In this document: positions 1 through 64,000 of the stretch, piece after piece
How the letters are laid out: every line of letters starts with the position of its first letter
How positions within the stretch are numbered: the first letter of the stretch is position 1
Assembly (NCBI RefSeq): GCF_004349055.1
Contig: NZ_SMKX01000021.1
Location: 1-64,000, forward strand
Length of the DNA: 64,000 nt
Origin: Kribbella antibiotica
GTDB lineage: Bacteria; Actinomycetota; Actinomycetes; Propionibacteriales; Kribbellaceae
Direction of reading: 5' to 3'
The notes under the pieces: generated by a model
The model's input: the letters and a program-made list of their open reading frames with translations, nothing else
Databases searched by the model: none
Told to the model about the DNA's origin: nothing
Translations under genes and position numbers: made by a program

Positions 1-1323
1 GTTTTGGAGGGTGGGGGTGAAGACGGTGTCAACGGCGAGGAGGCTGTCGACGATGGCGGTGGGGGTGTCGGCGCGGTTGAGGGCTGCGGTGAGGACTGCG
101 GCTTGGGGGTCGTCGAGGGTGGGGGCGGTGTCTACGTAGACCATCCAGGCGGCGACGGCGAGGGCGAGGGTGGTGGGTTCGGCGCCGGCGGCCAGGCGGT
201 CTTCGACGGTGCCTAGGAGGCGGACGGGGAGTTTCACCGAGCCGTCCATGGCGACCTGGGTGGTGCGGTGTTTGAGGGCCGGGTTGGCGAAGCGGTCGAG
301 GACGGTGGCGCCGTACGCCGCCAGGTCGAGGCCGTCCGGCGGGGTGAGGGTGGGGATGACGTCGTCGGTGATCAGGGTGTGGGCCAGTGCGGCGAGTTCC
401 TGGTCGCGGACTGCCTCGGCGATGGTCTCGTAGCCGCGCAAGGCACCGAGGTAGGCGAGCATCGAGTGCGTCGCGTTCAGGATGCGGAGTTTGGCTTGCT
501 CCCAGGGCGCGACGTCGGCGGTGAGGACTGCACCGCCCTGCTCCCAGGCCGGACGCGGGCCGGCGAAGTCATCCTCGATCACCCACTGCAGGAACGGCTC
601 GGCAACCACAACTGCTTCATCCCGTACGCCGAGGAGCCGGGCAGCCTCGTCGCGATCGGCGTCGGTGGTTGCGGGCACGATGCGGTCGACCATGCTGGCC
701 GGGAAGCGGGATGCCTCGAACACGTCGGGCACTGTGCCGAGAGCGTCGAAGTACTCCGCGACCAATCGGCGCAGGAAGGGGCCGTTAGCAACCAAGTTGT
801 CGCAGGAGACGATCGTCAGCGGCGACTCGCGGCGAGCCAGCGCGGCGGCCAGTTGGCCGACGACGGTGCGGGGTGGGCGGCCGGCCAGGTCGGCCTGGAT
901 CTCGGGGTCGTCGAGGTCCAGTCCGCCGTTCTTGGCGCGGTAGCCCTTCTCGGTCACCGTCAGCGTCACCACCGAGACCGCCGGATCGGCGATCCGCGCA
1001 ACGACCGCTTCCGGGTCCTCCGGCGCGGTCAACACCTCACGGATACTCCCGATCACCTGGACCGTCGGATCGCCGTTGCCACGCTCGAGAACGCCATACA
1101 GGCCGTCCTGCGGCGCTAGCTGCTCGCGGACAGTGGCTGAGCGCTGGCTGACACCACTGATCCCCCAGCGGGTGTCACCGGTCAGCGCGGCGGCGCGCTC
1201 GGTGATCACAGCTTGGTGGGCGCGGTGGAACGCGCCGAGACCAAGGTGGACAACACCGACCGACAGCGAGCGCGGATCGACGGCGGGTGCAACGGGCAGG
1301 TGGGCGAGACTCAACCTGTTCAC
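1..1323 (-). CDS. uxuB: Mannitol dehydrogenase family protein, probable fructuronate reductase (C-terminus beyond left edge)
   Basis: Polyol/uronate oxidoreductase expected to reduce D-fructuronate to D-mannonate with NADH, the step after uronate isomerase. My translation of the minus strand from a GTG at 1323 is open for 441 codons to the window edge. An N-terminal nucleotide-binding stretch reads LGLGAFHRAHQ (about residues 27–37), and the long-chain polyol dehydrogenase signature KLRILNATHS lies near residue 277, with the Lys, Asn and His of the catalytic motif present. A ribosome site, GAAAGGG, sits about 9 bases before the GTG. Together with the LacI regulator immediately upstream and uxaC divergent, fructuronate reductase is more likely than mannitol or altronate dehydrogenase, but family members are hard to separate by eye. 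The real C-terminus lies outside the window. Confidence 0.85.
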   Translation of the reverse strand, partial: MNRLSLAHLPVAPAVDPRSLSVGVVHLGLGAFHRAHQAVITERAAALTGDTRWGISGVSQRSATVREQLAPQDGLYGVLERGNGDPTVQVIGSIREVLTAPEDPEAVVARIADPAVSVVTLTVTEKGYRAKNGGLDLDDPEIQADLAGRPPRTVVGQLAAALARRESPLTIVSCDNLVANGPFLRRLVAEYFDALGTVPDVFEASRFPASMVDRIVPATTDADRDEAARLLGVRDEAVVVAEPFLQWVIEDDFAGPRPAWEQGGAVLTADVAPWEQAKLRILNATHSMLAYLGALRGYETIAEAVRDQELAALAHTLITDDVIPTLTPPDGLDLAAYGATVLDRFANPALKHRTTQVAMDGSVKLPVRLLGTVEDRLAAGAEPTTLALAVAAWMVYVDTAPTLDDPQAAVLTAALNRADTPTAIVDSLLAVDTVFTPTLQN

Positions 1324-1336
1324 GGGGATCCCCTTT

Positions 1337-1385
1337 CAACTTGATGCACGGTCAACTTGATGCACGGTCAACTCTGATGAACGGT
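1337..1385. repeat. Three tandem 16–17 bp repeats between uxuB and lacI
   Basis: Two perfect 16-base units (caacttgatgcacggt, 1337–1352 and 1353–1368) are followed by a diverged 17-base unit (1369–1385) that runs into the stop codon of the LacI gene. They fill almost the whole gap between the two minus-strand genes. They may be replication-slippage repeats or spaced protein-binding sites; nothing in the sequence decides this. Confidence 0.85.
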
Positions 1386-2386
1386 CAAGCTCTGGTGGAC
1401 GGCGCAGGGCCGGTGGAGTTGCGAACGATCAGCTCACCGGCGAGCACGCTCTGCCGCCCGATCGGCGGCAGCATTTCCGGCATGGCGATCAGGTCGAGCA
1501 GGATCTCGACCGCGATCTGACCGGACCGCTGCTTCGGCATCCGGATCGTGCTGAGGGACGGGATCGCCATCCGGGACATCTCGATGTCGTCGACGCCGAT
1601 GACGCTGAGGTCGTCCGGCACCGAGATCCCGCGCGCATGCAGCCGGGTCAGCAGTCCGATCGCGACCAGGTCGTTGTAGGCAACCACTGCTGTCGCTTCC
1701 GTCGCGACCGCCTGGTCCGCTGCGGCGACGCCGCCCTCGTAGGTCGGCGCGAAGCTCCCCACCGTGACCAGCTCGACTCCCCGCGACTCGGCGGCAACTC
1801 GCAGACCGGCCTCGCGATGCTGGCTCGACCAGGACGCCTCCGGACCACCCACCCAGGCGACCCGGCGATGCCCGAGCGCGGCCAGATGCGCCATCGCCTG
1901 CCGCATCGCGTCCTCGTCGTCGAAGATCACGCCGGTGAGTCCTGGGACACCGCGGTTGATCAGCACGACGTTGGTGTCCTCGGCGATCGCCGCGAGCTCC
2001 TCGGCGCTGGACCGCGGTGAGCACAGGATCAGTCCGTCGACCTGCTTGGCCAGCGCACGGAACAGGCCGGCCTCGACCGCGGGCTCCTCATCGGTGTCCG
2101 CAACGAAGACCGCGACGTCATCACGCCGGGCCCGGGCCTGAACACCCTTGGCGACGCTGGCGAAGAACGGGTTGGCGAGATCGGGAATGACCAGGCCGAC
2201 ATTGCCGGTCCGGCCGGTGATCAGGCCGCGGGCCGCCCGATTCGGCTGGTAGTGAAGCTGCTCGACGGCGATCTTTACGCGAGCACGAGTGGTCTCGCCC
2301 ACCATGTCCGGCAGCGAAAGCGCACGGGACACAGTCGACGGTGACACCCCGGCAAGCCGGGCCACGTCACGAAGTGTCGCGGGCAT
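1385..2386 (-). CDS. LacI-family transcriptional regulator
   Basis: A 333-residue LacI/GalR repressor. The start is placed at the ATG at 2386, not at a further-upstream in-frame codon, because GGAGGT sits just before it and the protein then begins exactly at the helix-turn-helix (TLRDVARLAGVSPSTVSRAL, residues 4–23). The hinge and periplasmic-binding-like core follow: VGLVIPDLANPFF near residue 60, and VAYNDLVAIGLL and SVIGVDDIE near 240–270. Located between uxuB (same strand, 61 bases downstream) and uxaC (divergent), it most likely senses a hexuronate or a pathway intermediate and represses both transcription units from the palindromes at 2419 and 2488. The ligand is inferred from context only. 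Confidence 0.92.
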   Translation of the reverse strand: MPATLRDVARLAGVSPSTVSRALSLPDMVGETTRARVKIAVEQLHYQPNRAARGLITGRTGNVGLVIPDLANPFFASVAKGVQARARRDDVAVFVADTDEEPAVEAGLFRALAKQVDGLILCSPRSSAEELAAIAEDTNVVLINRGVPGLTGVIFDDEDAMRQAMAHLAALGHRRVAWVGGPEASWSSQHREAGLRVAAESRGVELVTVGSFAPTYEGGVAAADQAVATEATAVVAYNDLVAIGLLTRLHARGISVPDDLSVIGVDDIEMSRMAIPSLSTIRMPKQRSGQIAVEILLDLIAMPEMLPPIGRQSVLAGELIVRNSTGPAPSTRA

Positions 2387-2418
2387 GGTCACCTCCTCCG
2401 GGGCTGGGTCGGACCAGT

Positions 2419-2434
2419 TTGCAATCCGTTGCAA
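2419..2434. promoter_or_regulatory. Putative LacI-type operator 1
   Basis: The sequence TTGCAATCCGTTGCAA is an inverted repeat with TTGCAA arms around a 4-base centre, about 32 bases upstream of the lacI start. LacI-family operators are typically palindromes of this length. Likely autoregulatory. Confidence 0.55.
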
Positions 2435-2487
2435 CACGATGTCAAATGGGACCTCGCAGACACCGATTTGCATCGTGAATCAAGGAC

Positions 2488-2501
2488 TGCAATCGTTTGT
2501 A
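2488..2501. promoter_or_regulatory. Putative LacI-type operator 2
   Basis: TGCAATCGTTTGTA is an imperfect palindrome with the central CG usual for LacI operators (5 of 7 half-site positions match). It shares TGCAATC with the site at 2419, about 70 bases away, and lies 36 bases before the uxaC start, where a bound repressor would block the uxaC promoter. Confidence 0.5.
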
Positions 2502-2536
2502 GCAGCCGTCGCACCCGAGCATCCTCGGAGGTCCTC

Positions 2537-3943
2537 ATGCCCAAGGCCCTGCAGCCTCATCCCGATCGCGCCCTGCCCGCCGGAGCGGCACGCGATCTCG
2601 CCCGCCGGATCCACGCGTCGACGAAAGATCTGCCACTGCTTTGTCTCCACGGGCACGTCGACATCGGGCTGTTCGCGGCCGATGCGCCGTTCGGCAACCC
2701 GGCCGAGCTGCTGGTCATCCCTGACCACTACGTCACCCGGATGCTCGTCTCCCAGGGCGTCTCCCCGGACAAGCTGGGCCTCCCCCGCCGCAGCGGCGCG
2801 CAGACGGCCGACCCCCGCGAGGTCTGGCGCGAGTTCTGCGCGCACTGGCACCTCTTCCGGGGGACCCCGAGCCGGTATTGGCTGGAGCACGAGTTCGCCG
2901 AGGTGCTCGGCCTGACCGTGCACCCGTCAGCCGAGACCGCCGACGAGCTCTACGACCAGATCTCCGCGCGGATCGCCGAGCCCGACTTCCGGCCACGGGC
3001 CCTGCTCGACCGGTTCAACATCGAGCTGCTCTCGACCACCGATGCCGCGACCGATGACCTGGCCCTGCACAAACAGCTCGATGCCGAGCTGCCCGGTCGC
3101 GTGATCCCGACCTTCCGGCCCGATGCAGTGGTCCACCTCGACCGGCCCGGCTGGTCGCAGCTCGCTGAGCAGCTCGGTCAACTCGCCGATGTCGACACCT
3201 CGACGTACGGCGGCTATCTCGCGGCGATCCGGCAGCGACGCCAGGTCTTCGTCCAGGCCGGGGCCCGGGCGACCGACCACGGGCACTTCAGTGCGGCGAC
3301 GACCCCGCTGCCGGACACCGAGGCGGAGCGGATCTACGCCGATGCATTGAAGGGGCAGGTGTCGACGGAGGACGCGGCCGCGTTCGCCGGGCACATGCTG
3401 TTCCAGTCGGCCGTCATGTCGGCTGAGGACGGGCTGGTGATGCAGCTGCATCCTGGCGTGCTGCGCGACCACCATCCCGCGATCCACGGGACGTACGGGG
3501 CTGATCAGGGGCACGACATTCCGGTGACGACCGAGTTCACCAGGTCGCTGCGGCCGCTGCTCGAGCAGTTCGGGCATGCGGAGGGCTTCCGGATCGTGCT
3601 GTTCACCGTCGACGAGACGACGTACTCGCGTGAGCTCGCGCCACTGGCCGGCGTGTATCCGGCCGTGCGGCTGGGGGCGCCCTGGTGGTTCCTCGACAGC
3701 CCGGGTGGGATGCGGCGCTTCCGGGAGCTGGTGACCGAGACGGCCGGCTTCTACAACACGACCGGTTTCGTCGACGACACCCGTGCGTACCTGTCGATTC
3801 CGGCCCGGCACGACCTCGCGCGCCGCATCGACGCCGGCTACCTGGCCGACCTCGTCGCGCAGCACCGGCTCGACGAGGACGACGCCTTCGAGGTCGCCAA
3901 AGACCTGGCCTACAACCTCGCGCGGGACACGTATCTGGGGTAG
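2537..3943 (+). CDS. uxaC: Glucuronate (uronate) isomerase
   Basis: Catalyses D-glucuronate to D-fructuronate (and galacturonate to tagaturonate), the first step of hexuronate catabolism in the cytoplasm. The start at 2537 is chosen because GGAGG lies at 2527–2531; it gives 468 residues, close to the roughly 470 of characterised UxaC proteins. Metal-ligand-type motif HGHVD is at residues 38–42. The family-typical C-terminal block is present (GAPWWFLDSP followed by FYNTTGFVDDTRA near residues 380–420). Divergent from the LacI gene, with a palindrome just upstream. Together with uxuB it gives a route from glucuronate to mannonate, so this organism may consume glucuronate-containing polymers or recycle its own uronates. 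Confidence 0.95.
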   Translation: MPKALQPHPDRALPAGAARDLARRIHASTKDLPLLCLHGHVDIGLFAADAPFGNPAELLVIPDHYVTRMLVSQGVSPDKLGLPRRSGAQTADPREVWREFCAHWHLFRGTPSRYWLEHEFAEVLGLTVHPSAETADELYDQISARIAEPDFRPRALLDRFNIELLSTTDAATDDLALHKQLDAELPGRVIPTFRPDAVVHLDRPGWSQLAEQLGQLADVDTSTYGGYLAAIRQRRQVFVQAGARATDHGHFSAATTPLPDTEAERIYADALKGQVSTEDAAAFAGHMLFQSAVMSAEDGLVMQLHPGVLRDHHPAIHGTYGADQGHDIPVTTEFTRSLRPLLEQFGHAEGFRIVLFTVDETTYSRELAPLAGVYPAVRLGAPWWFLDSPGGMRRFRELVTETAGFYNTTGFVDDTRAYLSIPARHDLARRIDAGYLADLVAQHRLDEDDAFEVAKDLAYNLARDTYLG

Positions 3944-3984
3944 CTGTAGTCTCCACCAGATCTTGTTGGCTGGGAGGGACGTGG

Positions 3985-5601
3985 ATGAGGCGGCGCGGGG
4001 TTCGGATCACAGGTGCTGCCCTGGCAGTCGCGTTGTTGCTGGCCGGCTGCACCGACAGTGGCGGCAGCACCGACAGCGGCGACGCCGGACCAAAGCCTGC
4101 TCCCCCAACAGTGACCGTGCCGACCGGTCCGCCGGCTGCTGCAGCGGCGGCGCTCGGTCCGACCGGCCCCAGTACGGCGGCGCCTTGCCGAGGGACCTCG
4201 ATCGCGGTCGGAGCCGACCCGCAGCGCGTCATCGACAGCAGGCCGGCCGGTACGACGTACTGCTTCGCGCCCGGCGTGCATCGGATCGCCCGGCCGATCG
4301 AGCCACGCGACGGTGACACCTTCGGTGGTGGAGCCGGTGCAGTGCTGACCGGATCGGTGCCAGTGACCGAGTGGTCGCGGGAGGGTTCCACCTGGGCTGC
4401 GCGTGGTGTGCTGCCGGCGGCCTACCCGCTCAAGGGCCAGTGCGAGGACAACCGCACGAACCCCTGCCAGCTTGGCGAACAACTCTTCCTCGGCGGCGTC
4501 CACCTCAACCGGGTCATGAGCCTGGACGAGCTGAAACCGGGAACCTTCTTCGGCGACTACGCCACCAACGCGCTCTACGTCGCCGACGACCCGACCGGCA
4601 ACCCGACCGGCAACCCAGCAGGCAACCCAGCAGGCAAGGCCGACGCCACCCCAGCCGCCAACCCAGTCGGCAAACCAGCCGAGCTGTCACGGACCACGAC
4701 GGCCTTCGCCCGCGGGGCCCAACGAGTGACCGTAACCGGGCTGACGATCGAGCACTTCGCCTCCCGCCCGCAAGGCGGTGCGCTGGAGGCCGGCCCCGGC
4801 TGGCGGGTGACCGGCAACGAGGTTCGCTGGAACCACGGCGTCGGCGTCATGCTGATCGAGGCCGACGGTGCCGAGGCCGTCCGGAACACGATCGCCGACA
4901 ACGGACAGCTCGGCCTCGGGCAGTACAAGTCGGCCGATGTCCGGGTCACCGCGAACCTGGTCACCCGGAACAACACCGACGGGTTCTGGATCGCCGACTG
5001 GGAGTCCGGCGGGATCAAGTCGACCCGCTCGTCCGGTGAGATCTCCGGGAACGATGTGGTCGCCAACCGCGGGGTCGGGATCTGGAGCGACATCGCCGAG
5101 TACGACCGGCGGATCAGCGCGAACCGGATCCGCGACAACGCGGCCGACGGGATCCGCTACGAGATCAGCTACGCCGGGGTGATCGAGAAGAACGTTGTCG
5201 AAGGCAACGGCTTCGGGACCGGCCGGGGTTCCGGCGGCAGCCTGTGGGACGGCGGCGGGATCAACGTCAACACCTCATCCGACGTCCAGGTCCGCGGCAA
5301 CCTGGTCAAGGACAACCGCAACGGCATCTCGATCCAGTCCCGGACCCGGGGTGAGGGGCCGCGGGGCCGGTACGTCCTCAGCAACGTGGTCGTCGAAGGC
5401 AACCTGATCGTTCTCGGTGGCCCGGCGGCCAGCACCGGCGTGGTCGAGAACAAGGGCTCCCCCACGCAGTCCGGCGCGGTCACCTTCCGCCGCAACAGCT
5501 ACCAACTGCCCACCAGCACCCGCTTCGGCTACCGCGGCAAGGAGCTCAGCTGGCCGCAGTGGCAGGAAGCCGGCTTCGACCAGGATTCGGTCAAGAGCTA
5601 G
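3985..5601 (+). CDS. Secreted lipoprotein with right-handed parallel beta-helix
   Basis: A 538-residue exported protein. The ATG at 3985 follows GGGAGGG and opens a lipoprotein signal: Arg-rich n-region, hydrophobic stretch, lipobox LAGC with Cys at residue 22. A Ser/Gly/Pro/Ala-rich linker follows, then a beta-helix domain with repeated Asn-rich rungs such as VRWNHGVGVMLIE, ITANLVTRNN-like turns and GNLVKDNRNGISIQ. Beta-helix proteins of this kind are often polysaccharide lyases or epimerases, but no catalytic set is obvious. A short NPTG/NPAG repeat interrupts the domain near residues 203–230. The C-terminus (WPQWQEAGFDQDSV) resembles that of the second beta-helix protein at 47988. Probably acts on, or binds, the surface polysaccharide. 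Confidence 0.85.
   Translation: MRRRGVRITGAALAVALLLAGCTDSGGSTDSGDAGPKPAPPTVTVPTGPPAAAAAALGPTGPSTAAPCRGTSIAVGADPQRVIDSRPAGTTYCFAPGVHRIARPIEPRDGDTFGGGAGAVLTGSVPVTEWSREGSTWAARGVLPAAYPLKGQCEDNRTNPCQLGEQLFLGGVHLNRVMSLDELKPGTFFGDYATNALYVADDPTGNPTGNPAGNPAGKADATPAANPVGKPAELSRTTTAFARGAQRVTVTGLTIEHFASRPQGGALEAGPGWRVTGNEVRWNHGVGVMLIEADGAEAVRNTIADNGQLGLGQYKSADVRVTANLVTRNNTDGFWIADWESGGIKSTRSSGEISGNDVVANRGVGIWSDIAEYDRRISANRIRDNAADGIRYEISYAGVIEKNVVEGNGFGTGRGSGGSLWDGGGINVNTSSDVQVRGNLVKDNRNGISIQSRTRGEGPRGRYVLSNVVVEGNLIVLGGPAASTGVVENKGSPTQSGAVTFRRNSYQLPTSTRFGYRGKELSWPQWQEAGFDQDSVKS
4590..4637 (+). repeat. Four 12-bp tandem coding repeats (NPTG/NPAG)
   Basis: Two units of cccgaccggcaa and two of cccagcaggcaa, decaying further to about 4675, encode a Pro-Gly-Asn-rich insertion in the beta-helix lipoprotein. 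The reading frame is kept. The second beta-helix protein at 47988 lacks it, so it looks like a recent expansion in a surface loop. Confidence 0.85.
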
Positions 5602-5635
5602 TCGGTCAGGAGCTAGTCGGTCAGGAGCTGACGGC
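5593..5635. repeat. 15-bp tandem repeat between convergent genes
   Basis: The unit gagctagtcggtcag recurs about 2.7 times across the stop codon of the beta-helix gene and that of the convergent polymerase gene. The last copy contains GTCAGgagCTGAC, a small hairpin. It may contribute to bidirectional termination, although the stem is weak. Confidence 0.6.
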
Positions 5636-6964
5636 GAGTCTTCGATGTCGGATGCGGTCGGCATCGCAGATCGCCGCCGCCACCAGGAGATGGACAGTCA
5701 TCGAGGACAGATCCGACAGGCCGCTCTCGTTCAGCGAGGCGGCCGACACGTAGCCGAGCAGCAGCGCGCCGCAGGCCCGGATGTACAGCGTCGGGGCCCG
5801 CAGGACCGAGATCCAGGCCAGGATCAGGGCCAGGCCAACGATCAGGACAGCCAGCACGCCGGTCTCCCAGTACAGGCCGAGCCAGCTGTTGTCGATCGCC
5901 ATCACGTCGATATCGCCCTCGCCACGGCGGAGCAGAATCCGCTTGTTGCCGAGTCCGTGGCCGAGCAGCGCGGTCTGGAACGACACCTTCTCGTCGAGCA
6001 CCGCCTGCCAACTGGTGGTGCGGCCGCTGAGCGAGCTGATCTGCCGAGTGCCCTGGCCGCGCAGAAGCCAGTTGTGCAGCGAGCCGATGGTCAGGAAGGC
6101 GATACCGAGCAACGCCGGTACGCCGAGCGTCGCCAGCCGGCCGAACCAGGTCTTCCGGGTCAGCAGCAAGGCCAGGACCAGCCCGAACGCGACGGCCGCG
6201 GCCGACGTACGGGTTCGGCTGGCCGCGACCAGGATTCCGCCGAGGCCGACCAGAGTCGCCGCCGACAGCAGCGACAGTTTCTTGCAGAGATAGCCGATGA
6301 TCGCCAGCCCGAGCAGGATCGCGCCGACCTCGCCCACGCGCGGCGGCAACATCGGGATGATGACGCCCTGGAGCCGGGAGCCAGTGCCGAGCGAACTGAG
6401 CGGCCGCCAGGCCAGGCTGGGTGCGTACGCAAGGCTGAGTACGACGGTGATCGCCAGCAGGATGTGCGCCCACAGATGGGCCCGGACCAACCGCTCCGGC
6501 ACCTGCACGAGCGGCCGCCAGAGCAGGAAGACCAGCACCAGGCCGATCAGGAAGCGGACCAGCCGGGTCAGCGGGCCCATCGGCTCGGCGAGCAGGAAGG
6601 CCGTGGCGGTCGCGAACAAGACATACCCGACGTACAGGCTGCCGGTCGGATTGACTCGCGTCCGGAACCCGGGCTTGGTCGCGGCCAAGGCGATCAAGAA
6701 GATCGCGCCGAGTAGCAGGCCCTTCATCACGCTGTTGGTGGAGCCGGTCGTGCCCTGCGGTGCGGCGACCCGGGACGACCACGGCTGGACACCGAGCACG
6801 AACAGACACCACAGCGCCAGCCAGAACCACGCCGGCTTCTCCGAGGGAGTCTCGACCGTGCCCGGGACCGCCTGGGCCAACCGGTCCCGGCGCGGCACCC
6901 AGCCGCGTCCGACCCGGTACTCCGCACCGGTCCGGAACAGCTCGGCCGCTGGCTGCCTGGCCAA
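5621..6964 (-). CDS. O-antigen ligase / Wzy-type polymerase family membrane protein
   Basis: A polytopic membrane protein of about 447 residues, with roughly ten hydrophobic segments and the Wzy_C-type region (SRTRTSAAAVAFGLV followed by a loop containing GRTTSWQAVL and LGHGLGNKRILL). It should polymerise repeat units or ligate glycan at the outer face of the membrane. The start is uncertain: TTG at 6964 (3 bases after the upstream Wzz stop, with coding-like third-position GC from there) or GTG at 6898 (425 residues); neither has a good ribosome site. It is paralogous to the protein at 45523, which carries matching THTRTALIALLVGG and GFGLSNKSF motifs. Translated with the Wzz-like gene just upstream. 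Confidence 0.82.
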   Translation of the reverse strand: MARQPAAELFRTGAEYRVGRGWVPRRDRLAQAVPGTVETPSEKPAWFWLALWCLFVLGVQPWSSRVAAPQGTTGSTNSVMKGLLLGAIFLIALAATKPGFRTRVNPTGSLYVGYVLFATATAFLLAEPMGPLTRLVRFLIGLVLVFLLWRPLVQVPERLVRAHLWAHILLAITVVLSLAYAPSLAWRPLSSLGTGSRLQGVIIPMLPPRVGEVGAILLGLAIIGYLCKKLSLLSAATLVGLGGILVAASRTRTSAAAVAFGLVLALLLTRKTWFGRLATLGVPALLGIAFLTIGSLHNWLLRGQGTRQISSLSGRTTSWQAVLDEKVSFQTALLGHGLGNKRILLRRGEGDIDVMAIDNSWLGLYWETGVLAVLIVGLALILAWISVLRAPTLYIRACGALLLGYVSAASLNESGLSDLSSMTVHLLVAAAICDADRIRHRRLAVSS

Positions 6965-6966
6965 GA

Positions 6967-8592
6967 TCAGCGAACGTGCGGGGTGGCGGACTCCGCAGGC
7001 GTGTAGTTGAGCGGAATGCCGAGGGTCTCGTCGTGGTCGGAGGCGCCGATCAGGACGACGCCGAGCACGGGAGCGCCGGCATAGTGCAGCGCGGCGGTGA
7101 GCCGGGCGACGTCCATCTCCTTGTCGTGGCCGATCTGCACCACGAGGACCGACGCATCCACGGCGGCGGCCAACGGCGAGATGCCGTGCCGGCCGACCGC
7201 GGCGGGACCGTGGATGACGACCGAGTAGCCCGGCGGCAGGTCGGCGACGATGCCCGGGACGAGGGACGGACCGACCGCCGACGCGGTCTCCTCGTGGTTC
7301 ATCCCCGGCGGAAGCACATAGAGGTCGGACACCGGGCCGGGACGGAAGAGTTTGCGGGCCCGGATCGCCCGGGTTGCCGCGGGCTCCATGACCAGGTCGG
7401 TCAGGCCCTCGTGGCCGGTGACGTGCGGCAGGACCGGCGTACCCTCCACGTCGGCGAGGACCAGCAGGGTCTCGCGACCGTCGCGGGCATTCGCCTCGGC
7501 CATGGCCAGCGCGATACCGGCTGCGTTCGGGCTCGGCGACGCCGAGACGACCAGCAACGCGCCCGGTCCACCACTGGCGAAGGCGCGCGCGCTCAGCTCG
7601 CGGCGCGCCAGCGCGCCACTCGCCTCGGCGCCCAGCGCAGTGATCTCGTACGGCGGAAGCTCCGGCGCGGACCGGTGCCACATCCGCCGCCGGTTCCCCT
7701 CGGAGGCCGCGATGACCGGCGAACTGGAAGCCCGCGCAGCCTGGTCCCGGGTCAGGATGTACGGCGTCAGGTGGGACCGCAGGAGCGCCAGACCAAACCC
7801 GAGCACCAGCCCGAGGATGCCGCCGACCAGGATGTCCCGCGCAACCATCGGCGACGAGGAGGCAGTGTCGGTCGTGGCCGGTGTGACCAGCTCGCTCCCG
7901 GCGCCGACACCGGTCAGCGCCTTGCGCATCGCGGACGCGTCGTCGGCGGCCTGCCGGGCTTCGGTGGCCAGCCCGACCCGCTGGTCTCGCAACTGGCTCG
8001 CGGTCTGCGTATCGCCCCGCGCGACCGCCTCGTCGATCTGGCTGACCAGCGACCGGGACTGCAGGTTCGCGGTCTTGGCCCGGTCTTGCGCCTGGCCGGC
8101 CAGCGTTGTCAGCAAGGCCTTGGCCGCGTCGTTGCGCTGCTTCAGATAGACAGTCGCGATCGCGTTCGCCCGCTGCACTGCCTCGGACGCCGTCGGACCG
8201 TCGGTCGTCACCAGGTAGGCGTTGTCGGTGACCGCCTTCACCCGCGTCACCGCGGCGAGGTCCCGGATGGTTTCGTCGGTCGTCGGCAGCCCGAGGGTCT
8301 GCGCGACTCCGCGCAGCAGCCGCGGACTGGCCATCACCCGCGCCTGGGTCTCGGCCGGCAGATCCATGCCGAGCGGGCCGGTCTTGTCGGTGCTGCTGGG
8401 CAGCTTCCCGACCAGAGCAGGCGGCACCGCCGGGCCGATGACGAGCTGGCTGGACGCCGTCCAGCGCTGGGTCTGGGCCAGCGCGAAGACCGACGCACCG
8501 ACCAGGCCGAGCACGACACAGGCCAAGATCAGCCACTTCTGCCGTAGCAGTGACTGAGCGGTTTCCCGCCAGACCACAGTGCCCGGTTCCAT
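6967..8592 (-). CDS. Wzz-like chain-length determinant fused to a degenerate BY-kinase domain
   Basis: A 541-residue inner-membrane polysaccharide co-polymerase. TM1 is at about residues 16–38, TM2 near 245–265, with a long extracytoplasmic region rich in Ala/Arg/Gln between them that is predicted to be coiled. The cytoplasmic tail looks like a bacterial tyrosine-kinase/ParA fold (LLVVSASPSPNAAGIALAMA, then TLLVLADVEG, then YSVVIHGPAAVG and SVLVVQIGH). Where active BY-kinases have the GxGKT/S P-loop, this tail reads SPSPNAAG, with no Lys or Thr, so it is probably a non-catalytic scaffold. The ATG at 8592 has GAGGTTGGG directly upstream. Divergent from the beta-propeller gene at 8750. It would set chain length together with the polymerase at 5621. 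Confidence 0.85.
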   Translation of the reverse strand: MEPGTVVWRETAQSLLRQKWLILACVVLGLVGASVFALAQTQRWTASSQLVIGPAVPPALVGKLPSSTDKTGPLGMDLPAETQARVMASPRLLRGVAQTLGLPTTDETIRDLAAVTRVKAVTDNAYLVTTDGPTASEAVQRANAIATVYLKQRNDAAKALLTTLAGQAQDRAKTANLQSRSLVSQIDEAVARGDTQTASQLRDQRVGLATEARQAADDASAMRKALTGVGAGSELVTPATTDTASSSPMVARDILVGGILGLVLGFGLALLRSHLTPYILTRDQAARASSSPVIAASEGNRRRMWHRSAPELPPYEITALGAEASGALARRELSARAFASGGPGALLVVSASPSPNAAGIALAMAEANARDGRETLLVLADVEGTPVLPHVTGHEGLTDLVMEPAATRAIRARKLFRPGPVSDLYVLPPGMNHEETASAVGPSLVPGIVADLPPGYSVVIHGPAAVGRHGISPLAAAVDASVLVVQIGHDKEMDVARLTAALHYAGAPVLGVVLIGASDHDETLGIPLNYTPAESATPHVR

Positions 8593-8653
8593 CCCAACCT
8601 CATTCCGTCGATCAGCGCCTCAGGATAGCCACGACGGCAAGGTGTGGCGAGTC

Positions 8654-8721
8654 GGTCTCGCTCCGTGCCCCGACGCGGGGGCGTTACTCTCTTCCCAAGG
8701 TCTCGGGGGCACGGAGAGACC
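8654..8721. promoter_or_regulatory. Long inverted repeat in divergent wzz/beta-propeller promoter region
   Basis: Arms ggtctcgctccgtgcccc (8654–8671) and ggggcacggagagacc (8706–8721) are complementary apart from a 2-base bulge and are separated by 34 bases that include a smaller hairpin (CCCC-gacg-CGGGG). It sits between the wzz start (8592) and the propeller start (8750). It could be a regulator binding site controlling both genes or a 5' leader structure of the propeller mRNA. Confidence 0.5.
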
Positions 8722-8749
8722 GTCAATGTCCTAGGGGGGACATCACAGC

Positions 8750-10948
8750 ATGAAGAGATGGTTAGTCACGTCTGCCACCGCCGCGGCGCTGATCGCCGGA
8801 TCGCTGGCCTACGCACCGGCTGCACAGAGTATTGAGGCGTCACTCTCGGCGACTGACAGTCCGGTCTGGCAGACCAACGCCAGCGTTCAGGGTTTGGCCG
8901 TCGCGGCCGGCAAGGCATATGCCGGGGGCCGGTTCACCAGCGTCCGCCCGCCGGGCGCCGCCGCCGGAACCAGTGAGGTCGCACAGGCCTACCTGGCAGC
9001 CTTCGACCAGAGCACCGGCGATCTGGCCGCCGCGTTCACGCCGGTCCTGAACGATCAGGTGTACGCCGTTGCCGCGTCCGCGGACGGATCGCGCATCTTC
9101 GTCGGCGGTGACTTCACCACTGTCAACGGCGTCACGCGGAATCGGATCGCCGCCTTCGACACCGCCACCGGCACACTGGTCGCGAGCTGGAAGCCGAGCG
9201 TTTCCTACCGGGTCAAGACGATCGCCGTCTCCGGGAACACCGTGTACTTCGGTGGCTCGTTCGGCCTCGTGAACGGCCAGGACCGGCCCCGCCTCGCCGC
9301 GGTGACCGCCGACACCGGCACTCTGTTGCCCTTCGCACCCAACGTCAACGGCGACGTGTACGCCGTGGACGCCACCGACGACGGTTCGAAGGTGTACGCC
9401 GGCGGCCAGTTCAGCCAGGTCAATGGCACCAGCCAGAACACCGTGGCCAGCCTGGACCCGGCGACGGGCGCCGTACTTCCCTTCCCCGGTGCGTCCGCCG
9501 TACCGCCGCCGAACGGGTCCTGCACGACCCGCGTCAAGTCGATCGACGCCAGCGGGGACACCGTCTACTTCGGGAACGGTGGTGACGGCGGCGGTTGCTT
9601 CGACGGGACCTGGGCCGTCGACACCGCCACCAACGCGCTGAAGTGGAAGAACCAGTGCCTGGGCGCGACCGAGGCCGTCAAGGTCATCAACGGCTGGCTC
9701 TACAAGGGCTCGCACGCCCACGACTGCGCGAACCAGGGCGCCGGCGGCTTCCCGCAGGGCTTCGGCTACCGCTTCCTGCTGAGCCAGAAGCTCACCGACG
9801 GCTCGCTCGGGCCCTGGTTCCCGAACACCAACGCAGGTCCGCCCACCGAGGTCGGCCCGCTGGCGTTTGCGACCGGCGGCAGTGACCTGTGGGTCGGTGG
9901 CGACTTCACCACGACGAACGGCGTCACCCAGCAGGGCCTGACCCGCTTCACCAACGCGGGGCCCGGTGCGGCACCCGCCAAGCCGGCGAAACTCACGCCA
10001 TACAGCGTCGAGCCAGGCGCCGTACAGATTCACTTCCCGACCGTTGTGGACAATGACGACAGCACGCTGACCTACCGCTTGCTCAAGGGCTTCAGCAACA
10101 CCACCATCGCGACCTGGACCGCCAAGTCGACGCCGTGGGACCGACCCTGGCTGCACTACACCGACACGGCAGTGACACCAGGTGAGTCGACCAACTACCG
10201 CGTCGAGGTCACCGACGGCAGTACGACGCTGCGCGGCAACTACTCCGACCCGGTGACAGTGGCCAGTTCGAAGTCGTCGGCGTACGACCAGATCATCAGC
10301 TCCGACGGCCCACAGGCGTACTGGCGCCTCGGTGAGCCCTCCGGTACGACGACCTCGGTCGACGCGTCCGGGCAGAGCAACAACGGTGCTTTCACCGGTA
10401 TGACGCTCGGCGCGAGCGGTGCGATCGCGGGGAACACCGCTGCGACCACCAGCTCGAGCAGTGGCCGGATGGTCGGCGAGAAGGCGTTCAGCATGCCGCA
10501 GCAGTTCACGGTCGAGGCCTGGGTGAAGCAGAGCTCTAGCCGTGGCGGGCGCATCCTCGGCTTCGGCAGCTCCAAGACCGGCAACAGCGCCGGGGGCGGC
10601 GACCGGATGCTCTACATGCGGTCGACCGGCGCGATCCTGTTCGGCGTCAACGACGGCGCCCAGCGGACCGTGACCAGCCCCTCGGGCAAGAACGACAACC
10701 AGTGGCACCACGTCGCCGGGACCTTCGACAACGGCCTGCTCAAGCTGTTCGTCGACGGCGTCCTGGTCGGCAGCACCAGCACCGGCACAGCGTCCCTGTA
10801 CTACGGCTGGTGGCGGATCGGGTACGACAACACCAGCGCGTGGACCGGCGGCGGCGCCACCCAAACCGGGCTGGCGATCGACGAAGCAGCGGTCTACCCG
10901 TATGCCCTGAGCCCGTCCCAGGTACAGAGCCACTACGATGCACGGTGA
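8750..10948 (+). CDS. Secreted beta-propeller / FN3 / LamG protein 1
   Basis: A 732-residue exported protein; the ATG follows AGGGGGGA (8733–8740). The Sec signal peptide covers about residues 1–27, ending in an AQS-type cleavage site. Residues about 40–410 hold repeats of the type VGGDFTTVNGVTRNRIAAFD, alternating with VYAVAAS/VKTIAVS strands, as in beta-propellers. Then comes a fibronectin-III-like domain (about 415–505) and a C-terminal LamG/concanavalin-like domain (about 510–732: AYWRLGEPSG, FTVEAWVKQ, WHHVAGTFDNG). It carries the block KGSHAHDC, shared with the next two genes. Three paralogues in a row next to polysaccharide export genes suggest a family of glycan-binding surface proteins. 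No enzyme activity is evident. Confidence 0.85.
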   Translation: MKRWLVTSATAAALIAGSLAYAPAAQSIEASLSATDSPVWQTNASVQGLAVAAGKAYAGGRFTSVRPPGAAAGTSEVAQAYLAAFDQSTGDLAAAFTPVLNDQVYAVAASADGSRIFVGGDFTTVNGVTRNRIAAFDTATGTLVASWKPSVSYRVKTIAVSGNTVYFGGSFGLVNGQDRPRLAAVTADTGTLLPFAPNVNGDVYAVDATDDGSKVYAGGQFSQVNGTSQNTVASLDPATGAVLPFPGASAVPPPNGSCTTRVKSIDASGDTVYFGNGGDGGGCFDGTWAVDTATNALKWKNQCLGATEAVKVINGWLYKGSHAHDCANQGAGGFPQGFGYRFLLSQKLTDGSLGPWFPNTNAGPPTEVGPLAFATGGSDLWVGGDFTTTNGVTQQGLTRFTNAGPGAAPAKPAKLTPYSVEPGAVQIHFPTVVDNDDSTLTYRLLKGFSNTTIATWTAKSTPWDRPWLHYTDTAVTPGESTNYRVEVTDGSTTLRGNYSDPVTVASSKSSAYDQIISSDGPQAYWRLGEPSGTTTSVDASGQSNNGAFTGMTLGASGAIAGNTAATTSSSSGRMVGEKAFSMPQQFTVEAWVKQSSSRGGRILGFGSSKTGNSAGGGDRMLYMRSTGAILFGVNDGAQRTVTSPSGKNDNQWHHVAGTFDNGLLKLFVDGVLVGSTSTGTASLYYGWWRIGYDNTSAWTGGGATQTGLAIDEAAVYPYALSPSQVQSHYDAR

Positions 10949-11024
10949 GCAATCTGTCGGGGAGTTGTAGCTCAAAGTCATCATGCGCTTGACTGATGCC
11001 TCCCCGCCCAGTCAAAGGAACTTG

Positions 11025-12545
11025 ATGAAGAAGCTAGTTCTGGTTGTCGTCACCGCCGCGGCCGTTGTGGCCGCGGCGCTGATCCCTTCCGGCCCACCGG
11101 TTCAGGCCGCCTCCAAAGGCTTCGGCTCGGCGGTTTCCGCCGTCAAACAGACGACCTGGCAGACCAACGCCAGCGTGACCGCGCTGGCGGTGGCCGGCAA
11201 TACCGTCTACGCCGGTGGCCTCTTCACCAGGATCCGCCCGCCGGGTGCCGCCAAAGGGGTTCAGGAGTCGGTGCGCACTTATGTTGCCGCCTTCAACAAA
11301 ACCACCGGCGCCCCGACCACCTTCGCCCCGAAGCTGAACGGCGCCGTCCGCGGCATCGCCACCAGCCCGGACGGCAAGTGGGTGGTGCTCGGTGGTGACT
11401 TCACCACCGTGAACGGCGTCAAGCGCAGCAAGATCGCGAAGTTCAGCGTAGCGACCGGCCAACTGGTGGCCGGCTGGGACCCGGTCGTCTCGGCCCGGGT
11501 GAAGAGCATCGACATCTACGGCAACAGCGTCTTCTTCGGTGGCGCATTCACCAAGGTCGACAGCAGAGTCAGTAATCGCCTGGCCGCAGTCAAGCTGACG
11601 GACGGCACGCTGCTGCCCTGGAACCCGAACGCGGACGACGACGTCTACGCGGTCCGGGCCTCCGGCAATGGAACCCGGGTGTTCGTCGGCGGCCCGTTCG
11701 AGACGATCAACGGCAAGGACCACTACTCGCTGGCGATGGTCAACAGCACCAACGGCACCGCGCTCGCGATGCCGGCCGCGAGCCTGATCCCGAAGCCGAC
11801 CTGGGGCTGCACCACCCGGGTCAAGGTGATCGAGACCCAGGGGAACAAGGTCTTCGCCGGCAACGGCGGTGACGGCGCGGGCTGCTACGACGGCATCATC
11901 GCCGCCGACGCCACCACCGGCAAGGCGCTGTGGCAGAGCAACTGCCTGGGCGCGAACGAGGCGCTGAAGGCGATCGACGGCTGGCTGTACAAGGGCTCGC
12001 ACGCCCACGACTGCAGCCAGGACGGCTCGTTCGGCGACGGCACCGGCACGCACTTCCTGCTGGTCCAGAGCATCGCCAACGGCAAGATCGGCCCCTGGTT
12101 CCCGAACACGGACGCCGACCCGAACAGCACCACCCAGGTCGGCCCGCTGGCGTTCGCCGGGGACAGCACCGGTCTGTGGGCCGGCGGTGACTTCCTGAAG
12201 GTCGCCGGTAAGGGCCAGCAGGGGCTCACCCGGTTCAGCAGTGCGCCAGGTGGTGCGGTCCCCGCCGTACCGAAGGCGCCGGCGCTGACGGCGGGTGCCG
12301 CCAAGGTGACGCTCAAGTTCACCGACGTGTACGACGTCGACAACATCACTCTGACCTACAGCGTCTACCGCGGGACCACCAAGATCGGTTCCTACAAGTA
12401 CAACTCGTACTACTGGGACAAGCGGAAGACCTACACGGTGACCGACACCGGAGTGAAGTCCGGCCAGACGGTCGGATATCGAATTGACGTCACCGACGAC
12501 CGCAATACCGTCAAGTCCTCGACAGCTTCCGTCAAGGTGCACTAG
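11025..12545 (+). CDS. Secreted beta-propeller / FN3 protein 2
   Basis: A 506-residue paralogue of the preceding protein, without the LamG domain. The start at 11025 is preferred over an upstream in-frame ATG because AAAGGAA precedes it and the Sec signal peptide (MKKLVLVVVTAAAVVAAAL) begins there. Propeller repeats span about residues 40–415, including VLGGDFTTVNGVKRSKIAKF and the shared YKGSHAHDC block. The C-terminal FN3-like domain includes ITLTYSVYRGTTKIG. Probably co-transcribed with the gene upstream (76-base gap without a clear terminator). Cell-surface or secreted; ligand unknown. Confidence 0.85.
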   Translation: MKKLVLVVVTAAAVVAAALIPSGPPVQAASKGFGSAVSAVKQTTWQTNASVTALAVAGNTVYAGGLFTRIRPPGAAKGVQESVRTYVAAFNKTTGAPTTFAPKLNGAVRGIATSPDGKWVVLGGDFTTVNGVKRSKIAKFSVATGQLVAGWDPVVSARVKSIDIYGNSVFFGGAFTKVDSRVSNRLAAVKLTDGTLLPWNPNADDDVYAVRASGNGTRVFVGGPFETINGKDHYSLAMVNSTNGTALAMPAASLIPKPTWGCTTRVKVIETQGNKVFAGNGGDGAGCYDGIIAADATTGKALWQSNCLGANEALKAIDGWLYKGSHAHDCSQDGSFGDGTGTHFLLVQSIANGKIGPWFPNTDADPNSTTQVGPLAFAGDSTGLWAGGDFLKVAGKGQQGLTRFSSAPGGAVPAVPKAPALTAGAAKVTLKFTDVYDVDNITLTYSVYRGTTKIGSYKYNSYYWDKRKTYTVTDTGVKSGQTVGYRIDVTDDRNTVKSSTASVKVH

Positions 12546-12549
12546 AACT

Positions 12550-12576
12550 AGGGGCCTGCCCGCCCATGCAGGCCCT
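12550..12576 (+). terminator. Hairpin downstream of beta-propeller gene 2
   Basis: The sequence GGGCCTGC-ccgcccat-GCAGGCCC forms an 8-bp GC-rich stem directly after the stop codon at 12545. The following run (tatagtcg) is not T-rich, so termination may be partial. Confidence 0.55.
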
Positions 12577-12659
12577 ATAGTCGCTCGCCCGGCCGCCCGC
12601 CGGTACCCCGCACTTCTGCCCGAAGTACACCTAGCCGCACGGGGCGGCCCGATTTACAT

Positions 12660-12678
12660 TGAACCCAAGGGGGGTTCA
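12660..12678 (+). promoter_or_regulatory. Hairpin enclosing the ribosome-binding site of beta-propeller gene 3
   Basis: TGAACCC (12660–12666) can pair with GGGTTCA (12672–12678). The Shine-Dalgarno-like AAGGGGGG occupies 12667–12674, in the loop and one arm, five to eight bases before the GTG at 12683. Pairing could limit ribosome access. Confidence 0.4.
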
Positions 12679-12682
12679 TACA

Positions 12683-14206
12683 GTGAGGAAACTGATTGCT
12701 GCGCTCAGCGCGGCAGGTCTCGGCGTTGCCGGGCTCCTGGTCGCTCTGCAGCCGGCGCAAACCGCCGTCACCACCGCAGGTCCGCTCACCGCGCTGCCGG
12801 CCACGGCCTGGCAGACCGACGCGAGTGTGCTCGGCCTCGCCGTCGCCAAGAACAAGGCGTTCGTCGGTGGCCGCTTCCTGAACGTCCGTCCGCCGGGCGC
12901 CGCACCGGGCGCCAGTCAGACCGGCCGGACCTATCTGGCCGCGTTCAACCAGACCACCGGTGCGCTCGACACCACTTTCAACCATGTACTGAACGGCATC
13001 GTCTGGTCGATCGTCGCCTCGGCGGACGGCTCGAAGATCTATATCGGCGGTGATTTCACCAAGGTCGACGGCGTCACCCGGAATCGGCTGGCCGCCTTCG
13101 ACGCCACCACCGGCGCGCTGATCGCGAACATCAAGCCCAGCGTGTCCTACCGGGTCAAGACGCTCGCCGTCGGCGGCAACAGCCTGTACTTCGGTGGTTC
13201 GTTCGGCCTGGTGAACGGCATCGCCCGTAACCGCGCCGCCGCGATCAGCACGGTCGACGGCACGCTGCAGGCCTGGAACCCGAACCTGGACGCCGACGTC
13301 TACGCGATCGACGCGGCCGACGACAACTCCAAGGTCTACCTGGGCGGCACGTTCACGAAGGTCGGAACCACCAGCCGGTGGGCCGTGGCCAGCGTGAACA
13401 ACTCCACCGGCGCGATCCTGCCGTTCTCCGCCGCTTCCGCGGTCCCGAATCCGACCTCAAGCTGCAAGAGCCGGGTCAAGGACATCGAGACGGTCGGTAC
13501 GACGGTCTACTTCGCCAACGCCGGTGACGGCGGCGGCTGCTTCGACGGCACCTGGTCCGCAGATGTTGCCACCGGCAACCTGAAGTGGAAGAACACCTGC
13601 CTGGGCGCCACCGAGGCCATCACGATGGTGCAGGGCTGGCTGTTCAAGGGCTCGCACGCCCACGACTGCGGTGCTGCCACGGCCGGTCCGGCGTTCCCGG
13701 AGGGCTACGGCAACCACTACCTGCTGCTGCAGAACCCGGCCGACGGCAAGATCGGGCCCTGGTTCCCGAACACGAACGCCGCGGCACCGACCCAGGTCGG
13801 CCCGCTCGTCTCAGCCACCGGTGGCTCGGACCTGTGGGTCGGCGGCGACTTCACCACCGTGAACGGGGCCGGCCAGCAGGGCCTGACCCGCTTCACCGGT
13901 CTCGGCAACGGCGCCGTACCGCTCGGCCCGGCGCTGCCGGCACTGTCCAACACGGTCACCAAGCAGGTCAAGGCGACCGTGCAGACGTCACTCGACAACG
14001 ACGACGTCACGCTCACCTACCGGCTGCTGCGCGGGGCGACGAACACGGTCGTGGCCACCACGACCGCGAACTCCACCTTCTGGAGCCGGCCGAGCATCAC
14101 GCTCACCGACACCAACGCACCGGTCGGTTCACAGCAGTACCGCATCGAGGTCTACGACGGGAAGAACACCGTCCGCGGCGGCTACTCGACCATCACGGTC
14201 AGCTAG
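12683..14206 (+). CDS. Secreted beta-propeller / FN3 protein 3
   Basis: The third paralogue, 507 residues from the GTG at 12683, chosen because AAGGGGGG lies 8 bases upstream; a TTG at 12659 is the alternative. The Sec signal peptide covers about residues 1–30. Propeller repeats such as IYIGGDFTKVDGVTRNRLAA, the block FKGSHAHDC near residue 315, and a C-terminal FN3-like domain (VTLTYRLLRGATNTVVA) mirror genes 1 and 2. It is closer to gene 1 in the central region (both have SVSYRVKTL/I followed by YFGGSFGLVNG), suggesting serial tandem duplication. A strong hairpin terminator follows. Confidence 0.85.
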   Translation: MRKLIAALSAAGLGVAGLLVALQPAQTAVTTAGPLTALPATAWQTDASVLGLAVAKNKAFVGGRFLNVRPPGAAPGASQTGRTYLAAFNQTTGALDTTFNHVLNGIVWSIVASADGSKIYIGGDFTKVDGVTRNRLAAFDATTGALIANIKPSVSYRVKTLAVGGNSLYFGGSFGLVNGIARNRAAAISTVDGTLQAWNPNLDADVYAIDAADDNSKVYLGGTFTKVGTTSRWAVASVNNSTGAILPFSAASAVPNPTSSCKSRVKDIETVGTTVYFANAGDGGGCFDGTWSADVATGNLKWKNTCLGATEAITMVQGWLFKGSHAHDCGAATAGPAFPEGYGNHYLLLQNPADGKIGPWFPNTNAAAPTQVGPLVSATGGSDLWVGGDFTTVNGAGQQGLTRFTGLGNGAVPLGPALPALSNTVTKQVKATVQTSLDNDDVTLTYRLLRGATNTVVATTTANSTFWSRPSITLTDTNAPVGSQQYRIEVYDGKNTVRGGYSTITVS

Positions 14207-14225
14207 CTAGTTCCCAGCACCGTTC

Positions 14226-14254
14226 GAGCCCCTGGTCAGCGCGACCAGGGGCTC
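14226..14254 (+). terminator. Rho-independent-type terminator after beta-propeller gene 3
   Basis: GAGCCCCTGGTC-agcgc-GACCAGGGGCTC is a perfect 12-bp stem with a 5-base loop, 20 bases after the stop codon, followed by gttgcgttgt. It most likely ends the beta-propeller transcript. Confidence 0.85.
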
Positions 14255-14346
14255 GTTGCGTTGTCATACCGTGGGACTACTTTCGGCGCGGAAGTTGAGT
14301 CCGACGATGGATGCCGAACCGGTCCCCGTTTCGGGATGCTGTGAGT

Positions 14347-14559
14347 ATGAAACGCAGCTCGCGCCGAGTCCTCCAGGTGGCCGGAACCATCCTCGCCGGT
14401 ACGGCGTTCGTCGCCGTCCTGTTCATCGGTCATCACGAACCGGAGTCGCGGATCTGGAAGACCGCTGCCTCGGTCACTGTCACGCTGGCCGAGAAGATCC
14501 GCGGCAAGTCGATCACACCGGGGGCGGTTGCCGATCTGCTGCCCGGCGATGCGCGTTGA
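14347..14559 (+). CDS. Small single-span membrane protein (hypothetical)
   Basis: A 70-residue open frame from the ATG at 14347 (MKRSSRRVLQVAGTILAG). It has a basic N-terminus, one hydrophobic segment at about residues 8–28 and a short polar tail (AASVTVTLAEKIRGKS). No clear ribosome site precedes it, and its last 47 bases overlap the convergent flippase gene, so it may not be real. It lies between the terminator of the propeller genes and the flippase. No family recognised. Confidence 0.35.
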   Translation: MKRSSRRVLQVAGTILAGTAFVAVLFIGHHEPESRIWKTAASVTVTLAEKIRGKSITPGAVADLLPGDAR

Positions 14560-15796
14560 TCGCCCTGCGGGCCTGCGACCACCAGAGCAGCAGGGTGCAG
14601 AACGAAGCACCGGCCAGCCCCCACGCGGCCCCCTCGGGACCGCCCAGGTAGGCGCCTCCGACGCCGCAGACGATCAGAACCACCGAAGACACGAGCCGGA
14701 CCCCGAGACCGCGCGAGGCGGCCGCCAGCGCCCGAAGGATGGCGAAGGCACCGGCGTTCGAAGCGCCGAGGGCCTGCAGCAGGATGACCGGGACCAGGAC
14801 GGCGTGCGCCTGGGCCCAGACGCCGGGGCCAAGAAGCTCCCGGCCGACCGCCGGCGGCAGCAGCAGGAAGACGGCTCCCCAGGCGAAAGCTCCCGCCCCC
14901 ACCCCGAGTGAGATCGCCAGTCCGACCAGCCACAGCCGCCGGTACGAGTGCGCCAGTGCGCGGGTGGCCTCGGGGACAGAGATCATCCGGATGCCTTGGT
15001 TGAGCACGTTCACGGGCCCAAGCAGAACCTGAGCGCCCCGGATCCCCGCGGTCGCGACGAGACCGGCCGCAGCGGTGATCCCGAGCATGTAGACCTGAAT
15101 CGTGCCGGAGACCGCGAGCAGCTCACCGACGTACTTCGGGGTCAGGTCCCAGTTCCGGTGCACCCATTCGCGGATCAGCTGGCGGCGCGGGGCGATCCCG
15201 GCCTGGAAGCGGCCGGCCACGGCCGCGACAACGGCGCCCAGGCCCCACGCGAGGGTGAGCGAGAACGCGGACGCAGTGTCGGTCAGGTAGAGCCCGCCGA
15301 AGATCGCGAGCATGGCAACAAGCCAGATGAGGTCGTTCAGGAAGGCTTTCTGGCCCTCCCCGATCACGAAGAACGCCCAGCGCCACGCATCCTGCAGCAG
15401 CAGCCCGGGCATGGTGACGGCGAAGGCGATCAGCACGCCCTTGGACGGCACCCCCGGGAACAGTGCGATCGCGAGCGCCACCACAAGCCCGATAAACCCG
15501 ATCAGCAGCGCGGTCGCCGTACTGGCTCGGACGGCGCGTTCCCACTCCGGCGTGCGGTCGCCGGAGTGCCGGACCGAGAGTGGTTCGGTGGCGACCGCCC
15601 GGGACACGTTGAGCGCGATTGTGTAGCCGCCGAAGGCCAGCGCGTAGATACCGAAGTCGGCGACCGAGCTCGAGCGTGCGACGACCAGACCGACCGCCAG
15701 ATTGCTCAGGCTGGACAGAGCCTGATCAGCCAGTCCCCAACCAGCACGACCAGCCGGTCCGGCCAGTCGACTCAGTTTGGGCGGCCGAAATCTCAC
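14513..15796 (-). CDS. Oligosaccharide flippase, Wzx-like (first copy)
   Basis: A 427-residue polytopic membrane protein of the MATE/MOP polysaccharide exporter type, predicted to move undecaprenyl-linked repeat units to the outer face. About twelve hydrophobic segments are visible; the N-terminus GWGLADQALSSLSNLAVGLV resembles that of the second flippase at 21746 (SWGIADQAVSSLGNFLLGVF), as does the region LLLQDAWRWAFFVIGEGQK. The start is a GTG at 15796, ten bases downstream of the wecG-like stop; GGGAG is very close to it, so a slightly different start is possible. Last gene of the minus-strand block. Confidence 0.88.
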   Translation of the reverse strand: MRFRPPKLSRLAGPAGRAGWGLADQALSSLSNLAVGLVVARSSSVADFGIYALAFGGYTIALNVSRAVATEPLSVRHSGDRTPEWERAVRASTATALLIGFIGLVVALAIALFPGVPSKGVLIAFAVTMPGLLLQDAWRWAFFVIGEGQKAFLNDLIWLVAMLAIFGGLYLTDTASAFSLTLAWGLGAVVAAVAGRFQAGIAPRRQLIREWVHRNWDLTPKYVGELLAVSGTIQVYMLGITAAAGLVATAGIRGAQVLLGPVNVLNQGIRMISVPEATRALAHSYRRLWLVGLAISLGVGAGAFAWGAVFLLLPPAVGRELLGPGVWAQAHAVLVPVILLQALGASNAGAFAILRALAAASRGLGVRLVSSVVLIVCGVGGAYLGGPEGAAWGLAGASFCTLLLWWSQARRAINAHRRAADRQPPPV

Positions 15797-15805
15797 TCCC
15801 GCACG

Positions 15806-16582
15806 TTACACAGCGCGCGGCGGGCGGCGCAGCACGCCGAACGCGAAACGCGGGATCCCGATCAGATAGCGCTTCCACAGCCGCCGCGGTTCCTTGTAGA
15901 GCCGATAGCTCCACTCCAGACCGGCCTTCTGCATCCACTCCGGCGCACGATCCAGCCGGCCGGTGTGGAAGTCGAAGGCCGCGCCGACACCGATCAAGAT
16001 CGCTGCGTTCAGCCGCTCGCGGTGCTCGGCCATCCAGCGCTCCTGCTTCGGCGCGCCAAGCCCAACCCAGATGATGTCCGGGTGGGCCGAGTTCATCCGC
16101 TCGACCGTCTCGGCGTCTTCTTGCAGAGTCAACGCCCGGTACGGCGGGCATTCCACCCCGACCACCTTGAGCGCCGGGTGCTTGTCCTGGAACGTCATCC
16201 GCAGCTCGTCGGCAACGCCCTCGGCGCCGCCGTAGAAGTACTGCGTCCAACCCCGGTCTGCAGCCTCGGCCATGATCCGCTCCAGCAGGTCCGGCCCGGC
16301 GACGCGGCCCATCTGCTCGAAGCCGGCCTTCTTGCCGGCCCAGACCAACGGCATCCCGTCCGGTACGACGAGACCAGCCGTGTTGTAAACCGTCTTCAGC
16401 TGCTGATCAGCCCGCGCGTGCAGCAGCGCGTTCATGTCGGTGACGCAGACGAGCTGCCGCTCGCCGTTGTCGATCCAACGCTCGAAAACGCCGACCGTGT
16501 CCTCGAGATTGGTGACGCTGACCTGGATGCCGAGCACATCGACACGGTCCGCCGCGGTTGCAGGGGCGTGCAAGTCGGTCAT
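15806..16582 (-). CDS. WecG/TagA/CpsF family glycosyltransferase (GT26)
   Basis: A 258-residue cytoplasmic or peripheral membrane transferase, expected to add the second sugar (ManNAc-, ManNAcA- or Glc-type) to a lipid-linked sugar. Family hallmarks: [13 protein letters not shown] with the conserved Asp/Asn near residues 48–52, [11 protein letters not shown] near 74–84, and the C-terminal [11 protein letters not shown] and [11 protein letters not shown] motifs. The start overlaps the gmd stop by four bases (ATGA), indicating translational coupling. The basic, aromatic C-terminus ([13 protein letters not shown]) is typical for membrane association in this family. Confidence 0.92.
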
Positions 16583-17568
16583 CGGCCATCCTCCGGGTTC
16601 AGCAGGGCCACGTCCGCGTCGACCATGATGCGGACCAGCTCGGGTACATGCGTCTGCGCCTTCCAGCCCAGCTCGGTGTTCGCCTTGGACGCGTCACCGA
16701 TCAGCGAATCGACCTCGGTCGGCCGCTCGTACCGGGAGTCGTAGTCGACGTACTTCTCCCAGTCCAGCCCGACGTGGTCGAACGCCAAGGAGACAAAGTC
16801 TCGCACCGAGTACGACGAACCAGTCGCGATCACGTAATCCGCGGGAGTGTCGGCCTGCAGCATCCGCCACATGCCCTCGACGTACTCCGGCGCGTAACCC
16901 CAGTCCCGGCAGGCCTCCAGATTGCCCAGATACAGCCGATCCTGCTTGCCCAGCTTGATCGCCGCCACCGCGCGGGTGATCTTCCGCGTCACGAACGTCT
17001 CGCCGCGCCGCGGCGACTCGTGGTTGAACAGGATCCCGTTCACCGCGAACATCTCGTACGCCTCGCGGTAGTTCCGCGTCATCCAGTAGCCGTAAAGCTT
17101 CGCAGCCCCGTACGGCGACCGCGGGTAGAACGGCGTCAGCTCGTTCTGAGGCGGTGGCGTGGCACCGAACATCTCCGACGAGGACGCCTGGTAGAACCGG
17201 CAGTCCAAGCCGATCATCCGGATCGCCTCGAGCAACCGCGTCGTCCCCATGCCGGTCGTGTCACCGGTGTACTCGGGCTCGTCGAACGACACCCGCACAT
17301 GCGACTGCGCTGCCAGGTGATACACCTCGGCCGGCTGGATCGACGCCAGCAACGTCACCAACCGCGACCCGTCGGTCAGATCTCCGTAATGCAGGAACAA
17401 CCGCTTGTCGCTCTGATGCGGATCCTCATACAGGTGGTCGATCCGCTTGGTGTTGAACGTCGACGCGCGCCGGATCAGACCGTGGACTTCGTAGCCCTTG
17501 GCAAGCAACAGCTCCGCGAGATACGACCCGTCCTGGCCGGTGATGCCCGTGACAAAAGCCTTCTTCAT
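16579..17568 (-). CDS. gmd: GDP-mannose 4,6-dehydratase
   Basis: Converts GDP-D-mannose to GDP-4-keto-6-deoxy-D-mannose, the first step towards GDP-L-fucose and other GDP-6-deoxyhexoses. 329 residues, a normal short-chain dehydrogenase length. NADP-binding motif [12 protein letters not shown] is near residue 8; the catalytic Ser/Thr region SSSEMFG and YGAAKLYG (YxxxK) lie near 128–155. The Gmd-specific stretch [19 protein letters not shown] is present near 180–198. It overlaps fcl by four bases (17565–17568) and wecG by four, so the three are one coupled operon. Confidence 0.96.
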
Positions 17569-18509
17569 ACAGTGTGCTCCAGATACCAGGCGTAGGTGGC
17601 GGCCACACCGTCAGAAAGGTCGATGGTCGGCTTCCACCCCAGCGCCTGCAACCTGCTCACATCGAGCAGCTTGCGCGGCGTCCCGTCCGGCTTGGAAAGA
17701 TCGTTGCTCACAGCACCTTCATACCCGACGACCCGAGCCACCAGCTGGGCCAGCTCCTGGATCGTCACGTCCTCACCGACACCGACATTGATCGGCCCCG
17801 GCTCGTCGTACGTGTCCAGCAAATGCAGGCACGCATCGGCCAGGTCGTCCACGTGCAAGAACTCGCGGCGCGGCGTCCCGGTCCCCCACAGAACAACCTC
17901 CGGCGCCCCCGACACCTTGGCGTCGTGGAAGCGCCGGATCAGCGCCGGCAACACATGCGACGACGTCAGGTCGAAGTTGTCATTGGGCCCGTACAGGTTG
18001 GTCGGCATCGCCGAGATCCAGCGCAACCCGTACTGCCGCCGGACTGCCTGAACCTGCATGATCCCGGCGATCTTCGCGATCGCATAAGCATCGTTGGTCG
18101 GCTCGAGCTCACCGGTCAGCAGACTCGACTCACGAATCGGCTGCTCGGCGTACTTCGGATAGATGCACGACGATCCGAGGAACAACAACCGCGGCGTCCG
18201 TACGGCGAGCGCCGCGTCCATGAGGTTGACCTGGATCCGCAGGTTGTCGCTGAGGAACTCGGTCGGGTGATCGCGGTTGGCGAGAATGCCACCGACCCGG
18301 GCCGCGGCATCGATCACCACGTCCGGCTTGTGCTCGGCCAGGAAGGCGAAGGTGGCAGCACGATCCCGCAGATCCAGCTCGGACGACGAGGCACCGATCA
18401 GCCGGGTGAACCCGGCCGCCTCGAGCCGCCGCCAGATGGCCGAACCAACCAGACCTCGATGGCCTGCAACATAGACGGTCGCGTCACTAGCCTCAATTAA
18501 TTTGGCCAT
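17565..18509 (-). CDS. fcl: GDP-L-fucose synthase
   Basis: Dual epimerase/reductase that turns GDP-4-keto-6-deoxy-D-mannose into GDP-L-fucose using NADPH. 314 residues. Cofactor motif [14 protein letters not shown] is near residue 17; AAARVGGI near 68; SSCIYP and YAIAKIAG (YxxxK) near 113–147; [10 protein letters not shown] near 172, all characteristic of WcaG/Fcl. Directly downstream of the initiating transferase (1-base gap) and overlapping gmd. Together with gmd it predicts L-fucose in the polysaccharide. Confidence 0.95.
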
Positions 18510-18510
18510 C

Positions 18511-20001
18511 TCAATACGCTCCCGCGCCGTAGATCACCGCACGCACGGTCTTCCAGAGAATCAGCAGATCAAGCGTCATCGACCAGTTGTCGACGTACCG
18601 CAGGTCGAGGCGGACCGACTCGTCCCAGGACAGGTCGCTGCGGCCGCTGACCTGCCACAGGCCGGTGATGCCGGGCTTGACCAGCATCCGGCGGGAGTCG
18701 TCGGCGGCGTACAGCGCGACCTCCTCGGACAGCGGTGGGCGCGGACCGACCATCGACATGTCGCCGCGGAGGACGTTGAACAGCTGCGGCAGCTCGTCCA
18801 GCGAGAAGCGCCGGATCCAGCGGCCCAGCGGAGTCATCCGGGGGTCGTCGCGCATCTTGAAGATCACGCCGTTGCCGTCGCTCAACGCATAAAGATCTCC
18901 GAGGCGCTGCTCCGCATCGGAGTACATGCTGCGGAACTTGAGCATGGTGAACTCGGCGCCCGCCCGGCCGACCCGCTGCTGCCGGAACAGGACCGAGCCC
19001 GGGCTGGACAGCCAGACGGCCAGCGCCAGGCCGATCAGCAGCGGCGACAGCAGGACGATCATGCCGAGCGCGAGAAGGCGGTCGAAGACGGCCTTGATCA
19101 GGTGCGGTCCCCCGCTGACCGAGGGCCGCTCCAGGTGCAGCAGCGACAGGCCGGCGACCGGGCGGACCGAGATCCGCGGACCGGCGACCTCGATGATGCC
19201 CGGCGAGACGATCAGCTCGATACCGCGCTGCTCCAGCGCCCAGGACAACCGGCGCAGCGAGTGGCCGACCAGCTCCGGATCGGTGGAGATGGCAACGACA
19301 TCGACGGTATGCCGGTCGGCGGCCGCCACGATGTCTGCCTCATCCAGCTCATCGGCCTGCAACGGGCCGTCGGGGGCGTCGTCATCGCGCGGCCGGCAGG
19401 TCGCCACGACCCGGAATCCGTCGGTCGGGCGGCTCTCAAGGTGCTCACACAAGGTTGCGGCCGGGCCACTGTGCCCGACCACGAGAACCCGATGCATACA
19501 ACGCCCTCGAACGCGGTGCCGGTGCAGGTCCTTTCGCAACGCATACCGCAGGAAAAGCGCGGCCGCACACATCACCGGAATCGCCAGTACGACGAAGCCG
19601 CGCGCAATCTCGGTCTTCGTCACGTACGACGCCATCGCGACGGCCGCGGTGAGGCCGACCCCGGATCGCAGCAACGACCGGAACTCGTCCGGCCCGGTCC
19701 CGAAGTACCGGGGGTCGTAGCCCTTGGACAGCGCAACCGCGGCCACCCAGGCCAGCGGGAGCAGCGCACTCACGATCAGGTAGCCGCTCCCGACGCCCGA
19801 ACCGAAGCGGGCCAGGAGCGCGACGAAGACACCGAGCATCGCGGCCAGGAAGTCGCCACCGACAGCGGCCCAGCGGTACACACCGACCCAGCGGGGCTCG
19901 GTAGAGCGCGATGAGCGCGGGACGATCGCGGGGACCTCATGCGGAACGACCCAGAACGGACGACGGCCATCCACCGCGTCCGGCGCCTCAGCTCCGCTCA
20001 C
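18511..20001 (-). CDS. Polyprenyl-phosphate glycosyl-1-phosphate transferase (WbaP/PglC superfamily), copy 1
   Basis: Initiating enzyme of the polysaccharide pathway: transfers a sugar-1-phosphate from a nucleotide sugar to undecaprenyl phosphate. 496 residues; GTG start at 20001 preceded by GAGGAAG. Four N-terminal TM segments (about 45–150), a Rossmann-like central domain (RVLVVGHSGPAATLCEHLE), a fifth membrane segment (about 310–330), then the catalytic domain with KFRSMYSDAE, DELPQLFNVLRGDMSMVGPR and GLWQVSGRSDLSWDESVRL. First gene of the minus-strand set, with a regulatory region upstream. Strikingly similar, including its N-terminal WVVPHEVPAIVPRS, to the second copy at 50701. Confidence 0.92.
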   Translation of the reverse strand: MSGAEAPDAVDGRRPFWVVPHEVPAIVPRSSRSTEPRWVGVYRWAAVGGDFLAAMLGVFVALLARFGSGVGSGYLIVSALLPLAWVAAVALSKGYDPRYFGTGPDEFRSLLRSGVGLTAAVAMASYVTKTEIARGFVVLAIPVMCAAALFLRYALRKDLHRHRVRGRCMHRVLVVGHSGPAATLCEHLESRPTDGFRVVATCRPRDDDAPDGPLQADELDEADIVAAADRHTVDVVAISTDPELVGHSLRRLSWALEQRGIELIVSPGIIEVAGPRISVRPVAGLSLLHLERPSVSGGPHLIKAVFDRLLALGMIVLLSPLLIGLALAVWLSSPGSVLFRQQRVGRAGAEFTMLKFRSMYSDAEQRLGDLYALSDGNGVIFKMRDDPRMTPLGRWIRRFSLDELPQLFNVLRGDMSMVGPRPPLSEEVALYAADDSRRMLVKPGITGLWQVSGRSDLSWDESVRLDLRYVDNWSMTLDLLILWKTVRAVIYGAGAY

Positions 20002-20040
20002 TCCGCTTCCTCGTGTCTGCGCGTCATACCTGTCAAACGG

Positions 20041-20062
20041 CCGTCACCGCACGAAGTGACGG
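20041..20062. promoter_or_regulatory. Inverted repeat upstream of the initiating transferase gene
   Basis: CCGTCAC-cgcacgaa-GTGACGG is a perfect 7-bp inverted repeat about 40 bases before the GTG at 20001, on the minus-strand leader. It may be an operator or a leader hairpin. Confidence 0.35.
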
Positions 20063-20217
20063 TGAAACCCTGGTTTCCTAACTCTCAAAATTCACCCGCT
20101 GGCCTACGGCGAGTCACGGCAGGCTACTACGCGCCGCGATGTACTGCGACCAATAACGCGGAACCGTTGCAGAGAACTTGCACAGTGAGGCGCACGACAC
20201 TCACTGGACGACTGAAG

Positions 20218-20236
20218 TTAGGTCACCCTAACCTGA
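20218..20236 (+). promoter_or_regulatory. Iron box (IdeR/DmdR-type operator)
   Basis: TTAGGTCACCCTAACCTGA matches the actinobacterial iron box (consensus TTAGGTTAGGCTMACCTAA, read in the orientation TTAGGTGAGCCTAACCTAA) at 16 of 19 positions. It lies 39 bases before the ATG at 20275, where a metal-bound repressor would block transcription of the downstream siderophore-gene remnant. Confidence 0.75.
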
Positions 20237-20274
20237 TTGTCGGCACCTTGAGTAACCACCAGTGAAGGAGCGGC

Positions 20275-20604
20275 ATGACCACGATCGACGACCTGATCGG
20301 ATTCGGTCTCGACGCGTACCGCGGGTACGCACCGGAACCGGATGCGCCGGTGTGGCTGGCCACCCGGCGGGATCGGGCGACCTTCACCAGTTGTGCCGGT
20401 CTCGACGACGAGAGCCTCCCGGCCGCGGAGCTCGCTCCGGAGAGCCGCGCGGAGTTCGCTGCGACCCTGGCCGAGCGCGGCCTGGACGCCACTGAGTTCC
20501 AGCTGATCGCGGTCCACCCCTGGCAGTGGGCCAACCGGCTCGCCCGGACCCTCGCCTCCGAACGCGCCCGGCGCAATCTGGTCCTGCTCGGCGCCAGCGC
20601 CTAA
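20275..20604 (+). pseudogene. Truncated IucA/IucC-type siderophore synthetase fragment
   Basis: An open frame of 109 codons with a good ribosome site (GAAGGAG) and ATG start. Its sequence corresponds to an internal part of NRPS-independent siderophore synthetases (DesD/IucA/IucC, about 580–600 residues): IGFGLDAYRGYAPE resembles the region after the GHPxxK motif, VWLATRRDRATF follows, and the hallmark VHPWQWANRLA is at about residues 79–89, then ARRNLVLLG. The N-terminal ATP-site region and the whole C-terminal half are missing, and the stop falls inside the overlap with the convergent glycosyltransferase gene. Because the iron box and translation start are intact it may still be expressed, but it cannot be a complete synthetase. 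I interpret it as a relic or a fusion created by deletion. Confidence 0.68.
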
Positions 20605-21749
20605 GCCTCAGTACGCGCCGTCTGCTGCTGCAGGAACGTGAGCAGCCGGCGGCCGACGACAGCCGCGGCGAAGTCCTGCTCGAAGCGGGACCGCGCCGCG
20701 ACGGCCATGCGGGACCTGGTGGCGGGATCTTCCAGCAGCCCGATCAGGACGTCCGCGGCCGCATCGGCGTCGTCGAGGGGCCAGAACAGACCCTCGGCCC
20801 CAGGCTGTACGACGTCCGGGATGCCACCGACAGGAGCTGTCAGGACCGGCAGGCCCTCGGCCATGGCTTCGACGAGCACGATGCCGAAGCTCTCCATCGT
20901 CGCGGTGTGGCAGTAGACGCGGTGCTGCCGCAGGATCGGCCGCGGATCGGACTGGTAGCCGAGGAACCGGACCAGGTCCGCGATCCCCAGGTCGGCCGCC
21001 TGCTTCTGCAGCGCACCGCGCTCAGGCCCGTCGCCCACGATGGACAGCGTGTACCGGTGTCCGCGATGGGCGGCTGCGGCGAGGATCCGCAGCAGGTGGC
21101 TGTGGTTCTTTCGCGGCTCGAGGCCGCCAACGGTGACGAGGTCTGCATCGACCGTCGTGGCGGCCGCGCGCGGACTGTCCGGAACCGGGTTGGGGATGAC
21201 CGCACTCGGCACCTGCTGCAGGGCCGGAATCCGGCTCTCCAGCTGTGACTTGTTGAAGCCGGAGACGTAGACGATCCCGTCCAGCCGGCTCAGTACGTCG
21301 GTCTCGTGGTCCCGGATCGACCGGAACAGCGTGCCGTCGCGCGGAATCTCGCCCTTGTCGGCCCATTCGTCGGCCTGGGAGATGTTCAGGTGAGCGACCA
21401 TCACGACCGGCTGTGTGGTCCGGACCCGGAGCGCGACCCCGGCGCTGATCGGGCACTGCGCGTAAATCACCGCATCGGGTCGCGTCGCCAGGTGCCGCCG
21501 CAGGGCGATCGCGAGATACCGCGCGTGCCAGTACTCGTGCCATCGAATCGCCGCCGGCCGACTGAGCTTCCGGACGCCGATCCGGGCCGCGAAAATTGGC
21601 AGCACCAACGGTGAGCGCGCCGAGAACGGGCTGACGACACTCACCGCTTCGGACTGCTCGCGCAGGTACGTGTCGAAGGTCCGCACGTGACTCTGCAGCC
21701 CAGACGGTCCCTCCAGCCGCATCAACGTCGCAATGACCACCTCACTCAT
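20601..21749 (-). CDS. Glycosyltransferase family 4
   Basis: 382-residue retaining GT-B glycosyltransferase acting on the lipid-linked glycan in the cytoplasm. The N-terminal domain begins MSEVVIATLMRLEGPSGLQS. The C-terminal donor domain has VTVGGLEPRKNHSHLL near residue 205, SIVGDGPERGALQ near 238, and ESFGIVLVEAMAEGLPVLT near 288–306, containing the E(x7)E motif. It overlaps the second flippase gene by four bases. The 3' end overlaps the convergent siderophore fragment by four bases. Donor and acceptor cannot be told from sequence. Confidence 0.92.
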   Translation of the reverse strand: MSEVVIATLMRLEGPSGLQSHVRTFDTYLREQSEAVSVVSPFSARSPLVLPIFAARIGVRKLSRPAAIRWHEYWHARYLAIALRRHLATRPDAVIYAQCPISAGVALRVRTTQPVVMVAHLNISQADEWADKGEIPRDGTLFRSIRDHETDVLSRLDGIVYVSGFNKSQLESRIPALQQVPSAVIPNPVPDSPRAAATTVDADLVTVGGLEPRKNHSHLLRILAAAAHRGHRYTLSIVGDGPERGALQKQAADLGIADLVRFLGYQSDPRPILRQHRVYCHTATMESFGIVLVEAMAEGLPVLTAPVGGIPDVVQPGAEGLFWPLDDADAAADVLIGLLEDPATRSRMAVAARSRFEQDFAAAVVGRRLLTFLQQQTARTEA

Positions 21750-23041
21750 GCAGGCGCTCCCTCAGGCTCCAGGTCCGCAGCCGCGAAGTGCTCGCGCTGC
21801 GCCTTCTGCAGGCGGCTCCACCAAATGAAGGCGCCGAGGATCGAGGAGATCGCCGTACCCCACACCGCTCCCTGCGCACCCCAGATCAAGGCACCGGCCG
21901 TGGCCATGCCGACAAAGAGAGTGGTCACCAGAATCTGGCATTGCATGGTCAGGTCCGCCCGGCCGAGTGCCCGCAGCGCAGCGGACGGACCCACCTGGGT
22001 ACAGCCAGCCGCGCAGCTGATGACAACGCCCAGCACCAGACCACGCGCATCCGCCCAGACATCCCCGAGCACCAGGCGGCCGATCCCGAGCGGGAAGGTC
22101 ACCAGCACGGTGGCTCCCCAGGCCAGGGCGACAGCAGCCAGACCGGCACTCAGTGCCGCACCCAGGCGGAGCAGCGCCCGGCGGCCACGGGTCAGGGCCC
22201 GCGCAGCCTCCGGCACTGCGACCTGACCGACACCCATCAACAGCGCCGCGACCGGACCGATCACCATCTCCGCGCCACGGATCGCACCGGCCGCGGCCAG
22301 CCCACCCGTCGCCGCAACGACAAGCGCCCGGATCTGACCACCAGCACCCAGTACGACGTTCTCCACCAGGAACCGCATACCCAGGTCGCGGTGCTTGCGC
22401 AGCCAGCCGATCGCGAGCGCCGGGCGCGGCACGATCCGCGACTGCCAGACACCGAACAGTCCCGCGACCCACGCCGTACCGCCGAAGACGAGCAGGGCGA
22501 AGGTGATGCCGCGCATGTTCGCGGCGTAGCCGGCTGCGAGCACACCGACCATCAGCACGCTCCAGACCGTGTCATTGGTGAAGGTCTTGACGCCTTCGCC
22601 CGCAGCGAAGAACGCCGAGCGCCAGCTGTCCTGGAACATCAGGCCGGGCATGACGATGCCCAGGGCAATGAACGCCGCGCCGGCCTCCGAGCCTGGCGTG
22701 TGCATTCTCAGCGCCACCCCGAGACCTACGCAGATCACACCGGTGACTAGGCCGACGAAGAGGGCGACACCGGTTGCGGCGGCGACCGCCTCCCGCCAGC
22801 CCTCTTTACCGGCCGCGCTGAAGCGAACCATCACCGCATCGGTGGACAGTGCGCGCGAGCAGTTCAGCGCGATCGCGTAGGCAACGAACGCCAGCCCGAG
22901 CGCACCGAGACTCGCGGCGCCCATCAGGCGAGCCACGAACACACCGAGCAGGAAGTTGCCGAGGCTCGACACCGCCTGGTCGGCGATCCCCCAGCTCAGC
23001 CGCCCGAGGACCTGCCGACGCACCACGTTCACCCGGCTCAT
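21746..23041 (-). CDS. Oligosaccharide flippase, Wzx-like (second copy)
   Basis: 431-residue polytopic membrane protein paralogous to the flippase at 14513; shared landmarks are the N-terminal WGIADQAVSSLGNFLLGVF, the SRALSTDAVMVRFS region and MFQDSWRSAFFAAGEG. It should export a lipid-linked oligosaccharide. Overlaps its upstream and downstream genes by four bases each, so it is tightly coupled with the pyruvyl transferase and GT4. Two flippases in one block fit two different repeat units, or a subfunctionalised duplicate. Confidence 0.9.
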   Translation of the reverse strand: MSRVNVVRRQVLGRLSWGIADQAVSSLGNFLLGVFVARLMGAASLGALGLAFVAYAIALNCSRALSTDAVMVRFSAAGKEGWREAVAAATGVALFVGLVTGVICVGLGVALRMHTPGSEAGAAFIALGIVMPGLMFQDSWRSAFFAAGEGVKTFTNDTVWSVLMVGVLAAGYAANMRGITFALLVFGGTAWVAGLFGVWQSRIVPRPALAIGWLRKHRDLGMRFLVENVVLGAGGQIRALVVAATGGLAAAGAIRGAEMVIGPVAALLMGVGQVAVPEAARALTRGRRALLRLGAALSAGLAAVALAWGATVLVTFPLGIGRLVLGDVWADARGLVLGVVISCAAGCTQVGPSAALRALGRADLTMQCQILVTTLFVGMATAGALIWGAQGAVWGTAISSILGAFIWWSRLQKAQREHFAAADLEPEGAPA

Positions 23042-24222
23042 GAACGACCCCCGAACAGTACGGCGCTCAGTTCGGCGAACTGCGCGTCCAGCTGCTCGCG
23101 AACCAGCTGCAGGTGCTCGTCGATCGTGCGGACCACCTGCGCCCGCTCACCCTGCAAGGCCACGAACTGCGTGTACAAGCGGTCGGCGTCGAGATCCCGA
23201 ATCTCCTGGAACCACTCCTCGACACCGAAATGCTCCATCAGCGCCAGGTGCTTACGGCCGTAGCCGATCGCGATGGTGGGCTTGCCGAGCTTCAGCCCGA
23301 ACAGAACGGTGTGGAACCGGGTGCCGATGACGGAGTCGACCGTGCCGAGCTGGTTCATCAACTCGTCGGCGGACGTGAACGATTCGTAGACCACACGCGA
23401 TGACTGGACTCGGGACAACACGTCCAGAGCGACGGGCTCGTCGGCCTCGTCACCGATCAGCAGCCGAACTCTCCGGCCGTCCGCCAGCAGGCGCTCGACG
23501 AACAGCGTCATCGCAGCCGTGTAGGTCTCTTGGATGCGCTCGGCATCCGCCCGGTCTTCCGTGCCGCCCGAGTAGGCCATCACGCCCACACCGATGGAGT
23601 CGCCCTGTGTCGCCGGTAGCGACGGCAGTGCGAAGACGAGGTCCGGGTAGACGTGATCGGACGGTCCGGCCATCCGCATCTTCTGCGCAGCACCGAGCGA
23701 CTGCTCGTCGCGGAACGACCGGTAGTAAGCCAGCTTGGCGGACTTGGCCAGCAACCAGCCGGTGGCGCGTTGCCGCACCACGTTCGCACCGACACTGACG
23801 AACGCGACCTTGACGCCGAACACCTTGCCGGCCAGCGACATCACGAACTGGCCCCAGGGCAGCTCCCACGGCCGCTGCGGCAGCGTTGACTCCAGTACGC
23901 CCATGCCCGGCACGATGACGACGTCGTGGCGGCGTACCCAGGAGGTGATCTGCCAGGTGTCGATCAGCGAGCCCAGGACGAGTCGGCCGAGTGTCAGCGC
24001 CAGCCGGACCGGCTTCGGACCGGTCGGCGGCTGCTTGCCGTCCAACCACCCCAGCTGCGCGGCCGGTACGCCGTACCGGTCGGTGACGCGCTTCGGTCCG
24101 GAGCACAGGCTGTCGAGCACTGCGTCCGGCCGCTCGGCTTTCAGGTAGGCCAGCACGGCTTCGAGGGTTGCGTCGTTGCCGATGTTCCCTGAGCCGAGAC
24201 GACCGAATAGTCCGATGCGCAC
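23038..24222 (-). CDS. Polysaccharide pyruvyl transferase family protein
   Basis: 394-residue member of the CsaB/WcaK family, which transfers a pyruvyl ketal from phosphoenolpyruvate to a sugar in a surface polymer. The start is set at the GTG at 24222, where the protein begins VRIGLFGRLGSGNIGNDATL, the family N-terminal motif; the longer upstream frame would run into the preceding gene. Further hallmarks are VSVGANVVRQR near 155, YPDLVFALP near 195 and IGTRFHTVLFGLKLGKPTI near 300–318, with the conserved Arg-Phe-His. Pyruvylation would give the polysaccharide a negative charge. One base separates it from the upstream GT2 gene. Confidence 0.92.
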   Translation of the reverse strand: MRIGLFGRLGSGNIGNDATLEAVLAYLKAERPDAVLDSLCSGPKRVTDRYGVPAAQLGWLDGKQPPTGPKPVRLALTLGRLVLGSLIDTWQITSWVRRHDVVIVPGMGVLESTLPQRPWELPWGQFVMSLAGKVFGVKVAFVSVGANVVRQRATGWLLAKSAKLAYYRSFRDEQSLGAAQKMRMAGPSDHVYPDLVFALPSLPATQGDSIGVGVMAYSGGTEDRADAERIQETYTAAMTLFVERLLADGRRVRLLIGDEADEPVALDVLSRVQSSRVVYESFTSADELMNQLGTVDSVIGTRFHTVLFGLKLGKPTIAIGYGRKHLALMEHFGVEEWFQEIRDLDADRLYTQFVALQGERAQVVRTIDEHLQLVREQLDAQFAELSAVLFGGRS

Positions 24223-24223
24223 G

Positions 24224-25186
24224 TCAGCGCCCTTCAGATCCGGCGACGACCGCCTGGACCGACAAGCTGTCGATGGCACCGAAGTGCTGGATCGGCTCCG
24301 GCCGCTCAGCGCCGGGGAGCCGACGGGTCACGCGGCTGGTCAGCCAGTCGCGGATGTGCCGCCGGCACGCGCGCTTGTCCGCTGCGCTCAGCGGAGCCCG
24401 CCGTACGGCGGCGTAGTAGCCGAGGATGTATTCGGCGACCAACCGGGCCGGCGGGTGCACCAGCTTGTTGGAGCGCTTCGGGTCCAGGTTGCGCGACCAG
24501 CTGCTGATCGTCGGGTTCGCCTGCAGCGCGCGGCCGTCGTGGTGGCGGCGGAAGTACAGCCACTCCGGCACCTGCAGGAAGCGACCGTGCAGCACCAGCT
24601 CGGCCATGAACACCTGGTCCGCGTGGTAGAAGCTGCCGTGCGGCTTCACCTTGCGCAGCACGTCGGACCGGATCACACCGTAGAAGTCGTCGGCCTGGAT
24701 CGCACCGGGCAGGTCGGCGTCGCGCAACTGGCTGCGCAGCCGCTCCGGCGCATCCGGTGCGTCGGTGTGCAGTGGGTACTTCAGCGCCTGGATGACGTTG
24801 TCCTCGCCGTCGATCGCAGCGGTGTAGGTGTGCGTCAGGACGGCGTCCGGGTTCGCATCCAGCAGCTCGATGCACTTGGCAACCAAGTCCCGGCCCCACA
24901 GGTCGTCACCGGAAGCCCACTTGAACAGCTCACCGTGGCTCTTCTGGAAAACGAAGTCATGGTGCGGTGCGGCCCCGACGTTGTGGTCCTGGCGGTAGAA
25001 CGTGATCCGCTCGTCGCGGGCCGCGTAGTCCCGGCAGATGTCGTCAGTGCCGTCGGTGGACGCGTTGCTGGACAGGATCAGCTCGAAGTCGGTGTACGTC
25101 TGGCCGAGCACCGCGTCCAGTGACTGCACGAGGTACTCCTCGCCGTTGTAGACCGGTAGGCCGATGCTGAGTCTGGGCTGTGTCAT
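24224..25186 (-). CDS. Glycosyltransferase family 2
   Basis: 320-residue inverting GT-A enzyme. The ATG at 25186 overlaps the PAP2 gene stop by four bases, and the protein starts at RLSIGLPVYNGEEYLVQSLD, the usual family 2 N-terminus. Nucleotide-sugar binding residues include SSNASTDGTDDICRDYAA near 40–57 and the WASGDDLWGRDLV segment near 90–102, equivalent to the DxD region. The C-terminal part (EWLYFRRHHDG, LGYYAAVRRAPLS) resembles sugar transferases of capsule clusters. Confidence 0.92.
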   Translation of the reverse strand: MTQPRLSIGLPVYNGEEYLVQSLDAVLGQTYTDFELILSSNASTDGTDDICRDYAARDERITFYRQDHNVGAAPHHDFVFQKSHGELFKWASGDDLWGRDLVAKCIELLDANPDAVLTHTYTAAIDGEDNVIQALKYPLHTDAPDAPERLRSQLRDADLPGAIQADDFYGVIRSDVLRKVKPHGSFYHADQVFMAELVLHGRFLQVPEWLYFRRHHDGRALQANPTISSWSRNLDPKRSNKLVHPPARLVAEYILGYYAAVRRAPLSAADKRACRRHIRDWLTSRVTRRLPGAERPEPIQHFGAIDSLSVQAVVAGSEGR

Positions 25187-25833
25187 GAGTGGCTCCCAAC
25201 CGAGTCGACGGCCGTAGACGATGTCCGGTGGACCGGACGGAGAAACCGCGGCGAGGCCGCGACGACGATGATCGGTACGGCGAGGAGTCCGCCGCCGATC
25301 ACGTCGGTGAACCAGTGCATGGAGAGCAGCAGCAGCGAGAAGCCCATGGTCAGCTCGGCCACGAGCACCAGCCACCAGGACCACAGCGGCGGACGCTGCC
25401 GCCAAACGAGCAGAATCCCGCCCAGACAGCTGAGCAGGATGACCATGTGACCCGACGGGTAGGACCCGTTGAACATGCCAACGTCGTTGTGTGGATCCGG
25501 TCGGCCGAAGAGGGCCTTGGTGACCTGCGTGATCACCACGGTCACCACAGCGAGCCGGCCGACGTAGAACACCGGCCACCAGGACTTCCGGCGTACCGAT
25601 GCGACCACACCGGCCACCGCGAGCGCGGCGAGGGCGACCGGTGGGCCTGCACCGTCGACGACGTTGCCGAAGACCCACTGCCACGGTCCCCAGACGTCAT
25701 CGGGCCGGAATACTTCCCGCAACATGCGGTCGAAGCTGTCGGTCGGTTCGACGGTGACGAACACCGCCAATGCCAGGAACCCCGCCAGGCAAATGAGTGC
25801 CCACCGGTGGACCGCTGACAACTTCGAACTCAC
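25183..25833 (-). CDS. PAP2-family membrane phosphatase
   Basis: 216-residue integral membrane phosphatase with about six hydrophobic segments and the PAP2 triad: KALFGRPD (KxxxxxRP-type, near 105), YPSGH (near 124) and SMHWFTDVIGGG (His and Asp near 171–175). In a polysaccharide cluster it most likely dephosphorylates undecaprenyl pyrophosphate released by the polymerase, or another lipid phosphate. GTG start at 25833. It overlaps the GT2 gene by four bases and follows the aminotransferase gene by nine. Confidence 0.92.
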   Translation of the reverse strand: MSSKLSAVHRWALICLAGFLALAVFVTVEPTDSFDRMLREVFRPDDVWGPWQWVFGNVVDGAGPPVALAALAVAGVVASVRRKSWWPVFYVGRLAVVTVVITQVTKALFGRPDPHNDVGMFNGSYPSGHMVILLSCLGGILLVWRQRPPLWSWWLVLVAELTMGFSLLLLSMHWFTDVIGGGLLAVPIIVVAASPRFLRPVHRTSSTAVDSVGSHS

Positions 25834-25842
25834 GCTGCTCCT

Positions 25843-27159
25843 CTAGGCGAACTTGCGGAAGACGGGCTGCACCGGACGGCCGGGCAGGAAGGCTGAGACG
25901 TCCTGGGCCTCGAGGGCCTTGCGGTAAACCGTGCAGGCTTGCGCGACCACCTCGACGGTCTTCTCGATGTCCGCGTCGGTCAGCGCGCTGCTCACCACGA
26001 ACGACGGGCCGATGACCCCACCGAGGATGAGCTCGCGTAGGAAGAGCGTCCGGTACGGCTGCGACGGAGCGAAGTTCTCGTCCAGCGTCGCGAAGACCAG
26101 GTTGCTCGCCCGGCCGCGGACCAGCACGTGGTCCTCGACCCCGGCTGCCAGCGCCACCTCACGCACGCCGGCCGCGAGCTTCTCACCGCGCTCGTACAAC
26201 CGCGCTGCGATGCCCTCTTCGGCGTACACGTCCATGACCGCCATCGCAGCGGCGAGTGAATGCGTTTCGGCGCCATGCGTGGTCGACAGCAGGAAGACGC
26301 GCTCGTGGTTGTCGCGCAGACCGCCGCGCTCCATGAACTCGCGCTTACCCGCCAGCGCCGATACGGCGAACCCGTTGCCGAGTGCTTTGCCGAAGGTGGA
26401 CAGGTCCGGCGTTACGCCGTACACGCCCTGTGCTCCGGCTTCGGAGAAGCGGAATCCGGTGATCATCTCGTCGAAGACCAGCAGCGCGCCGTACGAGTGC
26501 ACAAGGTCTCGCAGACCTTCGAGATACCCGGCCGGGGGCTCCTCAGCGGTCGCCGCTTCCAGGATCACGCACGCGATCTCACCGTCGTACCGGCGGAGCA
26601 GTTCCTCGGTCGCGGCCAGGTCGCCGTACGGGAAGCCCACCGTGAGGTCGCCGATCGCGTCCGGGATGCCGGCCGCCATCGGGGTCCGGGTGATGAACCA
26701 GTCGTCGGTGGAGAAGAACGCGTGGTCGGAGCAGATCGCGACCCGGGCCCGGCCGGTGATCGCGCGGGACAGCTTGACCGCGGCGGTCGTCGCGTCGGAA
26801 CCGTTCTTGGCGAACTTCACCATGTCTGCCGTGGGCACCGAGGCCAGGAACCGCTCGGCGGCCTCGGCTTCGAGGATGCTCGGGCGGACGAAGTTGCTGC
26901 CGCGCTCCAGCTGACCGCGCACTGCCTCGATGACGCGCGGGTGCGCGTGGCCGAGGCTGACTGCGCGCAGGCCGGAGCCGTACTCGATGTATTCGTTGCC
27001 GTCGACATCCCAGACGTGCGCGCCGGCACCGCGCTCGATCACCGGCGCCATGTCCTCGGGGTACTGGTCGTCACCCTTGGCGTAGGTGTGCGCGCCACCC
27101 GGGATCGCCTTGTGCAGCCGCGCGTTGGCTGCGATGGATTTCTCGAAAGATCTGGTCAT
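25843..27159 (-). CDS. Class III PLP aminotransferase (glutamate-1-semialdehyde aminotransferase-like), sugar-cluster type
   Basis: 438-residue fold-type I aminotransferase. The ATG at 27159 overlaps the 3,5-epimerase stop by four bases and gives a start typical for the family (ANARLHKAIPGGAHTYAKGD). PLP site: LLVFDEMITGFRFSEAG (Asp near 236) and STFGKALGNGFAVSALAG, with the Schiff-base Lys near 263. Similarity is to HemL-like enzymes, but the setting among nucleotide-sugar genes, and the fact that haem genes are absent nearby, favour transamination of a keto-sugar or related metabolite. Alternatives are an aminomutase or amino-acid-derived side-chain enzyme. Exact substrate unknown. Confidence 0.85.
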   Translation of the reverse strand: MTRSFEKSIAANARLHKAIPGGAHTYAKGDDQYPEDMAPVIERGAGAHVWDVDGNEYIEYGSGLRAVSLGHAHPRVIEAVRGQLERGSNFVRPSILEAEAAERFLASVPTADMVKFAKNGSDATTAAVKLSRAITGRARVAICSDHAFFSTDDWFITRTPMAAGIPDAIGDLTVGFPYGDLAATEELLRRYDGEIACVILEAATAEEPPAGYLEGLRDLVHSYGALLVFDEMITGFRFSEAGAQGVYGVTPDLSTFGKALGNGFAVSALAGKREFMERGGLRDNHERVFLLSTTHGAETHSLAAAMAVMDVYAEEGIAARLYERGEKLAAGVREVALAAGVEDHVLVRGRASNLVFATLDENFAPSQPYRTLFLRELILGGVIGPSFVVSSALTDADIEKTVEVVAQACTVYRKALEAQDVSAFLPGRPVQPVFRKFA

Positions 27160-27704
27160 TTCAGCCTCGCAATCGCTGCCGCCAAAGACGGTGCTGCCAG
27201 GTCCCGCTCGGACATGAGGGTCACCGGCAGCGGCCACGGGATATCCAGATCCGCGTCGTCCCAACGGATCGAGATGTCCTCGGACGGGTCGTGCGCGCGG
27301 TCGATCCGGTACGACACGTCGGCCGGCTCGGTCAGCGCCTGGAACCCATGCGCGCACCCGGCCGGCACGTAGACCGTCACCTGGTTCTCGCCGGTCAGGT
27401 CGAACGTCTCGCGCTGCCGGTACGTCGGTGAGTCCGGGCGCAGGTCGACGACCACGTCCAGCACCGCGCCGTACGAGCAGCGAACCAGCTTGGCCTCGCC
27501 GAGCCCCGCACGGATATGCATTCCCCGGACGACGCCACGGCGAGAGCGAGAGATGCTGTCCTGCACGAACGCATCCGGGTCGAGCCCGGCGTTCTTCAGA
27601 ACGTCGCGATCGAACGTCCGCGAGAAGAACCCACGCTCGTCCACATGCGGTGTCGGCCGGAAGATCAACGCACCCGCAATACCGGCAACTTGTTCTACCT
27701 GCAT
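27156..27704 (-). CDS. dTDP-4-dehydrorhamnose 3,5-epimerase family protein
   Basis: 182-residue RmlC-fold cupin. FRPTPHVDERGFFSRTFD near residues 16–31 is the family N-terminal motif, followed by QDSISRSRRGVVRGMH near 47–62, with the catalytic-type His, LVRCSYGAVLDVVVDLR near 73, and a VYVPAGCAHGF motif near 112–122. It epimerises a 4-keto-6-deoxy nucleotide sugar at C3 and/or C5. No rmlA, B or D lies nearby, so it probably serves the CDP-sugar route of this cluster, not rhamnose. Confidence 0.9.
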   Translation of the reverse strand: MQVEQVAGIAGALIFRPTPHVDERGFFSRTFDRDVLKNAGLDPDAFVQDSISRSRRGVVRGMHIRAGLGEAKLVRCSYGAVLDVVVDLRPDSPTYRQRETFDLTGENQVTVYVPAGCAHGFQALTEPADVSYRIDRAHDPSEDISIRWDDADLDIPWPLPVTLMSERDLAAPSLAAAIARLK

Positions 27705-27708
27705 CAGC

Positions 27709-28845
27709 TCATCGCCTCAGCTCGTGCGGCTCGGGAAGCGGGACCAGGTACGTCGCACCCCAGCCACCGTCGGCCTCGAGCTGCGCGATCACCTCTTCGG
27801 CGATATCCCACGTCAGCACCAGTACGACGTCCGGCCGGGCAGCCTTCAGTTCCGCCACCGGGCGGATCGGAACCATGCAGGCACCGGGGATCCGGCGGCC
27901 GTGCTTACCCGGCGCCTTGTCGACGGTGAACTCCAGCAGGTCGGTGCCGACCTTGCTCAGATCCAGCAGCACCGGCGCCTTGGAAGGAGCGCCGTACCCG
28001 AGGACCTTGCGACCGGCGGCCTTGTGCCGGGTCAGCTCTGCGTGCAGCGCACCGGCTGCGTGCCACGCAGCCTCTTGCAGACTGGCCAGCTGGATCTCGT
28101 CCGCGATGCCGGCGGCTTCTTCGTCGGCCAGGACAACGTCGACGGAGGCATCCGGCTTGGCGTCGGCGGTGTGCCGCAGCATCACCATCAGGCTGCCGCC
28201 GTACATGTCCACCTGCCTGACCGATTCGACCGTCAGGCCGTTCAGCTTGGCGATGTTCCCGACCGCGCGCAACGACTGGTACGACCAGTGGCCGTGCCGG
28301 ATCGTGTCGAACTGGTTGCCGACGAACAGCGGCAGCAGGTGGTGGAACTCCATCACCAGCAGACCGCCGGGCGCGAGTCGTTCAGCCCGCAGCTTGAACG
28401 ATTCGCCGAAGTGCTCGGAGTGCACGATGCCGTGGACGTCGACGACCAGGTCGGCCTTCTCGCCGGCACCGGCCAGGCGCGACCCAGCGGCGTACAGGTG
28501 GTCGAGCCAGGAGCCGCCGTGCGGGCTGCCGAACTCGAAGACCACACCACCGGCAAGCTCCGGGAAGTCGCGCAGGATCTCTTTCACCGACGACTCGGCG
28601 TGCGCGAGGCTCGTCGCCGACTCGACCGCCAGCGGCTCCTCGGCGATCTGCGCTTCGACCGGGCCGAGCTGGACCAGCGTGCAGTCGCGGCACAGCCACA
28701 ACGACAGCGGGTGACGCGGATCCGGACCAGGCGTGTCAACGGTCGGGAAGAGGTCGGCGGTCGGCTGGTCGCCAACATCAACAACCTGTACGACGTTCGC
28801 GCTCGCGCAGCCGCGGCAGCTAACTGTGCTGGTCTTCTTGGTCAC
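27709..28845 (-). CDS. C-methyltransferase-like protein with altered active-site motif
   Basis: 378 residues. Start set at the GTG at 28845, which has GGGGGAG upstream; an ATG at 28866 would overlap the PIG-L stop. Architecture of sugar C-3 methyltransferases: N-terminal zinc-binding segment (CRGCASANVVQVVDVGDQP, CRDC near 45), a SAM-fold middle and a C-terminal domain (KVLGYGAPSKAPVLLDL). Two departures: the SAM motif reads FEFGSPHGGSWL, and the catalytic block YHEHYSYLSL of active relatives is RHGHWSYQSL here. Compared with TcaB9-type enzymes this removes the Tyr and Glu but keeps the second His. It may have a changed reaction or be an inactive partner of the protein at 30379. Confidence 0.78.
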   Translation of the reverse strand: MTKKTSTVSCRGCASANVVQVVDVGDQPTADLFPTVDTPGPDPRHPLSLWLCRDCTLVQLGPVEAQIAEEPLAVESATSLAHAESSVKEILRDFPELAGGVVFEFGSPHGGSWLDHLYAAGSRLAGAGEKADLVVDVHGIVHSEHFGESFKLRAERLAPGGLLVMEFHHLLPLFVGNQFDTIRHGHWSYQSLRAVGNIAKLNGLTVESVRQVDMYGGSLMVMLRHTADAKPDASVDVVLADEEAAGIADEIQLASLQEAAWHAAGALHAELTRHKAAGRKVLGYGAPSKAPVLLDLSKVGTDLLEFTVDKAPGKHGRRIPGACMVPIRPVAELKAARPDVVLVLTWDIAEEVIAQLEADGGWGATYLVPLPEPHELRR

Positions 28846-28859
28846 TGCGTCTCCCCCAG

Positions 28860-29513
28860 TCACCATGTCAGCATCGCCTTGCCGGTCGTGAAGGCCTCGG
28901 CGTACCGGGCCCGGCATTCCATCCCGCGCAGCCGGGCGAGTCCGGTGAACGTCTCTTCGTCGAACCAGTCGTGCGGAACCTGCGAGGGGTACGCCTTGTG
29001 CAGGCGCACGACCTTCTCGTGCATCTGCTCCTCGGTCAGGTCGACGTACAGCGAGGGCCGGCCGAGGTCGCCGTCCCACTTCGGGATCTCGTAGTGCAGA
29101 ACAAGGTGGTTGCGCCACACCGTCGGAGCCAGGTCGGCGATCAGCCGGTGGTCCTGATGTGCGTCGTGCTTGCTCGGTGCCAGCACGAGACTCGGCTGGC
29201 GGGAGGCGCCGCGAGCGGTTGCCTCCAGCAAGTCTTTGGTCTCGTTCCAGTGCGCGGGCAGGCGCCCGTCCGGTAGCTCGGCCGACGTGACGGTCACCTC
29301 GCACTCGGGCAGGAACAGCTCCGCGCCACGGCGGGCCTCCTCGAGACGAAGCGGCGTACCGGTCGCGATCACGAACTCGGCGGTCAGCTCCGGGACCGAT
29401 TCGGCCAGCTTGAGCAGCGTGCCGCCGCAGCCGATCTCGATGTCGTCCGGATGGGCGCCGAGGGCAACAATGTGGACCGGCCCGTCGATCAGGCCGAGCT
29501 GGAACGGAAGCAT
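28860..29513 (-). CDS. PIG-L family deacetylase
   Basis: 217-residue zinc-dependent LmbE/PIG-L deacetylase. The metal motif AHPDDIEIGCGGTLLKLA begins near residue 19, and the second ligand region SKHDAHQDHRLIADL (HxxH type) lies near 113–127. Family members remove acetyl groups from N-acetylated sugars. In this gene set it implies that an N-acetyl intermediate is deacetylated, consistent with the aminotransferase downstream. It overlaps the cytidylyltransferase gene by one base. Confidence 0.92.
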   Translation of the reverse strand: MLPFQLGLIDGPVHIVALGAHPDDIEIGCGGTLLKLAESVPELTAEFVIATGTPLRLEEARRGAELFLPECEVTVTSAELPDGRLPAHWNETKDLLEATARGASRQPSLVLAPSKHDAHQDHRLIADLAPTVWRNHLVLHYEIPKWDGDLGRPSLYVDLTEEQMHEKVVRLHKAYPSQVPHDWFDEETFTGLARLRGMECRARYAEAFTTGKAMLTW

Positions 29514-30349
29514 CAGAGCGCCACCACGACCGGGTCGCCAGCGTCGAGCACCTGGTGCTGCTGCTCACGGTTCTCGTGCGCCCACAGCGCCCACGGCTTC
29601 TTGCCGGAACGGTAGAGGTCCTCGAGCTGGCTGCGCTCCTTGAGGGTGTCCATCGGCGCCCAAAACCCGTGGTGCGGGATCGCCTCGAGCTTGCCGACCG
29701 CGGACAGCCGCGGGAACGCGTCGCCGACCAGATCCTCGCCCTCGTGCAGGACGTCGAAGATCTCCTTCTTGATCACGAAGTAGCCGCCGTTGATCCAGAC
29801 GTTCAGATCGGCCGCCGACCGCAGCCCGGTGACCCGCGAGTCCGTCCCGAACTCGACCACGTGGAAGGACGCCTGCGGCGGGACCGCGAGCAGACTCGCC
29901 GTCACGTCACTGGCCAGCACGTGGTCGACGATCTTGTCCATCGGCGCGTCGGTCAGCACGTCACCGTAGTTGGCCAGGAAGACGTCGTCGTCCTCCAGAT
30001 ACGGGCGGACCCGGCGCAAGCGCTCACCGATGCTGGTGTCGATCCCCGTGTCGACGAAGGTGATCTTCCATTCGCTGATGTCGGAGTCGAGCAGCTCGAT
30101 CCGCTGCCCGCCCTTCGTCATCACGAAGTCGTTGGAGACCGTCTCCTCGTAGCGCAGGAAGTACTCCTTGACAGCAGAGCCCCCGAAGCCCAGCGCCAGG
30201 ATGAACTCGGTGTGGCCGAAGTGTGCGTAGTACCGCATCACATGCCACAGGACCGGCCGATCGCCGATCGTCATCATCGGTTTCGGTGCGGAGTCCACGC
30301 CGCTGCGCATCCGCAGCCCGAAGCCCCCGCAGAAGATCACGACCTTCAT
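29513..30349 (-). CDS. rfbF: Glucose-1-phosphate cytidylyltransferase-like nucleotidyltransferase
   Basis: 278-residue sugar-1-phosphate nucleotidyltransferase. N-terminal signature VVIFCGGFGLRMRSGVDSAP with PKPMMTIGDRPVLWHVM follows the RfbF variation of the usual GGxGxRL/PKP motif. YGDVLTDAP near 107 binds metal and nucleotide; WINGGYFVIKKEIFD near 170 and GFWAPMDTLKE near 232–242 are typical of RfbF. It should make CDP-glucose (or a CDP/dTDP hexose) as entry to the branched-sugar branch. A recognisable CDP-glucose 4,6-dehydratase (RfbG) is not found beside it; the SDR at 31614 may take that role. Confidence 0.88.
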   Translation of the reverse strand: MKVVIFCGGFGLRMRSGVDSAPKPMMTIGDRPVLWHVMRYYAHFGHTEFILALGFGGSAVKEYFLRYEETVSNDFVMTKGGQRIELLDSDISEWKITFVDTGIDTSIGERLRRVRPYLEDDDVFLANYGDVLTDAPMDKIVDHVLASDVTASLLAVPPQASFHVVEFGTDSRVTGLRSAADLNVWINGGYFVIKKEIFDVLHEGEDLVGDAFPRLSAVGKLEAIPHHGFWAPMDTLKERSQLEDLYRSGKKPWALWAHENREQQHQVLDAGDPVVVAL

Positions 30350-30378
30350 CTTTGGTTCCTTCCCCCCACTGCGTTTCT

Positions 30379-31611
30379 TTAGATGACTTCAAGACGCGGG
30401 ATGGGTACGACGAACTTCGCGCCCCACTCCCGTGCATAGCCGAGCTGGTGAACGATCTCGTCGCGCAGGTTCCACGGCAGGATCAGGATGTAGTCGGGCC
30501 GCGTCTCGGCCAGGTGCTCCGGCGCGTGGATCGGGATGTGCGTCCCGGGCAGGAACAGCCCGTGCTTGTGCGGGCTGCGATCCACCGTGTACGGCAACAG
30601 GTCCTCGCGGATCCCGCAGTGGTTGAGCAACGTGTTGCCCTTGCCAGGAGCGCCGTACCCGGCGACTGTCTTGCCGTCGCGCTGCGCCTGGATCAGGAAC
30701 TCGACGAGCTCGGCCTTGATCGTGAAGACCTCGCTGGCGAAGCCCGCGTGACCCTCGACCGTGTGCAGGCCGGCGTCGGCTTCGTCCTGGAGAACCTTGC
30801 CGACGAGCTCCGTCGGCTCGCCCGCCGTCTCGATGGGCGTGCTGAAGACGCGAATCGAGCCGCCGTGGCTGGCCAGCTCCTGGACGTCGACGACCTTGAG
30901 GCCGGCCTTCTCCAGGGCGAGCGAGGCGGTCTTGAGGCTCAGGTAGGAATAGTGCTCGTGGTAGATCGTGTCGTACTGACGACGCTCGATCAGCCGCAGC
31001 AGGTGCGGGAACTCCAGCGACACCAGGCCGTCGTCCTTCACCAGCGCGCGCAGGCCCTTGGCGAAGTCGATGATGTCCGGGACATGCGCGAACACGTTGT
31101 TCCCGGCAACCAGGTCGGCCTTGCCGTGCCGGGCCGCCGCGTCGGTGCCGGTCGCCTCGCCGAGGAAGTAGCTCTCGGTCCGGATGCCCTTCTCGTTCGC
31201 GATCTCGGCGATGTTGCCGGCCGGCTCGATGCCGAGCACCGGGATGCCGAGAGCGACCGCGTGCTGCAGCAGGTAGCCGTCGTTGCTGGCAGCCTCGACG
31301 ATCAGGCTGTCCGCGCCGAGGTTGAGGCGCTCCTGCATGTCGACGACGAACCTGCGGGCGTGCTCCACCCAGCTGGTCGAGTACGACGAGAAGTACAGGT
31401 AGTCGGAGAAGACATCGTCAGCCGCGACGTACGCCGGAAGCTGGACGAGCAGGCAGTTGTCGCAGATCCGCACGTTGAGCGGGTAGAAGGTCTCCCCCGC
31501 GTCGATTTGGTCGGCGCTCAGGAAGCTCTCGCACGGCGGCGACATACCGAGGTCGACGAAGGTGCGGTTCAGGTCTTCGCCGCAGAGGCGGCAGGCAACG
31601 GTCTGAGCCAT
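30379..31611 (-). CDS. Class I SAM-dependent sugar C-methyltransferase (TylCIII/NovU/TcaB9 type)
   Basis: 410 residues in three parts. An N-terminal zinc domain (CRLCGEDLNRTFVDLG; CDNC near 51). A SAM domain with motif I VEAASNDGYLLQHA near 107–120 and the catalytic block YHEHYSYLSL near 218–227. A C-terminal domain with GYGAPGKGNTLLNH near 300. These are hallmarks of enzymes that add a methyl group to C3 of a 4-keto-deoxysugar nucleotide, making a branched sugar. All active-site residues known from TcaB9 that I can align are present. Follows the SDR gene by two bases; a 29-base gap precedes rfbF. Confidence 0.9.
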   Translation of the reverse strand: MAQTVACRLCGEDLNRTFVDLGMSPPCESFLSADQIDAGETFYPLNVRICDNCLLVQLPAYVAADDVFSDYLYFSSYSTSWVEHARRFVVDMQERLNLGADSLIVEAASNDGYLLQHAVALGIPVLGIEPAGNIAEIANEKGIRTESYFLGEATGTDAAARHGKADLVAGNNVFAHVPDIIDFAKGLRALVKDDGLVSLEFPHLLRLIERRQYDTIYHEHYSYLSLKTASLALEKAGLKVVDVQELASHGGSIRVFSTPIETAGEPTELVGKVLQDEADAGLHTVEGHAGFASEVFTIKAELVEFLIQAQRDGKTVAGYGAPGKGNTLLNHCGIREDLLPYTVDRSPHKHGLFLPGTHIPIHAPEHLAETRPDYILILPWNLRDEIVHQLGYAREWGAKFVVPIPRLEVI

Positions 31612-31613
31612 GG

Positions 31614-32690
31614 TCAGTTGCCCTTCTTGTAGATGTCAGCCAGCGGGCCGGGGAACTGGTCCTCGGTCTGCCGAACCAGTTGGCTGTCGACCAGACCGGC
31701 GCCGAGCAGCTGCTCGATGCGGCGCAGGCGAACGAACTGCGCCGACGTGAAGTCGTCGTACGTCAGGCCGTGCTGCTGGTAGGCGGCGTACATCTCCTCG
31801 ACGCCCTTGCGGACCGTCCACTCGAGCTTGAGGCCCGGGAACGTGTTGTTCAGCTTGCTGAAGTCGACCTTGTAATTGCGCAGGTCCGGGCCGGCGCCGT
31901 CAGCGATCGACAGCGTCGAGTTCGGGACGACCTCCCGGACCATCTCGGCGATGTCGCGGACCTGGACGACGTCCTCGGACCGACCGACGTTGAACGCCTC
32001 GTCGTGAATCAGGTCCCGCGGCGACTCGAGCACCTCGGCGAACGCGCGGCTGATGTCCTCGATGTGGACGAGCGGCCGCCACGGGGTGCCGTCGCTCTCC
32101 AACCGAACCTGGCCGGTGGTCAGTGCGATCGCGGTCAGGTTGTTCACAACGATGTCCAGCCGCAGGCGCTTGGAGGCGCCGTACGCGGTGGCGTTGCGCA
32201 GGTACGTCGGGCTGAAGTTGTCGTCAGCGAGCTTCGCCAGCTCCTGCTCGGCCAGCGCCTTGGTCTCGCCGTACGCCGTCACCGGGAACATCTCGGCGTC
32301 CTCGCCGACCGCCTCGGACCCGGCCGCGCCGTACAGGCTGCAGCTCGACGCGAACAGGAACCGCTCGACACCGGCGTCCTTGGCCGCCTGCGCGACATTC
32401 AGCGTGCCCCGAAGGTTGACCGAGTACGTCGCCTCCTTGTCGAGGTTGCCCAGCGGGTCGTTCGACAAAGCGGCCAGACAGACCACTGCGTCGTACCCCT
32501 CGAGCTCCTTCGCCGTGACGTCCCGCATGTCCCGCGGCTTCCGGTCGCCGATCGGCTCCGGCCCACCCAGCAGGTCACACCCCTCGTACAGCCCGGTGTC
32601 CAACCCGTCGACCACATGTCCCGCATCCCGGAGGAACGGCACCATGACGGCCCCGATATAACCCCGATCGCCGGTGACCAGCACTCTCAT
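31614..32690 (-). CDS. NAD-dependent epimerase/dehydratase (extended SDR)
   Basis: 358-residue nucleotide-sugar SDR. Cofactor motif GDRGYIGAVM near residues 7–16; catalytic region SSCSLYG near 115 and YGETKALAE (YxxxK) near 140. ATG at 32690 with GAGGGAG upstream. As first gene of the minus-strand sugar block it probably performs 4,6-dehydration, 4-epimerisation or ketoreduction on the CDP sugar. Compared with UDP-glucose 4-epimerases, the N-terminal motif is GxxGxxG with Asp-Arg, so NAD use is likely. Exact reaction not assignable. Confidence 0.85.
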   Translation of the reverse strand: MRVLVTGDRGYIGAVMVPFLRDAGHVVDGLDTGLYEGCDLLGGPEPIGDRKPRDMRDVTAKELEGYDAVVCLAALSNDPLGNLDKEATYSVNLRGTLNVAQAAKDAGVERFLFASSCSLYGAAGSEAVGEDAEMFPVTAYGETKALAEQELAKLADDNFSPTYLRNATAYGASKRLRLDIVVNNLTAIALTTGQVRLESDGTPWRPLVHIEDISRAFAEVLESPRDLIHDEAFNVGRSEDVVQVRDIAEMVREVVPNSTLSIADGAGPDLRNYKVDFSKLNNTFPGLKLEWTVRKGVEEMYAAYQQHGLTYDDFTSAQFVRLRRIEQLLGAGLVDSQLVRQTEDQFPGPLADIYKKGN

Positions 32691-32791
32691 CCGTACGCTC
32701 CCTCACCCCGACACTCCCCTGTCGCCTCTACAGATCAGCTTCGAGCCGTCCTGATACAGCCGATCGGGATCGGGTTTTACCGGCAGGCGTG

Positions 32792-33346
32792 TCAGCGGCG
32801 TCCGAGGCCGGCGACGAAGCTGGTGAGGAGACGCTGGCCGAGGGGCCAGTCCGCCAGGTTGCTCTCGGAGTTGATGTGGCCGAGCTCGCCGGTGGCGACG
32901 AGAGGTAGCTGCCAGTCATCAGCTATGCGCGCAGCGGCATCGATCGAGCAGTAGGGGTCGTTGTCGCTCGCGACCAGTACGGCGGGAACACTGGCCGCCA
33001 TCGGCTCCGAGTCCAGGAAGGTCGACAGGAGCTCGCCGGGGAACGTCTCGGCGTGCTGGTCAGGTGGGGCGACCAGGAAGGCGCCGCGGACCGGATCACT
33101 GCTCGCAGTCGCGGCGAGCCAGTGTGCGACGGCGTAACAGCCGAGGCTGTGCGCGACGAACACCACCTCGTCGCCATCGCACTTGCGGACAGACCGCTCG
33201 ATGGCGTCGACCCAGTCGTCCCGCTCCGGGTGGGTCCACGACGCCGGTGCGATCCGGGTTGCACCAGGCAACCAGCCTGCCTCCCAGATCGACTGCCAGT
33301 GCGCGGAATCCGAGCCGTTCCAGCCCGGGACGATGATGTAATGCAT
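32792..33346 (-). CDS. Alpha/beta hydrolase of the RBBP9/YdeN family
   Basis: 184-residue serine hydrolase. The start at the ATG at 33346 has GAGGGG upstream and begins MHYIIVPGWNGSDSAHWQS, the family N-terminus. The nucleophile elbow AHSLGCYAV (Ser near 73), an Asp in SDNDPYCS (near 131) and His in GELGHINSES (near 155) form the triad. Not obviously part of polysaccharide synthesis. It is divergent from the Lrp-type regulator, which may control it. Confidence 0.9.
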   Translation of the reverse strand: MHYIIVPGWNGSDSAHWQSIWEAGWLPGATRIAPASWTHPERDDWVDAIERSVRKCDGDEVVFVAHSLGCYAVAHWLAATASSDPVRGAFLVAPPDQHAETFPGELLSTFLDSEPMAASVPAVLVASDNDPYCSIDAAARIADDWQLPLVATGELGHINSESNLADWPLGQRLLTSFVAGLGRR

Positions 33347-33417
33347 GCGCGAGTCCCCTCGTCGGTCGGTCGAGCTGCCATCGTGACGGATCCGCGCATC
33401 GCGACACCGCCGTCCCG

Positions 33418-33885
33418 ATGATTCCGAAGCACCCGGCGCCGGACAGGACGGATTCATTGGACGACATCGACCGGAAGATCCTGACCATCCTTCAGTACGA
33501 CGGCCGGCTCAGCGGAGCCGACATCGGACGCCAGGTGAACCTCTCCCAGCCCGCAGTCTCCGCCCGGATCCAGCGGCTCGAGCGCCAAGGCGTCATCAAG
33601 GGCTACACAGCAGTCGTCGACCCCCACCAGGTCGGCCTGACCATCCACGCCGTGATCAGGCTCCGCACCACCCACGCCAAAATCCCGCAAGCCCTGGCCC
33701 TCTTCCAGGACATCCCCGAGGTAACCGCCGCCTACCGCCTCACCGGCGAAGACTGCTTCCTCCTCGACGTCCACACCCCCGACACCGCCACCCTCCAACG
33801 CGTAGTCGACACCGTAGGCCGCCTCGGCCCCGCCAGCACTTCCCTAGTCCTAGACACCTACCCACCCAAGCCGCTCCCCCTGTGA
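33418..33885 (+). CDS. Lrp/AsnC family transcriptional regulator
   Basis: 155-residue regulator with an N-terminal winged helix-turn-helix (DIDRKILTILQYDGRLSGAD, then VNLSQPAVSARIQRLERQG near 41–59) and a C-terminal RAM ligand-binding domain (HAVIRLRTTHAKIP, VTAAYRLTGEDCFLLDVHT). ATG at 33418 without a clear ribosome site; a TTG at 33454 just before the helix-turn-helix is an alternative. Transcribed away from the hydrolase, with 71 bases between starts. The ligand is probably an amino acid, as in the family; the target genes are inferred by position only. Confidence 0.92.
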   Translation: MIPKHPAPDRTDSLDDIDRKILTILQYDGRLSGADIGRQVNLSQPAVSARIQRLERQGVIKGYTAVVDPHQVGLTIHAVIRLRTTHAKIPQALALFQDIPEVTAAYRLTGEDCFLLDVHTPDTATLQRVVDTVGRLGPASTSLVLDTYPPKPLPL

Positions 33886-33916
33886 CCCAGGATACTTTCG
33901 GCGAAATTTTGGTTCG

Positions 33917-33927
33917 GGTGTATCAGC
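33917..33927 (+). promoter_or_regulatory. Shared 11-mer GGTGTATCAGC, copy 1
   Basis: The same 11 bases occur at 42618–42628. Each copy lies about 60 bases before the start codon of the first gene of a plus-strand polysaccharide operon (58 bases before 33985, 62 before 42690). Could be a promoter element or a binding site. Confidence 0.35.
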
Positions 33928-33984
33928 GGGGGCTGGTGGCTGCTCTTTTGTGCGCTGCCGTGTTCTGAGCCTGTGGGGGGCGTT

Positions 33985-35322
33985 ATGAAGGTTGCCGTAT
34001 TCGGTCTTGGGTATGTGGGGTCGGTGACTGCGGCATGTCTGGCTGCGGCCGGGCATGACGTGTGGGGTGTTGATGTCGACACCGCGAAGGTCGGTCCTAT
34101 CACTGAAGGCCACAGTCCAGTGGTCGAGCCCGGCCTGGACGAGCTGGTTGCGGACGGGGTGACTGCTGGTCGGCTGCATGCGACCACGGATCCTCGGCTC
34201 GCGCTGGATCGTGCCGATGTGTCACTGATCTGTGTAGGGACGCCGTCGACACCGGCGGGCAGTACCGATCTGACGTACATCAAGCGCGCGGTCCGCGATA
34301 TCGCGGAGGCCGCGCACGTCGTCGTACCGCCGGAGTCGGGGTTCCACAGCATCGTGATCCGGTCGACGGTGCCTCCGGGCACGGTCGACGAGGTGGTCGC
34401 GAAGGTGCTGGCTGACGTGCCGCCGCCGGCTGGACTGACGTTCGGTACGGCGATGTGCCCGGAGTTCCTGCGGGAGGGATCCGGACTGGCCGACTTCTAC
34501 GACCCGCCGTTCGTGGTGGTCGGGACCGAGTTCCCGACCGTCGGCGTTCAGCTGAGTGAGCTGTTCGCCTTCCTGATGAATAGCAGTCTTGGTCAAGAGG
34601 TTCAGGTCGTCGAGGTGCGGACCGCGGAGGCGCTCAAGTACGCCTGCAACGCGTTCCACGCCACGAAGGTCGCGTTCGCGAACGAGATGGGCCGGATCTT
34701 CCGCAACTACGAGGTGGACTCCCGCGAGGTGATGCGGCTGTTCGTCCAGGACACCAGCCTGAACATCTCGCCGTACTACCTGAAGCCCGGGTTCGCGTTC
34801 GGTGGCTCGTGCCTGCCGAAGGACCTGCGGTCGGTGCTGCACCTGGCCCGGGTCAACGACACCGAGCTGCCGCTGCTGGCCGGCACGCTGGCCACCAACG
34901 AGCGTTCGATCTCCGACATCGTCGACCGGGTCATCGCCGGTCCCGGCCGCGAGGTCGCACTGCTCGGTCTGAGCTTCAAGGTCTCCACCGACGACCTGCG
35001 CGAGAGCCCGAACGTCGAGCTCGCCGAGCGGCTGATCGGCAAGGGCTACAACCTGCGCATCTACGACGCGATCGTGAACCCGAGCCGCCTGGTCGGCGCG
35101 AACCTGCGGCACGTCGAGTCGAAGCTGCCGCACCTGCAGCGCGTGCTCACCGACGACCCGGCCGCCGCGCTCCGCGGTGCCGACGTCGCGCTGGTGAGCG
35201 CCACCGACAAGGCGGCGGTCGACGCCCTGCTGGCGGCTCCGCCGGCTCGAACCATCGACCTCAGCGGCCGCCTCGGCGACAGCGTCGAGGCGTTGCCCGG
35301 ATACGAAGGAGTGGGCTGGTGA
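33985..35322 (+). CDS. UDP-glucose/GDP-mannose 6-dehydrogenase family protein, AlgD-like
   Basis: 445-residue NAD-dependent sugar-nucleotide dehydrogenase that oxidises C6 to a carboxylate in two steps. The ATG at 33985 follows GGGGGG. NAD motif GLGYVGSVTAACLAAAGHDV is at residues 7–26, CVGTPSTPAGSTDLTYI near 80, MCPEFLREGSGLADF near 155, and the catalytic Cys motif GFAFGGSCLPKDLRS near 267–281. GGSCLPKDLR and the LREGSGLADF loop recall GDP-mannose dehydrogenase (AlgD) more than typical UDP-glucose dehydrogenases, so GDP-mannuronate is likely, with UDP-glucuronate as alternative. The gene leads a coupled operon. Confidence 0.88.
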   Translation: MKVAVFGLGYVGSVTAACLAAAGHDVWGVDVDTAKVGPITEGHSPVVEPGLDELVADGVTAGRLHATTDPRLALDRADVSLICVGTPSTPAGSTDLTYIKRAVRDIAEAAHVVVPPESGFHSIVIRSTVPPGTVDEVVAKVLADVPPPAGLTFGTAMCPEFLREGSGLADFYDPPFVVVGTEFPTVGVQLSELFAFLMNSSLGQEVQVVEVRTAEALKYACNAFHATKVAFANEMGRIFRNYEVDSREVMRLFVQDTSLNISPYYLKPGFAFGGSCLPKDLRSVLHLARVNDTELPLLAGTLATNERSISDIVDRVIAGPGREVALLGLSFKVSTDDLRESPNVELAERLIGKGYNLRIYDAIVNPSRLVGANLRHVESKLPHLQRVLTDDPAAALRGADVALVSATDKAAVDALLAAPPARTIDLSGRLGDSVEALPGYEGVGW

Positions 35323-36545
35323 GCGCAACCCGCGTTCTGATCATCATCCAGAACCTGTGGGTTCCGTTCGACCGCCGGGTCTGGGAGGAGTGCAAGGCGC
35401 TCAAGGGCGCCGGGTACGACGTGACTGTCGTCTGCCCGAAGGGTCCGGGTGACCCGGCGTACCAGGTGATCGACGGTGTCGCCGTCCACCAGTACAAGGC
35501 CTACGCGCCGGGTGGCAGCAAGGCCGGCTTCATCGTCGAGTACGCGTACTCGTTCCTGATGACGCTGCTGCTGGTGCTGCGCGCCCGCAAAGCAGGCCGC
35601 TTCCAGGTCATGCAGGCCTGCAACCCGCCGGACATCTTCTGGCCGATCGCGATCCTGCTGCGCAAGCTGGACCGGACGAAGTTCGTCTTCGACCACCACG
35701 ACCTGTGCCCCGAGCTGTTCCAGTCCCGCTTCGGCGGTACGACGTCTCTTCCGTACAAGGGCCTGCGGTTCCTCGAGCGGATGACGCACCGGACCGCCGA
35801 CCACGTGACGTCGACCAACGACTCGTACCGGCGGATCGCGATCACGCGCAGCGGCAAGGCCAACCACGACGTGACCGTCGTACGGACCGGTCCGGACCCG
35901 GAGAAGCTGCAGCGGGTGCAGGCTGACGACTCGCTGCGTGACGGGCACAAGTACCTCGTCACCTACATCGGTGTGATGGGCCCGCAGGACGGTGTCGACA
36001 TCGTCGTCCGCGCGGCCGACCACATCGTCAACCAGCTCGGCCGCACCGACATCAAGTTCACCCTGATGGGCGCCGGCGACTCGTACGACGAGGTGGTCGC
36101 CCTGCGCGACGAGCTCGGGCTGCAGCAGCACATCGAGTTCACCGGCCGGGTGCCGGACGAGACCGTCCGCGCGGTGATGTCGACCGCCGACCTCGGCCTG
36201 TCGCCGGACCCGAAGAACCCGCTGAACGACGTCTCCACGATGAACAAGACGATGGAGTACATGGCGTTCGAGCTGCCGGTCGTCGCCTTCGACCTGATCG
36301 AGACCAAGGTCTCGGCCGCCGAGGCCGCCGTCTACGTCGAGCCGAACGACGTCACGAAGTACGGGCAGGCGATCGTCGACCTGCTCGACGACGAGGTCGC
36401 GCGGCGCCGGATGGGCCGGTTCGGCCGCGAGCGGGTCGAGCAGGTGCTCGCCTGGAAGCACCAGCAGAAGGCATACCTGGGCGTGTTCGAGGAGCTGACC
36501 GGCCACGTGACGCCGATCAGCGTCGTCCGGGCCACGGGTTCCTGA
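35319..36545 (+). CDS. Glycosyltransferase family 4
   Basis: 408 residues from the GTG at 35319, which overlaps the dehydrogenase stop by four bases and has AAGGAG upstream. GT-B fold: N-terminal domain IIIQNLWVPFDRRVWEECKA and VTVVCPKGPGD; donor domain with ITRSGK and VVRTGPDPEKLQ near 180, YIGVMGPQDGVDIVVRAADH near 215, and STMNKTMEYMAFELPVVAFD near 305–324. The N-terminal WVPFDRRVW pattern is typical of WbuB-like transferases. Following a uronate-forming dehydrogenase, it may transfer the uronic acid. Confidence 0.92.
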   Translation: MSATRVLIIIQNLWVPFDRRVWEECKALKGAGYDVTVVCPKGPGDPAYQVIDGVAVHQYKAYAPGGSKAGFIVEYAYSFLMTLLLVLRARKAGRFQVMQACNPPDIFWPIAILLRKLDRTKFVFDHHDLCPELFQSRFGGTTSLPYKGLRFLERMTHRTADHVTSTNDSYRRIAITRSGKANHDVTVVRTGPDPEKLQRVQADDSLRDGHKYLVTYIGVMGPQDGVDIVVRAADHIVNQLGRTDIKFTLMGAGDSYDEVVALRDELGLQQHIEFTGRVPDETVRAVMSTADLGLSPDPKNPLNDVSTMNKTMEYMAFELPVVAFDLIETKVSAAEAAVYVEPNDVTKYGQAIVDLLDDEVARRRMGRFGRERVEQVLAWKHQQKAYLGVFEELTGHVTPISVVRATGS

Positions 36546-36546
36546 C

Positions 36547-38463
36547 GTGTGCGGGATCGCCGGCTGCTACCAGCAGCGCGACGGGCTGGCACTGGCCGAG
36601 GCAATGAGCGACCGGATCGCACACCGCGGTCCGGACGCTACTGCGGTGTACCGGTTCCAGGAGGACGACGTCCTCGCCGTACTGGCGCACCGGCGGCTGT
36701 CCATCATCGATCTGACGTCCGGTGCGGACCAGCCGTTCAGCAAGCGCGGACTGACGCTTTGCTACAACGGCGAGCTCTACAACTACAAAGAACTGCGCAG
36801 CGAGCTGGCCAAGACCGGTGTGACGTTTCGGACCAACTCGGACACCGAGGTGGTGCTGGAGGCGTGGCGCCGCTGGGGTCCGGATGCGCTCAAGCGATTC
36901 CGTGGCATGTTTGCGTTCGCGATGCTCGACGAGGAGAGCGGCAGCCTGTTCTTGGCCCGCGACCCGCTGGGCATCAAGCCGCTGTTCTACCTGCGCCGCC
37001 AGGGCGGTGTGGTCTTCGCGTCCGAGCTGAAGGCGCTGGTCACGGTTCTTGGGCCCGAACTGCGGACCGAGCCCGGTGCCCTGATCTCGTCGATGCTCTA
37101 TTACTGGCTGCCTGAGCAGCGCTGTGCCATCGACGGTGTCGAGAAGTTGCCGGCGGGGTCGTGGGCCGAGTTCCGGCCAGACGGCAGCAGCCGGCACGAC
37201 ACGTACTGGCGCGTCACCGACGTCGCCACCGAGGCTGCGGCGGGTCCACCGGCCGATCTGCGACAGGTGATCGAGGAGTCGGTCGCCGCCCACATGGTGG
37301 CCGACGTACCGGTGTCGACCTTCCTCAGTGGTGGGCTGGACTCCAGCTTGGTGACAGTGCTGGCCAAGCAGATGGACTCGTCCGTCGACTCGTACACGAT
37401 CACCTTCCGGTCCGAGGATCAGAAGCTCGAAGCAATGCCGGACGACGCGATCTACGCGCGCAAGGTGGCCAAGCAGTTCGGCATCGACCTGCACGAGATC
37501 GAGATCGCCCCGGACGTGGTCGACCTGCTGCCGCGGATCGTCGACATCCTGGACGAGCCGATCGGCGACCCGGCCGCGATCAACACGCTGCTGATGTGCG
37601 ACACCGCGCGCGATGCCGGGGTCAAGGTCCTGCTCTCCGGGATGGGCGCCGACGAGCTGTTCGGTGGTTACCGCAAACACCTCGCGTGTGTGATGGGAGC
37701 GCAGTACCAGTCGCTTCCCGGCGTGGTGCGCAACGGCCTGATCGGCCCGGCCGTACGGCGTCTGCCGGTCACCGTGCGCGGCCGCGGACTGCGCTACGCG
37801 CGATGGGCCAAGCGGTTCGAGACGTTCTCGAACCTGCCCGAGGAAGAGGCGTTCCGGCGCAGCTACACCATGTACGACGGGGATCAGCTGACCGGACTCT
37901 TGAGCCCGGATCTGGAGCCGTACGTCGGGAAGCTGCTCGGCGAGCACAGCGACATCTACAACGACAACTCGCTCGACGATCACGTGAACCGGATGTGCCT
38001 GGCCGACTCGCGGATGTTCCTGCCGGGGCTGAACCTCACCTACACCGACCGCGCCAGTATGGCGGCCTCCACCGAGGTGCGGACGCCGTTCGTGGACCCG
38101 ATCGTCGCGCGGGCCGCGTTCTCGATCCCGGGTAGCCAGAAGATCCACCGCCGGGTCAGCAAGCTGGCGCTGAAGAAGGCGGCCGAGGCCTGGTTGCCGA
38201 AGGAGATCATCTACCGCCCGAAGGCATCGTTCAGCGCTCCGCTGCGGGCCTGGATCCGCAACGACCTGCGCGAGCTGGTCGACGACACGCTGCTCCGTGG
38301 TGAGCTCGTCGGCAGTGGCTTCCTGCAACAGGCCGCCGTACAGCGTCTTGTCGACGACGAGCGGGCCGGGCGTGAGGACTACTCGAAGCAGATCTGGCAG
38401 TTGCTGACGCTGGAGACCTGGACGCGCAACATGCGTTCGCTCGGCGTGACCATCACCTCTTAA
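36547..38463 (+). CDS. asnB: Asparagine synthase (glutamine-hydrolysing), polysaccharide-cluster type
   Basis: 638 residues from the GTG at 36547, which places Cys at position 2 (MCGIAGCYQQRDG) as the glutaminase nucleophile. Glutaminase motifs RGPDATAVYR, RLSIIDLTSGADQPF and NGELYNY follow. The synthetase domain has the ATP pyrophosphatase motif SGGLDSSLVTVLAKQ near 258 and SGMGADELFGGYRKH near 365. In exopolysaccharide clusters such proteins are thought to amidate a uronic acid carboxylate, not make asparagine. That would fit the dehydrogenase two genes upstream, but the cellular asparagine synthase role cannot be excluded. One base after the GT4 gene. Confidence 0.9.
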   Translation: MCGIAGCYQQRDGLALAEAMSDRIAHRGPDATAVYRFQEDDVLAVLAHRRLSIIDLTSGADQPFSKRGLTLCYNGELYNYKELRSELAKTGVTFRTNSDTEVVLEAWRRWGPDALKRFRGMFAFAMLDEESGSLFLARDPLGIKPLFYLRRQGGVVFASELKALVTVLGPELRTEPGALISSMLYYWLPEQRCAIDGVEKLPAGSWAEFRPDGSSRHDTYWRVTDVATEAAAGPPADLRQVIEESVAAHMVADVPVSTFLSGGLDSSLVTVLAKQMDSSVDSYTITFRSEDQKLEAMPDDAIYARKVAKQFGIDLHEIEIAPDVVDLLPRIVDILDEPIGDPAAINTLLMCDTARDAGVKVLLSGMGADELFGGYRKHLACVMGAQYQSLPGVVRNGLIGPAVRRLPVTVRGRGLRYARWAKRFETFSNLPEEEAFRRSYTMYDGDQLTGLLSPDLEPYVGKLLGEHSDIYNDNSLDDHVNRMCLADSRMFLPGLNLTYTDRASMAASTEVRTPFVDPIVARAAFSIPGSQKIHRRVSKLALKKAAEAWLPKEIIYRPKASFSAPLRAWIRNDLRELVDDTLLRGELVGSGFLQQAAVQRLVDDERAGREDYSKQIWQLLTLETWTRNMRSLGVTITS

Positions 38464-38477
38464 AGGACAACAGACAT

Positions 38478-40667
38478 ATGAAGCAGGTCGCGCAGAACTA
38501 CAAGTCCGGTGAGCTGGCGGTGCTCGACGTACCGGCGCCCGGGTGCCAGCCCGGCGGCGTACTGGTGCGCTCGCTGTACTCGCTGATCTCGACCGGGACC
38601 GAGCTGATGAAGGTCGGCGAGGCCAAGCTCTCGCTGGTCGGCAAGGCGAAGGCGCGGCCCGACCAGGTCAAGAAGGTGCTCGACACCGTTGCCCAGCAGG
38701 GGCTGAAGAGCACCTACCAGAAGGTGATGAACAAGCTCGACTCCTACACGCCGCTCGGCTACTCGCTGTGTGGGGTCGTGGTTGAGGTCGGTGCGGGTGC
38801 CGAAGAGTTCAGCGTCGGCCAGCTGGTCGCTGCCGCAGGCAGCGAGTTTGCGCTGCACGCGGAGTACAACTGGGTGCCGATCAACCTGTGCGTGCCGGTG
38901 CCGGACGGCGTCCCTGCTGAGCAGGCGGCGTTCTCCACGGTCGGTGCGATCGCCATGCAGGGTGTGCGCCAGGCGGAGGTCCAGCTCGGTGAGACCGCGG
39001 TCGTCATCGGCCTCGGACTCGTCGGCCAGCTCTGCGTGCGACTGCTCGTTGCCGCCGGTGTCCGCGTCTTCGGTATCGACACCGTCGAAGATCGCTGCCG
39101 GATGGCAGAGAAGGCCGGCGCGCTCGCCTGCTCCTCCCCCGACGAGGCCGGCGTTGCCTCGCTCGAGCGTTCGTTGCTAGAGGCATCCAATGGTCTCGGC
39201 GCCGACCACATCCTGCTCGCCGCCGGCGGCACCTCCAACGGCCCCGTCGAAACGGCTGCCCGGTTGGCCCGCGACCGCGCCCGCGTCGTAGACATCGGCA
39301 AGACCAAGCTGGACCTGCCGTGGAACGCCTACTACGACAAAGAGCTCGACGTCCGCTTCTCCCGTTCCTACGGCCCCGGCCGGTACGACGACCGCTACGA
39401 GCTCCAGGGCATCGACTACCCCGCCGGCTACGTCCGCTGGACCGAACGCCGCAACCTCGAATGCTTCGTCGACCTGATCGCCCGCGAACAGATCGACATC
39501 CAGTCCCTCATCGCCGGTACCTTCCCCATCGCGGATGCGACGGACGCCTACGCCAAGCTGAGCAGCGGATCGCTGCCGGGCGTCGGCTTCCTCTTCGAGT
39601 ACCCCGAGGTCGCCACCGACGAGGCAGCCGTCACCACCTCCCCCACCTCAGGGGCGGCTGCCTCCGGCATTGCCACGAAGCGCCGCGAGCCGGCCGGCGG
39701 GCCGACGAGTGGTGCAGCTCGGCTCGGGTTCATCGGTGCGGGCAACTATGCGTCCAGCATGCTGCTGCCGCACCTGCAGACCAACGACAACGCGACACTC
39801 GCCCGGGTAGCCACGAACAAGAGCCTGTCGGCCGCGAACGCGCAGAAGAAGTTCGGCTTCGAGCAGATCTCGACCGACGCCAACGAGGTGCTGACCGACG
39901 ACAGCCTCGACGCGATCTTCGTGGTGACCCGGCACAGCTCGCACGCCGACCTCACCTGCAAGGCGCTCGAGACCGGCAAGGCAGTCTTCGTCGAGAAGCC
40001 GCTGGCTCTCACGTACGACGAGGTCGACCAGATCGTGGCGACCGTCGAAGCGACCGGCAACGACCGCCTGATGGTCGGGTTCAACCGCCGGTTCTCGCCG
40101 CTGCTGACCGACCTGAAGACGCGCTTCGGCGACCCGGGCGGCAACTACTCGCTGCGCTACCTGGTCAACGCCGGCAAGCTGGATCCGTCCAGCTGGTACC
40201 TCGACCAGGGCAAGGAAGGCAGCCGGTTCGCCGGTGAGGGCGGGCACTTCATCGACACCCTCGCCTGGTGGCTCGACAGCACCCCGACCGAGGTGTACGC
40301 CGTACCGGGCCCGGACCACGGTGATGTCGTCATCACGCTCCGGTTCGCGAACGGGTCCGTCGGAAGCATCAACTACGTTGCCGGCGGCAACACCCGCTTC
40401 CCGAAGGAGACGCTGGACATCACCGGTGGCGGCCGCAACGCTCGCCTCGACAACTTCGCCAGCGCGTCGGTGTGGACCGGCCGTAAGCCGTCGACCAAGA
40501 AGGCCCGCGGTACCGACAAGGGCCAGCGCGCCGAGCTCGAAGCCTTCGTGCAGGCCGTCAAGAACGGCACCAAGATGCCGATCAGCTTCGACTCACTCAT
40601 CGCCACCACTCGCGCCACCATCGCTGTGGACCGCAGCATGGCGTCAGGCGCCCCGGAAAAGGTATGA
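38478..40667 (+). CDS. Bi-domain oxidoreductase: MDR dehydrogenase fused to Gfo/Idh/MocA
   Basis: 729 residues. N-terminal half (about 1–365) is a medium-chain dehydrogenase/reductase: SLYSLISTGTELMKVG, a GYSLCGVVVEVGAG segment near 95 and cofactor motif GLGLVGQLCVRLLVAAGV near 175. A Ser/Ala/Thr-rich linker (about 378–412) leads to a Gfo/Idh/MocA half, with GFIGAGNYASSMLLPHLQ near 415, FVEKPLALTYDEVDQI near 508–523, and EGGHFIDTLAWWLD near 588. Proteins of this arrangement regularly neighbour heparinase-like genes and may oxidise and reduce a sugar unit on the same chain. Fourteen bases after asnB, and overlapping the heparinase gene by four. Confidence 0.9.
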   Translation: MKQVAQNYKSGELAVLDVPAPGCQPGGVLVRSLYSLISTGTELMKVGEAKLSLVGKAKARPDQVKKVLDTVAQQGLKSTYQKVMNKLDSYTPLGYSLCGVVVEVGAGAEEFSVGQLVAAAGSEFALHAEYNWVPINLCVPVPDGVPAEQAAFSTVGAIAMQGVRQAEVQLGETAVVIGLGLVGQLCVRLLVAAGVRVFGIDTVEDRCRMAEKAGALACSSPDEAGVASLERSLLEASNGLGADHILLAAGGTSNGPVETAARLARDRARVVDIGKTKLDLPWNAYYDKELDVRFSRSYGPGRYDDRYELQGIDYPAGYVRWTERRNLECFVDLIAREQIDIQSLIAGTFPIADATDAYAKLSSGSLPGVGFLFEYPEVATDEAAVTTSPTSGAAASGIATKRREPAGGPTSGAARLGFIGAGNYASSMLLPHLQTNDNATLARVATNKSLSAANAQKKFGFEQISTDANEVLTDDSLDAIFVVTRHSSHADLTCKALETGKAVFVEKPLALTYDEVDQIVATVEATGNDRLMVGFNRRFSPLLTDLKTRFGDPGGNYSLRYLVNAGKLDPSSWYLDQGKEGSRFAGEGGHFIDTLAWWLDSTPTEVYAVPGPDHGDVVITLRFANGSVGSINYVAGGNTRFPKETLDITGGGRNARLDNFASASVWTGRKPSTKKARGTDKGQRAELEAFVQAVKNGTKMPISFDSLIATTRATIAVDRSMASGAPEKV

Positions 40668-42616
40668 GTCGTCAGCCCCTTGGGTGGTACGTCCGGCGGC
40701 TCCGCCGGATGTCCCCCACCGAACTGATCTGGCGCACCACCGACCACGCACGGCAGACGGCCTGGGCTTACCAGCAGGTGAAGCCCGGGCAGGACCCGAG
40801 TGCGCCGTCGACCCTGCGCAAGGACCTCACCTTCGGTACGACGCTCCCGCCGCACGCGGCCGACGCCGTACCGGAGGCGGCCCGGCAGGCCGTCATCGAG
40901 ACCGCCGACGCGATCATGGCCGGCAACCTCGAGGTGCTCGGCACCGACCGCACGGACCTCGTGAACCCGGACTGGTTCCGCGACCCGATCACCGGCCGAC
41001 GCTCGGACCCGGCGCAGTACACATTCAAGCTGAACCACCGCAACGAGGACTTGGTCGGCAACATCAAGCAGGTGTGGGAGCTGTCACGGCACCACCACCT
41101 GACTCAGCTCGCTGCCGCTTGGTACCTGACCCACGACGACAAGTACGCCGACCGCGTCGCGGAGCAGCTCACCGACTGGTGGCGCACGAACCCGTTCCTG
41201 TCCGGTGTGCACTGGGCCAGTGGGATCGAGGTCGGCATCCGCCTGATCAGCTGGACCTGGATTCGCCGGCTCCTGAACGACTGGCCGGACATCACTGACC
41301 TGTTCGAGCACAACGAGCTCGCACTGAACCAGCTCTACTGGCACCAGCGCTATCTGGCCGCCTTCCAGAGCAGAGGCTCGTCAGCCAACAACCATGTGAT
41401 CGCAGAGGCCGCCGGACAGCTTGTCGGCGCCAGTGCGTTCCCCTGGTTCCGCGAGAGCAACAAGTGGCGAACTGACGCGGCCGCACTGCTGGAGCGCGAG
41501 CTGGACGCGAACACGTTCCCGTCCGGCGTCAACCGCGAGCTGGCCAGCGACTACCACCGCTTTGTCTCAGAGCTAGGCCTCTACGCCGCTCTGGAAGCGA
41601 ACTTGGCCGGACATCCGCTCAGCCCGTCCACCTGGGCGCTGCTGACCCGCACTGCCGATGTCTCGGCAGCCATAGTCGACAGCACGCTCCGTCCGCCCCG
41701 CCAGGGTGACGACGACGAGGGCATGGTGCTGGTGCTCGACCCACCGAACATCCACAGCTGGTCTGCCTACGTGGCGCTCGGTGCAGCCGCGGTAGGCCCG
41801 GCGGAGTGGTGGCCGGAGGTCCCGGCGACCGCTACGTCCACTCTGGTTGCCGCACTGCTCCAAGGTGCACAAGGCGATCGTCCAGCCGAACGACCAGGCC
41901 ACTTCAACGACGCCGGTCTGACCATCCTGCGCAGCACCGACGACGGCCCGGAGATCTGGGCCCGCGGTGACGCAGGTCCGCACGGCTTCCTCTCGATCGC
42001 TGCGCACGCACACTGTGACGCACTGTCGCTTGAGGTCCGCGTTGGCGGTGTCGACGTCCTCGCCGACCCAGGCACGTACTGCTACCACGGTGAAGAGGAG
42101 TGGCGGAACTACTTTCGCTCCACGATCGGCCACAACACGGTCGAGGTGAACGGCGCCGAGCAGTCCATCTGGGGCGGTGCGTTCCTCTGGCTGCGCGGTG
42201 CAACCGGACAGGTCCGCCAGTACGACGCCTCCACCGGCACATGGGATGCGGAGCACGACGGGTACCGAGTCGGCGACTCTCCGGTCACGCACCGGCGCAA
42301 CGCCGTACTGGAGGGGCGCACGCTACGAGTCGACGACCACCTCGACACGGCGGCCGACGTACGGATCGCTTGGCATCTCGGACCGGATGTGACCGCAGAG
42401 CTGGACGGTGCGACCGCACGGTTGACGTGGGAAACCGGTACGGCGGTTGCGGAGCTGCCGGCGGGATTGACTTGGACGGCACACCACGGTGGTGACGATC
42501 CGCTACTGGGTTGGTACTCACCGCGATTCGGCCGTAAGGTCCCCATCACAACGCTGGTTGGCGCGGGACGAGTCAGCGCCGAAACACCGGCAGTAAGCAT
42601 CTTCCGTTTCAGCTAA
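40664..42616 (+). CDS. Heparinase II/III family protein
   Basis: 650-residue protein with an N-terminal alpha-helical barrel (AWYLTHDDKYADRVAEQLTD, SGIEVGIRLISWTWIRRLL, SSANNHVIAEAAGQLVGAS) and the C-terminal heparinase II/III beta-sandwich (AHAHCDALSLEVRVGGVDVL, CYHGEEEWRNYFRSTIGHNT). The His in AHAHCD, the Tyr in CYHGEEEWRNYFR and His in GHNTVEVNG are the family's catalytic and metal-type positions. No signal peptide is visible, so it may be cytoplasmic or exported by another route. In capsule and exopolysaccharide clusters this family trims or degrades uronate-containing chains. ATGA overlap with the upstream gene. Confidence 0.9.
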   Translation: MSRQPLGWYVRRLRRMSPTELIWRTTDHARQTAWAYQQVKPGQDPSAPSTLRKDLTFGTTLPPHAADAVPEAARQAVIETADAIMAGNLEVLGTDRTDLVNPDWFRDPITGRRSDPAQYTFKLNHRNEDLVGNIKQVWELSRHHHLTQLAAAWYLTHDDKYADRVAEQLTDWWRTNPFLSGVHWASGIEVGIRLISWTWIRRLLNDWPDITDLFEHNELALNQLYWHQRYLAAFQSRGSSANNHVIAEAAGQLVGASAFPWFRESNKWRTDAAALLERELDANTFPSGVNRELASDYHRFVSELGLYAALEANLAGHPLSPSTWALLTRTADVSAAIVDSTLRPPRQGDDDEGMVLVLDPPNIHSWSAYVALGAAAVGPAEWWPEVPATATSTLVAALLQGAQGDRPAERPGHFNDAGLTILRSTDDGPEIWARGDAGPHGFLSIAAHAHCDALSLEVRVGGVDVLADPGTYCYHGEEEWRNYFRSTIGHNTVEVNGAEQSIWGGAFLWLRGATGQVRQYDASTGTWDAEHDGYRVGDSPVTHRRNAVLEGRTLRVDDHLDTAADVRIAWHLGPDVTAELDGATARLTWETGTAVAELPAGLTWTAHHGGDDPLLGWYSPRFGRKVPITTLVGAGRVSAETPAVSIFRFS

Positions 42617-42617
42617 C

Positions 42618-42628
42618 GGTGTATCAGC
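42618..42628 (+). promoter_or_regulatory. Shared 11-mer GGTGTATCAGC, copy 2
   Basis: Identical to 33917–33927 and again about 60 bases before a start codon (GTG at 42690). It begins one base after the heparinase stop codon, in the 74-base gap that separates the biosynthetic operon from the export module. Confidence 0.35.
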
Positions 42629-42689
42629 AGTCGTTCCTGCGCCTCTATTACTGCGAACACGAAGTAGTTCGTTCGCTTGGAGGGGGCCT

Positions 42690-43904
42690 GTGAGCGCGCA
42701 ACAGCTCGACGTCAAAAAGTCCTGGCAAGCCATTCGGCGCCAGCGGCTGCTGGTTATCGTGGTGGCCGTGGTTGGGCTTCTGCTCGGTGTGGCCTATGCC
42801 TTTGTGCGGCCGCCGTTCTACACGGCGGCGGCACTGGTGGTGCTTCCGCCACCGCCCGCGGCCTCCGGATCGACGACGGCCGGCTCGCAGAGCATCGAAA
42901 CGCAGGTCTACATCGCCGAGAGCGGTCCGGTGCTGCACAGCGCCGGCCAGAACCTCGCACCCGCACTGACCACTGAGGTGGTGCGGGAGCGGGTCAAAGC
43001 GACCGCTGTGACCGACGATGTGATCCGGATCGAGGCCAAGGGCACCACGGCCAAGCAGTCCGTCCAGCTCGCCAATGCGGTCGCGCAGGTCTACCTGGTC
43101 TTCGTCACGACCGACAAGCAGCTCCCGGGTGACCTGGGCAAGCGCACCGGCGCCCGGACGCTGGAGAGCGCGACTGACGCGCACGGCGGCAACATGCTCA
43201 TGCACCTCGGCATGTACGGCGGGCTCGGCGCACTGATCGGTGCCATCGTCGGAGCGATCATCGCTGTGGCTCGTGCCCGCGGTGACCGCAGACTGCGGCT
43301 GCGCGACGAGATCTCGGACGCGGTCGGACTCCCGGTCCTGGCGTCGGTCTCGTCGTACCCGGCGCAGGATCCGTCCGACTGGGCCGACCTGCTCGAGCAC
43401 TACGCACCGACCGCGGTCGACGCGTGGAGTCTGCGCAAGACGCTGCACCATCTAGGCCTGGATGTGAAGGGTGGCCCGCCATCCTCGCTGACCGTCATCT
43501 CGTTCGCCGACGACGACAAGGCCCGCTCCCTCGGCCCGCAGCTGGCTGCGTTCGCGTCGACGTTCGGTATCACCAGCACGCTGGTGATCGACCAGCACCA
43601 CACCGGCCAGGACGAAGACGCCACGCTGGACATCTACCTCACGGTGGTTGACCGCGAAGACCCGCAGCTGGCCGGTGACCGCACGACGCGCACCGTGATC
43701 GCGCTGTCGGCCGGCACTGTCACGGCCGAGGAGCTGGCCCGGCTGGCCGTCGCCACCACCGCGGACGATCGCACCATCGACGGCATTGTGGTGACCGATC
43801 CGGACCCGTTCGACCGGACCATCGGCCGGGTCTCGCAGTCGCAGCGCCGTTCGGGCTCGCGGCTACCCACGCTTCTCACCGGCACGGCAAGGCGGAACCG
43901 ATGA
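42690..43904 (+). CDS. Wzz-like chain-length determinant protein (second of three)
   Basis: 404 residues from a GTG that follows GGAGGGGG. Topology: TM1 (VIVVAVVGLLLGVAYAFV, about 18–36), an extracytoplasmic region of about 130 residues, TM2 (LGALIGAIVGAIIAVARA, about 178–196), then a cytoplasmic tail. The tail has a Rossmann-like core (SLTVISFADDDKARSLGPQL, STLVIDQHH) but no P-loop, as in the other two Wzz-like proteins here. It is shorter than the next protein, with a reduced coil. ATGA overlap with the following Wzz gene indicates a coupled pair. Confidence 0.82.
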   Translation: MSAQQLDVKKSWQAIRRQRLLVIVVAVVGLLLGVAYAFVRPPFYTAAALVVLPPPPAASGSTTAGSQSIETQVYIAESGPVLHSAGQNLAPALTTEVVRERVKATAVTDDVIRIEAKGTTAKQSVQLANAVAQVYLVFVTTDKQLPGDLGKRTGARTLESATDAHGGNMLMHLGMYGGLGALIGAIVGAIIAVARARGDRRLRLRDEISDAVGLPVLASVSSYPAQDPSDWADLLEHYAPTAVDAWSLRKTLHHLGLDVKGGPPSSLTVISFADDDKARSLGPQLAAFASTFGITSTLVIDQHHTGQDEDATLDIYLTVVDREDPQLAGDRTTRTVIALSAGTVTAEELARLAVATTADDRTIDGIVVTDPDPFDRTIGRVSQSQRRSGSRLPTLLTGTARRNR

Positions 43905-45526
43905 CGAACCAGCAGTACTCGGAGGCAGCTCGTCCCAGCAACCGCTGGGACGACGAAGACGGCCTGTTCGACACCGAGCGCTCGGCTGCCCATCCGCCGG
44001 ACAGCCTGGTCACTTTCCGCTTCCTGCGCGACGCGATCGTCCGGCACCTGCGGCTGTGGCTCGTCCTGGCCATCATCGGGTTCCTGGGCGGAGTGACAGT
44101 GCACTTCGTGCTGCCGGCTCCGCACAACGCGGCGGCCCGGCTGCTGATGACCACGCGGGAGGGCGACGACCCGCCGAAGGCCATGGCGACCGAGGTCAGC
44201 CTGGCCACGACGCGGACTGTCGCCAGCCGCGTGATCACGTCGCTGCAACTGCCCGACACCACCGACGACCTGCTCGCGCGGTACACCGTCACCGCGGTCA
44301 CGAGCCGGGTGCTGGAGATCAAGGCGACCGCGCCGACCGACGAGGCGGCCACCCAACTGGCCACCGGGATCGCGCAGGCCTACCTGAAGTTCCGGCGCGA
44401 GCAGATCGCCCTGCAGGACGTGCCACTCAAGCGTGACCTGGCGACCGCACAGAACGAAGCGGCACTGGCTCGCTCAGCCGTGACCGCCGGCGGCGACGAC
44501 CCGGCCGACCCCAAGCGCCCGAACAGCGCGGAGATGACCCGGCTGAACAACGCGCAGGACAAGGTCAAGTTCGTCCAGCAGGAACTGATCGACTCGACGT
44601 CGTCCGCGTCCAAGATGAACAGCAGCCGGCTGCTCGACGCACCGGCCGCGGTGCCCAGCTCGTGGAAGAAGATGCTGGCCCTCAAGGCAATCACCGGTCT
44701 CATCGCCGGTCTGTTCCTCGGCCTCGGCTTCGTCATCATCCGGGCGCTGATCTCGGACCGGCTGTGGAAGCGGCAGGACATCTCGAACGCGTTGGGCGCT
44801 CGCATCCGCCTCAGCACCGGCCGCGCTCCGCGGCAGTGGCTGCCGTTCGGCCGGTTGCTGCGCGCCAAGCAGTCCAAGCACCGGGGGATCCAGCTGCTAT
44901 CGCAGCATCTCGGCCGGCGGATCAGCTGGGCCGAGCACCCGGTACCGGCGATGGTCGTGGTCAGCGTCGACGACGTACAGGCCGGTGCCCTGGCGGTGGC
45001 GTCGCTCGCGGTTTCGCTGGCTGACGAAGGCAAGAACGTCCTTGTCGCCGACCTGACCAGAAGCAAGGCACTGGCTGCGAAGCTCGGTGTCACCGAGCCC
45101 GGCACGCGGGATTCCAGCTTGGCCGGGCAAGACCGCCGGATCACCGTGCACCTGCCCGCTCCGACCGCGCTCCCGCCCGAGGGCTGCTATCTGCGGATCG
45201 GCGACAGCAACCGTCCGGCCGGCTCCGGCGACGTACAGCTGGATACTGCGTGGGAAGCTGCCGACCTGGTTATCAGCCTGGCCACGCTGGAACCGGCCTT
45301 GGGCGCCGACCACCTGGGCAGCTGGGCATCGCGCGCGGAGGTCGTCGTGACGGCCGGCCGGTCGACCGCGGCCAAGGTCAAGGCCACCGGCGAGATGTTG
45401 CGCCTGGCCGGGCTCGAGATCGACTCGGCCATCGTGCTCAACGCGGACAAGACCGACGAAGGCGTCGGTGCCACCGAGGCCGAGGCGTCCCCGACAGCTG
45501 TTGATCTCGGAATGTTTTCGCGATGA
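43901..45526 (+). CDS. Wzz-like chain-length determinant with degenerate BY-kinase tail (third)
   Basis: 541 residues, the same length as the protein at 6967. An acidic N-terminal cytoplasmic segment of about 50 residues precedes TM1 (LRLWLVLAIIGFLGGVTVHFV). TM2 (ALKAITGLIAGLFLGLGFVI) is near 265–285. The long region between contains a helical stretch (FRREQIALQDVPLKRDLATA). The tail has PVPAMVVVSVDDVQAGALAV where a P-loop would lie, then KNVLVADLTRSK, the Walker A' position, and SRAEVVVTAGRSTAAKVKAT. The nucleotide-binding Lys is absent. Overlaps the polymerase gene by four bases, so chain-length control and polymerase are made together. Confidence 0.84.
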   Translation: MTNQQYSEAARPSNRWDDEDGLFDTERSAAHPPDSLVTFRFLRDAIVRHLRLWLVLAIIGFLGGVTVHFVLPAPHNAAARLLMTTREGDDPPKAMATEVSLATTRTVASRVITSLQLPDTTDDLLARYTVTAVTSRVLEIKATAPTDEAATQLATGIAQAYLKFRREQIALQDVPLKRDLATAQNEAALARSAVTAGGDDPADPKRPNSAEMTRLNNAQDKVKFVQQELIDSTSSASKMNSSRLLDAPAAVPSSWKKMLALKAITGLIAGLFLGLGFVIIRALISDRLWKRQDISNALGARIRLSTGRAPRQWLPFGRLLRAKQSKHRGIQLLSQHLGRRISWAEHPVPAMVVVSVDDVQAGALAVASLAVSLADEGKNVLVADLTRSKALAAKLGVTEPGTRDSSLAGQDRRITVHLPAPTALPPEGCYLRIGDSNRPAGSGDVQLDTAWEAADLVISLATLEPALGADHLGSWASRAEVVVTAGRSTAAKVKATGEMLRLAGLEIDSAIVLNADKTDEGVGATEAEASPTAVDLGMFSR

Positions 45527-46755
45527 GCCCGATCGCTGCGCTTAGCGCGCGGCTGGTCCCGAAGCCGGGTTTCCGCCCGGTTCCACCGGAACGGCGGCGT
45601 CGCCGTCGCGTGCAGCTGGTCTGGGCGCTGCTGGTGATGAACGTGCTGACGTTCTTCCCGGACTCGCGCTTGCTGATTCCGATCCCGAGCGCGCTCGGCC
45701 GGCTGATCGCGCAGGGCTCATTGCCGCTGGCGCTGCTGCTGGTCCTGACGGTGAACCGGCCGCTGCGGGTCCGCCCCAGCGTCTACATGTTCCTCGGTAG
45801 CCTCCTGGTCACCGAGGCGGTCATCTCGAGTCTGCGAGCCGAGTTCCTGGTCGGAGCGCTGTACCGGTCGACCCGGTTGACGCTGTTCGTCCTGGTGCTC
45901 TGGCTGCTGTCACCGTGGTGGACGCGGCGCGACCTCCTGCTCGTGCGGACCCACCTGATGATGCTTTGGGCAATCATCGGGACAGTCCTCGCCGGCGTGC
46001 TGATCTCTCCCGGCGGCGCGATGGTCGACGACCGCCTGAGCGGCGTGCTGTGGCCGATCCCGGCGACGCAGGTCGGCCACTATGCGGCGATGGCGACCGG
46101 ACTCACCGCTGTGCTCTGGATGGCAGGTCTGCTGCGCCGCGAGGTCGCCGTACTGGCTGTCCTGGTCACTGTCCCGATTCTGCTGCTCACCCACACTCGC
46201 ACTGCCTTGATCGCTCTGCTGGTCGGCGGCGTGATCGCTGGGCTCAGCCTGTTCACGGCGCGAGCCCGGGCACGGCGTCTGTTCGCGATCGCCATCGGGG
46301 TCTTCTCGGCCGGAGCACTGACCATTGGCTCAGTGGTAACGACCTGGCTGGCTCGTGGCCAGGACACCGAGGAGCTCGGTGCGCTGACCGGCCGGAAGGT
46401 GGTGTGGGACGGAATCCTGGCGCAACCGCGCTCGACGTTCGAGACCCTCTTCGGCTTCGGGCTGTCCAACAAGTCGTTCACCGGACTGCCGATCGACAGC
46501 AACTGGTTCGGCACGTACTTCGACGTCGGTGTCCTCGGTGTCGCGTTCTGCATCGCCATGGTGCTGTTCGTGTTCGTCGGCGCCTGGTTCACCCCGCAGG
46601 GCCCGCGGCGGGCGATCGCGTTGTTCATCGTCGCGTACTGCGTCGTGGCGTCGTTCACCGAGACCGGGCTGAGCGAGGCGTCGCCATACCTGCTGGAGCT
46701 GACGCTGGCCGCATCACTCGTGTATCCGAGACCCTCCCGGGAAGGCGGCGCCTGA
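45523..46755 (+). CDS. O-antigen ligase / Wzy-type polymerase (second copy)
   Basis: 410-residue polytopic membrane protein, about ten to eleven hydrophobic segments, with the Wzy_C-type region: THTRTALIALLVGG near 222, LTGRKVVWDGILAQPRSTFE near 287–306 and FGFGLSNKSFTGLPIDSNWF near 308–327. The paralogue at 5621 has SRTRTSAAA, SGRTTSWQAVLDEKVSFQ and GHGLGNKRILL in matching order. It joins or polymerises the glycan with the Wzz pair upstream. The ATG overlaps the third Wzz stop by four bases. Confidence 0.88.
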   Translation: MSPIAALSARLVPKPGFRPVPPERRRRRRVQLVWALLVMNVLTFFPDSRLLIPIPSALGRLIAQGSLPLALLLVLTVNRPLRVRPSVYMFLGSLLVTEAVISSLRAEFLVGALYRSTRLTLFVLVLWLLSPWWTRRDLLLVRTHLMMLWAIIGTVLAGVLISPGGAMVDDRLSGVLWPIPATQVGHYAAMATGLTAVLWMAGLLRREVAVLAVLVTVPILLLTHTRTALIALLVGGVIAGLSLFTARARARRLFAIAIGVFSAGALTIGSVVTTWLARGQDTEELGALTGRKVVWDGILAQPRSTFETLFGFGLSNKSFTGLPIDSNWFGTYFDVGVLGVAFCIAMVLFVFVGAWFTPQGPRRAIALFIVAYCVVASFTETGLSEASPYLLELTLAASLVYPRPSREGGA

Positions 46756-47951
46756 TGAAGATTCTGCTGGTCCACAACAGGTACCGGTCGACCGCGCCGA
46801 GCGGTGAGAACCGGGTCGTCGATCAGGAGCGCGAGGCCCTCGCCGGTCTCGGCCACGACGTCCGGCTCTTCGAGCGGCTGAGCGACGAGATCGAAGAATG
46901 GCCGGCCTGGAAGAAGGCCACCCTGCCTGCGCGCGTGATCTGGAACCCGACCAGCAAGCGCGACCTGGCTGCGGAGCTGCGGGAGTTCCAGCCGGACGTC
47001 GTCCATGTGCACAACACGTTCCCGGTGCTCAGCCCGTCGGTGCTCTATGCCTGCCGTGCTGCTGGTGTGCCGGTGGTGATCACCTTGCACAACTACAAGT
47101 TGCTCTGCGCAAGCGGTGACTTCTACCGCGAGGGTTCGGTCTGCCACGACTGCGCCGGCGGCAATCCACTCCCGGCCATCCGGAACAGCTGCTACCGCGG
47201 ATCGAAGCTCGCGACCGCAACGACGGTTCTCAACACGCGTTCGCATCGGCGTACCTGGCAGAACCTGGTCTCGGCGTACCTGTTCATCTCCGACTCACAG
47301 CGCACCTTGCTCGCCGGGATGGACTTCGACGCCGACCGCAGTTTCGTCCGCTACAACTACGTCCCGTACGACGGCCCGCAGGCCAGCACTCCGCAGCGTC
47401 AGGTCACGTATGTCGGCCGGCTGGACGCGGCCAAGGGCGCACCGCTGCTGATGAAGGGCTGGGACGCGTATCGCGCGGTCGCGGGTGACGACGCGTTGCA
47501 GCTGGCCATTGCCGGCGGCGGTCCGATGCTCGACGAAGTGACTGCTTGGGCAGCAGATCGGCCCTCGGTCCAGCTCCGCGGAATGCTCACCAAGTCCGAC
47601 ATCTTCGGCCTGATCGGCGAATCGCGGGCGGTCGTGCTGCCCTCGGAATGGGAGGAGACCTTCGGCCTGGTGGTGGTCGAGGCGATGGCTGTCGGGGTCC
47701 CGCTGCTGGCGTCGGCGCACGGTTCCTTCCGCGAACTCGTAACCGACGGTGTCGACGGAGCGTTGTTCGATCCGGGCCGTCCGGACGAGCTGGCCAAGCT
47801 CCTGCTCGATGTGGACGCCTGTCCCGACAAGTACCTCGACCTGGGCCGCAACGCCCGGACGACGTACGAGACGACTCACGATCCCGAACGCAATCTCGAG
47901 CAACTGCTCGACGTGTACCGGTTCGCGATGGCGAACCCGGTTCCCAGTTAG
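46755..47951 (+). CDS. Glycosyltransferase family 4
   Basis: 398-residue GT-B transferase. ATG at 46755 overlaps the polymerase stop by one base (TGATG). N-terminal acceptor domain starts MKILLVHNRYRSTAPSGENR; VVHVHNTFPVLSPSVLYACR near 82–101; a Cys-containing segment HNYKLLCASGDFYREGSVCH near 112–131. Donor domain: YVGRLDAAKGAPLLMKGWD near 218, ESRAVVLPSEWEETFGLVVV near 292, and VEAMAVGVPLLASAHGSFRE near 311–330. Similar to capsule GT4 enzymes with an HNYRxxC-type motif. Substrate not determinable. Confidence 0.92.
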   Translation: MKILLVHNRYRSTAPSGENRVVDQEREALAGLGHDVRLFERLSDEIEEWPAWKKATLPARVIWNPTSKRDLAAELREFQPDVVHVHNTFPVLSPSVLYACRAAGVPVVITLHNYKLLCASGDFYREGSVCHDCAGGNPLPAIRNSCYRGSKLATATTVLNTRSHRRTWQNLVSAYLFISDSQRTLLAGMDFDADRSFVRYNYVPYDGPQASTPQRQVTYVGRLDAAKGAPLLMKGWDAYRAVAGDDALQLAIAGGGPMLDEVTAWAADRPSVQLRGMLTKSDIFGLIGESRAVVLPSEWEETFGLVVVEAMAVGVPLLASAHGSFRELVTDGVDGALFDPGRPDELAKLLLDVDACPDKYLDLGRNARTTYETTHDPERNLEQLLDVYRFAMANPVPS

Positions 47952-47987
47952 CCACCCAGCAGCCCGCCAGGCCCCGAAGGAAGAACC

Positions 47988-49604
47988 ATGGAACAGCGCA
48001 CACCGTCCCCGCCGGCCCCCGGCCGCGGAACCAGGTGGTACAGCTCGCGGCGGCTCATCGTTGCCGGCAGCGCTGTCGCGCTGGTCGGGCTGGTCTCAGC
48101 TGCCGTCCTGCTGACCGGGAACAACCCGATCGGCGGCGGTAACGGCGCTGCCACCGCACCCGTCAAGTCCCTGACCGCGCCGGGCAAACCGCCGGTTGCC
48201 ATCTGCGGGAACGCCCAGGTTCTCAACGGTCCGGCCACTGCGCCGAAGGGAGCAGTTTCGGTCAGCACCACCCAGAACCTCCAGGACCTCACCGCCCAGC
48301 GTCCCGCCGGTACGACGTTCTACCTTGCCGCGGGCACGCATCGGCTCGACGGTGGCGAGTTCCTGCAGGTGATCCCGAAGAAGGGCAACCGCTACATCGG
48401 CGCGCCCGGGGCGATCCTGGACGGCGGCAAGCAGAACCGGTACGCCTTCACCGGCTACGCGGAGAACGTGCTGATCAGTCACCTCACCATCCAGAACTTC
48501 GGCGCCCGCAAGGCCAACAACGACGAAGGCGTCGTCAACCACAACTCCGCCACCGGCTGGACGATCGAGGCCAGCACCATCAAGGACAACGCGGGCGCGG
48601 GCCTGATGATCGGCAGCAAGAACGTCGTCCGCGGCAACTGCCTGCGCGACAACGGCCAGTACGGCTTCAACGCCTACAACCCGAACGCGGTCGCCGACAT
48701 CACCGTCGAGCGCAACGAGATCACCGGGAACAACGTCGACGATTGGGAGAACCTGCGGCCGGCCTGCGGGTGCACCGGTGGCGGCAAGTTCTGGACGGTC
48801 ACCCGGGCGGCGGTGCGCGGCAACTGGATCCACGACAACCACGGGCCGGGGCTGTGGGCCGACACGAACAACGCGGACTTCACGATCGAGGACAACTACA
48901 TCTCGGGCAACTACGCCGAGGGCCTGATCTACGAGACCAGCTACAACGCGCTGATCCGGCGCAACAACTTCATCCGCAACGGCCTGGGCAAGGGCCCGGA
49001 GAACGAGGGCTTCCCGGCACCGGCGCTGTACCTGTCCGAGTCCGGCGCGGACAAGCGGGTCCCCGGGCAGTACGGGCAGACCCTCGAGGTGACCGACAAC
49101 GTCTTCACCGACAACTGGTCCGGCGTCATCTTGTGGGAGAACGCCGATCGGTTCGCGGGCTCGCCGGCCAACACCAGCACCGGGTCCGGGACGCTGGTGA
49201 ACCCGAAGGTCGCCACGATCAAGACCTGCAACGCCCAGAACATCACCAAGCAGCCCTACCTGAGCGACTGCCGCTGGAAGACCCAGAACGTGCGGGTGCA
49301 CGACAACACGTTCAACCTCAACCCGGACAAGCTCGGCGTCAAGTGCGCGTCGAACGCCGGCTGCGGCTACAACGGCATCTTCTCGAACTGGGGCACCTTC
49401 CCCGACTGGTCGCCGTACCAGGCCCGGACGATCGAGGACGCCATCACCTTCAAGCAGGCCAACAAGTTCTACGCCAACACCTACAGCGGCCCGTGGAACT
49501 TCATCGTCCACGAACAGGGCAACTCGGTGAACTGGGCGGCCTGGCAGGGCGCGCCGTACGGGCAGGACGAGGACTCCGTCATCAAGGTCTCCGGGGAGCG
49601 CTGA
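47988..49604 (+). CDS. Exported right-handed parallel beta-helix protein (second copy)
   Basis: 538 residues, exactly the length of the paralogue at 3985. Basic N-terminus and one hydrophobic segment (RLIVAGSAVALVGLVSAAVL, about 22–41) without a lipobox, so it is probably membrane-anchored or Sec-secreted. The beta-helix domain has rungs such as ISHLTIQNFGARKAN, ASTIKDNAGAGLMIG and ADFTIEDNYISGNYAEGL. C-terminal NWAAWQGAPYGQDEDSV parallels WPQWQEAGFDQDSV in the first copy, and PAGTTFYLAAGTHRL parallels PAGTTYCFAPGVHRI. Likely interacts with, or modifies, the exported polysaccharide. Follows the GT4 gene by 36 bases. Confidence 0.86.
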   Translation: MEQRTPSPPAPGRGTRWYSSRRLIVAGSAVALVGLVSAAVLLTGNNPIGGGNGAATAPVKSLTAPGKPPVAICGNAQVLNGPATAPKGAVSVSTTQNLQDLTAQRPAGTTFYLAAGTHRLDGGEFLQVIPKKGNRYIGAPGAILDGGKQNRYAFTGYAENVLISHLTIQNFGARKANNDEGVVNHNSATGWTIEASTIKDNAGAGLMIGSKNVVRGNCLRDNGQYGFNAYNPNAVADITVERNEITGNNVDDWENLRPACGCTGGGKFWTVTRAAVRGNWIHDNHGPGLWADTNNADFTIEDNYISGNYAEGLIYETSYNALIRRNNFIRNGLGKGPENEGFPAPALYLSESGADKRVPGQYGQTLEVTDNVFTDNWSGVILWENADRFAGSPANTSTGSGTLVNPKVATIKTCNAQNITKQPYLSDCRWKTQNVRVHDNTFNLNPDKLGVKCASNAGCGYNGIFSNWGTFPDWSPYQARTIEDAITFKQANKFYANTYSGPWNFIVHEQGNSVNWAAWQGAPYGQDEDSVIKVSGER

Positions 49605-49610
49605 CGCCTG

Positions 49611-49976
49611 ATGACCTCTCCGCCCCCCGAGCGTGCCTGCACGCAGATCGCCCTCGTGCGCTCTGTCGGCTATGCCGCGTTCGGGCGGCATGAGCGGGAT
49701 CTCGACGTACTGGATGTGATCTTCGACAGCCTTGTTGATGCGCCAGGCAACGAAGGATCCCGGCAGCTGCGGTTCACCGGGCACGGGATCAGCCTGGACG
49801 TCGACGTCCACGGGCAGACCGAGCTGACGGTCGAGCTCCGGGTCACGCCGGCCGGGCCGGTGCAGGTCGAGTCCCGCGGGGCCGACGGTCCCGGCGAGAC
49901 ACGACTGGTCAGCTTCCTGCTGCAGTGGCCGAACAGCACTCAGCGCCCGGTCCGCACCGCGTGGGTCATGCTCTGA
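49611..49976 (+). CDS. Small protein resembling the partner of ECF-sigma/CHAT loci
   Basis: 121-residue acidic protein, six bases after the beta-helix gene and convergent with the sigma factor gene. A core of AFGRHERDLDVLDVIFDSLV (about 24–43) followed by beta-rich RQLRFTGHGISLDVDVHGQT and LTVELRVTPAGPVQVESRG looks like the small proteins found next to sigma factors of the type encoded at 50035 in actinobacteria, where a CHAT protease-like protein often follows. There is no CHAT gene here. This is recognition from memory of the pattern, not a search result. No signal peptide. Confidence 0.55.
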   Translation: MTSPPPERACTQIALVRSVGYAAFGRHERDLDVLDVIFDSLVDAPGNEGSRQLRFTGHGISLDVDVHGQTELTVELRVTPAGPVQVESRGADGPGETRLVSFLLQWPNSTQRPVRTAWVML

Positions 49977-50034
49977 TCCTGGCGATTGCGGAACCGGGCG
50001 CTGTGCCTATTATTTGGGCCAACTCACTGCTGTT

Positions 50035-50625
50035 TCAGGAGGCAAGCAGCAGTCTGAGTTTGTCCAAACACCGGCCTCGAATCGGGCCGATACTGCCGAT
50101 CGGAATCCCGATCTTCGCCGAGATCTCCGCGTACGGCGCGGGCGGGTCGGCCATCAGCATGCCGAGCATCTCCTGCCAGCGGTCCGGCAGTGTCTCCAGC
50201 GCCTCCCGCACATCGGCGGCCCGCTCGAGAGCGATCATGTCGGCGTCCAGCTCCGGCTGGTCCCCCGGCTGCTCCTCGAAGGCCGTCGACTCGTACGTCA
50301 GCAGCACGCGCTTGCGAAACGCCAGCACCCGCAGGCATTCGCGGCGGGTCGTGACGACCAGCCAGGCGCCGACCCGCTCGGGGTCGACGCGGTGAATGTG
50401 CTCGAGCAACCGCAGCCACACCATCTGAGAAACATCTGCGGCATCGCTGTCACTGAGCCGGAAACTGCGGGTGACGGCCCAGACGAGCCGTGCGTAGTGG
50501 TCGACCAGCCGGCTCCAGGAATCCTGGTCGCCGGACGCGGCCTCGATCACCAAGGTCGCTGCCTCGGACCGGACCGCGGTCATTTCGGAATCAGTACCGG
50601 ATTCGGCACTGAGTTGCTGCACCAT
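50035..50625 (-). CDS. Sigma-70 family (ECF-like) RNA polymerase sigma factor
   Basis: 196 residues; ATG at 50625 preceded by GGGGGAATTC. Region 2 is at about residues 35–100 (LVDHYARLVWAVTRSFRLSD, then DAADVSQMVWLRLLEH), and region 4 at about 140–195 (LETLPDRWQEMLGMLMAD, YAEISAKIGIPIGSIGPIRG), with the final helix RCLDKLRLLL. Region 3 is absent, as in ECF factors. No anti-sigma factor with a typical zinc motif is adjacent; the small convergent protein at 49611 is the candidate partner. It may control the surrounding polysaccharide genes. Confidence 0.92.
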   Translation of the reverse strand: MVQQLSAESGTDSEMTAVRSEAATLVIEAASGDQDSWSRLVDHYARLVWAVTRSFRLSDSDAADVSQMVWLRLLEHIHRVDPERVGAWLVVTTRRECLRVLAFRKRVLLTYESTAFEEQPGDQPELDADMIALERAADVREALETLPDRWQEMLGMLMADPPAPYAEISAKIGIPIGSIGPIRGRCLDKLRLLLAS

Positions 50626-50700
50626 GAATTCCCCCCTCGGGAATGCACCGCTCTTTTGTGTCGTGGCCCGCGTGTTCTGTCCCCCGCGGGCCCGTTTCGG

Positions 50701-52227
50701 TCAGTAGGCGCCGGCACTCCCCAGTACGGCGCGGGCGGTCTTCCAGAGAATCAGCAGATCAAGTGCGATCGACCAGTTGTCGGCATACCGCAGGTCGAGC
50801 CGCATGGACTCTTCCCAGGTCAGATCGCTGCGTCCACTCACTTGCCACAGTCCGGTGAGGCCCGGCTTGACGAGCATCCGGCGGGAGTCGTCGATCGCGT
50901 ACAGCGCGACCTCGGACTGCAACGGCGGCCGCGGGCCGACCAATGACATCTCTCCCCGGAGAACGTTCATCAGCTGCGGCAGTTCGTCGATCGAGAAACG
51001 GCGCAGGTACTTGCCGACCTTGGTGATGCGCGGGTCGTCCCGCATCTTGAACAGAATGCCGTTGCCCTCGTTCAGGGCGACCAGGTCGGCCTTGCGCTCT
51101 TCCGCGTCGACGACCATCGTGCGGAACTTGAACATCGCGAACTGCTCCCCGCCACGGCCGACCCGGGTCTGCTTGAACAGCACCGGACCCTTGCTGGTCA
51201 GCTTGACCAGCGTGGCAGCGACGAGCAGCACCGGTGACACCGCAAGCAGCATCAGCACCCCGACGACACGGTCGAAGACCGCCTTCATCAGGTGCGGACC
51301 ACCGCTGACTGACGGCCGCTCCAGGTGCAGGAGCGACAGACCGGCCACCGGCCGGATCGAGATCCGCGGCCCGGCCACCTCGACGATGCCCGGCGAGACG
51401 ATCAGATCGACGCCCCGCTGCTCGAGCGCCCACGACAGCTTGCGCAGTGAGTGCCCGGTCAGCTCCGGATCGGCGGCGACGGCGACCACGTCGACGTCGT
51501 ACTGGTCGACTGCTGCCAGGACGTCCATCTCGGTGCGGCCGAGGCGGTCCGAAACCGGTTCCTCGAACACGTCACCGCGTGGCAGACAGCTGGCCACGAC
51601 GACGTATCCGTCGGCGGGCCGCTCCTCCAGGTGCCGATGCAGCGTGGTCACCTGGTCGTTGCGGCCGACCACCAGCACCCGGCGCATGCACCGGCCGGCG
51701 AACCGGCGCCAAGAGATCTGCCGGTGCAGCACCCAGCGGCCGATCATGGCCGCCAGACACGTCATCGGCACCGCGAGCAGGACGAAACCACGAGCAACTT
51801 CACTCTTGGTCGCGTACGACGTAATGGCGACCGCGGCGGTCAACGCCACGGCGGCCCGGATGACGGACCGGAACTCTTCCGGCCCGGTCCCGAAGTACCG
51901 GCTCTCGTACCCACGAGCCAGCGCCACGCAGACCAGCCAGGCGATCGGAGTCAGGGCCCCGATCACCAGATAGCCGATATTGATCTGGGCCCCGAACCGG
52001 CCGAGCAGCGCCAGCGAAACCCCGATCAGCGCCGCGGTCAGGTCCCCGGCGAGCGCAGCTCGCCGATACCTGGCCACCCAGCGTGCCTCGGTGAAACGTG
52101 CCGATCGCGGCACGGTCGCCTGCACCTCGTCCGGAACTACCCAGACCGGCCGACGACGTTCCCCCGAAGCCGTCGGCCGAAGATCGGCCGGTTCGGCCAG
52201 ACCTTCGGACATGACAATTTCAGTCAC
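50701..52227 (-). CDS. Polyprenyl-phosphate glycosyl-1-phosphate transferase, copy 2
   Basis: 508-residue paralogue of the enzyme at 18511, with the same design: four N-terminal TM segments, central Rossmann-like domain (RRVLVVGRNDQVTTLHRHLE), a fifth membrane segment, and catalytic domain with MFKFRTMVVDAEERKA, DELPQLMNVLRGEMSLVGPR and GLWQVSGRSDLTWEESMRL. N-terminal WVVPDEVQATVPRS matches WVVPHEVPAIVPRS in copy 1. GTG start at 52227, with GGGGGG about 15 bases upstream; an internal ATG at 52212 is an alternative. Having two closely related initiators suggests two glycans or a differently regulated back-up. Confidence 0.92.
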   Translation of the reverse strand: MTEIVMSEGLAEPADLRPTASGERRRPVWVVPDEVQATVPRSARFTEARWVARYRRAALAGDLTAALIGVSLALLGRFGAQINIGYLVIGALTPIAWLVCVALARGYESRYFGTGPEEFRSVIRAAVALTAAVAITSYATKSEVARGFVLLAVPMTCLAAMIGRWVLHRQISWRRFAGRCMRRVLVVGRNDQVTTLHRHLEERPADGYVVVASCLPRGDVFEEPVSDRLGRTEMDVLAAVDQYDVDVVAVAADPELTGHSLRKLSWALEQRGVDLIVSPGIVEVAGPRISIRPVAGLSLLHLERPSVSGGPHLMKAVFDRVVGVLMLLAVSPVLLVAATLVKLTSKGPVLFKQTRVGRGGEQFAMFKFRTMVVDAEERKADLVALNEGNGILFKMRDDPRITKVGKYLRRFSIDELPQLMNVLRGEMSLVGPRPPLQSEVALYAIDDSRRMLVKPGLTGLWQVSGRSDLTWEESMRLDLRYADNWSIALDLLILWKTARAVLGSAGAY

Positions 52228-52416
52228 GCACAGTCACCCCCCACAGGTGAACAGCGACAGCCGTGACCAACCCACTCCCCGTCACGGACAGTCGTCCAAC
52301 ACCGCCCCCACAACGGCGTGAGCAAGAGAGTACTACGTCGAACGAGCGTCGAACAGCATTCCCACGAGTGTTTACCCGTGCGCTACCGAGCGTGAGACTT
52401 GTTACTGACAAAGAGA

Positions 52417-52448
52417 AACCCCCGGAACCGGTTCCGGCTCCAGGGGTT
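52417..52448 (-). terminator. Terminator after the pspA–pspAA operon
   Basis: On the minus strand AACCCC...GGGGTT arms enclose a palindromic GGAACCGGTTCC core, followed by TTTCTCTTT. It is placed 23 bases after the pspAA stop (52471). It also faces the sugar transferase promoter region, so it would insulate that gene. Confidence 0.7.
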
Positions 52449-52470
52449 CACCGACGCGGGGGTCGGGGTG

Positions 52471-52746
52471 TCAGCCGGCGATGAGACCGTCGCCGCTGAT
52501 CAGTTCACGCATCTCGGCCAGCGAGCTGTCGCTCGGCGGCAGGATCGCGTCGGAATCGTGCAGGTCACCGTCCGGCACCTTCGCGCCGGAGCGGACGAAG
52601 TCCAGCAGCGCGGCGAAGGCGGTCCGGAAACCGGCCTCGTCGCCGGCCGCGACGGCCTTCTCCAGATCGCCGTCGACCGCGTTCAGCTGGTCGAGGCTCT
52701 CGTCGGCGAGCTCCCACTGGCCCTCACCCATGATGCGAACGATCAT
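52471..52746 (-). CDS. pspAA: PspA-associated protein PspAA
   Basis: 91-residue acidic protein. MIVRIMGEGQWELADESLDQ and the central LNAVDGDLEKAVAAGDEAGF are characteristic of the small protein encoded beside actinobacterial pspA. Its start overlaps the pspA stop by four bases, so it is translationally coupled. Expected to take part in the membrane-stress response with PspA; its molecular role is not established. Confidence 0.88.
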   Translation of the reverse strand: MIVRIMGEGQWELADESLDQLNAVDGDLEKAVAAGDEAGFRTAFAALLDFVRSGAKVPDGDLHDSDAILPPSDSSLAEMRELISGDGLIAG

Positions 52747-53558
52747 CGAACGTCTCCGTCCTGGGGTCGTGCCGGCTCTGAAACAGGCGCAGTTGCCGGC
52801 TGCTGACTCGCGGCAGCCGGGGCTGCGGGATCACCCGACAGCTCCTTCGGCGCGCTGCCACCGGACAGCTGGGCCTTCATGGCGGCCAGCTCGTCGTCGA
52901 CACCGGAGGTGGACGACAGGCGCTCCAGCTCCAGGGTGATGCTGTCCTTCTGCGAACCGCTGGCGTCGTCGAGCGCGCCGGAAGCCAGCAGCTCGTCGAT
53001 CGCACCGGCCCGGGCCTGCATCTGCAGGGTCTTGTCCTCGGCGCGCTGCACGGCCAGACCGACGTCGCTCATCTCCTCGGAGATGCCCGAGAAGGCCTCG
53101 TTGATCCGGGTCTGCGCCTCGGCCGCGGTGTAGGTGGCCTTGATGGTCTCCTTCTTGGTCCGGAAGGACTCGACCTTGGCCTGCAGCCGCTGCGAAGCGA
53201 GCGTGAGCTTCTCCTCCTCACCCTGCAGCTGGGCGTGCTGAGTGGTCAGATCGTCGATCTGCCCCTGCAGCCCGGACTTGCGGGTCAGGGCTTCGCGGGC
53301 CAGATCCTCGCGGCCCATCGAGAGCGCCTTCTGTGCCTGTTCCTGCAGCTTGGCCGACTGCGCCTGCAGCTGCGATGCCTGCAGCTCCACCCGCTTCCGG
53401 CTGGTGGCCACATCGGCCACACCGCGGCGTACCTTCTGAAGCAGCTCAAGCTGCTTCTGGTACGAGTAGTCAAGGGTCTCGCGAGGATCCTCAGCCTTGT
53501 CCAGGGCGGTGTTCGCCTTGGCCTTGAAGATCGTCGACATCCGCTTGAAGATGCTCAT
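52743..53558 (-). CDS. pspA: PspA/IM30 family membrane-stress protein
   Basis: 271 residues from the ATG at 53558 (MSIFKRMSTIFKAKANTALD), the canonical start with its amphipathic membrane-binding helix; AGAAGGGG lies upstream. The coiled-coil ESCRT-III-like core spans about residues 25–215 (QKVRRGVADVATSRKRVELQ, AEAQTRINEAFSGISEEMSD), followed by a disordered Ala/Pro/Ser-rich tail. It binds stressed membranes and helps maintain proton motive force. Coupled to pspAA; divergent from the DUF3043 gene with 181 bases between. Confidence 0.93.
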   Translation of the reverse strand: MSIFKRMSTIFKAKANTALDKAEDPRETLDYSYQKQLELLQKVRRGVADVATSRKRVELQASQLQAQSAKLQEQAQKALSMGREDLAREALTRKSGLQGQIDDLTTQHAQLQGEEEKLTLASQRLQAKVESFRTKKETIKATYTAAEAQTRINEAFSGISEEMSDVGLAVQRAEDKTLQMQARAGAIDELLASGALDDASGSQKDSITLELERLSSTSGVDDELAAMKAQLSGGSAPKELSGDPAAPAAASQQPATAPVSEPARPQDGDVR

Positions 53559-53739
53559 CGATATCCGTACCCCTTCTGTGCCGGAGCGTCGACCCGGCGT
53601 GCGTGTCAACCACCCTATGTCCCTACGGGTCACCACACCATCAGGACCGGCCCGGATACCGACCCCGATAAGCTAGGGGTGGAAGTATCCGGGGACCACC
53701 CCGAGTCGCGACTTTCTTGCCGAATGAGGTCCAGAGCCC

Positions 53740-54330
53740 GTGTTCCGTCGTACCAAGTCAGATACAACTAGTGCCACCGTACCTGCCGAACCCCAGGCCA
53801 AGGCCGGCGGCAAGGGCCGGCCGACGCCGTCGCGCAAGGAAGCCGAGGCGGCCCGCAAGGCGGCGTACAAGAAACCGCGCAACCGCAAGGAGGCCTCGGC
53901 GCTGCGCCGCGAGAAGATGGCCGCCGAGCGGGCCAAGATGCAGTCGGCCCTGCAGACCGGTGACGATCGTTACCTCCCGGCCGCCGACAAGGGCCCGGTA
54001 CGGCGCTTCGCCCGCGACTACGTGGACGCGCGCTTCTCGGTGATGGAGTTCGCGCTGCCGATCCTGCTCGTGGTGTCGCTGGTCGGCGTCGTGTTCTCGC
54101 GGCAGTACCCGTGGCTGGCCGGGCTGGTGAACATCTTCTTCCTGATCATGGTGCTGTTCATCTTCGGCGACTGGTTCCTGCTGTCGGGCGGGCTGAAGAA
54201 GGCGGTCGCGAAGCGGCACCCCGGCGAGCCGACCAAGGGGATCGGGTTCTACGCGGTCCGGCGGACCATGCAGATGCGCCGCTGGCGGCTGCCCAAGCCG
54301 ATGGTGAAGCGCGGCGAACGGCCCAATTGA
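53740..54330 (+). CDS. DUF3043 membrane protein
   Basis: 196 residues from a GTG. The N-terminal half is strongly basic and Lys/Arg/Ala-rich (RKEAEAARKAAYKKPRNRKE), then PVRRFARDYVDARFSVMEF, two TM segments (about 103–125 and 128–150) and a basic tail ending RRWRLPKPMVKRGE. This arrangement is the actinobacteria-conserved DUF3043. Function unknown; the basic N-terminus may bind nucleic acid or phospholipid. Precedes the aldo/keto reductase by 42 bases. Confidence 0.92.
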   Translation: MFRRTKSDTTSATVPAEPQAKAGGKGRPTPSRKEAEAARKAAYKKPRNRKEASALRREKMAAERAKMQSALQTGDDRYLPAADKGPVRRFARDYVDARFSVMEFALPILLVVSLVGVVFSRQYPWLAGLVNIFFLIMVLFIFGDWFLLSGGLKKAVAKRHPGEPTKGIGFYAVRRTMQMRRWRLPKPMVKRGERPN

Positions 54331-54372
54331 GAGAGGCCAACTGAGCTGATCGGAACCGGGTAGGGTCGGGGT

Positions 54373-55383
54373 ATGGACTTCCGCTATCTCGGCAACAGTG
54401 GTTTGAAGGTCAGCGAGATCTCGTACGGGAACTGGCTGACCCACGGTTCCCAGGTGGAGAACGATCAGGCGAAGGCGTGTGTGCAGGCGGCTCTGGACGC
54501 CGGTATCACCACGTTCGACACCGCCGACACCTACGCGAACACCAAGGCCGAATCGGTCCTCGGTGAGGCGCTGGCGGGTGCGCGGCGCGAGTCGCTGGAG
54601 ATCTTCACCAAGGTCTACTGGCCGACCGGCCCCGGCGGCCCGAACGACACCGGCCTGTCCCGCAAGCACATCCACGAGTCGATCAACGCCTCGCTGAAGC
54701 GCCTGCAGACCGACTACGTCGACCTGTACCAGGCACACCGGTTCGACACCGAGACGCCGCTCGAGGAGACCATGGAGGCCTTCGCCGACGTGGTCCGCCA
54801 GGGCAAGGCGCTCTACATCGGGGTCTCGGAGTGGACGGCCGAGCAGCTGCAGGAGGGCCACCGGCTGGCCCGCGAGCTGCGCATCCCGTTCGTCTCGAAC
54901 CAGCCGCAGTACAGCATGCTCTGGCGCACAATCGAGGCCGAGATCGTCCCGGCCTCGGAGGAGCTCGGCATCAGCCAGATCGTCTTCTCCCCGATCGCGC
55001 AGGGTGTGCTGACCGGCAAGTACCTGCCGGGTCAGCCCGCGCCGGAGGGCTCGCGGGCCACCGACGCCAACGGCGCGAACATGATCAAGCGGTTCCTGAA
55101 CGACGACGTCCTGACCCGCGTCCAGGAACTGAAGCCGATCGCCGACGAGGCCGGCCTCTCGCTCGGCCAGCTGGCCGTCGCCTGGGTGCTGCAGAACCCT
55201 AACGTCGCCTCCGCGATCGTCGGCGCCTCCCGGCCCGAGCAGGTCGTCGAGAACGTGAAGGCCTCCGGGGTGAAGCTCGAGGAGACGCAGCTGAAGCGGA
55301 TCGACGAGGCGCTCGGTAGCATCATCGAGCGCGATCCGGCCAAGACCGCGCAGAACTCCCCGCAGACCCGGCCCGGCTCATGA
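54373..55383 (+). CDS. Aldo/keto reductase (voltage-gated K+ channel beta-subunit-like)
   Basis: 336-residue NADPH-dependent TIM-barrel oxidoreductase. Tetrad residues are in FDTADTYANTKAE (Asp near 49, Tyr near 54), IFTKVYWP (Lys near 79) and DLYQAHRFD (His near 120). The cofactor-binding C-terminus includes FSPIAQGVLTGKYLPGQ near 205 and NVASAIVGASRPEQVVEN near 276–293. The N-terminal MDFRYLGNSGLKVSEISYGN is typical. Overlaps the next small gene by four bases. Physiological substrate unknown. Confidence 0.94.
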   Translation: MDFRYLGNSGLKVSEISYGNWLTHGSQVENDQAKACVQAALDAGITTFDTADTYANTKAESVLGEALAGARRESLEIFTKVYWPTGPGGPNDTGLSRKHIHESINASLKRLQTDYVDLYQAHRFDTETPLEETMEAFADVVRQGKALYIGVSEWTAEQLQEGHRLARELRIPFVSNQPQYSMLWRTIEAEIVPASEELGISQIVFSPIAQGVLTGKYLPGQPAPEGSRATDANGANMIKRFLNDDVLTRVQELKPIADEAGLSLGQLAVAWVLQNPNVASAIVGASRPEQVVENVKASGVKLEETQLKRIDEALGSIIERDPAKTAQNSPQTRPGS

Positions 55384-55589
55384 GCTGGGTGTGGCGGTTC
55401 GAGACCCCGACCGGCGCCGTCGTCGACCCGAGCGAGGTCGGTGGCACCGAGTTCACCGCTCAGGGTGACGCCGAGAGCTGGCTGGGCGAGATCTGGCGCG
55501 AGCTCGTCGAGAAGGGTGTCGGGCAGGTCTTCCTGCTCGAGGACGAGCGCGAGGTCTACGGCCCGATGTCGCTGGAGGCGCAGGAGTAG
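55380..55589 (+). CDS. Small conserved hypothetical protein
   Basis: 69 residues. The ATG overlaps the aldo/keto reductase stop by four bases (ATGA). WVWRFETPTGAVVDPSE, a central FTAQGDAESWLGEIWRELVE and the C-terminal GQVFLLEDEREVYGPMSL are a pattern I recognise as a common small actinobacterial protein without assigned function. Acidic (about 15 Asp/Glu), no signal or membrane segment. Confidence 0.75.
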   Translation: MSWVWRFETPTGAVVDPSEVGGTEFTAQGDAESWLGEIWRELVEKGVGQVFLLEDEREVYGPMSLEAQE

Positions 55590-55619
55590 CAGACACCTGC
55601 TAGGCATTACGCTGCTTGG

Positions 55620-56306
55620 GTGATTGCTAAGCGACTGCTTCTTAGTCTGGTGGCGGGCCTGCTGCTCGCCGGGACCGCCGCCACCCAGGCGCATGCCGAG
55701 GACGGCTTCCGTTTCTGGGGTTACTACCAGTGGACGTCGCCCAGTTGGGCGTTCGCGCAGAAGGGCCCGGACGGCGTCGTACCGGCGGACGGGTCCGTCG
55801 AAGGCTGGCGGTACGCCGTCGGTGGCGCGAAGCCGCGAGTGCCTCGGGCCAAGGGTGACTTCGAGGCGATCTGCCGCGATGTGCCGGCCGAGGCAGGTAA
55901 GAAGCGGGTGGCCGTCGTGGTCGACCCCGGTACGGCGGACGACGAGCCGACCGGGGATCGCGCCGGCGAGGCCACCGGGACCTGTGTGGTGACGGACCCC
56001 AAGTCGAACGGCGCGCAGGTGCTGTCCGCAGTCGGGCCGACCCGGCTCGAGAAGGGCCTGACCTGCGGGATCAAGGGCTACCCGGTCAAGGGCTGCGGTG
56101 AGCCGGTGAAGAGCATCCAGGTGCCGGCCACCGACACTCCGGTGACGCTACAGATCACGGCCCCGAGCGGCTCGTCGCGGCCGACCGGATCGCTGGAGAA
56201 CGACGTCCAGGGCAGTGCCATGTGGTGGCCGCTGGCGTTGGTGGTGCTGCTTGTCGGCGGTTTGATCGCGGGCGGTGTGACTCTCGTGCGCCGCCGGCGC
56301 ACGTAG
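55620..56306 (+). CDS. SCO2322-like secreted, membrane-anchored protein
   Basis: 228 residues from a GTG. A signal peptide (about 1–26, cleavage at AHA-ED), an extracytoplasmic domain beginning DGFRFWGYYQWTSPSWAFAQ with GVVPADGSVEGWRYAVGG, two conserved Cys pairs (AICRDV, GTCVVT, LTCGIKG, KGCGE), and a C-terminal TM segment (WWPLALVVLLVGGLIAGGV) with an RRRRT anchor. This matches the SCO2322 family that precedes an ECF transporter in Streptomyces. Start of the next gene overlaps its stop (TAGTG). It may capture or deliver the vitamin at the outer membrane face, but this is inference. Confidence 0.85.
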   Translation: MIAKRLLLSLVAGLLLAGTAATQAHAEDGFRFWGYYQWTSPSWAFAQKGPDGVVPADGSVEGWRYAVGGAKPRVPRAKGDFEAICRDVPAEAGKKRVAVVVDPGTADDEPTGDRAGEATGTCVVTDPKSNGAQVLSAVGPTRLEKGLTCGIKGYPVKGCGEPVKSIQVPATDTPVTLQITAPSGSSRPTGSLENDVQGSAMWWPLALVVLLVGGLIAGGVTLVRRRRT

Positions 56307-57394
56307 TGCGTGCTGTCGACCGCTTGACGCTCCCCCGGGCGCTGCATCCCGGGGCTTGGTGGTTGTGGGCACTCGGGATGGCGGTCGCCGCCAGCCGGAC
56401 CCGGAATCCCGTGCTGCTCGTCCTGATCCTGGTGGTGACCGGGTTCGTGGTGGCAGCCCGCCGTACCGATGCTCCGTGGGCGCACAGCTTCACTGCGTTC
56501 CTCAAGCTCGGTCTGGCGGTGATCGGGATCCGGATCGTCCTGCAGGCGCTGCTGTCGACGCGCTCGCAGGGCAACATCGTGCTGTTCACGCTGCCGCAGA
56601 TCCCCTTGCCAGGCTGGGCTGCTGGGGTCAAGCTCGGCGGACAGGTCACTTTGGAGGCGGTCCTCACCGCCCTGTACGACGGCGGGCAGCTGGCCGTCAT
56701 GTTGTGTTGTATCGGTGCGGCCAACGCACTGGCCAGTCCCAAGCGGCTGCTCAAGTCGTTGCCTGGGGCCCTCTATGAGATGGGTGTGGCCTGCGTGGTC
56801 GCTCTGACCTTCGCACCGCAGTTGGTGACCGACGCGCGCCGCATCCGGGCCGCCCGGCGGTTGCGCGGGCGGACACGCGGTTCGTTCCGGACCACGGCAA
56901 TGCCGGTGCTGGAGGGCGCGTTGGACAGGTCGGTGGAGCTGGCCGCAGCGATGGATTCGCGTGGCTACGGCCGGACTGCTCAGGTCCCGCGCCGGCAGCG
57001 GCAGCTCACCGGGTTGTGCGTACTTCTGGGGTTGCTGGGCATTCTGCTCGGCGTTTACGCGCTGCTGACGGACTCACTCGCCTTCCCGTTCGCCCTGACC
57101 GCACTGGCGATCGGACTCCTGCTGGCGGTCAGCGCACTCGGCATTGGCCGGCAGCGGGTGACGCGGACGCGCTATCGGCCCGATCCGTGGGCGCTGCCCG
57201 AGTGGCTGGTGACTGCGGCCGGTGCGGTCGCAGCCGCGGTCATGGTGGTCGCTGCGGTGCGAGGGGTGCACGGACTACTGCTGGACGGCCCACTCGTCGT
57301 ACCGCCGATTCCACTGCTGCCGGTGGTCGGCGTACTGATCGGACTGGCGCCAGCACTGGTCGCACCGCCGGTCAGAGTGGGGGCTGCAGCGTGA
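56306..57394 (+). CDS. ECF transporter T component (CbiQ-like)
   Basis: 362 residues from the GTG at 56306. Integral membrane protein with about seven TM segments. The T-component coupling region is visible (LVTDARRIRAARRLRGRT near 175 and a second Ala-Arg-rich motif, LAAAMDSRGYGRTA near 212–225), which contacts the ATPase pair. Tightly coupled to the ATPase gene by a four-base overlap (GTGA). With the S component and cobU/cobS it is expected to carry a cobalamin-type substrate. Confidence 0.88.
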   Translation: MRAVDRLTLPRALHPGAWWLWALGMAVAASRTRNPVLLVLILVVTGFVVAARRTDAPWAHSFTAFLKLGLAVIGIRIVLQALLSTRSQGNIVLFTLPQIPLPGWAAGVKLGGQVTLEAVLTALYDGGQLAVMLCCIGAANALASPKRLLKSLPGALYEMGVACVVALTFAPQLVTDARRIRAARRLRGRTRGSFRTTAMPVLEGALDRSVELAAAMDSRGYGRTAQVPRRQRQLTGLCVLLGLLGILLGVYALLTDSLAFPFALTALAIGLLLAVSALGIGRQRVTRTRYRPDPWALPEWLVTAAGAVAAAVMVVAAVRGVHGLLLDGPLVVPPIPLLPVVGVLIGLAPALVAPPVRVGAAA

Positions 57395-59001
57395 TCGAAT
57401 TCGACCGGGTGACGATCACGTACGACCGCGCGGTGGCGCCCGCCGTACGGGATGTGAGCTTCACGGTGCCGGAAGGTGAGCTGGCGCTCGTGATTGGGCG
57501 GACCGGCTCCGGCAAGTCCACCTTGTTGCGGGCGATCAACGGTCTGGTGCCCCACTTCACCGGCGGGACGCTGGCCGGACGGGTGCTGGTGAACGGGCGG
57601 GACACGCGCGAGTATCGGCCGCGTGATCTGGCCGACGTGGTCGGGTTCGTCGGGCAGGACCCGATGACCGGGTTCGTCACCGACACCGTGGAGGACGAGC
57701 TCGCGTACAGCATGGAGTCCCTCGGTACGGCGCCTGACGTGATGCGGCGCCGGGTTGAGGAGACGCTGGATCTGCTGGGGCTGGCCGACGTCCGGGATCG
57801 GGCGCTGACGTCGCTGTCCGGTGGCCAACGGCAACGAACCGCTATCGGGGCTGCACTGACTTCGCACCCTGCTGTGCTCGTGCTGGACGAGCCGACCTCG
57901 GCACTGGACCCACAGGCGGCTGAGGAGGTGCTGGCCGCGTTGCAGCGGCTTGTGCACGACCTGGGTGTCACTGTGGTGATGGCGGAGCATCGGCTGGAGC
58001 GGGTGATCCAGTACGCCGACCGTGTGATCGAGGTGCCAGGCGGGATCGGCCTGGTGTCGACCGGGCTGCCGGCGGACCAGATGGTGACCGCACCGGTCGC
58101 ACCGCCGGTCGTGGAACTCGGGCGGCTGGCAGGATGGTCTCCCCTGCCGTTGTCGGTGCGGGATGCACGGCGCGCTGCCGTAGCGCTGCGGAGTCAGCTG
58201 GCTGATGTGCAGCCGTTACGGCGGCCTACGGTGACTGGCGCCGAGTTAGCCCGGTGCAGTGAGCTCGTCGTTGGCTACGGAGCTGTGACTGCCTTGCGTG
58301 GCGTGTCTGTCAGCATCCGGGCCGGTGAAATCGTTGCAGTGATGGGCCGCAACGGCGCTGGGAAGTCCACACTGCTCAACGCGCTGGTGGGGATCGTCCC
58401 GCCGCGCTCCGGCACGGTGACCGCCGCTGGAGCCGACCCACGCCGTACCCGGCCGGCCAAACTGGTCAAGGCGGTCGGACTGGTTCCACAGGAGCCGGCT
58501 GATCTGTTGTATGCGGCAACAGTCGCAGACGAGTGCTCTGGCGCCGATGCGGACTTCCGGGTCGCGGCTGGGACCTGCCGGGCGGTCCTGGAGCGGCTGG
58601 CACCAGGTGTGGACGACCAACTGCATCCACGGGACCTGTCCGAGGGACAGCGGTTGTGTCTGGCACTGGCCGTCGTACTGTGTGGTGCTCCGCCGTTGTT
58701 GCTGCTCGACGAGCCCACGCGAGGGCTGGACTACGGCGCTAAGCGACGGCTGGTCGAGATCCTGCGGGAGCTGGCAGCGGCAGGGCATGCGGTCGTGCTG
58801 TCGACACATGACGTCGAGATGGTCGCTGAGGTCGCCACTCGGGTGATGGTGCTTGCTGACGGTGAGCTGGTGAGTGAGGGCGAGACTGCGACCGTGGTGG
58901 CGGACTCCCCCGCCTTTGCGCCGCAGGTGGCGAAGATTCTGGCCCCACTGACGTTCTTGACTGTCGGCGAGGTCGCCACGGCTCTGGAGCGCGCATCGTG
59001 A
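57391..59001 (+). CDS. Tandem ECF ATPase (CbiO-like, two ABC domains)
   Basis: 536 residues from a GTG; two ABC ATPase domains in one chain. Domain 1: Walker A GRTGSGKST (about 36–44), signature LSGGQRQR (near 141), Walker B VLVLDEPTSALDPQA, H-loop MAEH. Domain 2: Walker A GRNGAGKST (near 318), signature LSEGQRLC (a slight departure from LSGGQ), Walker B LLLLDEPTRGLD, and STHD. Equivalent to the EcfA/EcfA' pair that powers T and S components. GTGA overlaps at both ends show coupled translation. Confidence 0.93.
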   Translation: MIEFDRVTITYDRAVAPAVRDVSFTVPEGELALVIGRTGSGKSTLLRAINGLVPHFTGGTLAGRVLVNGRDTREYRPRDLADVVGFVGQDPMTGFVTDTVEDELAYSMESLGTAPDVMRRRVEETLDLLGLADVRDRALTSLSGGQRQRTAIGAALTSHPAVLVLDEPTSALDPQAAEEVLAALQRLVHDLGVTVVMAEHRLERVIQYADRVIEVPGGIGLVSTGLPADQMVTAPVAPPVVELGRLAGWSPLPLSVRDARRAAVALRSQLADVQPLRRPTVTGAELARCSELVVGYGAVTALRGVSVSIRAGEIVAVMGRNGAGKSTLLNALVGIVPPRSGTVTAAGADPRRTRPAKLVKAVGLVPQEPADLLYAATVADECSGADADFRVAAGTCRAVLERLAPGVDDQLHPRDLSEGQRLCLALAVVLCGAPPLLLLDEPTRGLDYGAKRRLVEILRELAAAGHAVVLSTHDVEMVAEVATRVMVLADGELVSEGETATVVADSPAFAPQVAKILAPLTFLTVGEVATALERAS

Positions 59002-59807
59002 ACCTGATCCGGCTGCGGCCACGCAGCACCGGCACGCTGTTGCTGGCGTCGCTGGTTGGCGTGGTGGCGTTCGCCTGGCCGCTGTTATGGCGGACTGACC
59101 AGGCCGGTGCGTCGGCGATTGGCCACACGACCGATGCGCCGTGGCTGTTCGTTCTGCTGCTGCCCCTGCTAGTGGCCGTCGTACTGGCTGAGCTGTCCGA
59201 GTCAGGGATCGATGCGAAGGTCATCTCCCTGCTGGGGATGCTGGCTGCGGTCGGTGCGGCGCTGCGGACCTTGGGTCCGGGTACTGCGGGGCTGGAGCCG
59301 GGGTTCTTCCTGCTGGTGCTGGCCGGGCGAGCCTTCGGGGCCGGCTTCGGCTTCGTCCTCGGGTCCGTGTCGCTGCTCGGTGGTGCGCTGATCAGTGGTG
59401 GCGTCGGGCCGTGGATGCCGTTCCAGATGTTCGCCTGCGCGTGGGTGGGCTGCTTCGCTGGCCTGCTGCCACGGGTGGGCGGTCGGCTCGAGTTGCTGCT
59501 GCTGGCTGCCTACTCTGTCGTGGCCGGTCTGCTGTACGGCGTGGTGATGAACCTGTGGTTCTGGCCGTACGCCACCTTCGGCAGCGACTTCTCCTTCATC
59601 CCGGGCGATGCACTGGTCGACAACCTGCACAGGTACCTTCTGTTCGTCGTGGCGACGTCTCTCGGCTGGGACATCCCGCGCGGCGTGCTGTGCGCCGTAC
59701 TGGTGCTGGCACTCGGCCGACCGGTGCTGAACGCCTTCCGCCGGACCGCCCGGAAGGCTGCCTTCGACACCCCGGTCCTGTTCGAGCCTAGGAGTCCGCA
59801 TGTCTGA
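58998..59807 (+). CDS. ECF transporter S component, likely cobalamin-related
   Basis: 269 residues with about six TM segments from a GTG at 58998. The S-component-like N-terminus is LLLASLVGVVAFAWPLLW. AFGAGFGFVLGSVSLLGGAL near 111–130, VGPWMPFQMFACAWVGCFAG near 135–154 and VVAGLLYGVVMNLWFWPYAT near 170–195 resemble the ECF S family. It supplies substrate specificity. The immediate follow-on by cobU and cobS makes a corrinoid or lower-ligand base the best guess. Confidence 0.88.
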   Translation: MNLIRLRPRSTGTLLLASLVGVVAFAWPLLWRTDQAGASAIGHTTDAPWLFVLLLPLLVAVVLAELSESGIDAKVISLLGMLAAVGAALRTLGPGTAGLEPGFFLLVLAGRAFGAGFGFVLGSVSLLGGALISGGVGPWMPFQMFACAWVGCFAGLLPRVGGRLELLLLAAYSVVAGLLYGVVMNLWFWPYATFGSDFSFIPGDALVDNLHRYLLFVVATSLGWDIPRGVLCAVLVLALGRPVLNAFRRTARKAAFDTPVLFEPRSPHV

Positions 59808-60327
59808 CCGCACCCTCATCCTCGGCGGCGCCCGCTCGGGCAAGTCGCTCGCGGCCGAGCGGCTGCTGTCCGCCGTGCCGGACGTTCTGTACGTCGCCAC
59901 CGGCGGAGACGACTCCGGTAGCAGCGAGTGGGCAGCCCGGGTGGCCAAGCACCAGTCACGCCGCCCAGCCTCCTGGGGCCTGGTCGAGACGATCGACCTC
60001 GTCCCCCTGCTCTCGGCTGCCGGTCCCCCGCTGCTGATCGACTGCCTGACCCTCTGGCTCTCGCGCACCATGGACTCGCTCGACATCTGGTCCGACCTGG
60101 ACCGCTTTGGGCTCGTCGAGGATCGCATCGCCGCCTTGACCACCGCCTGGTCCACCACCGGCCGCCGTGTGGTTGCTGTCAGCAACGACATCGGCGCCGG
60201 CGTGGTCCCCGCCGACCCCGGCACCCGACTCTTCCGCGACCTGATGGGCCGCCTCAACACGGGCATCTCGCTCGCCTCCGACCAGGCCCTCTACACCATC
60301 GCCGGCCGAACCCTTCCCCTCACATGA
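59800..60327 (+). CDS. cobU: Bifunctional adenosylcobinamide kinase/guanylyltransferase
   Basis: 175 residues. P-loop ILGGARSGKSLAAERLL near 6–22, then YVATGGDDS near 31 and HQSRRPASWGLVE near 50–62, which contains the His that takes GMP in this family. DCLTLWLSRTM near 79 and VSNDIGAGVVPADPGTRLFR near 126–145 complete the CobU pattern. It phosphorylates adenosylcobinamide and makes adenosylcobinamide-GDP in cobalamin salvage. Overlaps both neighbours (8 and 4 bases). Confidence 0.95.
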   Translation: MSDRTLILGGARSGKSLAAERLLSAVPDVLYVATGGDDSGSSEWAARVAKHQSRRPASWGLVETIDLVPLLSAAGPPLLIDCLTLWLSRTMDSLDIWSDLDRFGLVEDRIAALTTAWSTTGRRVVAVSNDIGAGVVPADPGTRLFRDLMGRLNTGISLASDQALYTIAGRTLPLT

Positions 60328-61088
60328 TCGACTCACTCCGCCTGGCTTTCGGCCTCCTGAGCGTCCTCCCCGCCGGCATGCCGTCCCACGTCGACCGCAC
60401 CGTCGGGCGCCGCGCCATGCTGCTCGCGCCTCTGGTCGGCGCTGTCCTGGGCGGCATCGCGGCCGGCGTCGTCGCGCTCGTGCAGTTGGTCCGCCCCGAC
60501 GCCGACCTGCTCGCGGCGGTCCTCGCCGTACTGGTCGTGGCTGGGCTGTCCGGCGGCCTTCACCTCGACGGCCTGGCCGACTTCGCCGACGCCCTGGCCA
60601 GCCGCCGCGACCGCGAAACCATGCTCCGCATCATGAAGCAGAGCGACATCGGCCCCTTCGGCGTCATCAGCATCGTCGGCTCACTCTTGATCGACATCGC
60701 CGCCCTCACCGCGTGCATCCAGTCCGGCTTCGGCTGGCAAGCAATCCTCATCGCCACCACCGCCAGCCGCCTCACCCTCGTCTGGACCTGCCGAACCACC
60801 GTCCCCTCCGCCCGCCCCGACGGCCTCGGCGCAGTCGTCGCCGCGACCGTCCCGACACCGGCCGCAGTCCTCAGCACCCTCGTCGTACTGGCTGCAGCCT
60901 CAGCCCTGGCGTGGCTCACCGGCTCTTCTGTCCACGCCGCCGCCATCGCCGTACTCCTGGCCACCGCAGCCGCCCTGGCGACCACCCACCGAGCCCGAAC
61001 CACCCTCGGCGGCACAACCGGCGATGTACTGGGCGCAGCCATCGAACTCGCCCTCGCCGTGGCCCTCACCGCCCTAGCCCTCGTTTAG
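60324..61088 (+). CDS. cobS: Adenosylcobinamide-GDP ribazoletransferase (cobalamin 5'-phosphate synthase)
   Basis: 254-residue membrane enzyme that joins adenosylcobinamide-GDP with alpha-ribazole (phosphate), the last assembly step of cobalamin. Hallmarks: LHLDGLADFADALASRRDR near 75–93 with the metal-binding Asp residues, and MKQSDIGPFGVISIV near 102–116. Several TM segments follow. The ATG at 60324 overlaps the cobU stop by four bases. cobT is not in this window, so the lower-ligand activation step must be encoded elsewhere. Confidence 0.93.
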   Translation: MIDSLRLAFGLLSVLPAGMPSHVDRTVGRRAMLLAPLVGAVLGGIAAGVVALVQLVRPDADLLAAVLAVLVVAGLSGGLHLDGLADFADALASRRDRETMLRIMKQSDIGPFGVISIVGSLLIDIAALTACIQSGFGWQAILIATTASRLTLVWTCRTTVPSARPDGLGAVVAATVPTPAAVLSTLVVLAAASALAWLTGSSVHAAAIAVLLATAAALATTHRARTTLGGTTGDVLGAAIELALAVALTALALV

Positions 61089-63907
61089 GCGTTGGCTGGG
61101 TCGCGAGGGTCAGTGTCGATGACCCCTTGGATGTAGTTGGCAACAGACGTGTCCCCGCGGCCCGCTACGAACTCGATCACCTCAAGGCGGATCCGGCGGC
61201 CTTCAGCGAACTCACCTGCCGTCATCGCAATGTCGGCATCGGCCAGACCGATCCGGATACGTAGATGGGGGTCAGCTACCTGGACGTAAATGGTCCTGGG
61301 CACGTCCATCAGTGAGCGGGCGTCGGCGATGTTGCCCTGCTTTGCTCTGACGCCGGCCAGGAGGCAGTGCGCCTGGGCGAGGCAGTCGTCGGCGGACAGG
61401 GCGCGGGCAGTCGCCGCTGCTGCGATCAGGTGCTCTGCGGCCTGCTCGTACCTCTTCACCTCGGCGTAGATCTCGCCGACGAGGAGCCTGCTTTCGGCCT
61501 GGGCGGTGCTGTTTGGCGATGCGAGCACCACTGCCTGCTCTCCCCAGCGCACGGCAGCCTCGTAGTCGTGCAGCTCCACTGCGATGGCGGCCAGTCTGCA
61601 AACGGCGAAGACCCGAAGATACTCGGGACCGTCCATGCGATCGATCAACGCGAGTGCCAAGAGTCCGTGCCGATGAGCGTCCTGATACCTGGCCAGGCGC
61701 AGTGCCGACTCCGCGAGCTGCATTTCAGCCCTGGTCTGCAGGTCGAGCGAGCCGGTCTGTCCGGCCAGCTCGCGGAGCCGGAGGCCCGCGCTCCACTGAT
61801 CGGCGGGCGTGCCCGGATGTTTCATCCACAACGCCAGCTCCAGCCTGACCGAAAGCTCGAGGGGACCAGTCTCGGCAACGACCTCGGCAATCGTTTGGAA
61901 CAGCTGGTTGTGCGGCTCGCGATAGCCACGGAGGCTGAGGTAGCCGCTCAGCAGGAGCGTGAGCGTCCCCGCGAGCTCGGGTTGACCAGCGCCAAGAGCA
62001 GAGCGGGCTGCGGCATCAATGAGGGACCAACTGGCCTCGAACCACTGAATCGCGTCGGCCTCTATCTCGCCTTCGGCCTCCGGGAGCACCGGCGTTGCGG
62101 GGGTCTCCAGGTGTGCCGCGAGGGTCCAGCCGTGGTTGAGGCCGGAGTCGGCCAGTGCCGTCAGCCGATGGACCGCTTCGAAATAGCGCTGCCGAGTGGG
62201 TGCGGGATCGCCCGCGAGCTGTTCCGTGGCGTAGGACCGAACCAGGGCGTGCATCTTGTAACGGCGCAGCGGTTCGACCGCGACGAGTTCGACCAAGCCC
62301 AGATCGACCAGCTGCTCGAACGCCGCCGTACCGGCCAACTCGTCGTGGCCCAGCAGCGGCGCCGCCACCCAGGCAGGGAACTCCGTCACTCCAACCAACG
62401 AGAGCCCAGCCAGTAACTGCGCCGTCCGAGGCTCAGCCAACGCGAGACTGCGATCCAGACTCGTCCGTACGGCGAGGTCACCCGCCACCATCGAGTCGAG
62501 CGTCAACGAACCCGCCAGCGCCGGCAGCAACTCATCCCCGGACAAAGCAAGCCGCGAACCAACAATCCGCAGCGCCAGCGGCAGCCCGGCCGAGTGCTCG
62601 ACCAACACCTCGATCGCTTCCTGATCCCGAACCGGCCGACCAATCAGCCGCAGCAGAAGACCCCGGCTCACCTCCGGATCAAGCCCCACGACCTGGCGAT
62701 GCACCGCGGTGACCAACTCAGGCAGCGGCGCGCGCGACGTCACGATCACCGCGCTCCGCGATCCAGCCGGTAGCAACTGCTCAACCGTTCCACTGTCAAG
62801 CGCGTCATCCAGCACCAGCAGGAGCGCCAGGTCCGTCGTGCGCTGAAGAAAGACCTCACGCCGTTCCGGCAGATCGTCCGGGATTTCACCGGACGACAGC
62901 CCCAGCGACCGCAACATCCGCCCCAGCAACGTCCGCGCCGGAACCGGCTCCCCAGCCACGTCCTGCAGCCGCGCGAACAACTGCCCGTCAGGAAACGCAT
63001 CCGCCGCCAGATGCCCAATCCGCGTAGCAGCCGCAGACTTCCCAACCCCCGCAGCACCCCACAAACAAATCGTCGCCGCGTCCACCTTCAACGCCCGTAC
63101 GGCGTCCGCCAGCAACTCGTCACGCCCAACCAGCAGCGAGATGTCGACCGGCAGTTCGCGCGGCACCGTGTCGTCGGACACGGCACGATCCACCGGATCG
63201 TTGCGCAAGATCGCCGAGTACAACCGACGCAGGGCAGGCGCGGGCTCCAAACCGAACTGATCAGACAGTGTCGCCGCCACATCGGCGTACACCTCCAGTG
63301 CTTCCTGCCGTCGCCCTGTCAGGTGCAGCGCCGTCATCCACGCCGCCACGGTGGCTTCCCGCGTCGGGTCCTGCGCGACGACAGCCGGCAACTCATCGAG
63401 CAGCTTGGCGTGCAACCCCGCGGCGAGGTCAGCCTGGATCCGCTCGTCAACCGCCCGGCGCCGCTCCTCCTCGATCGGAACGCAGAGCCGATCACGAATC
63501 GCGCGGTCCACCAACTCGGGCAGCAGCTCTCCACGCCACAGCGCCAACGCCGTACGCAGCGCTGTCCCTCGCTCGGCGGCATTCCCCAACCCGCGAGCCT
63601 CGGCAACACCAGCCCGAAACCGTTCCAGATCGACACTCCCGACCGGCGCCCGTACGGCGTACCCGTCCCGACTGCCATCGATCGCGATCCCGGCCTTGCG
63701 CAGCCGGGAAACGTAGACCTGCAAGGCGCCCCGCGCATCCTCGGGCGGATCATCCGGCCAGACCAGATCGATCAGCTGCTCCGTCGGCAGCGACTCATTT
63801 GCCCTCAGCAACAAACTCGCGAGCAGCAACCGCTCCTGCCGCCGTACCAGCTTGATCTCGGCCGCACCGTCGTGGACCTCGAGCGCCCCCAGCAATCGGA
63901 AGTCCAC
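61085..63907 (-). CDS. AfsR/SARP-type regulator (BTAD + NB-ARC + TPR)
   Basis: 940 residues. N-terminal OmpR-like winged helix (MDFRLLGALEVHDGAAEIKL, LIDLVWPDDPPEDARGALQV, YVSRLRKAG), then a BTAD domain (about 100–245, LTGRRQEALEVYADVAATLS). The NB-ARC ATPase has Walker A WGAAGVGKSAAATRIG near 284 and LLVLDDALDSG near 366, followed by a large helical, TPR-like C-terminal half (about 560–940). This is the AfsR layout of pathway-specific activators of secondary metabolism. Convergent with cobS (4-base overlap), so it does not obviously regulate it. Ends ...VIDTDPRDPANA. Target genes unknown. Confidence 0.93.
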   Translation of the reverse strand: MDFRLLGALEVHDGAAEIKLVRRQERLLLASLLLRANESLPTEQLIDLVWPDDPPEDARGALQVYVSRLRKAGIAIDGSRDGYAVRAPVGSVDLERFRAGVAEARGLGNAAERGTALRTALALWRGELLPELVDRAIRDRLCVPIEEERRRAVDERIQADLAAGLHAKLLDELPAVVAQDPTREATVAAWMTALHLTGRRQEALEVYADVAATLSDQFGLEPAPALRRLYSAILRNDPVDRAVSDDTVPRELPVDISLLVGRDELLADAVRALKVDAATICLWGAAGVGKSAAATRIGHLAADAFPDGQLFARLQDVAGEPVPARTLLGRMLRSLGLSSGEIPDDLPERREVFLQRTTDLALLLVLDDALDSGTVEQLLPAGSRSAVIVTSRAPLPELVTAVHRQVVGLDPEVSRGLLLRLIGRPVRDQEAIEVLVEHSAGLPLALRIVGSRLALSGDELLPALAGSLTLDSMVAGDLAVRTSLDRSLALAEPRTAQLLAGLSLVGVTEFPAWVAAPLLGHDELAGTAAFEQLVDLGLVELVAVEPLRRYKMHALVRSYATEQLAGDPAPTRQRYFEAVHRLTALADSGLNHGWTLAAHLETPATPVLPEAEGEIEADAIQWFEASWSLIDAAARSALGAGQPELAGTLTLLLSGYLSLRGYREPHNQLFQTIAEVVAETGPLELSVRLELALWMKHPGTPADQWSAGLRLRELAGQTGSLDLQTRAEMQLAESALRLARYQDAHRHGLLALALIDRMDGPEYLRVFAVCRLAAIAVELHDYEAAVRWGEQAVVLASPNSTAQAESRLLVGEIYAEVKRYEQAAEHLIAAAATARALSADDCLAQAHCLLAGVRAKQGNIADARSLMDVPRTIYVQVADPHLRIRIGLADADIAMTAGEFAEGRRIRLEVIEFVAGRGDTSVANYIQGVIDTDPRDPANA

Positions 63908-63911
63908 CTAC

Positions 63912-64000
63912 TCAAACCTGCCTGTTGTGAGGGTCCCGGGGGTCATTGTCCAGCTCGTAGCGGACCTGATAGGCGCCCAGAAGGTCACCGCGCTGCTCCA
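63912..64000 (-). CDS. C-terminal end of a further regulator-like gene (partial)
   Basis: An open minus-strand frame enters from the right edge and stops at 63912–63914, five bases before the AfsR-like gene start. The visible 28 residues end YELDNDPRDPHNRQV, resembling the AfsR-like protein's own end DTDPRDPANA. This suggests an upstream paralogue in the same orientation, possibly another BTAD/TPR regulator. Too little is visible to name it. Confidence 0.5.
   Translation of the reverse strand, partial: EQRGDLLGAYQVRYELDNDPRDPHNRQV

Follow-up and report, generated by a model that had tools for sequence, protein, structure and literature searches.

The 64,000-nucleotide stretch of Kribbella antibiotica DNA analysed here (contig NZ_SMKX01000021.1; 'the window') carries three tandem open reading frames on the + strand, P1, P2 and P3, exactly where a preliminary description had placed them. 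The features of the locus are:

3685..5601, + strand: right-handed beta-helix protein (PF13229, 108 bits; longest ORF, overlapping the preceding gene)
5613..6830, − strand: Wzy/O-antigen-ligase-like membrane protein, inferred from sequence and its place beside Wzz
6967..8592, − strand: divergent Wzz-type chain-length protein with a kinase-like C-terminal part (PF02706, 35 bits, cutoff 25.5)
8750..10948, + strand: P1, a probably exported propeller, FN3-like and LamG protein of 732 aa
8867..9964, + strand: P1 seven-bladed propeller core, residues ∼40–405 (AlphaFold2 model and VIA-align)
9584..9607, + strand: P1 DGGGCFDG block, assigned from DSSP to the B-C loop of blade 5, with C283 and the acid D285
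9704..9727, + strand: P1 KGSHAHDC block, assigned from DSSP to the B-C loop of blade 6, with H322, H324 and C326
9959..10267, + strand: P1 FN3-like domain (model, and Foldseek to Fn3 domains)
10478..10927, + strand: P1 LamG domain, residues 577–726 (PF13385, 82.8 bits, cutoff 27.6)
11025..12545, + strand: P2, a probably exported propeller and FN3-like protein without LamG
11991..12014, + strand: P2 KGSHAHDC block
12683..14206, + strand: P3, a probably exported propeller and FN3-like protein without LamG
13646..13669, + strand: P3 KGSHAHDC block
14513..15796, − strand: Wzx-type flippase-like membrane protein, inferred from sequence, place and conservation
15806..20001, − strand: WecG-type glycosyltransferase, GDP-mannose 4,6-dehydratase, epimerase and initiating sugar transferase

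The surroundings hold candidate parts of a Wzx/Wzy-type cluster: the Wzz-type protein and a sugar transferase score above their Pfam cutoffs, and the flippase and polymerase are putative, assigned by sequence and place, the Wzx-like protein having no Pfam match above cutoff and the Wzy-like protein none at E 0.01. The Wzz-type protein reaches 27.1 bits with eps_fam, below cutoff, and a homologue of it adjoins the propeller genes in all 20 Kribbella-type loci; a Wzy_C match elsewhere in the window (45523–46755) is also below cutoff. Promoter and terminator scans at the locus gave nothing clearly above chance.

P2 likely starts at the ATG at 11025, inside a longest ORF that runs from 10983, and P3 at the GTG at 12683, inside one from 12659. 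In identity to P1, P2 stands at 48% and P3 at 59%, and the 24 nucleotides that encode the KGSHAHDC block are identical in all three. The second block reads DGGGCFDG in P1 and P3 and DGAGCYDG in P2, as first described, and the LamG domain is likewise confined to P1, with no match in P2 or P3. The three are probably old paralogues in Kribbella, two of them without LamG. Their hydrophobic N-termini are of the signal-peptide type by hydropathy, in keeping with the signal peptides first proposed, and the proteins are probably exported.

The predicted fold of P1 (AlphaFold2, pLDDT 88.2, pTM 0.79) has a seven-bladed WD40-like propeller first, then an FN3-like domain, then LamG. Alignment of the model to solved WD40 propellers with VIA-align gives Z of about 30 over a common model range of 26–405; the 50 rows listed have Z 29.6–30.7, rmsd 2.2–3.4 and 273–304 aligned residues, and the top matches include WDR5, Tup1 and RACK1. 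These rows are WD40-type propellers and say nothing on the function of P1. The proposed FN3-like end is borne out by the model of the isolated P1 domain (pLDDT 95.6), which among PDB structures matches a titin Fn3 domain best (Foldseek E 3e-4, TM 0.61), with no Pfam fn3 match listed for P1, P2 or P3. The top Foldseek rows for whole P1, a GH43 arabinanase and trans-sialidases, were set aside (TM 0.2–0.3, rmsd near 20), because they are propeller-plus-lectin chains aligned piecewise.

Sequence families describe the propeller piecemeal. DUF5122 (PF17164, cutoff 27 bits) is matched above cutoff by P1 (40.8) and P3 (31.6) and below it by P2 (24.4); the same holds for Rax2 (PF12768, cutoff 28.8 bits; P1 39.5, P3 35.5, P2 20.9). 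The WD40 sequence family PF00400 (cutoff 27 bits) is listed for P2 only, at 16.1 bits, below cutoff, and the quinohemoprotein amine dehydrogenase beta model TIGR03907 was rejected (cutoff 223.2 bits; P1 16.2, P3 20.4). No curated Pfam or NCBIfam model spans P1–P3 at full length, none of their enzyme families is matched above cutoff, and searching PDB sequences with a profile (22 matches, E 0.1) gave relatives of LamG plus two short, weak matches, with no propeller enzyme. A known enzyme family covering the full length, which the preliminary description had named as the finding that would count against its proposal, was thus found in none of Pfam, NCBIfam or the PDB sequences.

Conservation was read from an alignment of 115 rows, one of them a fragment (114 informative), with many rows from one genus. 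It holds the three window proteins (the window copies among the loci, L001–L003, being left out), ORFs above 300 bits from a first set of loci or 400 bits from a second, ORFs above 300 bits from 20 one-per-genus loci, and one Actinomyces oris protein; weighted conservation and tail-motif scans used 113 of the 115 rows. H322, C303 and C326 are unchanged in all 114 informative rows, position 285 is D or E in every one, and H324 is kept in 113, the remaining row reading H-x-S-x-C. R66 has a weighted conservation of 0.96. K319 and D325 vary, D325 being D in 57% (weighted), which rules out KGSHAHDC as a strictly invariant family block: the invariance first described is true of P1–P3, and H-x-H-x-C is all of the block that the wider family shares. 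Two related larger Kribbella propellers, L078 and L079, are without H-x-H-x-C. No tyrosine reaches 0.95 across the family; the nearest, Y318, stands at 0.94 and is F in P3.

The cysteines behave as two pairs. C303 and C326 occur together in 114/114 informative rows; C258 and C283 occur together in 81, are missing together in the other 33, and never occur singly (the raw tallies of absent pairs, 34 and 1, count the fragment row, which is without the region). Since the pairs behave as disulfide partners would, the conserved cysteines are probably structural, and a metal site of Cys and His was rejected as far as Cys is concerned. The conserved His, acid, Arg and Asn residues map to loops of the neighbouring blades 5-6-7-1, by an assignment from sequence repeats and DSSP, and the equivalent positions in blades 2–4 vary; conserved polar residues also occur outside this sector, S110 and D112 in blade 2 (0.94 each) and R179 in blade 3 (0.93). 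The loops of blades 5-6-7-1 are a candidate pocket. Of the metal or active site first suggested, what survives is a group of conserved non-repeat polar residues in neighbouring blades; the cysteines, being paired, are not supported as ligands, and D325 varies. Histidines and acids as constant as these could equally belong to an enzyme or to a binder.

Members of the family are widespread in the actinomycetes. Relatives in other orders, such as Actinomyces oris from the mouth (tblastn E 1e-66, 96% of P1 covered), exclude chance, and homologues occur in Arthrobacter, Kineosporia and uncultured Streptosporangiaceae. Of the 394 genomes of the class that were sampled, at least 40, in 12 families, have matches of at least 400 bits; with two candidates scored in each genome, this count is a minimum. 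Stop codons occur within some of the genome matches assigned to the family (for example G165, G656, G672 and G712). In the window's own genome, a profile of P1–P3 finds three matches, P1–P3 themselves, and a wider 31-row profile finds 11, of which those listed are P1–P3 only. Six scanned homologues bear extra modules (LamG, PKD, Ig, FN3), with LamG in all six and a catalytic Pfam domain in none. Absent from P2 and P3, LamG is accessory.

The link of the family to surface glycans is strong. At 20 loci outside Kribbella (one per genus in 20 genera, picked from the matches listed, which are not every match), polysaccharide-gene homologues are found in 17, against none of 20 control stretches in the same genomes, taken at fixed round-number positions chosen before reading; counted by ORF, this is 52/242 in family loci (family members among the 242) against 0/320 in controls. 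The loci without such a match are L135, L136 and L138. In the first set of loci, a polysaccharide-gene homologue is nearby in 30 of 31, and L033, a second Kribbella copy, lies apart from polysaccharide genes. Among 118 near genes, Pfam finds Glyco_trans_1_4 in 17, Glycos_transf_2 in 10, CDP-alcohol transferase in 6, DUF1972 and beta-helix in 5 each and Wzy_C in 2 (counts from the 25 of 67 families listed), and none of these families is among the 25 of 142 listed for 120 control genes. Both gene sets leave out genes of at least 1000 aa, family members above 100 bits and all but the seven nearest genes, and the longest gene per locus was also dropped (near genes from 138 to 118, control genes from 140 to 120). 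The neighbourhood survey thus sides with the role at the surface glycan first proposed from the position of the genes, and yet location in a gene cluster is not by itself proof of glycan binding.

P1–P3 would belong to an unnamed family of exported actinobacterial proteins, built of a seven-bladed propeller with an FN3-like domain behind it and, in many cases, LamG, PKD or Ig modules. Two disulfides would brace the B-C loops of blades 5 and 6. The proteins would work on the extracellular side of the membrane, on the polymer that the glycan genes beside them (Wzx/Wzy-type or related) produce. Most likely the loops of blades 5-6-7-1 form the face that grips the polymer; there R66, D/E285, H322, H324, D/E385 and N390 may share a single pocket, and LamG may provide a second contact. 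By this grip the chain would be retained, ordered or handed on at the cell surface. We give this reading, an extracellular glycan-handling partner of Wzx/Wzy-type or related pathways, a probability of about 0.5.

The same conserved face also fits, more tentatively, a propeller enzyme active on glycan, with LamG, FN3 and PKD as accessory modules. It could be a lyase, a transferase or a hydrolase, relying on a metal or on His catalysis, and would trim, release or attach the polymer produced by Wzy. The fixed or near-fixed H322, H324, D/E285 and R66, all assigned to blades 5-6-7-1, speak for such an enzyme, and secreted carbohydrate-active enzymes have a similar module layout. The window holds uronate-related genes (glucuronate isomerase, UDP-glucose dehydrogenase, heparinase II/III), one of the Ig-like regions of homologue L135 is matched as well by PF18370, the rhamnogalacturonan-lyase beta-sheet module (35.1 bits, cutoff 27.8), and a propeller lyase, FoRham1, with His85, His105 and Arg166, offers a precedent (excerpts of PMC8377490). 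Against this stand the want of any enzyme-family match above cutoff, the silence of PDB propeller enzymes in the sequence search and a best tyrosine, Y318, short of 0.95. That the H-x-H motif, acid and Arg of neighbouring blades form the active site of an undescribed class of extracellular glycan enzyme, on loops held by disulfides, is rather unlikely; were it true, the polymers of Wzx/Wzy-type loci would be finished, trimmed or attached by it on actinomycete surfaces.

Improbable, on the balance of evidence, is a structural or adhesive matrix protein of the cell surface, with foreign glycans or other proteins as the ligands of its propeller and LamG, and with genes that travel with glycan clusters since both shape the surface. 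LamG and WD40-like folds bind proteins too, WD40-like propellers (WDR5, Tup1 and RACK1 among the top structural matches) are mostly binding platforms, and the many PKD, Ig, FN3 and LamG modules of the large homologues are usual in surface adhesins. The binding faces of adhesins often vary, however, and here some loop residues are fixed family-wide; a simple pattern search of the 115 rows, some cut by locus ends, finds no LPXTG-like motif or hydrophobic tail. Radical copper oxidases combine a Tyr-Cys cofactor with two His and another Tyr. A redox or cofactor enzyme of this kind, aiding glycan deposition as the extracellular propeller copper enzyme GlxA of Streptomyces lividans does for CslA, which requires it for cellulose synthesis (excerpts of PMC11022532), is very improbable and largely ruled out, there being no galactose-oxidase family match, no tyrosine at 0.95 or more, and no cysteine left for a Tyr-Cys cofactor among those that covary with each other in pairs.

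The fate of Wzx/Wzy-type polymers outside the actinomycete membrane, their retention, finishing and release, seems little described. Searches of open-licence literature found, among the matches listed, no paper on the P1–P3 family, and no factor that finishes, trims or attaches such polymers on actinomycete surfaces as proposed here. Wzx/Wzy-type clusters of Actinoplanes are treated in PMC13390465 and PMC12691653 (both in excerpt), and a term search for 'propeller' or 'LamG' gives zero occurrences in the PMC13390465 main text and in the PMC12691653 text available. Propellers are ligand-binding domains in other systems (excerpts of PMC12419801). The family is proposed as a recurrent, probably exported partner of Wzx/Wzy-type loci; its named residues (H322, H324, D285, R66) and two Cys pairs make the function directly testable, and annotators could replace 'hypothetical' or 'LamG domain-containing protein' by a defined family.

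Among known systems, DUF5122 and Rax2 share with P1 and P3 the propeller fold and a GGxF...NG repeat, matching their first blades above cutoff; these matches span a single repeat or a portion of the propeller and include neither the H-x-H-x-C motif nor the Cys pairs nor the FN3/LamG end, and P2 is below both cutoffs. The sole paper found naming DUF5122 models the repeat (PMC8078820, in excerpt). The LamG, or concanavalin-like, domain PF13385 is common to P1 and the six scanned homologues. The polysaccharide lyases of PL24, PL25 and PL42 resemble P1–P3 in propeller fold, and FoRham1, a seven-bladed propeller, carries its paired His85/His105 and Arg166 on the anterior face (excerpts of PMC8377490), for which the conserved paired His and R66 are the likeness in P1–P3; there is no sequence-family match, and the lyase Tyr has no strictly conserved counterpart. 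GlxA, as described in the excerpts of PMC11022532, is like P1–P3 an exported actinomycete propeller and serves cellulose synthesis by CslA at the outer surface. It is a membrane-anchored radical copper oxidase working with a synthase, whereas P1–P3 have no conserved Tyr-Cys site and have partners of the Wzx/Wzy type.

The three tandem propeller proteins P1, P2 and P3 represent a probably exported family that accompanies surface-glycan synthesis. As the preliminary description had proposed in reading them as tandem secreted-type open reading frames, the genes are real and consecutive; all are on the forward strand:

8750-10948, +, P1, 732 amino acids
11025-12545, +, P2, likely start ATG 11025
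12683-14206, +, P3, likely start GTG 12683

Two further sequence claims of that description also held: the KGSHAHDC block is found in each protein, and a LamG domain is restricted to P1 (residues 577-726). The 24 bases coding for the block (from window positions 9704, 11991 and 13646) are the same DNA in all three paralogues, in contrast with the protein identity to P1 of only 48% for P2 and 59% for P3; codon preference or gene conversion may be responsible. Searched against the 348 contigs (9.28 Mb) of the window's genome, a profile of the three proteins gives three matches, P1-P3; a 31-row profile gives a count of 11, and among the matches listed only P1-P3 appear. By its closest named relatives the window belongs to Kribbella; the best match in a scan of contigs is from Kribbella albertanoniae, with 93% identity in the best segment.

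An AlphaFold2 model of P1 based on a 31-row alignment (pLDDT 88.2, pTM 0.79) has the order propeller, Fn3-like domain, LamG. Residues 26-405 are the common range aligned to solved WD40 propellers (Z 29.6-30.7, rmsd 2.2-3.4, 273-304 residues aligned in the 50 rows shown), and the domain at 404-506, folded alone (pLDDT 95.6), matches Fn3 domains. DSSP strands of the model suggest seven blades, the last three of which would be:

residues 258-301, putative blade 5 of P1
residues 309-347, putative blade 6 of P1
residues 370-400, putative blade 7 of P1

Two cysteine pairs are seen in the 115-row alignment, 114 rows of which are informative, one being a fragment without the region. C303 and C326 occur together in 114/114 rows. 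C258 and C283 occur together in 81 and are jointly missing from 33, never one without the other, the co-occurrence expected from two disulfides; each pair would link the beginning of its blade, 5 or 6, to that blade's own B-C loop. Across the same 114 rows H322 and G305 are fixed, H324 is kept in 113, and the acid at 285 is D in 94 and E in 20. Equivalent loops were compared from blade to blade in 113 full-length rows (effective number ∼50 at 70% identity). The turn position of the GGxF...NG motif is strongly conserved in blades 1 (R66, 0.96), 5 (acid, 1.00; D 0.62, E 0.38) and 7 (N390, 0.97), against only 0.51, 0.33 and 0.64 in blades 2, 3 and 4; the x of GGxF is acidic in blade 7 (0.92), whereas the most frequent residue at this position of blades 1 to 4 accounts for 0.18 to 0.54. 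H322 and H324 sit in the matching loop of blade 6, so that the fixed loop residues fall in the contiguous blades 5-6-7-1, where they may face one pocket. This neat picture is weakened by polar conservation elsewhere (S110 and D112 in blade 2, R179 in blade 3, Q41, Q394) and by the alanine of P2 at the N390 position.

Within the window's genus, matches reach 400 bits or more in 35 of 38 genomes, and three (G013, G017, G037) have weak propeller matches only. Because two candidates were scored per genome, the wider counts at 400 bits are lower bounds: at least 40/394 genomes from 12 families in the class-wide sample, the window's own included, and at least 8/396 in the phylum-wide sample, most also drawn in the class sample. 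A few class-sample matches contain stop codons. All 31 loci of the contig scan are titled as Actinomycetota organisms, although patterns derived from the three window proteins would miss remote members. A relative on an Actinomyces oris plasmid (NZ_CP116225.1), annotated 'LamG domain-containing protein', lies within a glycan cluster and has 32% identity over 96% of P1; Leptospira plasmid matches reach only the first blades. On the 11-kb Arthrobacter alpinus plasmid pRK01 (L081, 9036-11130), a copy matched in three pieces and annotated as two hypothetical proteins appears broken. Some genomes of the genus carry tandem larger related propellers of 950-1230 amino acids (L078, 5974-19356; L079, 9409-18677), which lack H-x-H-x-C, the wider-family form of the block; the L079 array adjoins the same sugar-transferase genes.

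A FastTree phylogeny of 113 rows, rooted at its midpoint, puts P1, P3 and P2 into three clades, each formed by Kribbella-type loci (26, 15 and 24 rows; support 0.998, 1.0 and 0.65). These clades are not interrupted by any other row, so the duplications predate most sampled Kribbella species, yet lie within that lineage. Copy number in the 20 loci of Kribbella type (L004-L022, L024) is two in six, three in 12 and four in two. One of them (L016), recorded as Streptomyces sp. SID13031, joins Kribbella by gene order and tree, and its name is probably wrong.

The tie to surface glycans comes from the neighbourhood. Homologues of the window's Wzz-type (6967-8592, -) and flippase-like (14513-15796, -) genes flank the propellers in 20/20 Kribbella-type loci, and at least one polysaccharide-gene homologue occurs in 30 of the 31 contig-scan loci; the remaining locus (L033), which is a second copy in a Kribbella, lacks such homologues in both neighbourhood comparisons. 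In the six loci from Arthrobacter, Haematomicrobium and Actinotalea, homologues of WecG, flippase and Wzz lie close by in a different order. Twenty non-Kribbella loci, one per genus, were compared with 20 control stretches from the same genomes, using for both a bait of 11 genes from the window and 10 from A. oris, chosen from loci already known to hold the family: 17 family loci matched (15 with two or more; L135, L136 and L138 without) against no control, or 52/242 ORFs against 0/320. Bait-free Pfam annotation of 118 near genes, from the 25 of 67 families shown, gives Glyco_trans_1_4 in 17, Glycos_transf_2 in 10, CDP-OH_P_transf in six, epimerase, beta-helix and DUF1972 in five each and Wzy_C in two; none of these appears for 120 control genes, where 25 of 142 families are shown.

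Sulfate-activation-type genes (CysD, CysN, CysQ) occur in a Kineosporia locus (L034) and an uncultured actinobacterium (L029); some of these glycans may therefore be sulfated, and the polymer of these two loci is a candidate sulfated bacterial exopolysaccharide. CysD and CysN matches are absent from the remaining 61 of the 63 sequences searched. In L034 (5737-13518) a sulfotransferase and a GH26-type protein also adjoin the propeller gene. Elsewhere in the window, 33973-52227 holds further glycan genes (UDP-glucose dehydrogenase, a fused ADH and GFO/IDH/MocA protein, heparinase II/III, a second beta-helix protein, a second initiating sugar transferase, and GNVR/Wzz-like and Wzy_C-like proteins, both weak and below cutoff). 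The row of genes at 25843-32690, coding for two C-methyltransferases, a class-III aminotransferase, a nucleotidyltransferase and an epimerase, resembles a pathway to a branched or amino deoxy sugar.

LamG, PKD, Ig and FN3 modules, with no catalytic Pfam domain in six homologues scanned, fit a glycan-binding or glycan-holding role, and a glycan-handling partner without catalysis is given a probability of about 0.5. That the family is an enzyme is a tentative alternative: the conserved His pair, acid and Arg suit an active site no less than the modules suit binding or holding, and a precedent exists in seven-bladed propeller lyases that have paired His and an Arg (PMC8377490).

No NCBIfam model scores above cutoff for P1-P3, the DUF5122 and Rax2 matches span a single repeat or a portion of the propeller, and among the matches listed from the open-licence literature there is no paper on the family. 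Propeller, FN3 and LamG are known parts; their combination with the residue signature and the glycan-locus tie appears undescribed. P1-P3 can be assigned neither to the propeller lyases (PMC8377490) nor to the family of GlxA, the extracellular propeller partner of Streptomyces cellulose synthase (PMC11022532); GlxA offers a precedent at the level of general role, that of an extracellular propeller serving glycan synthesis.
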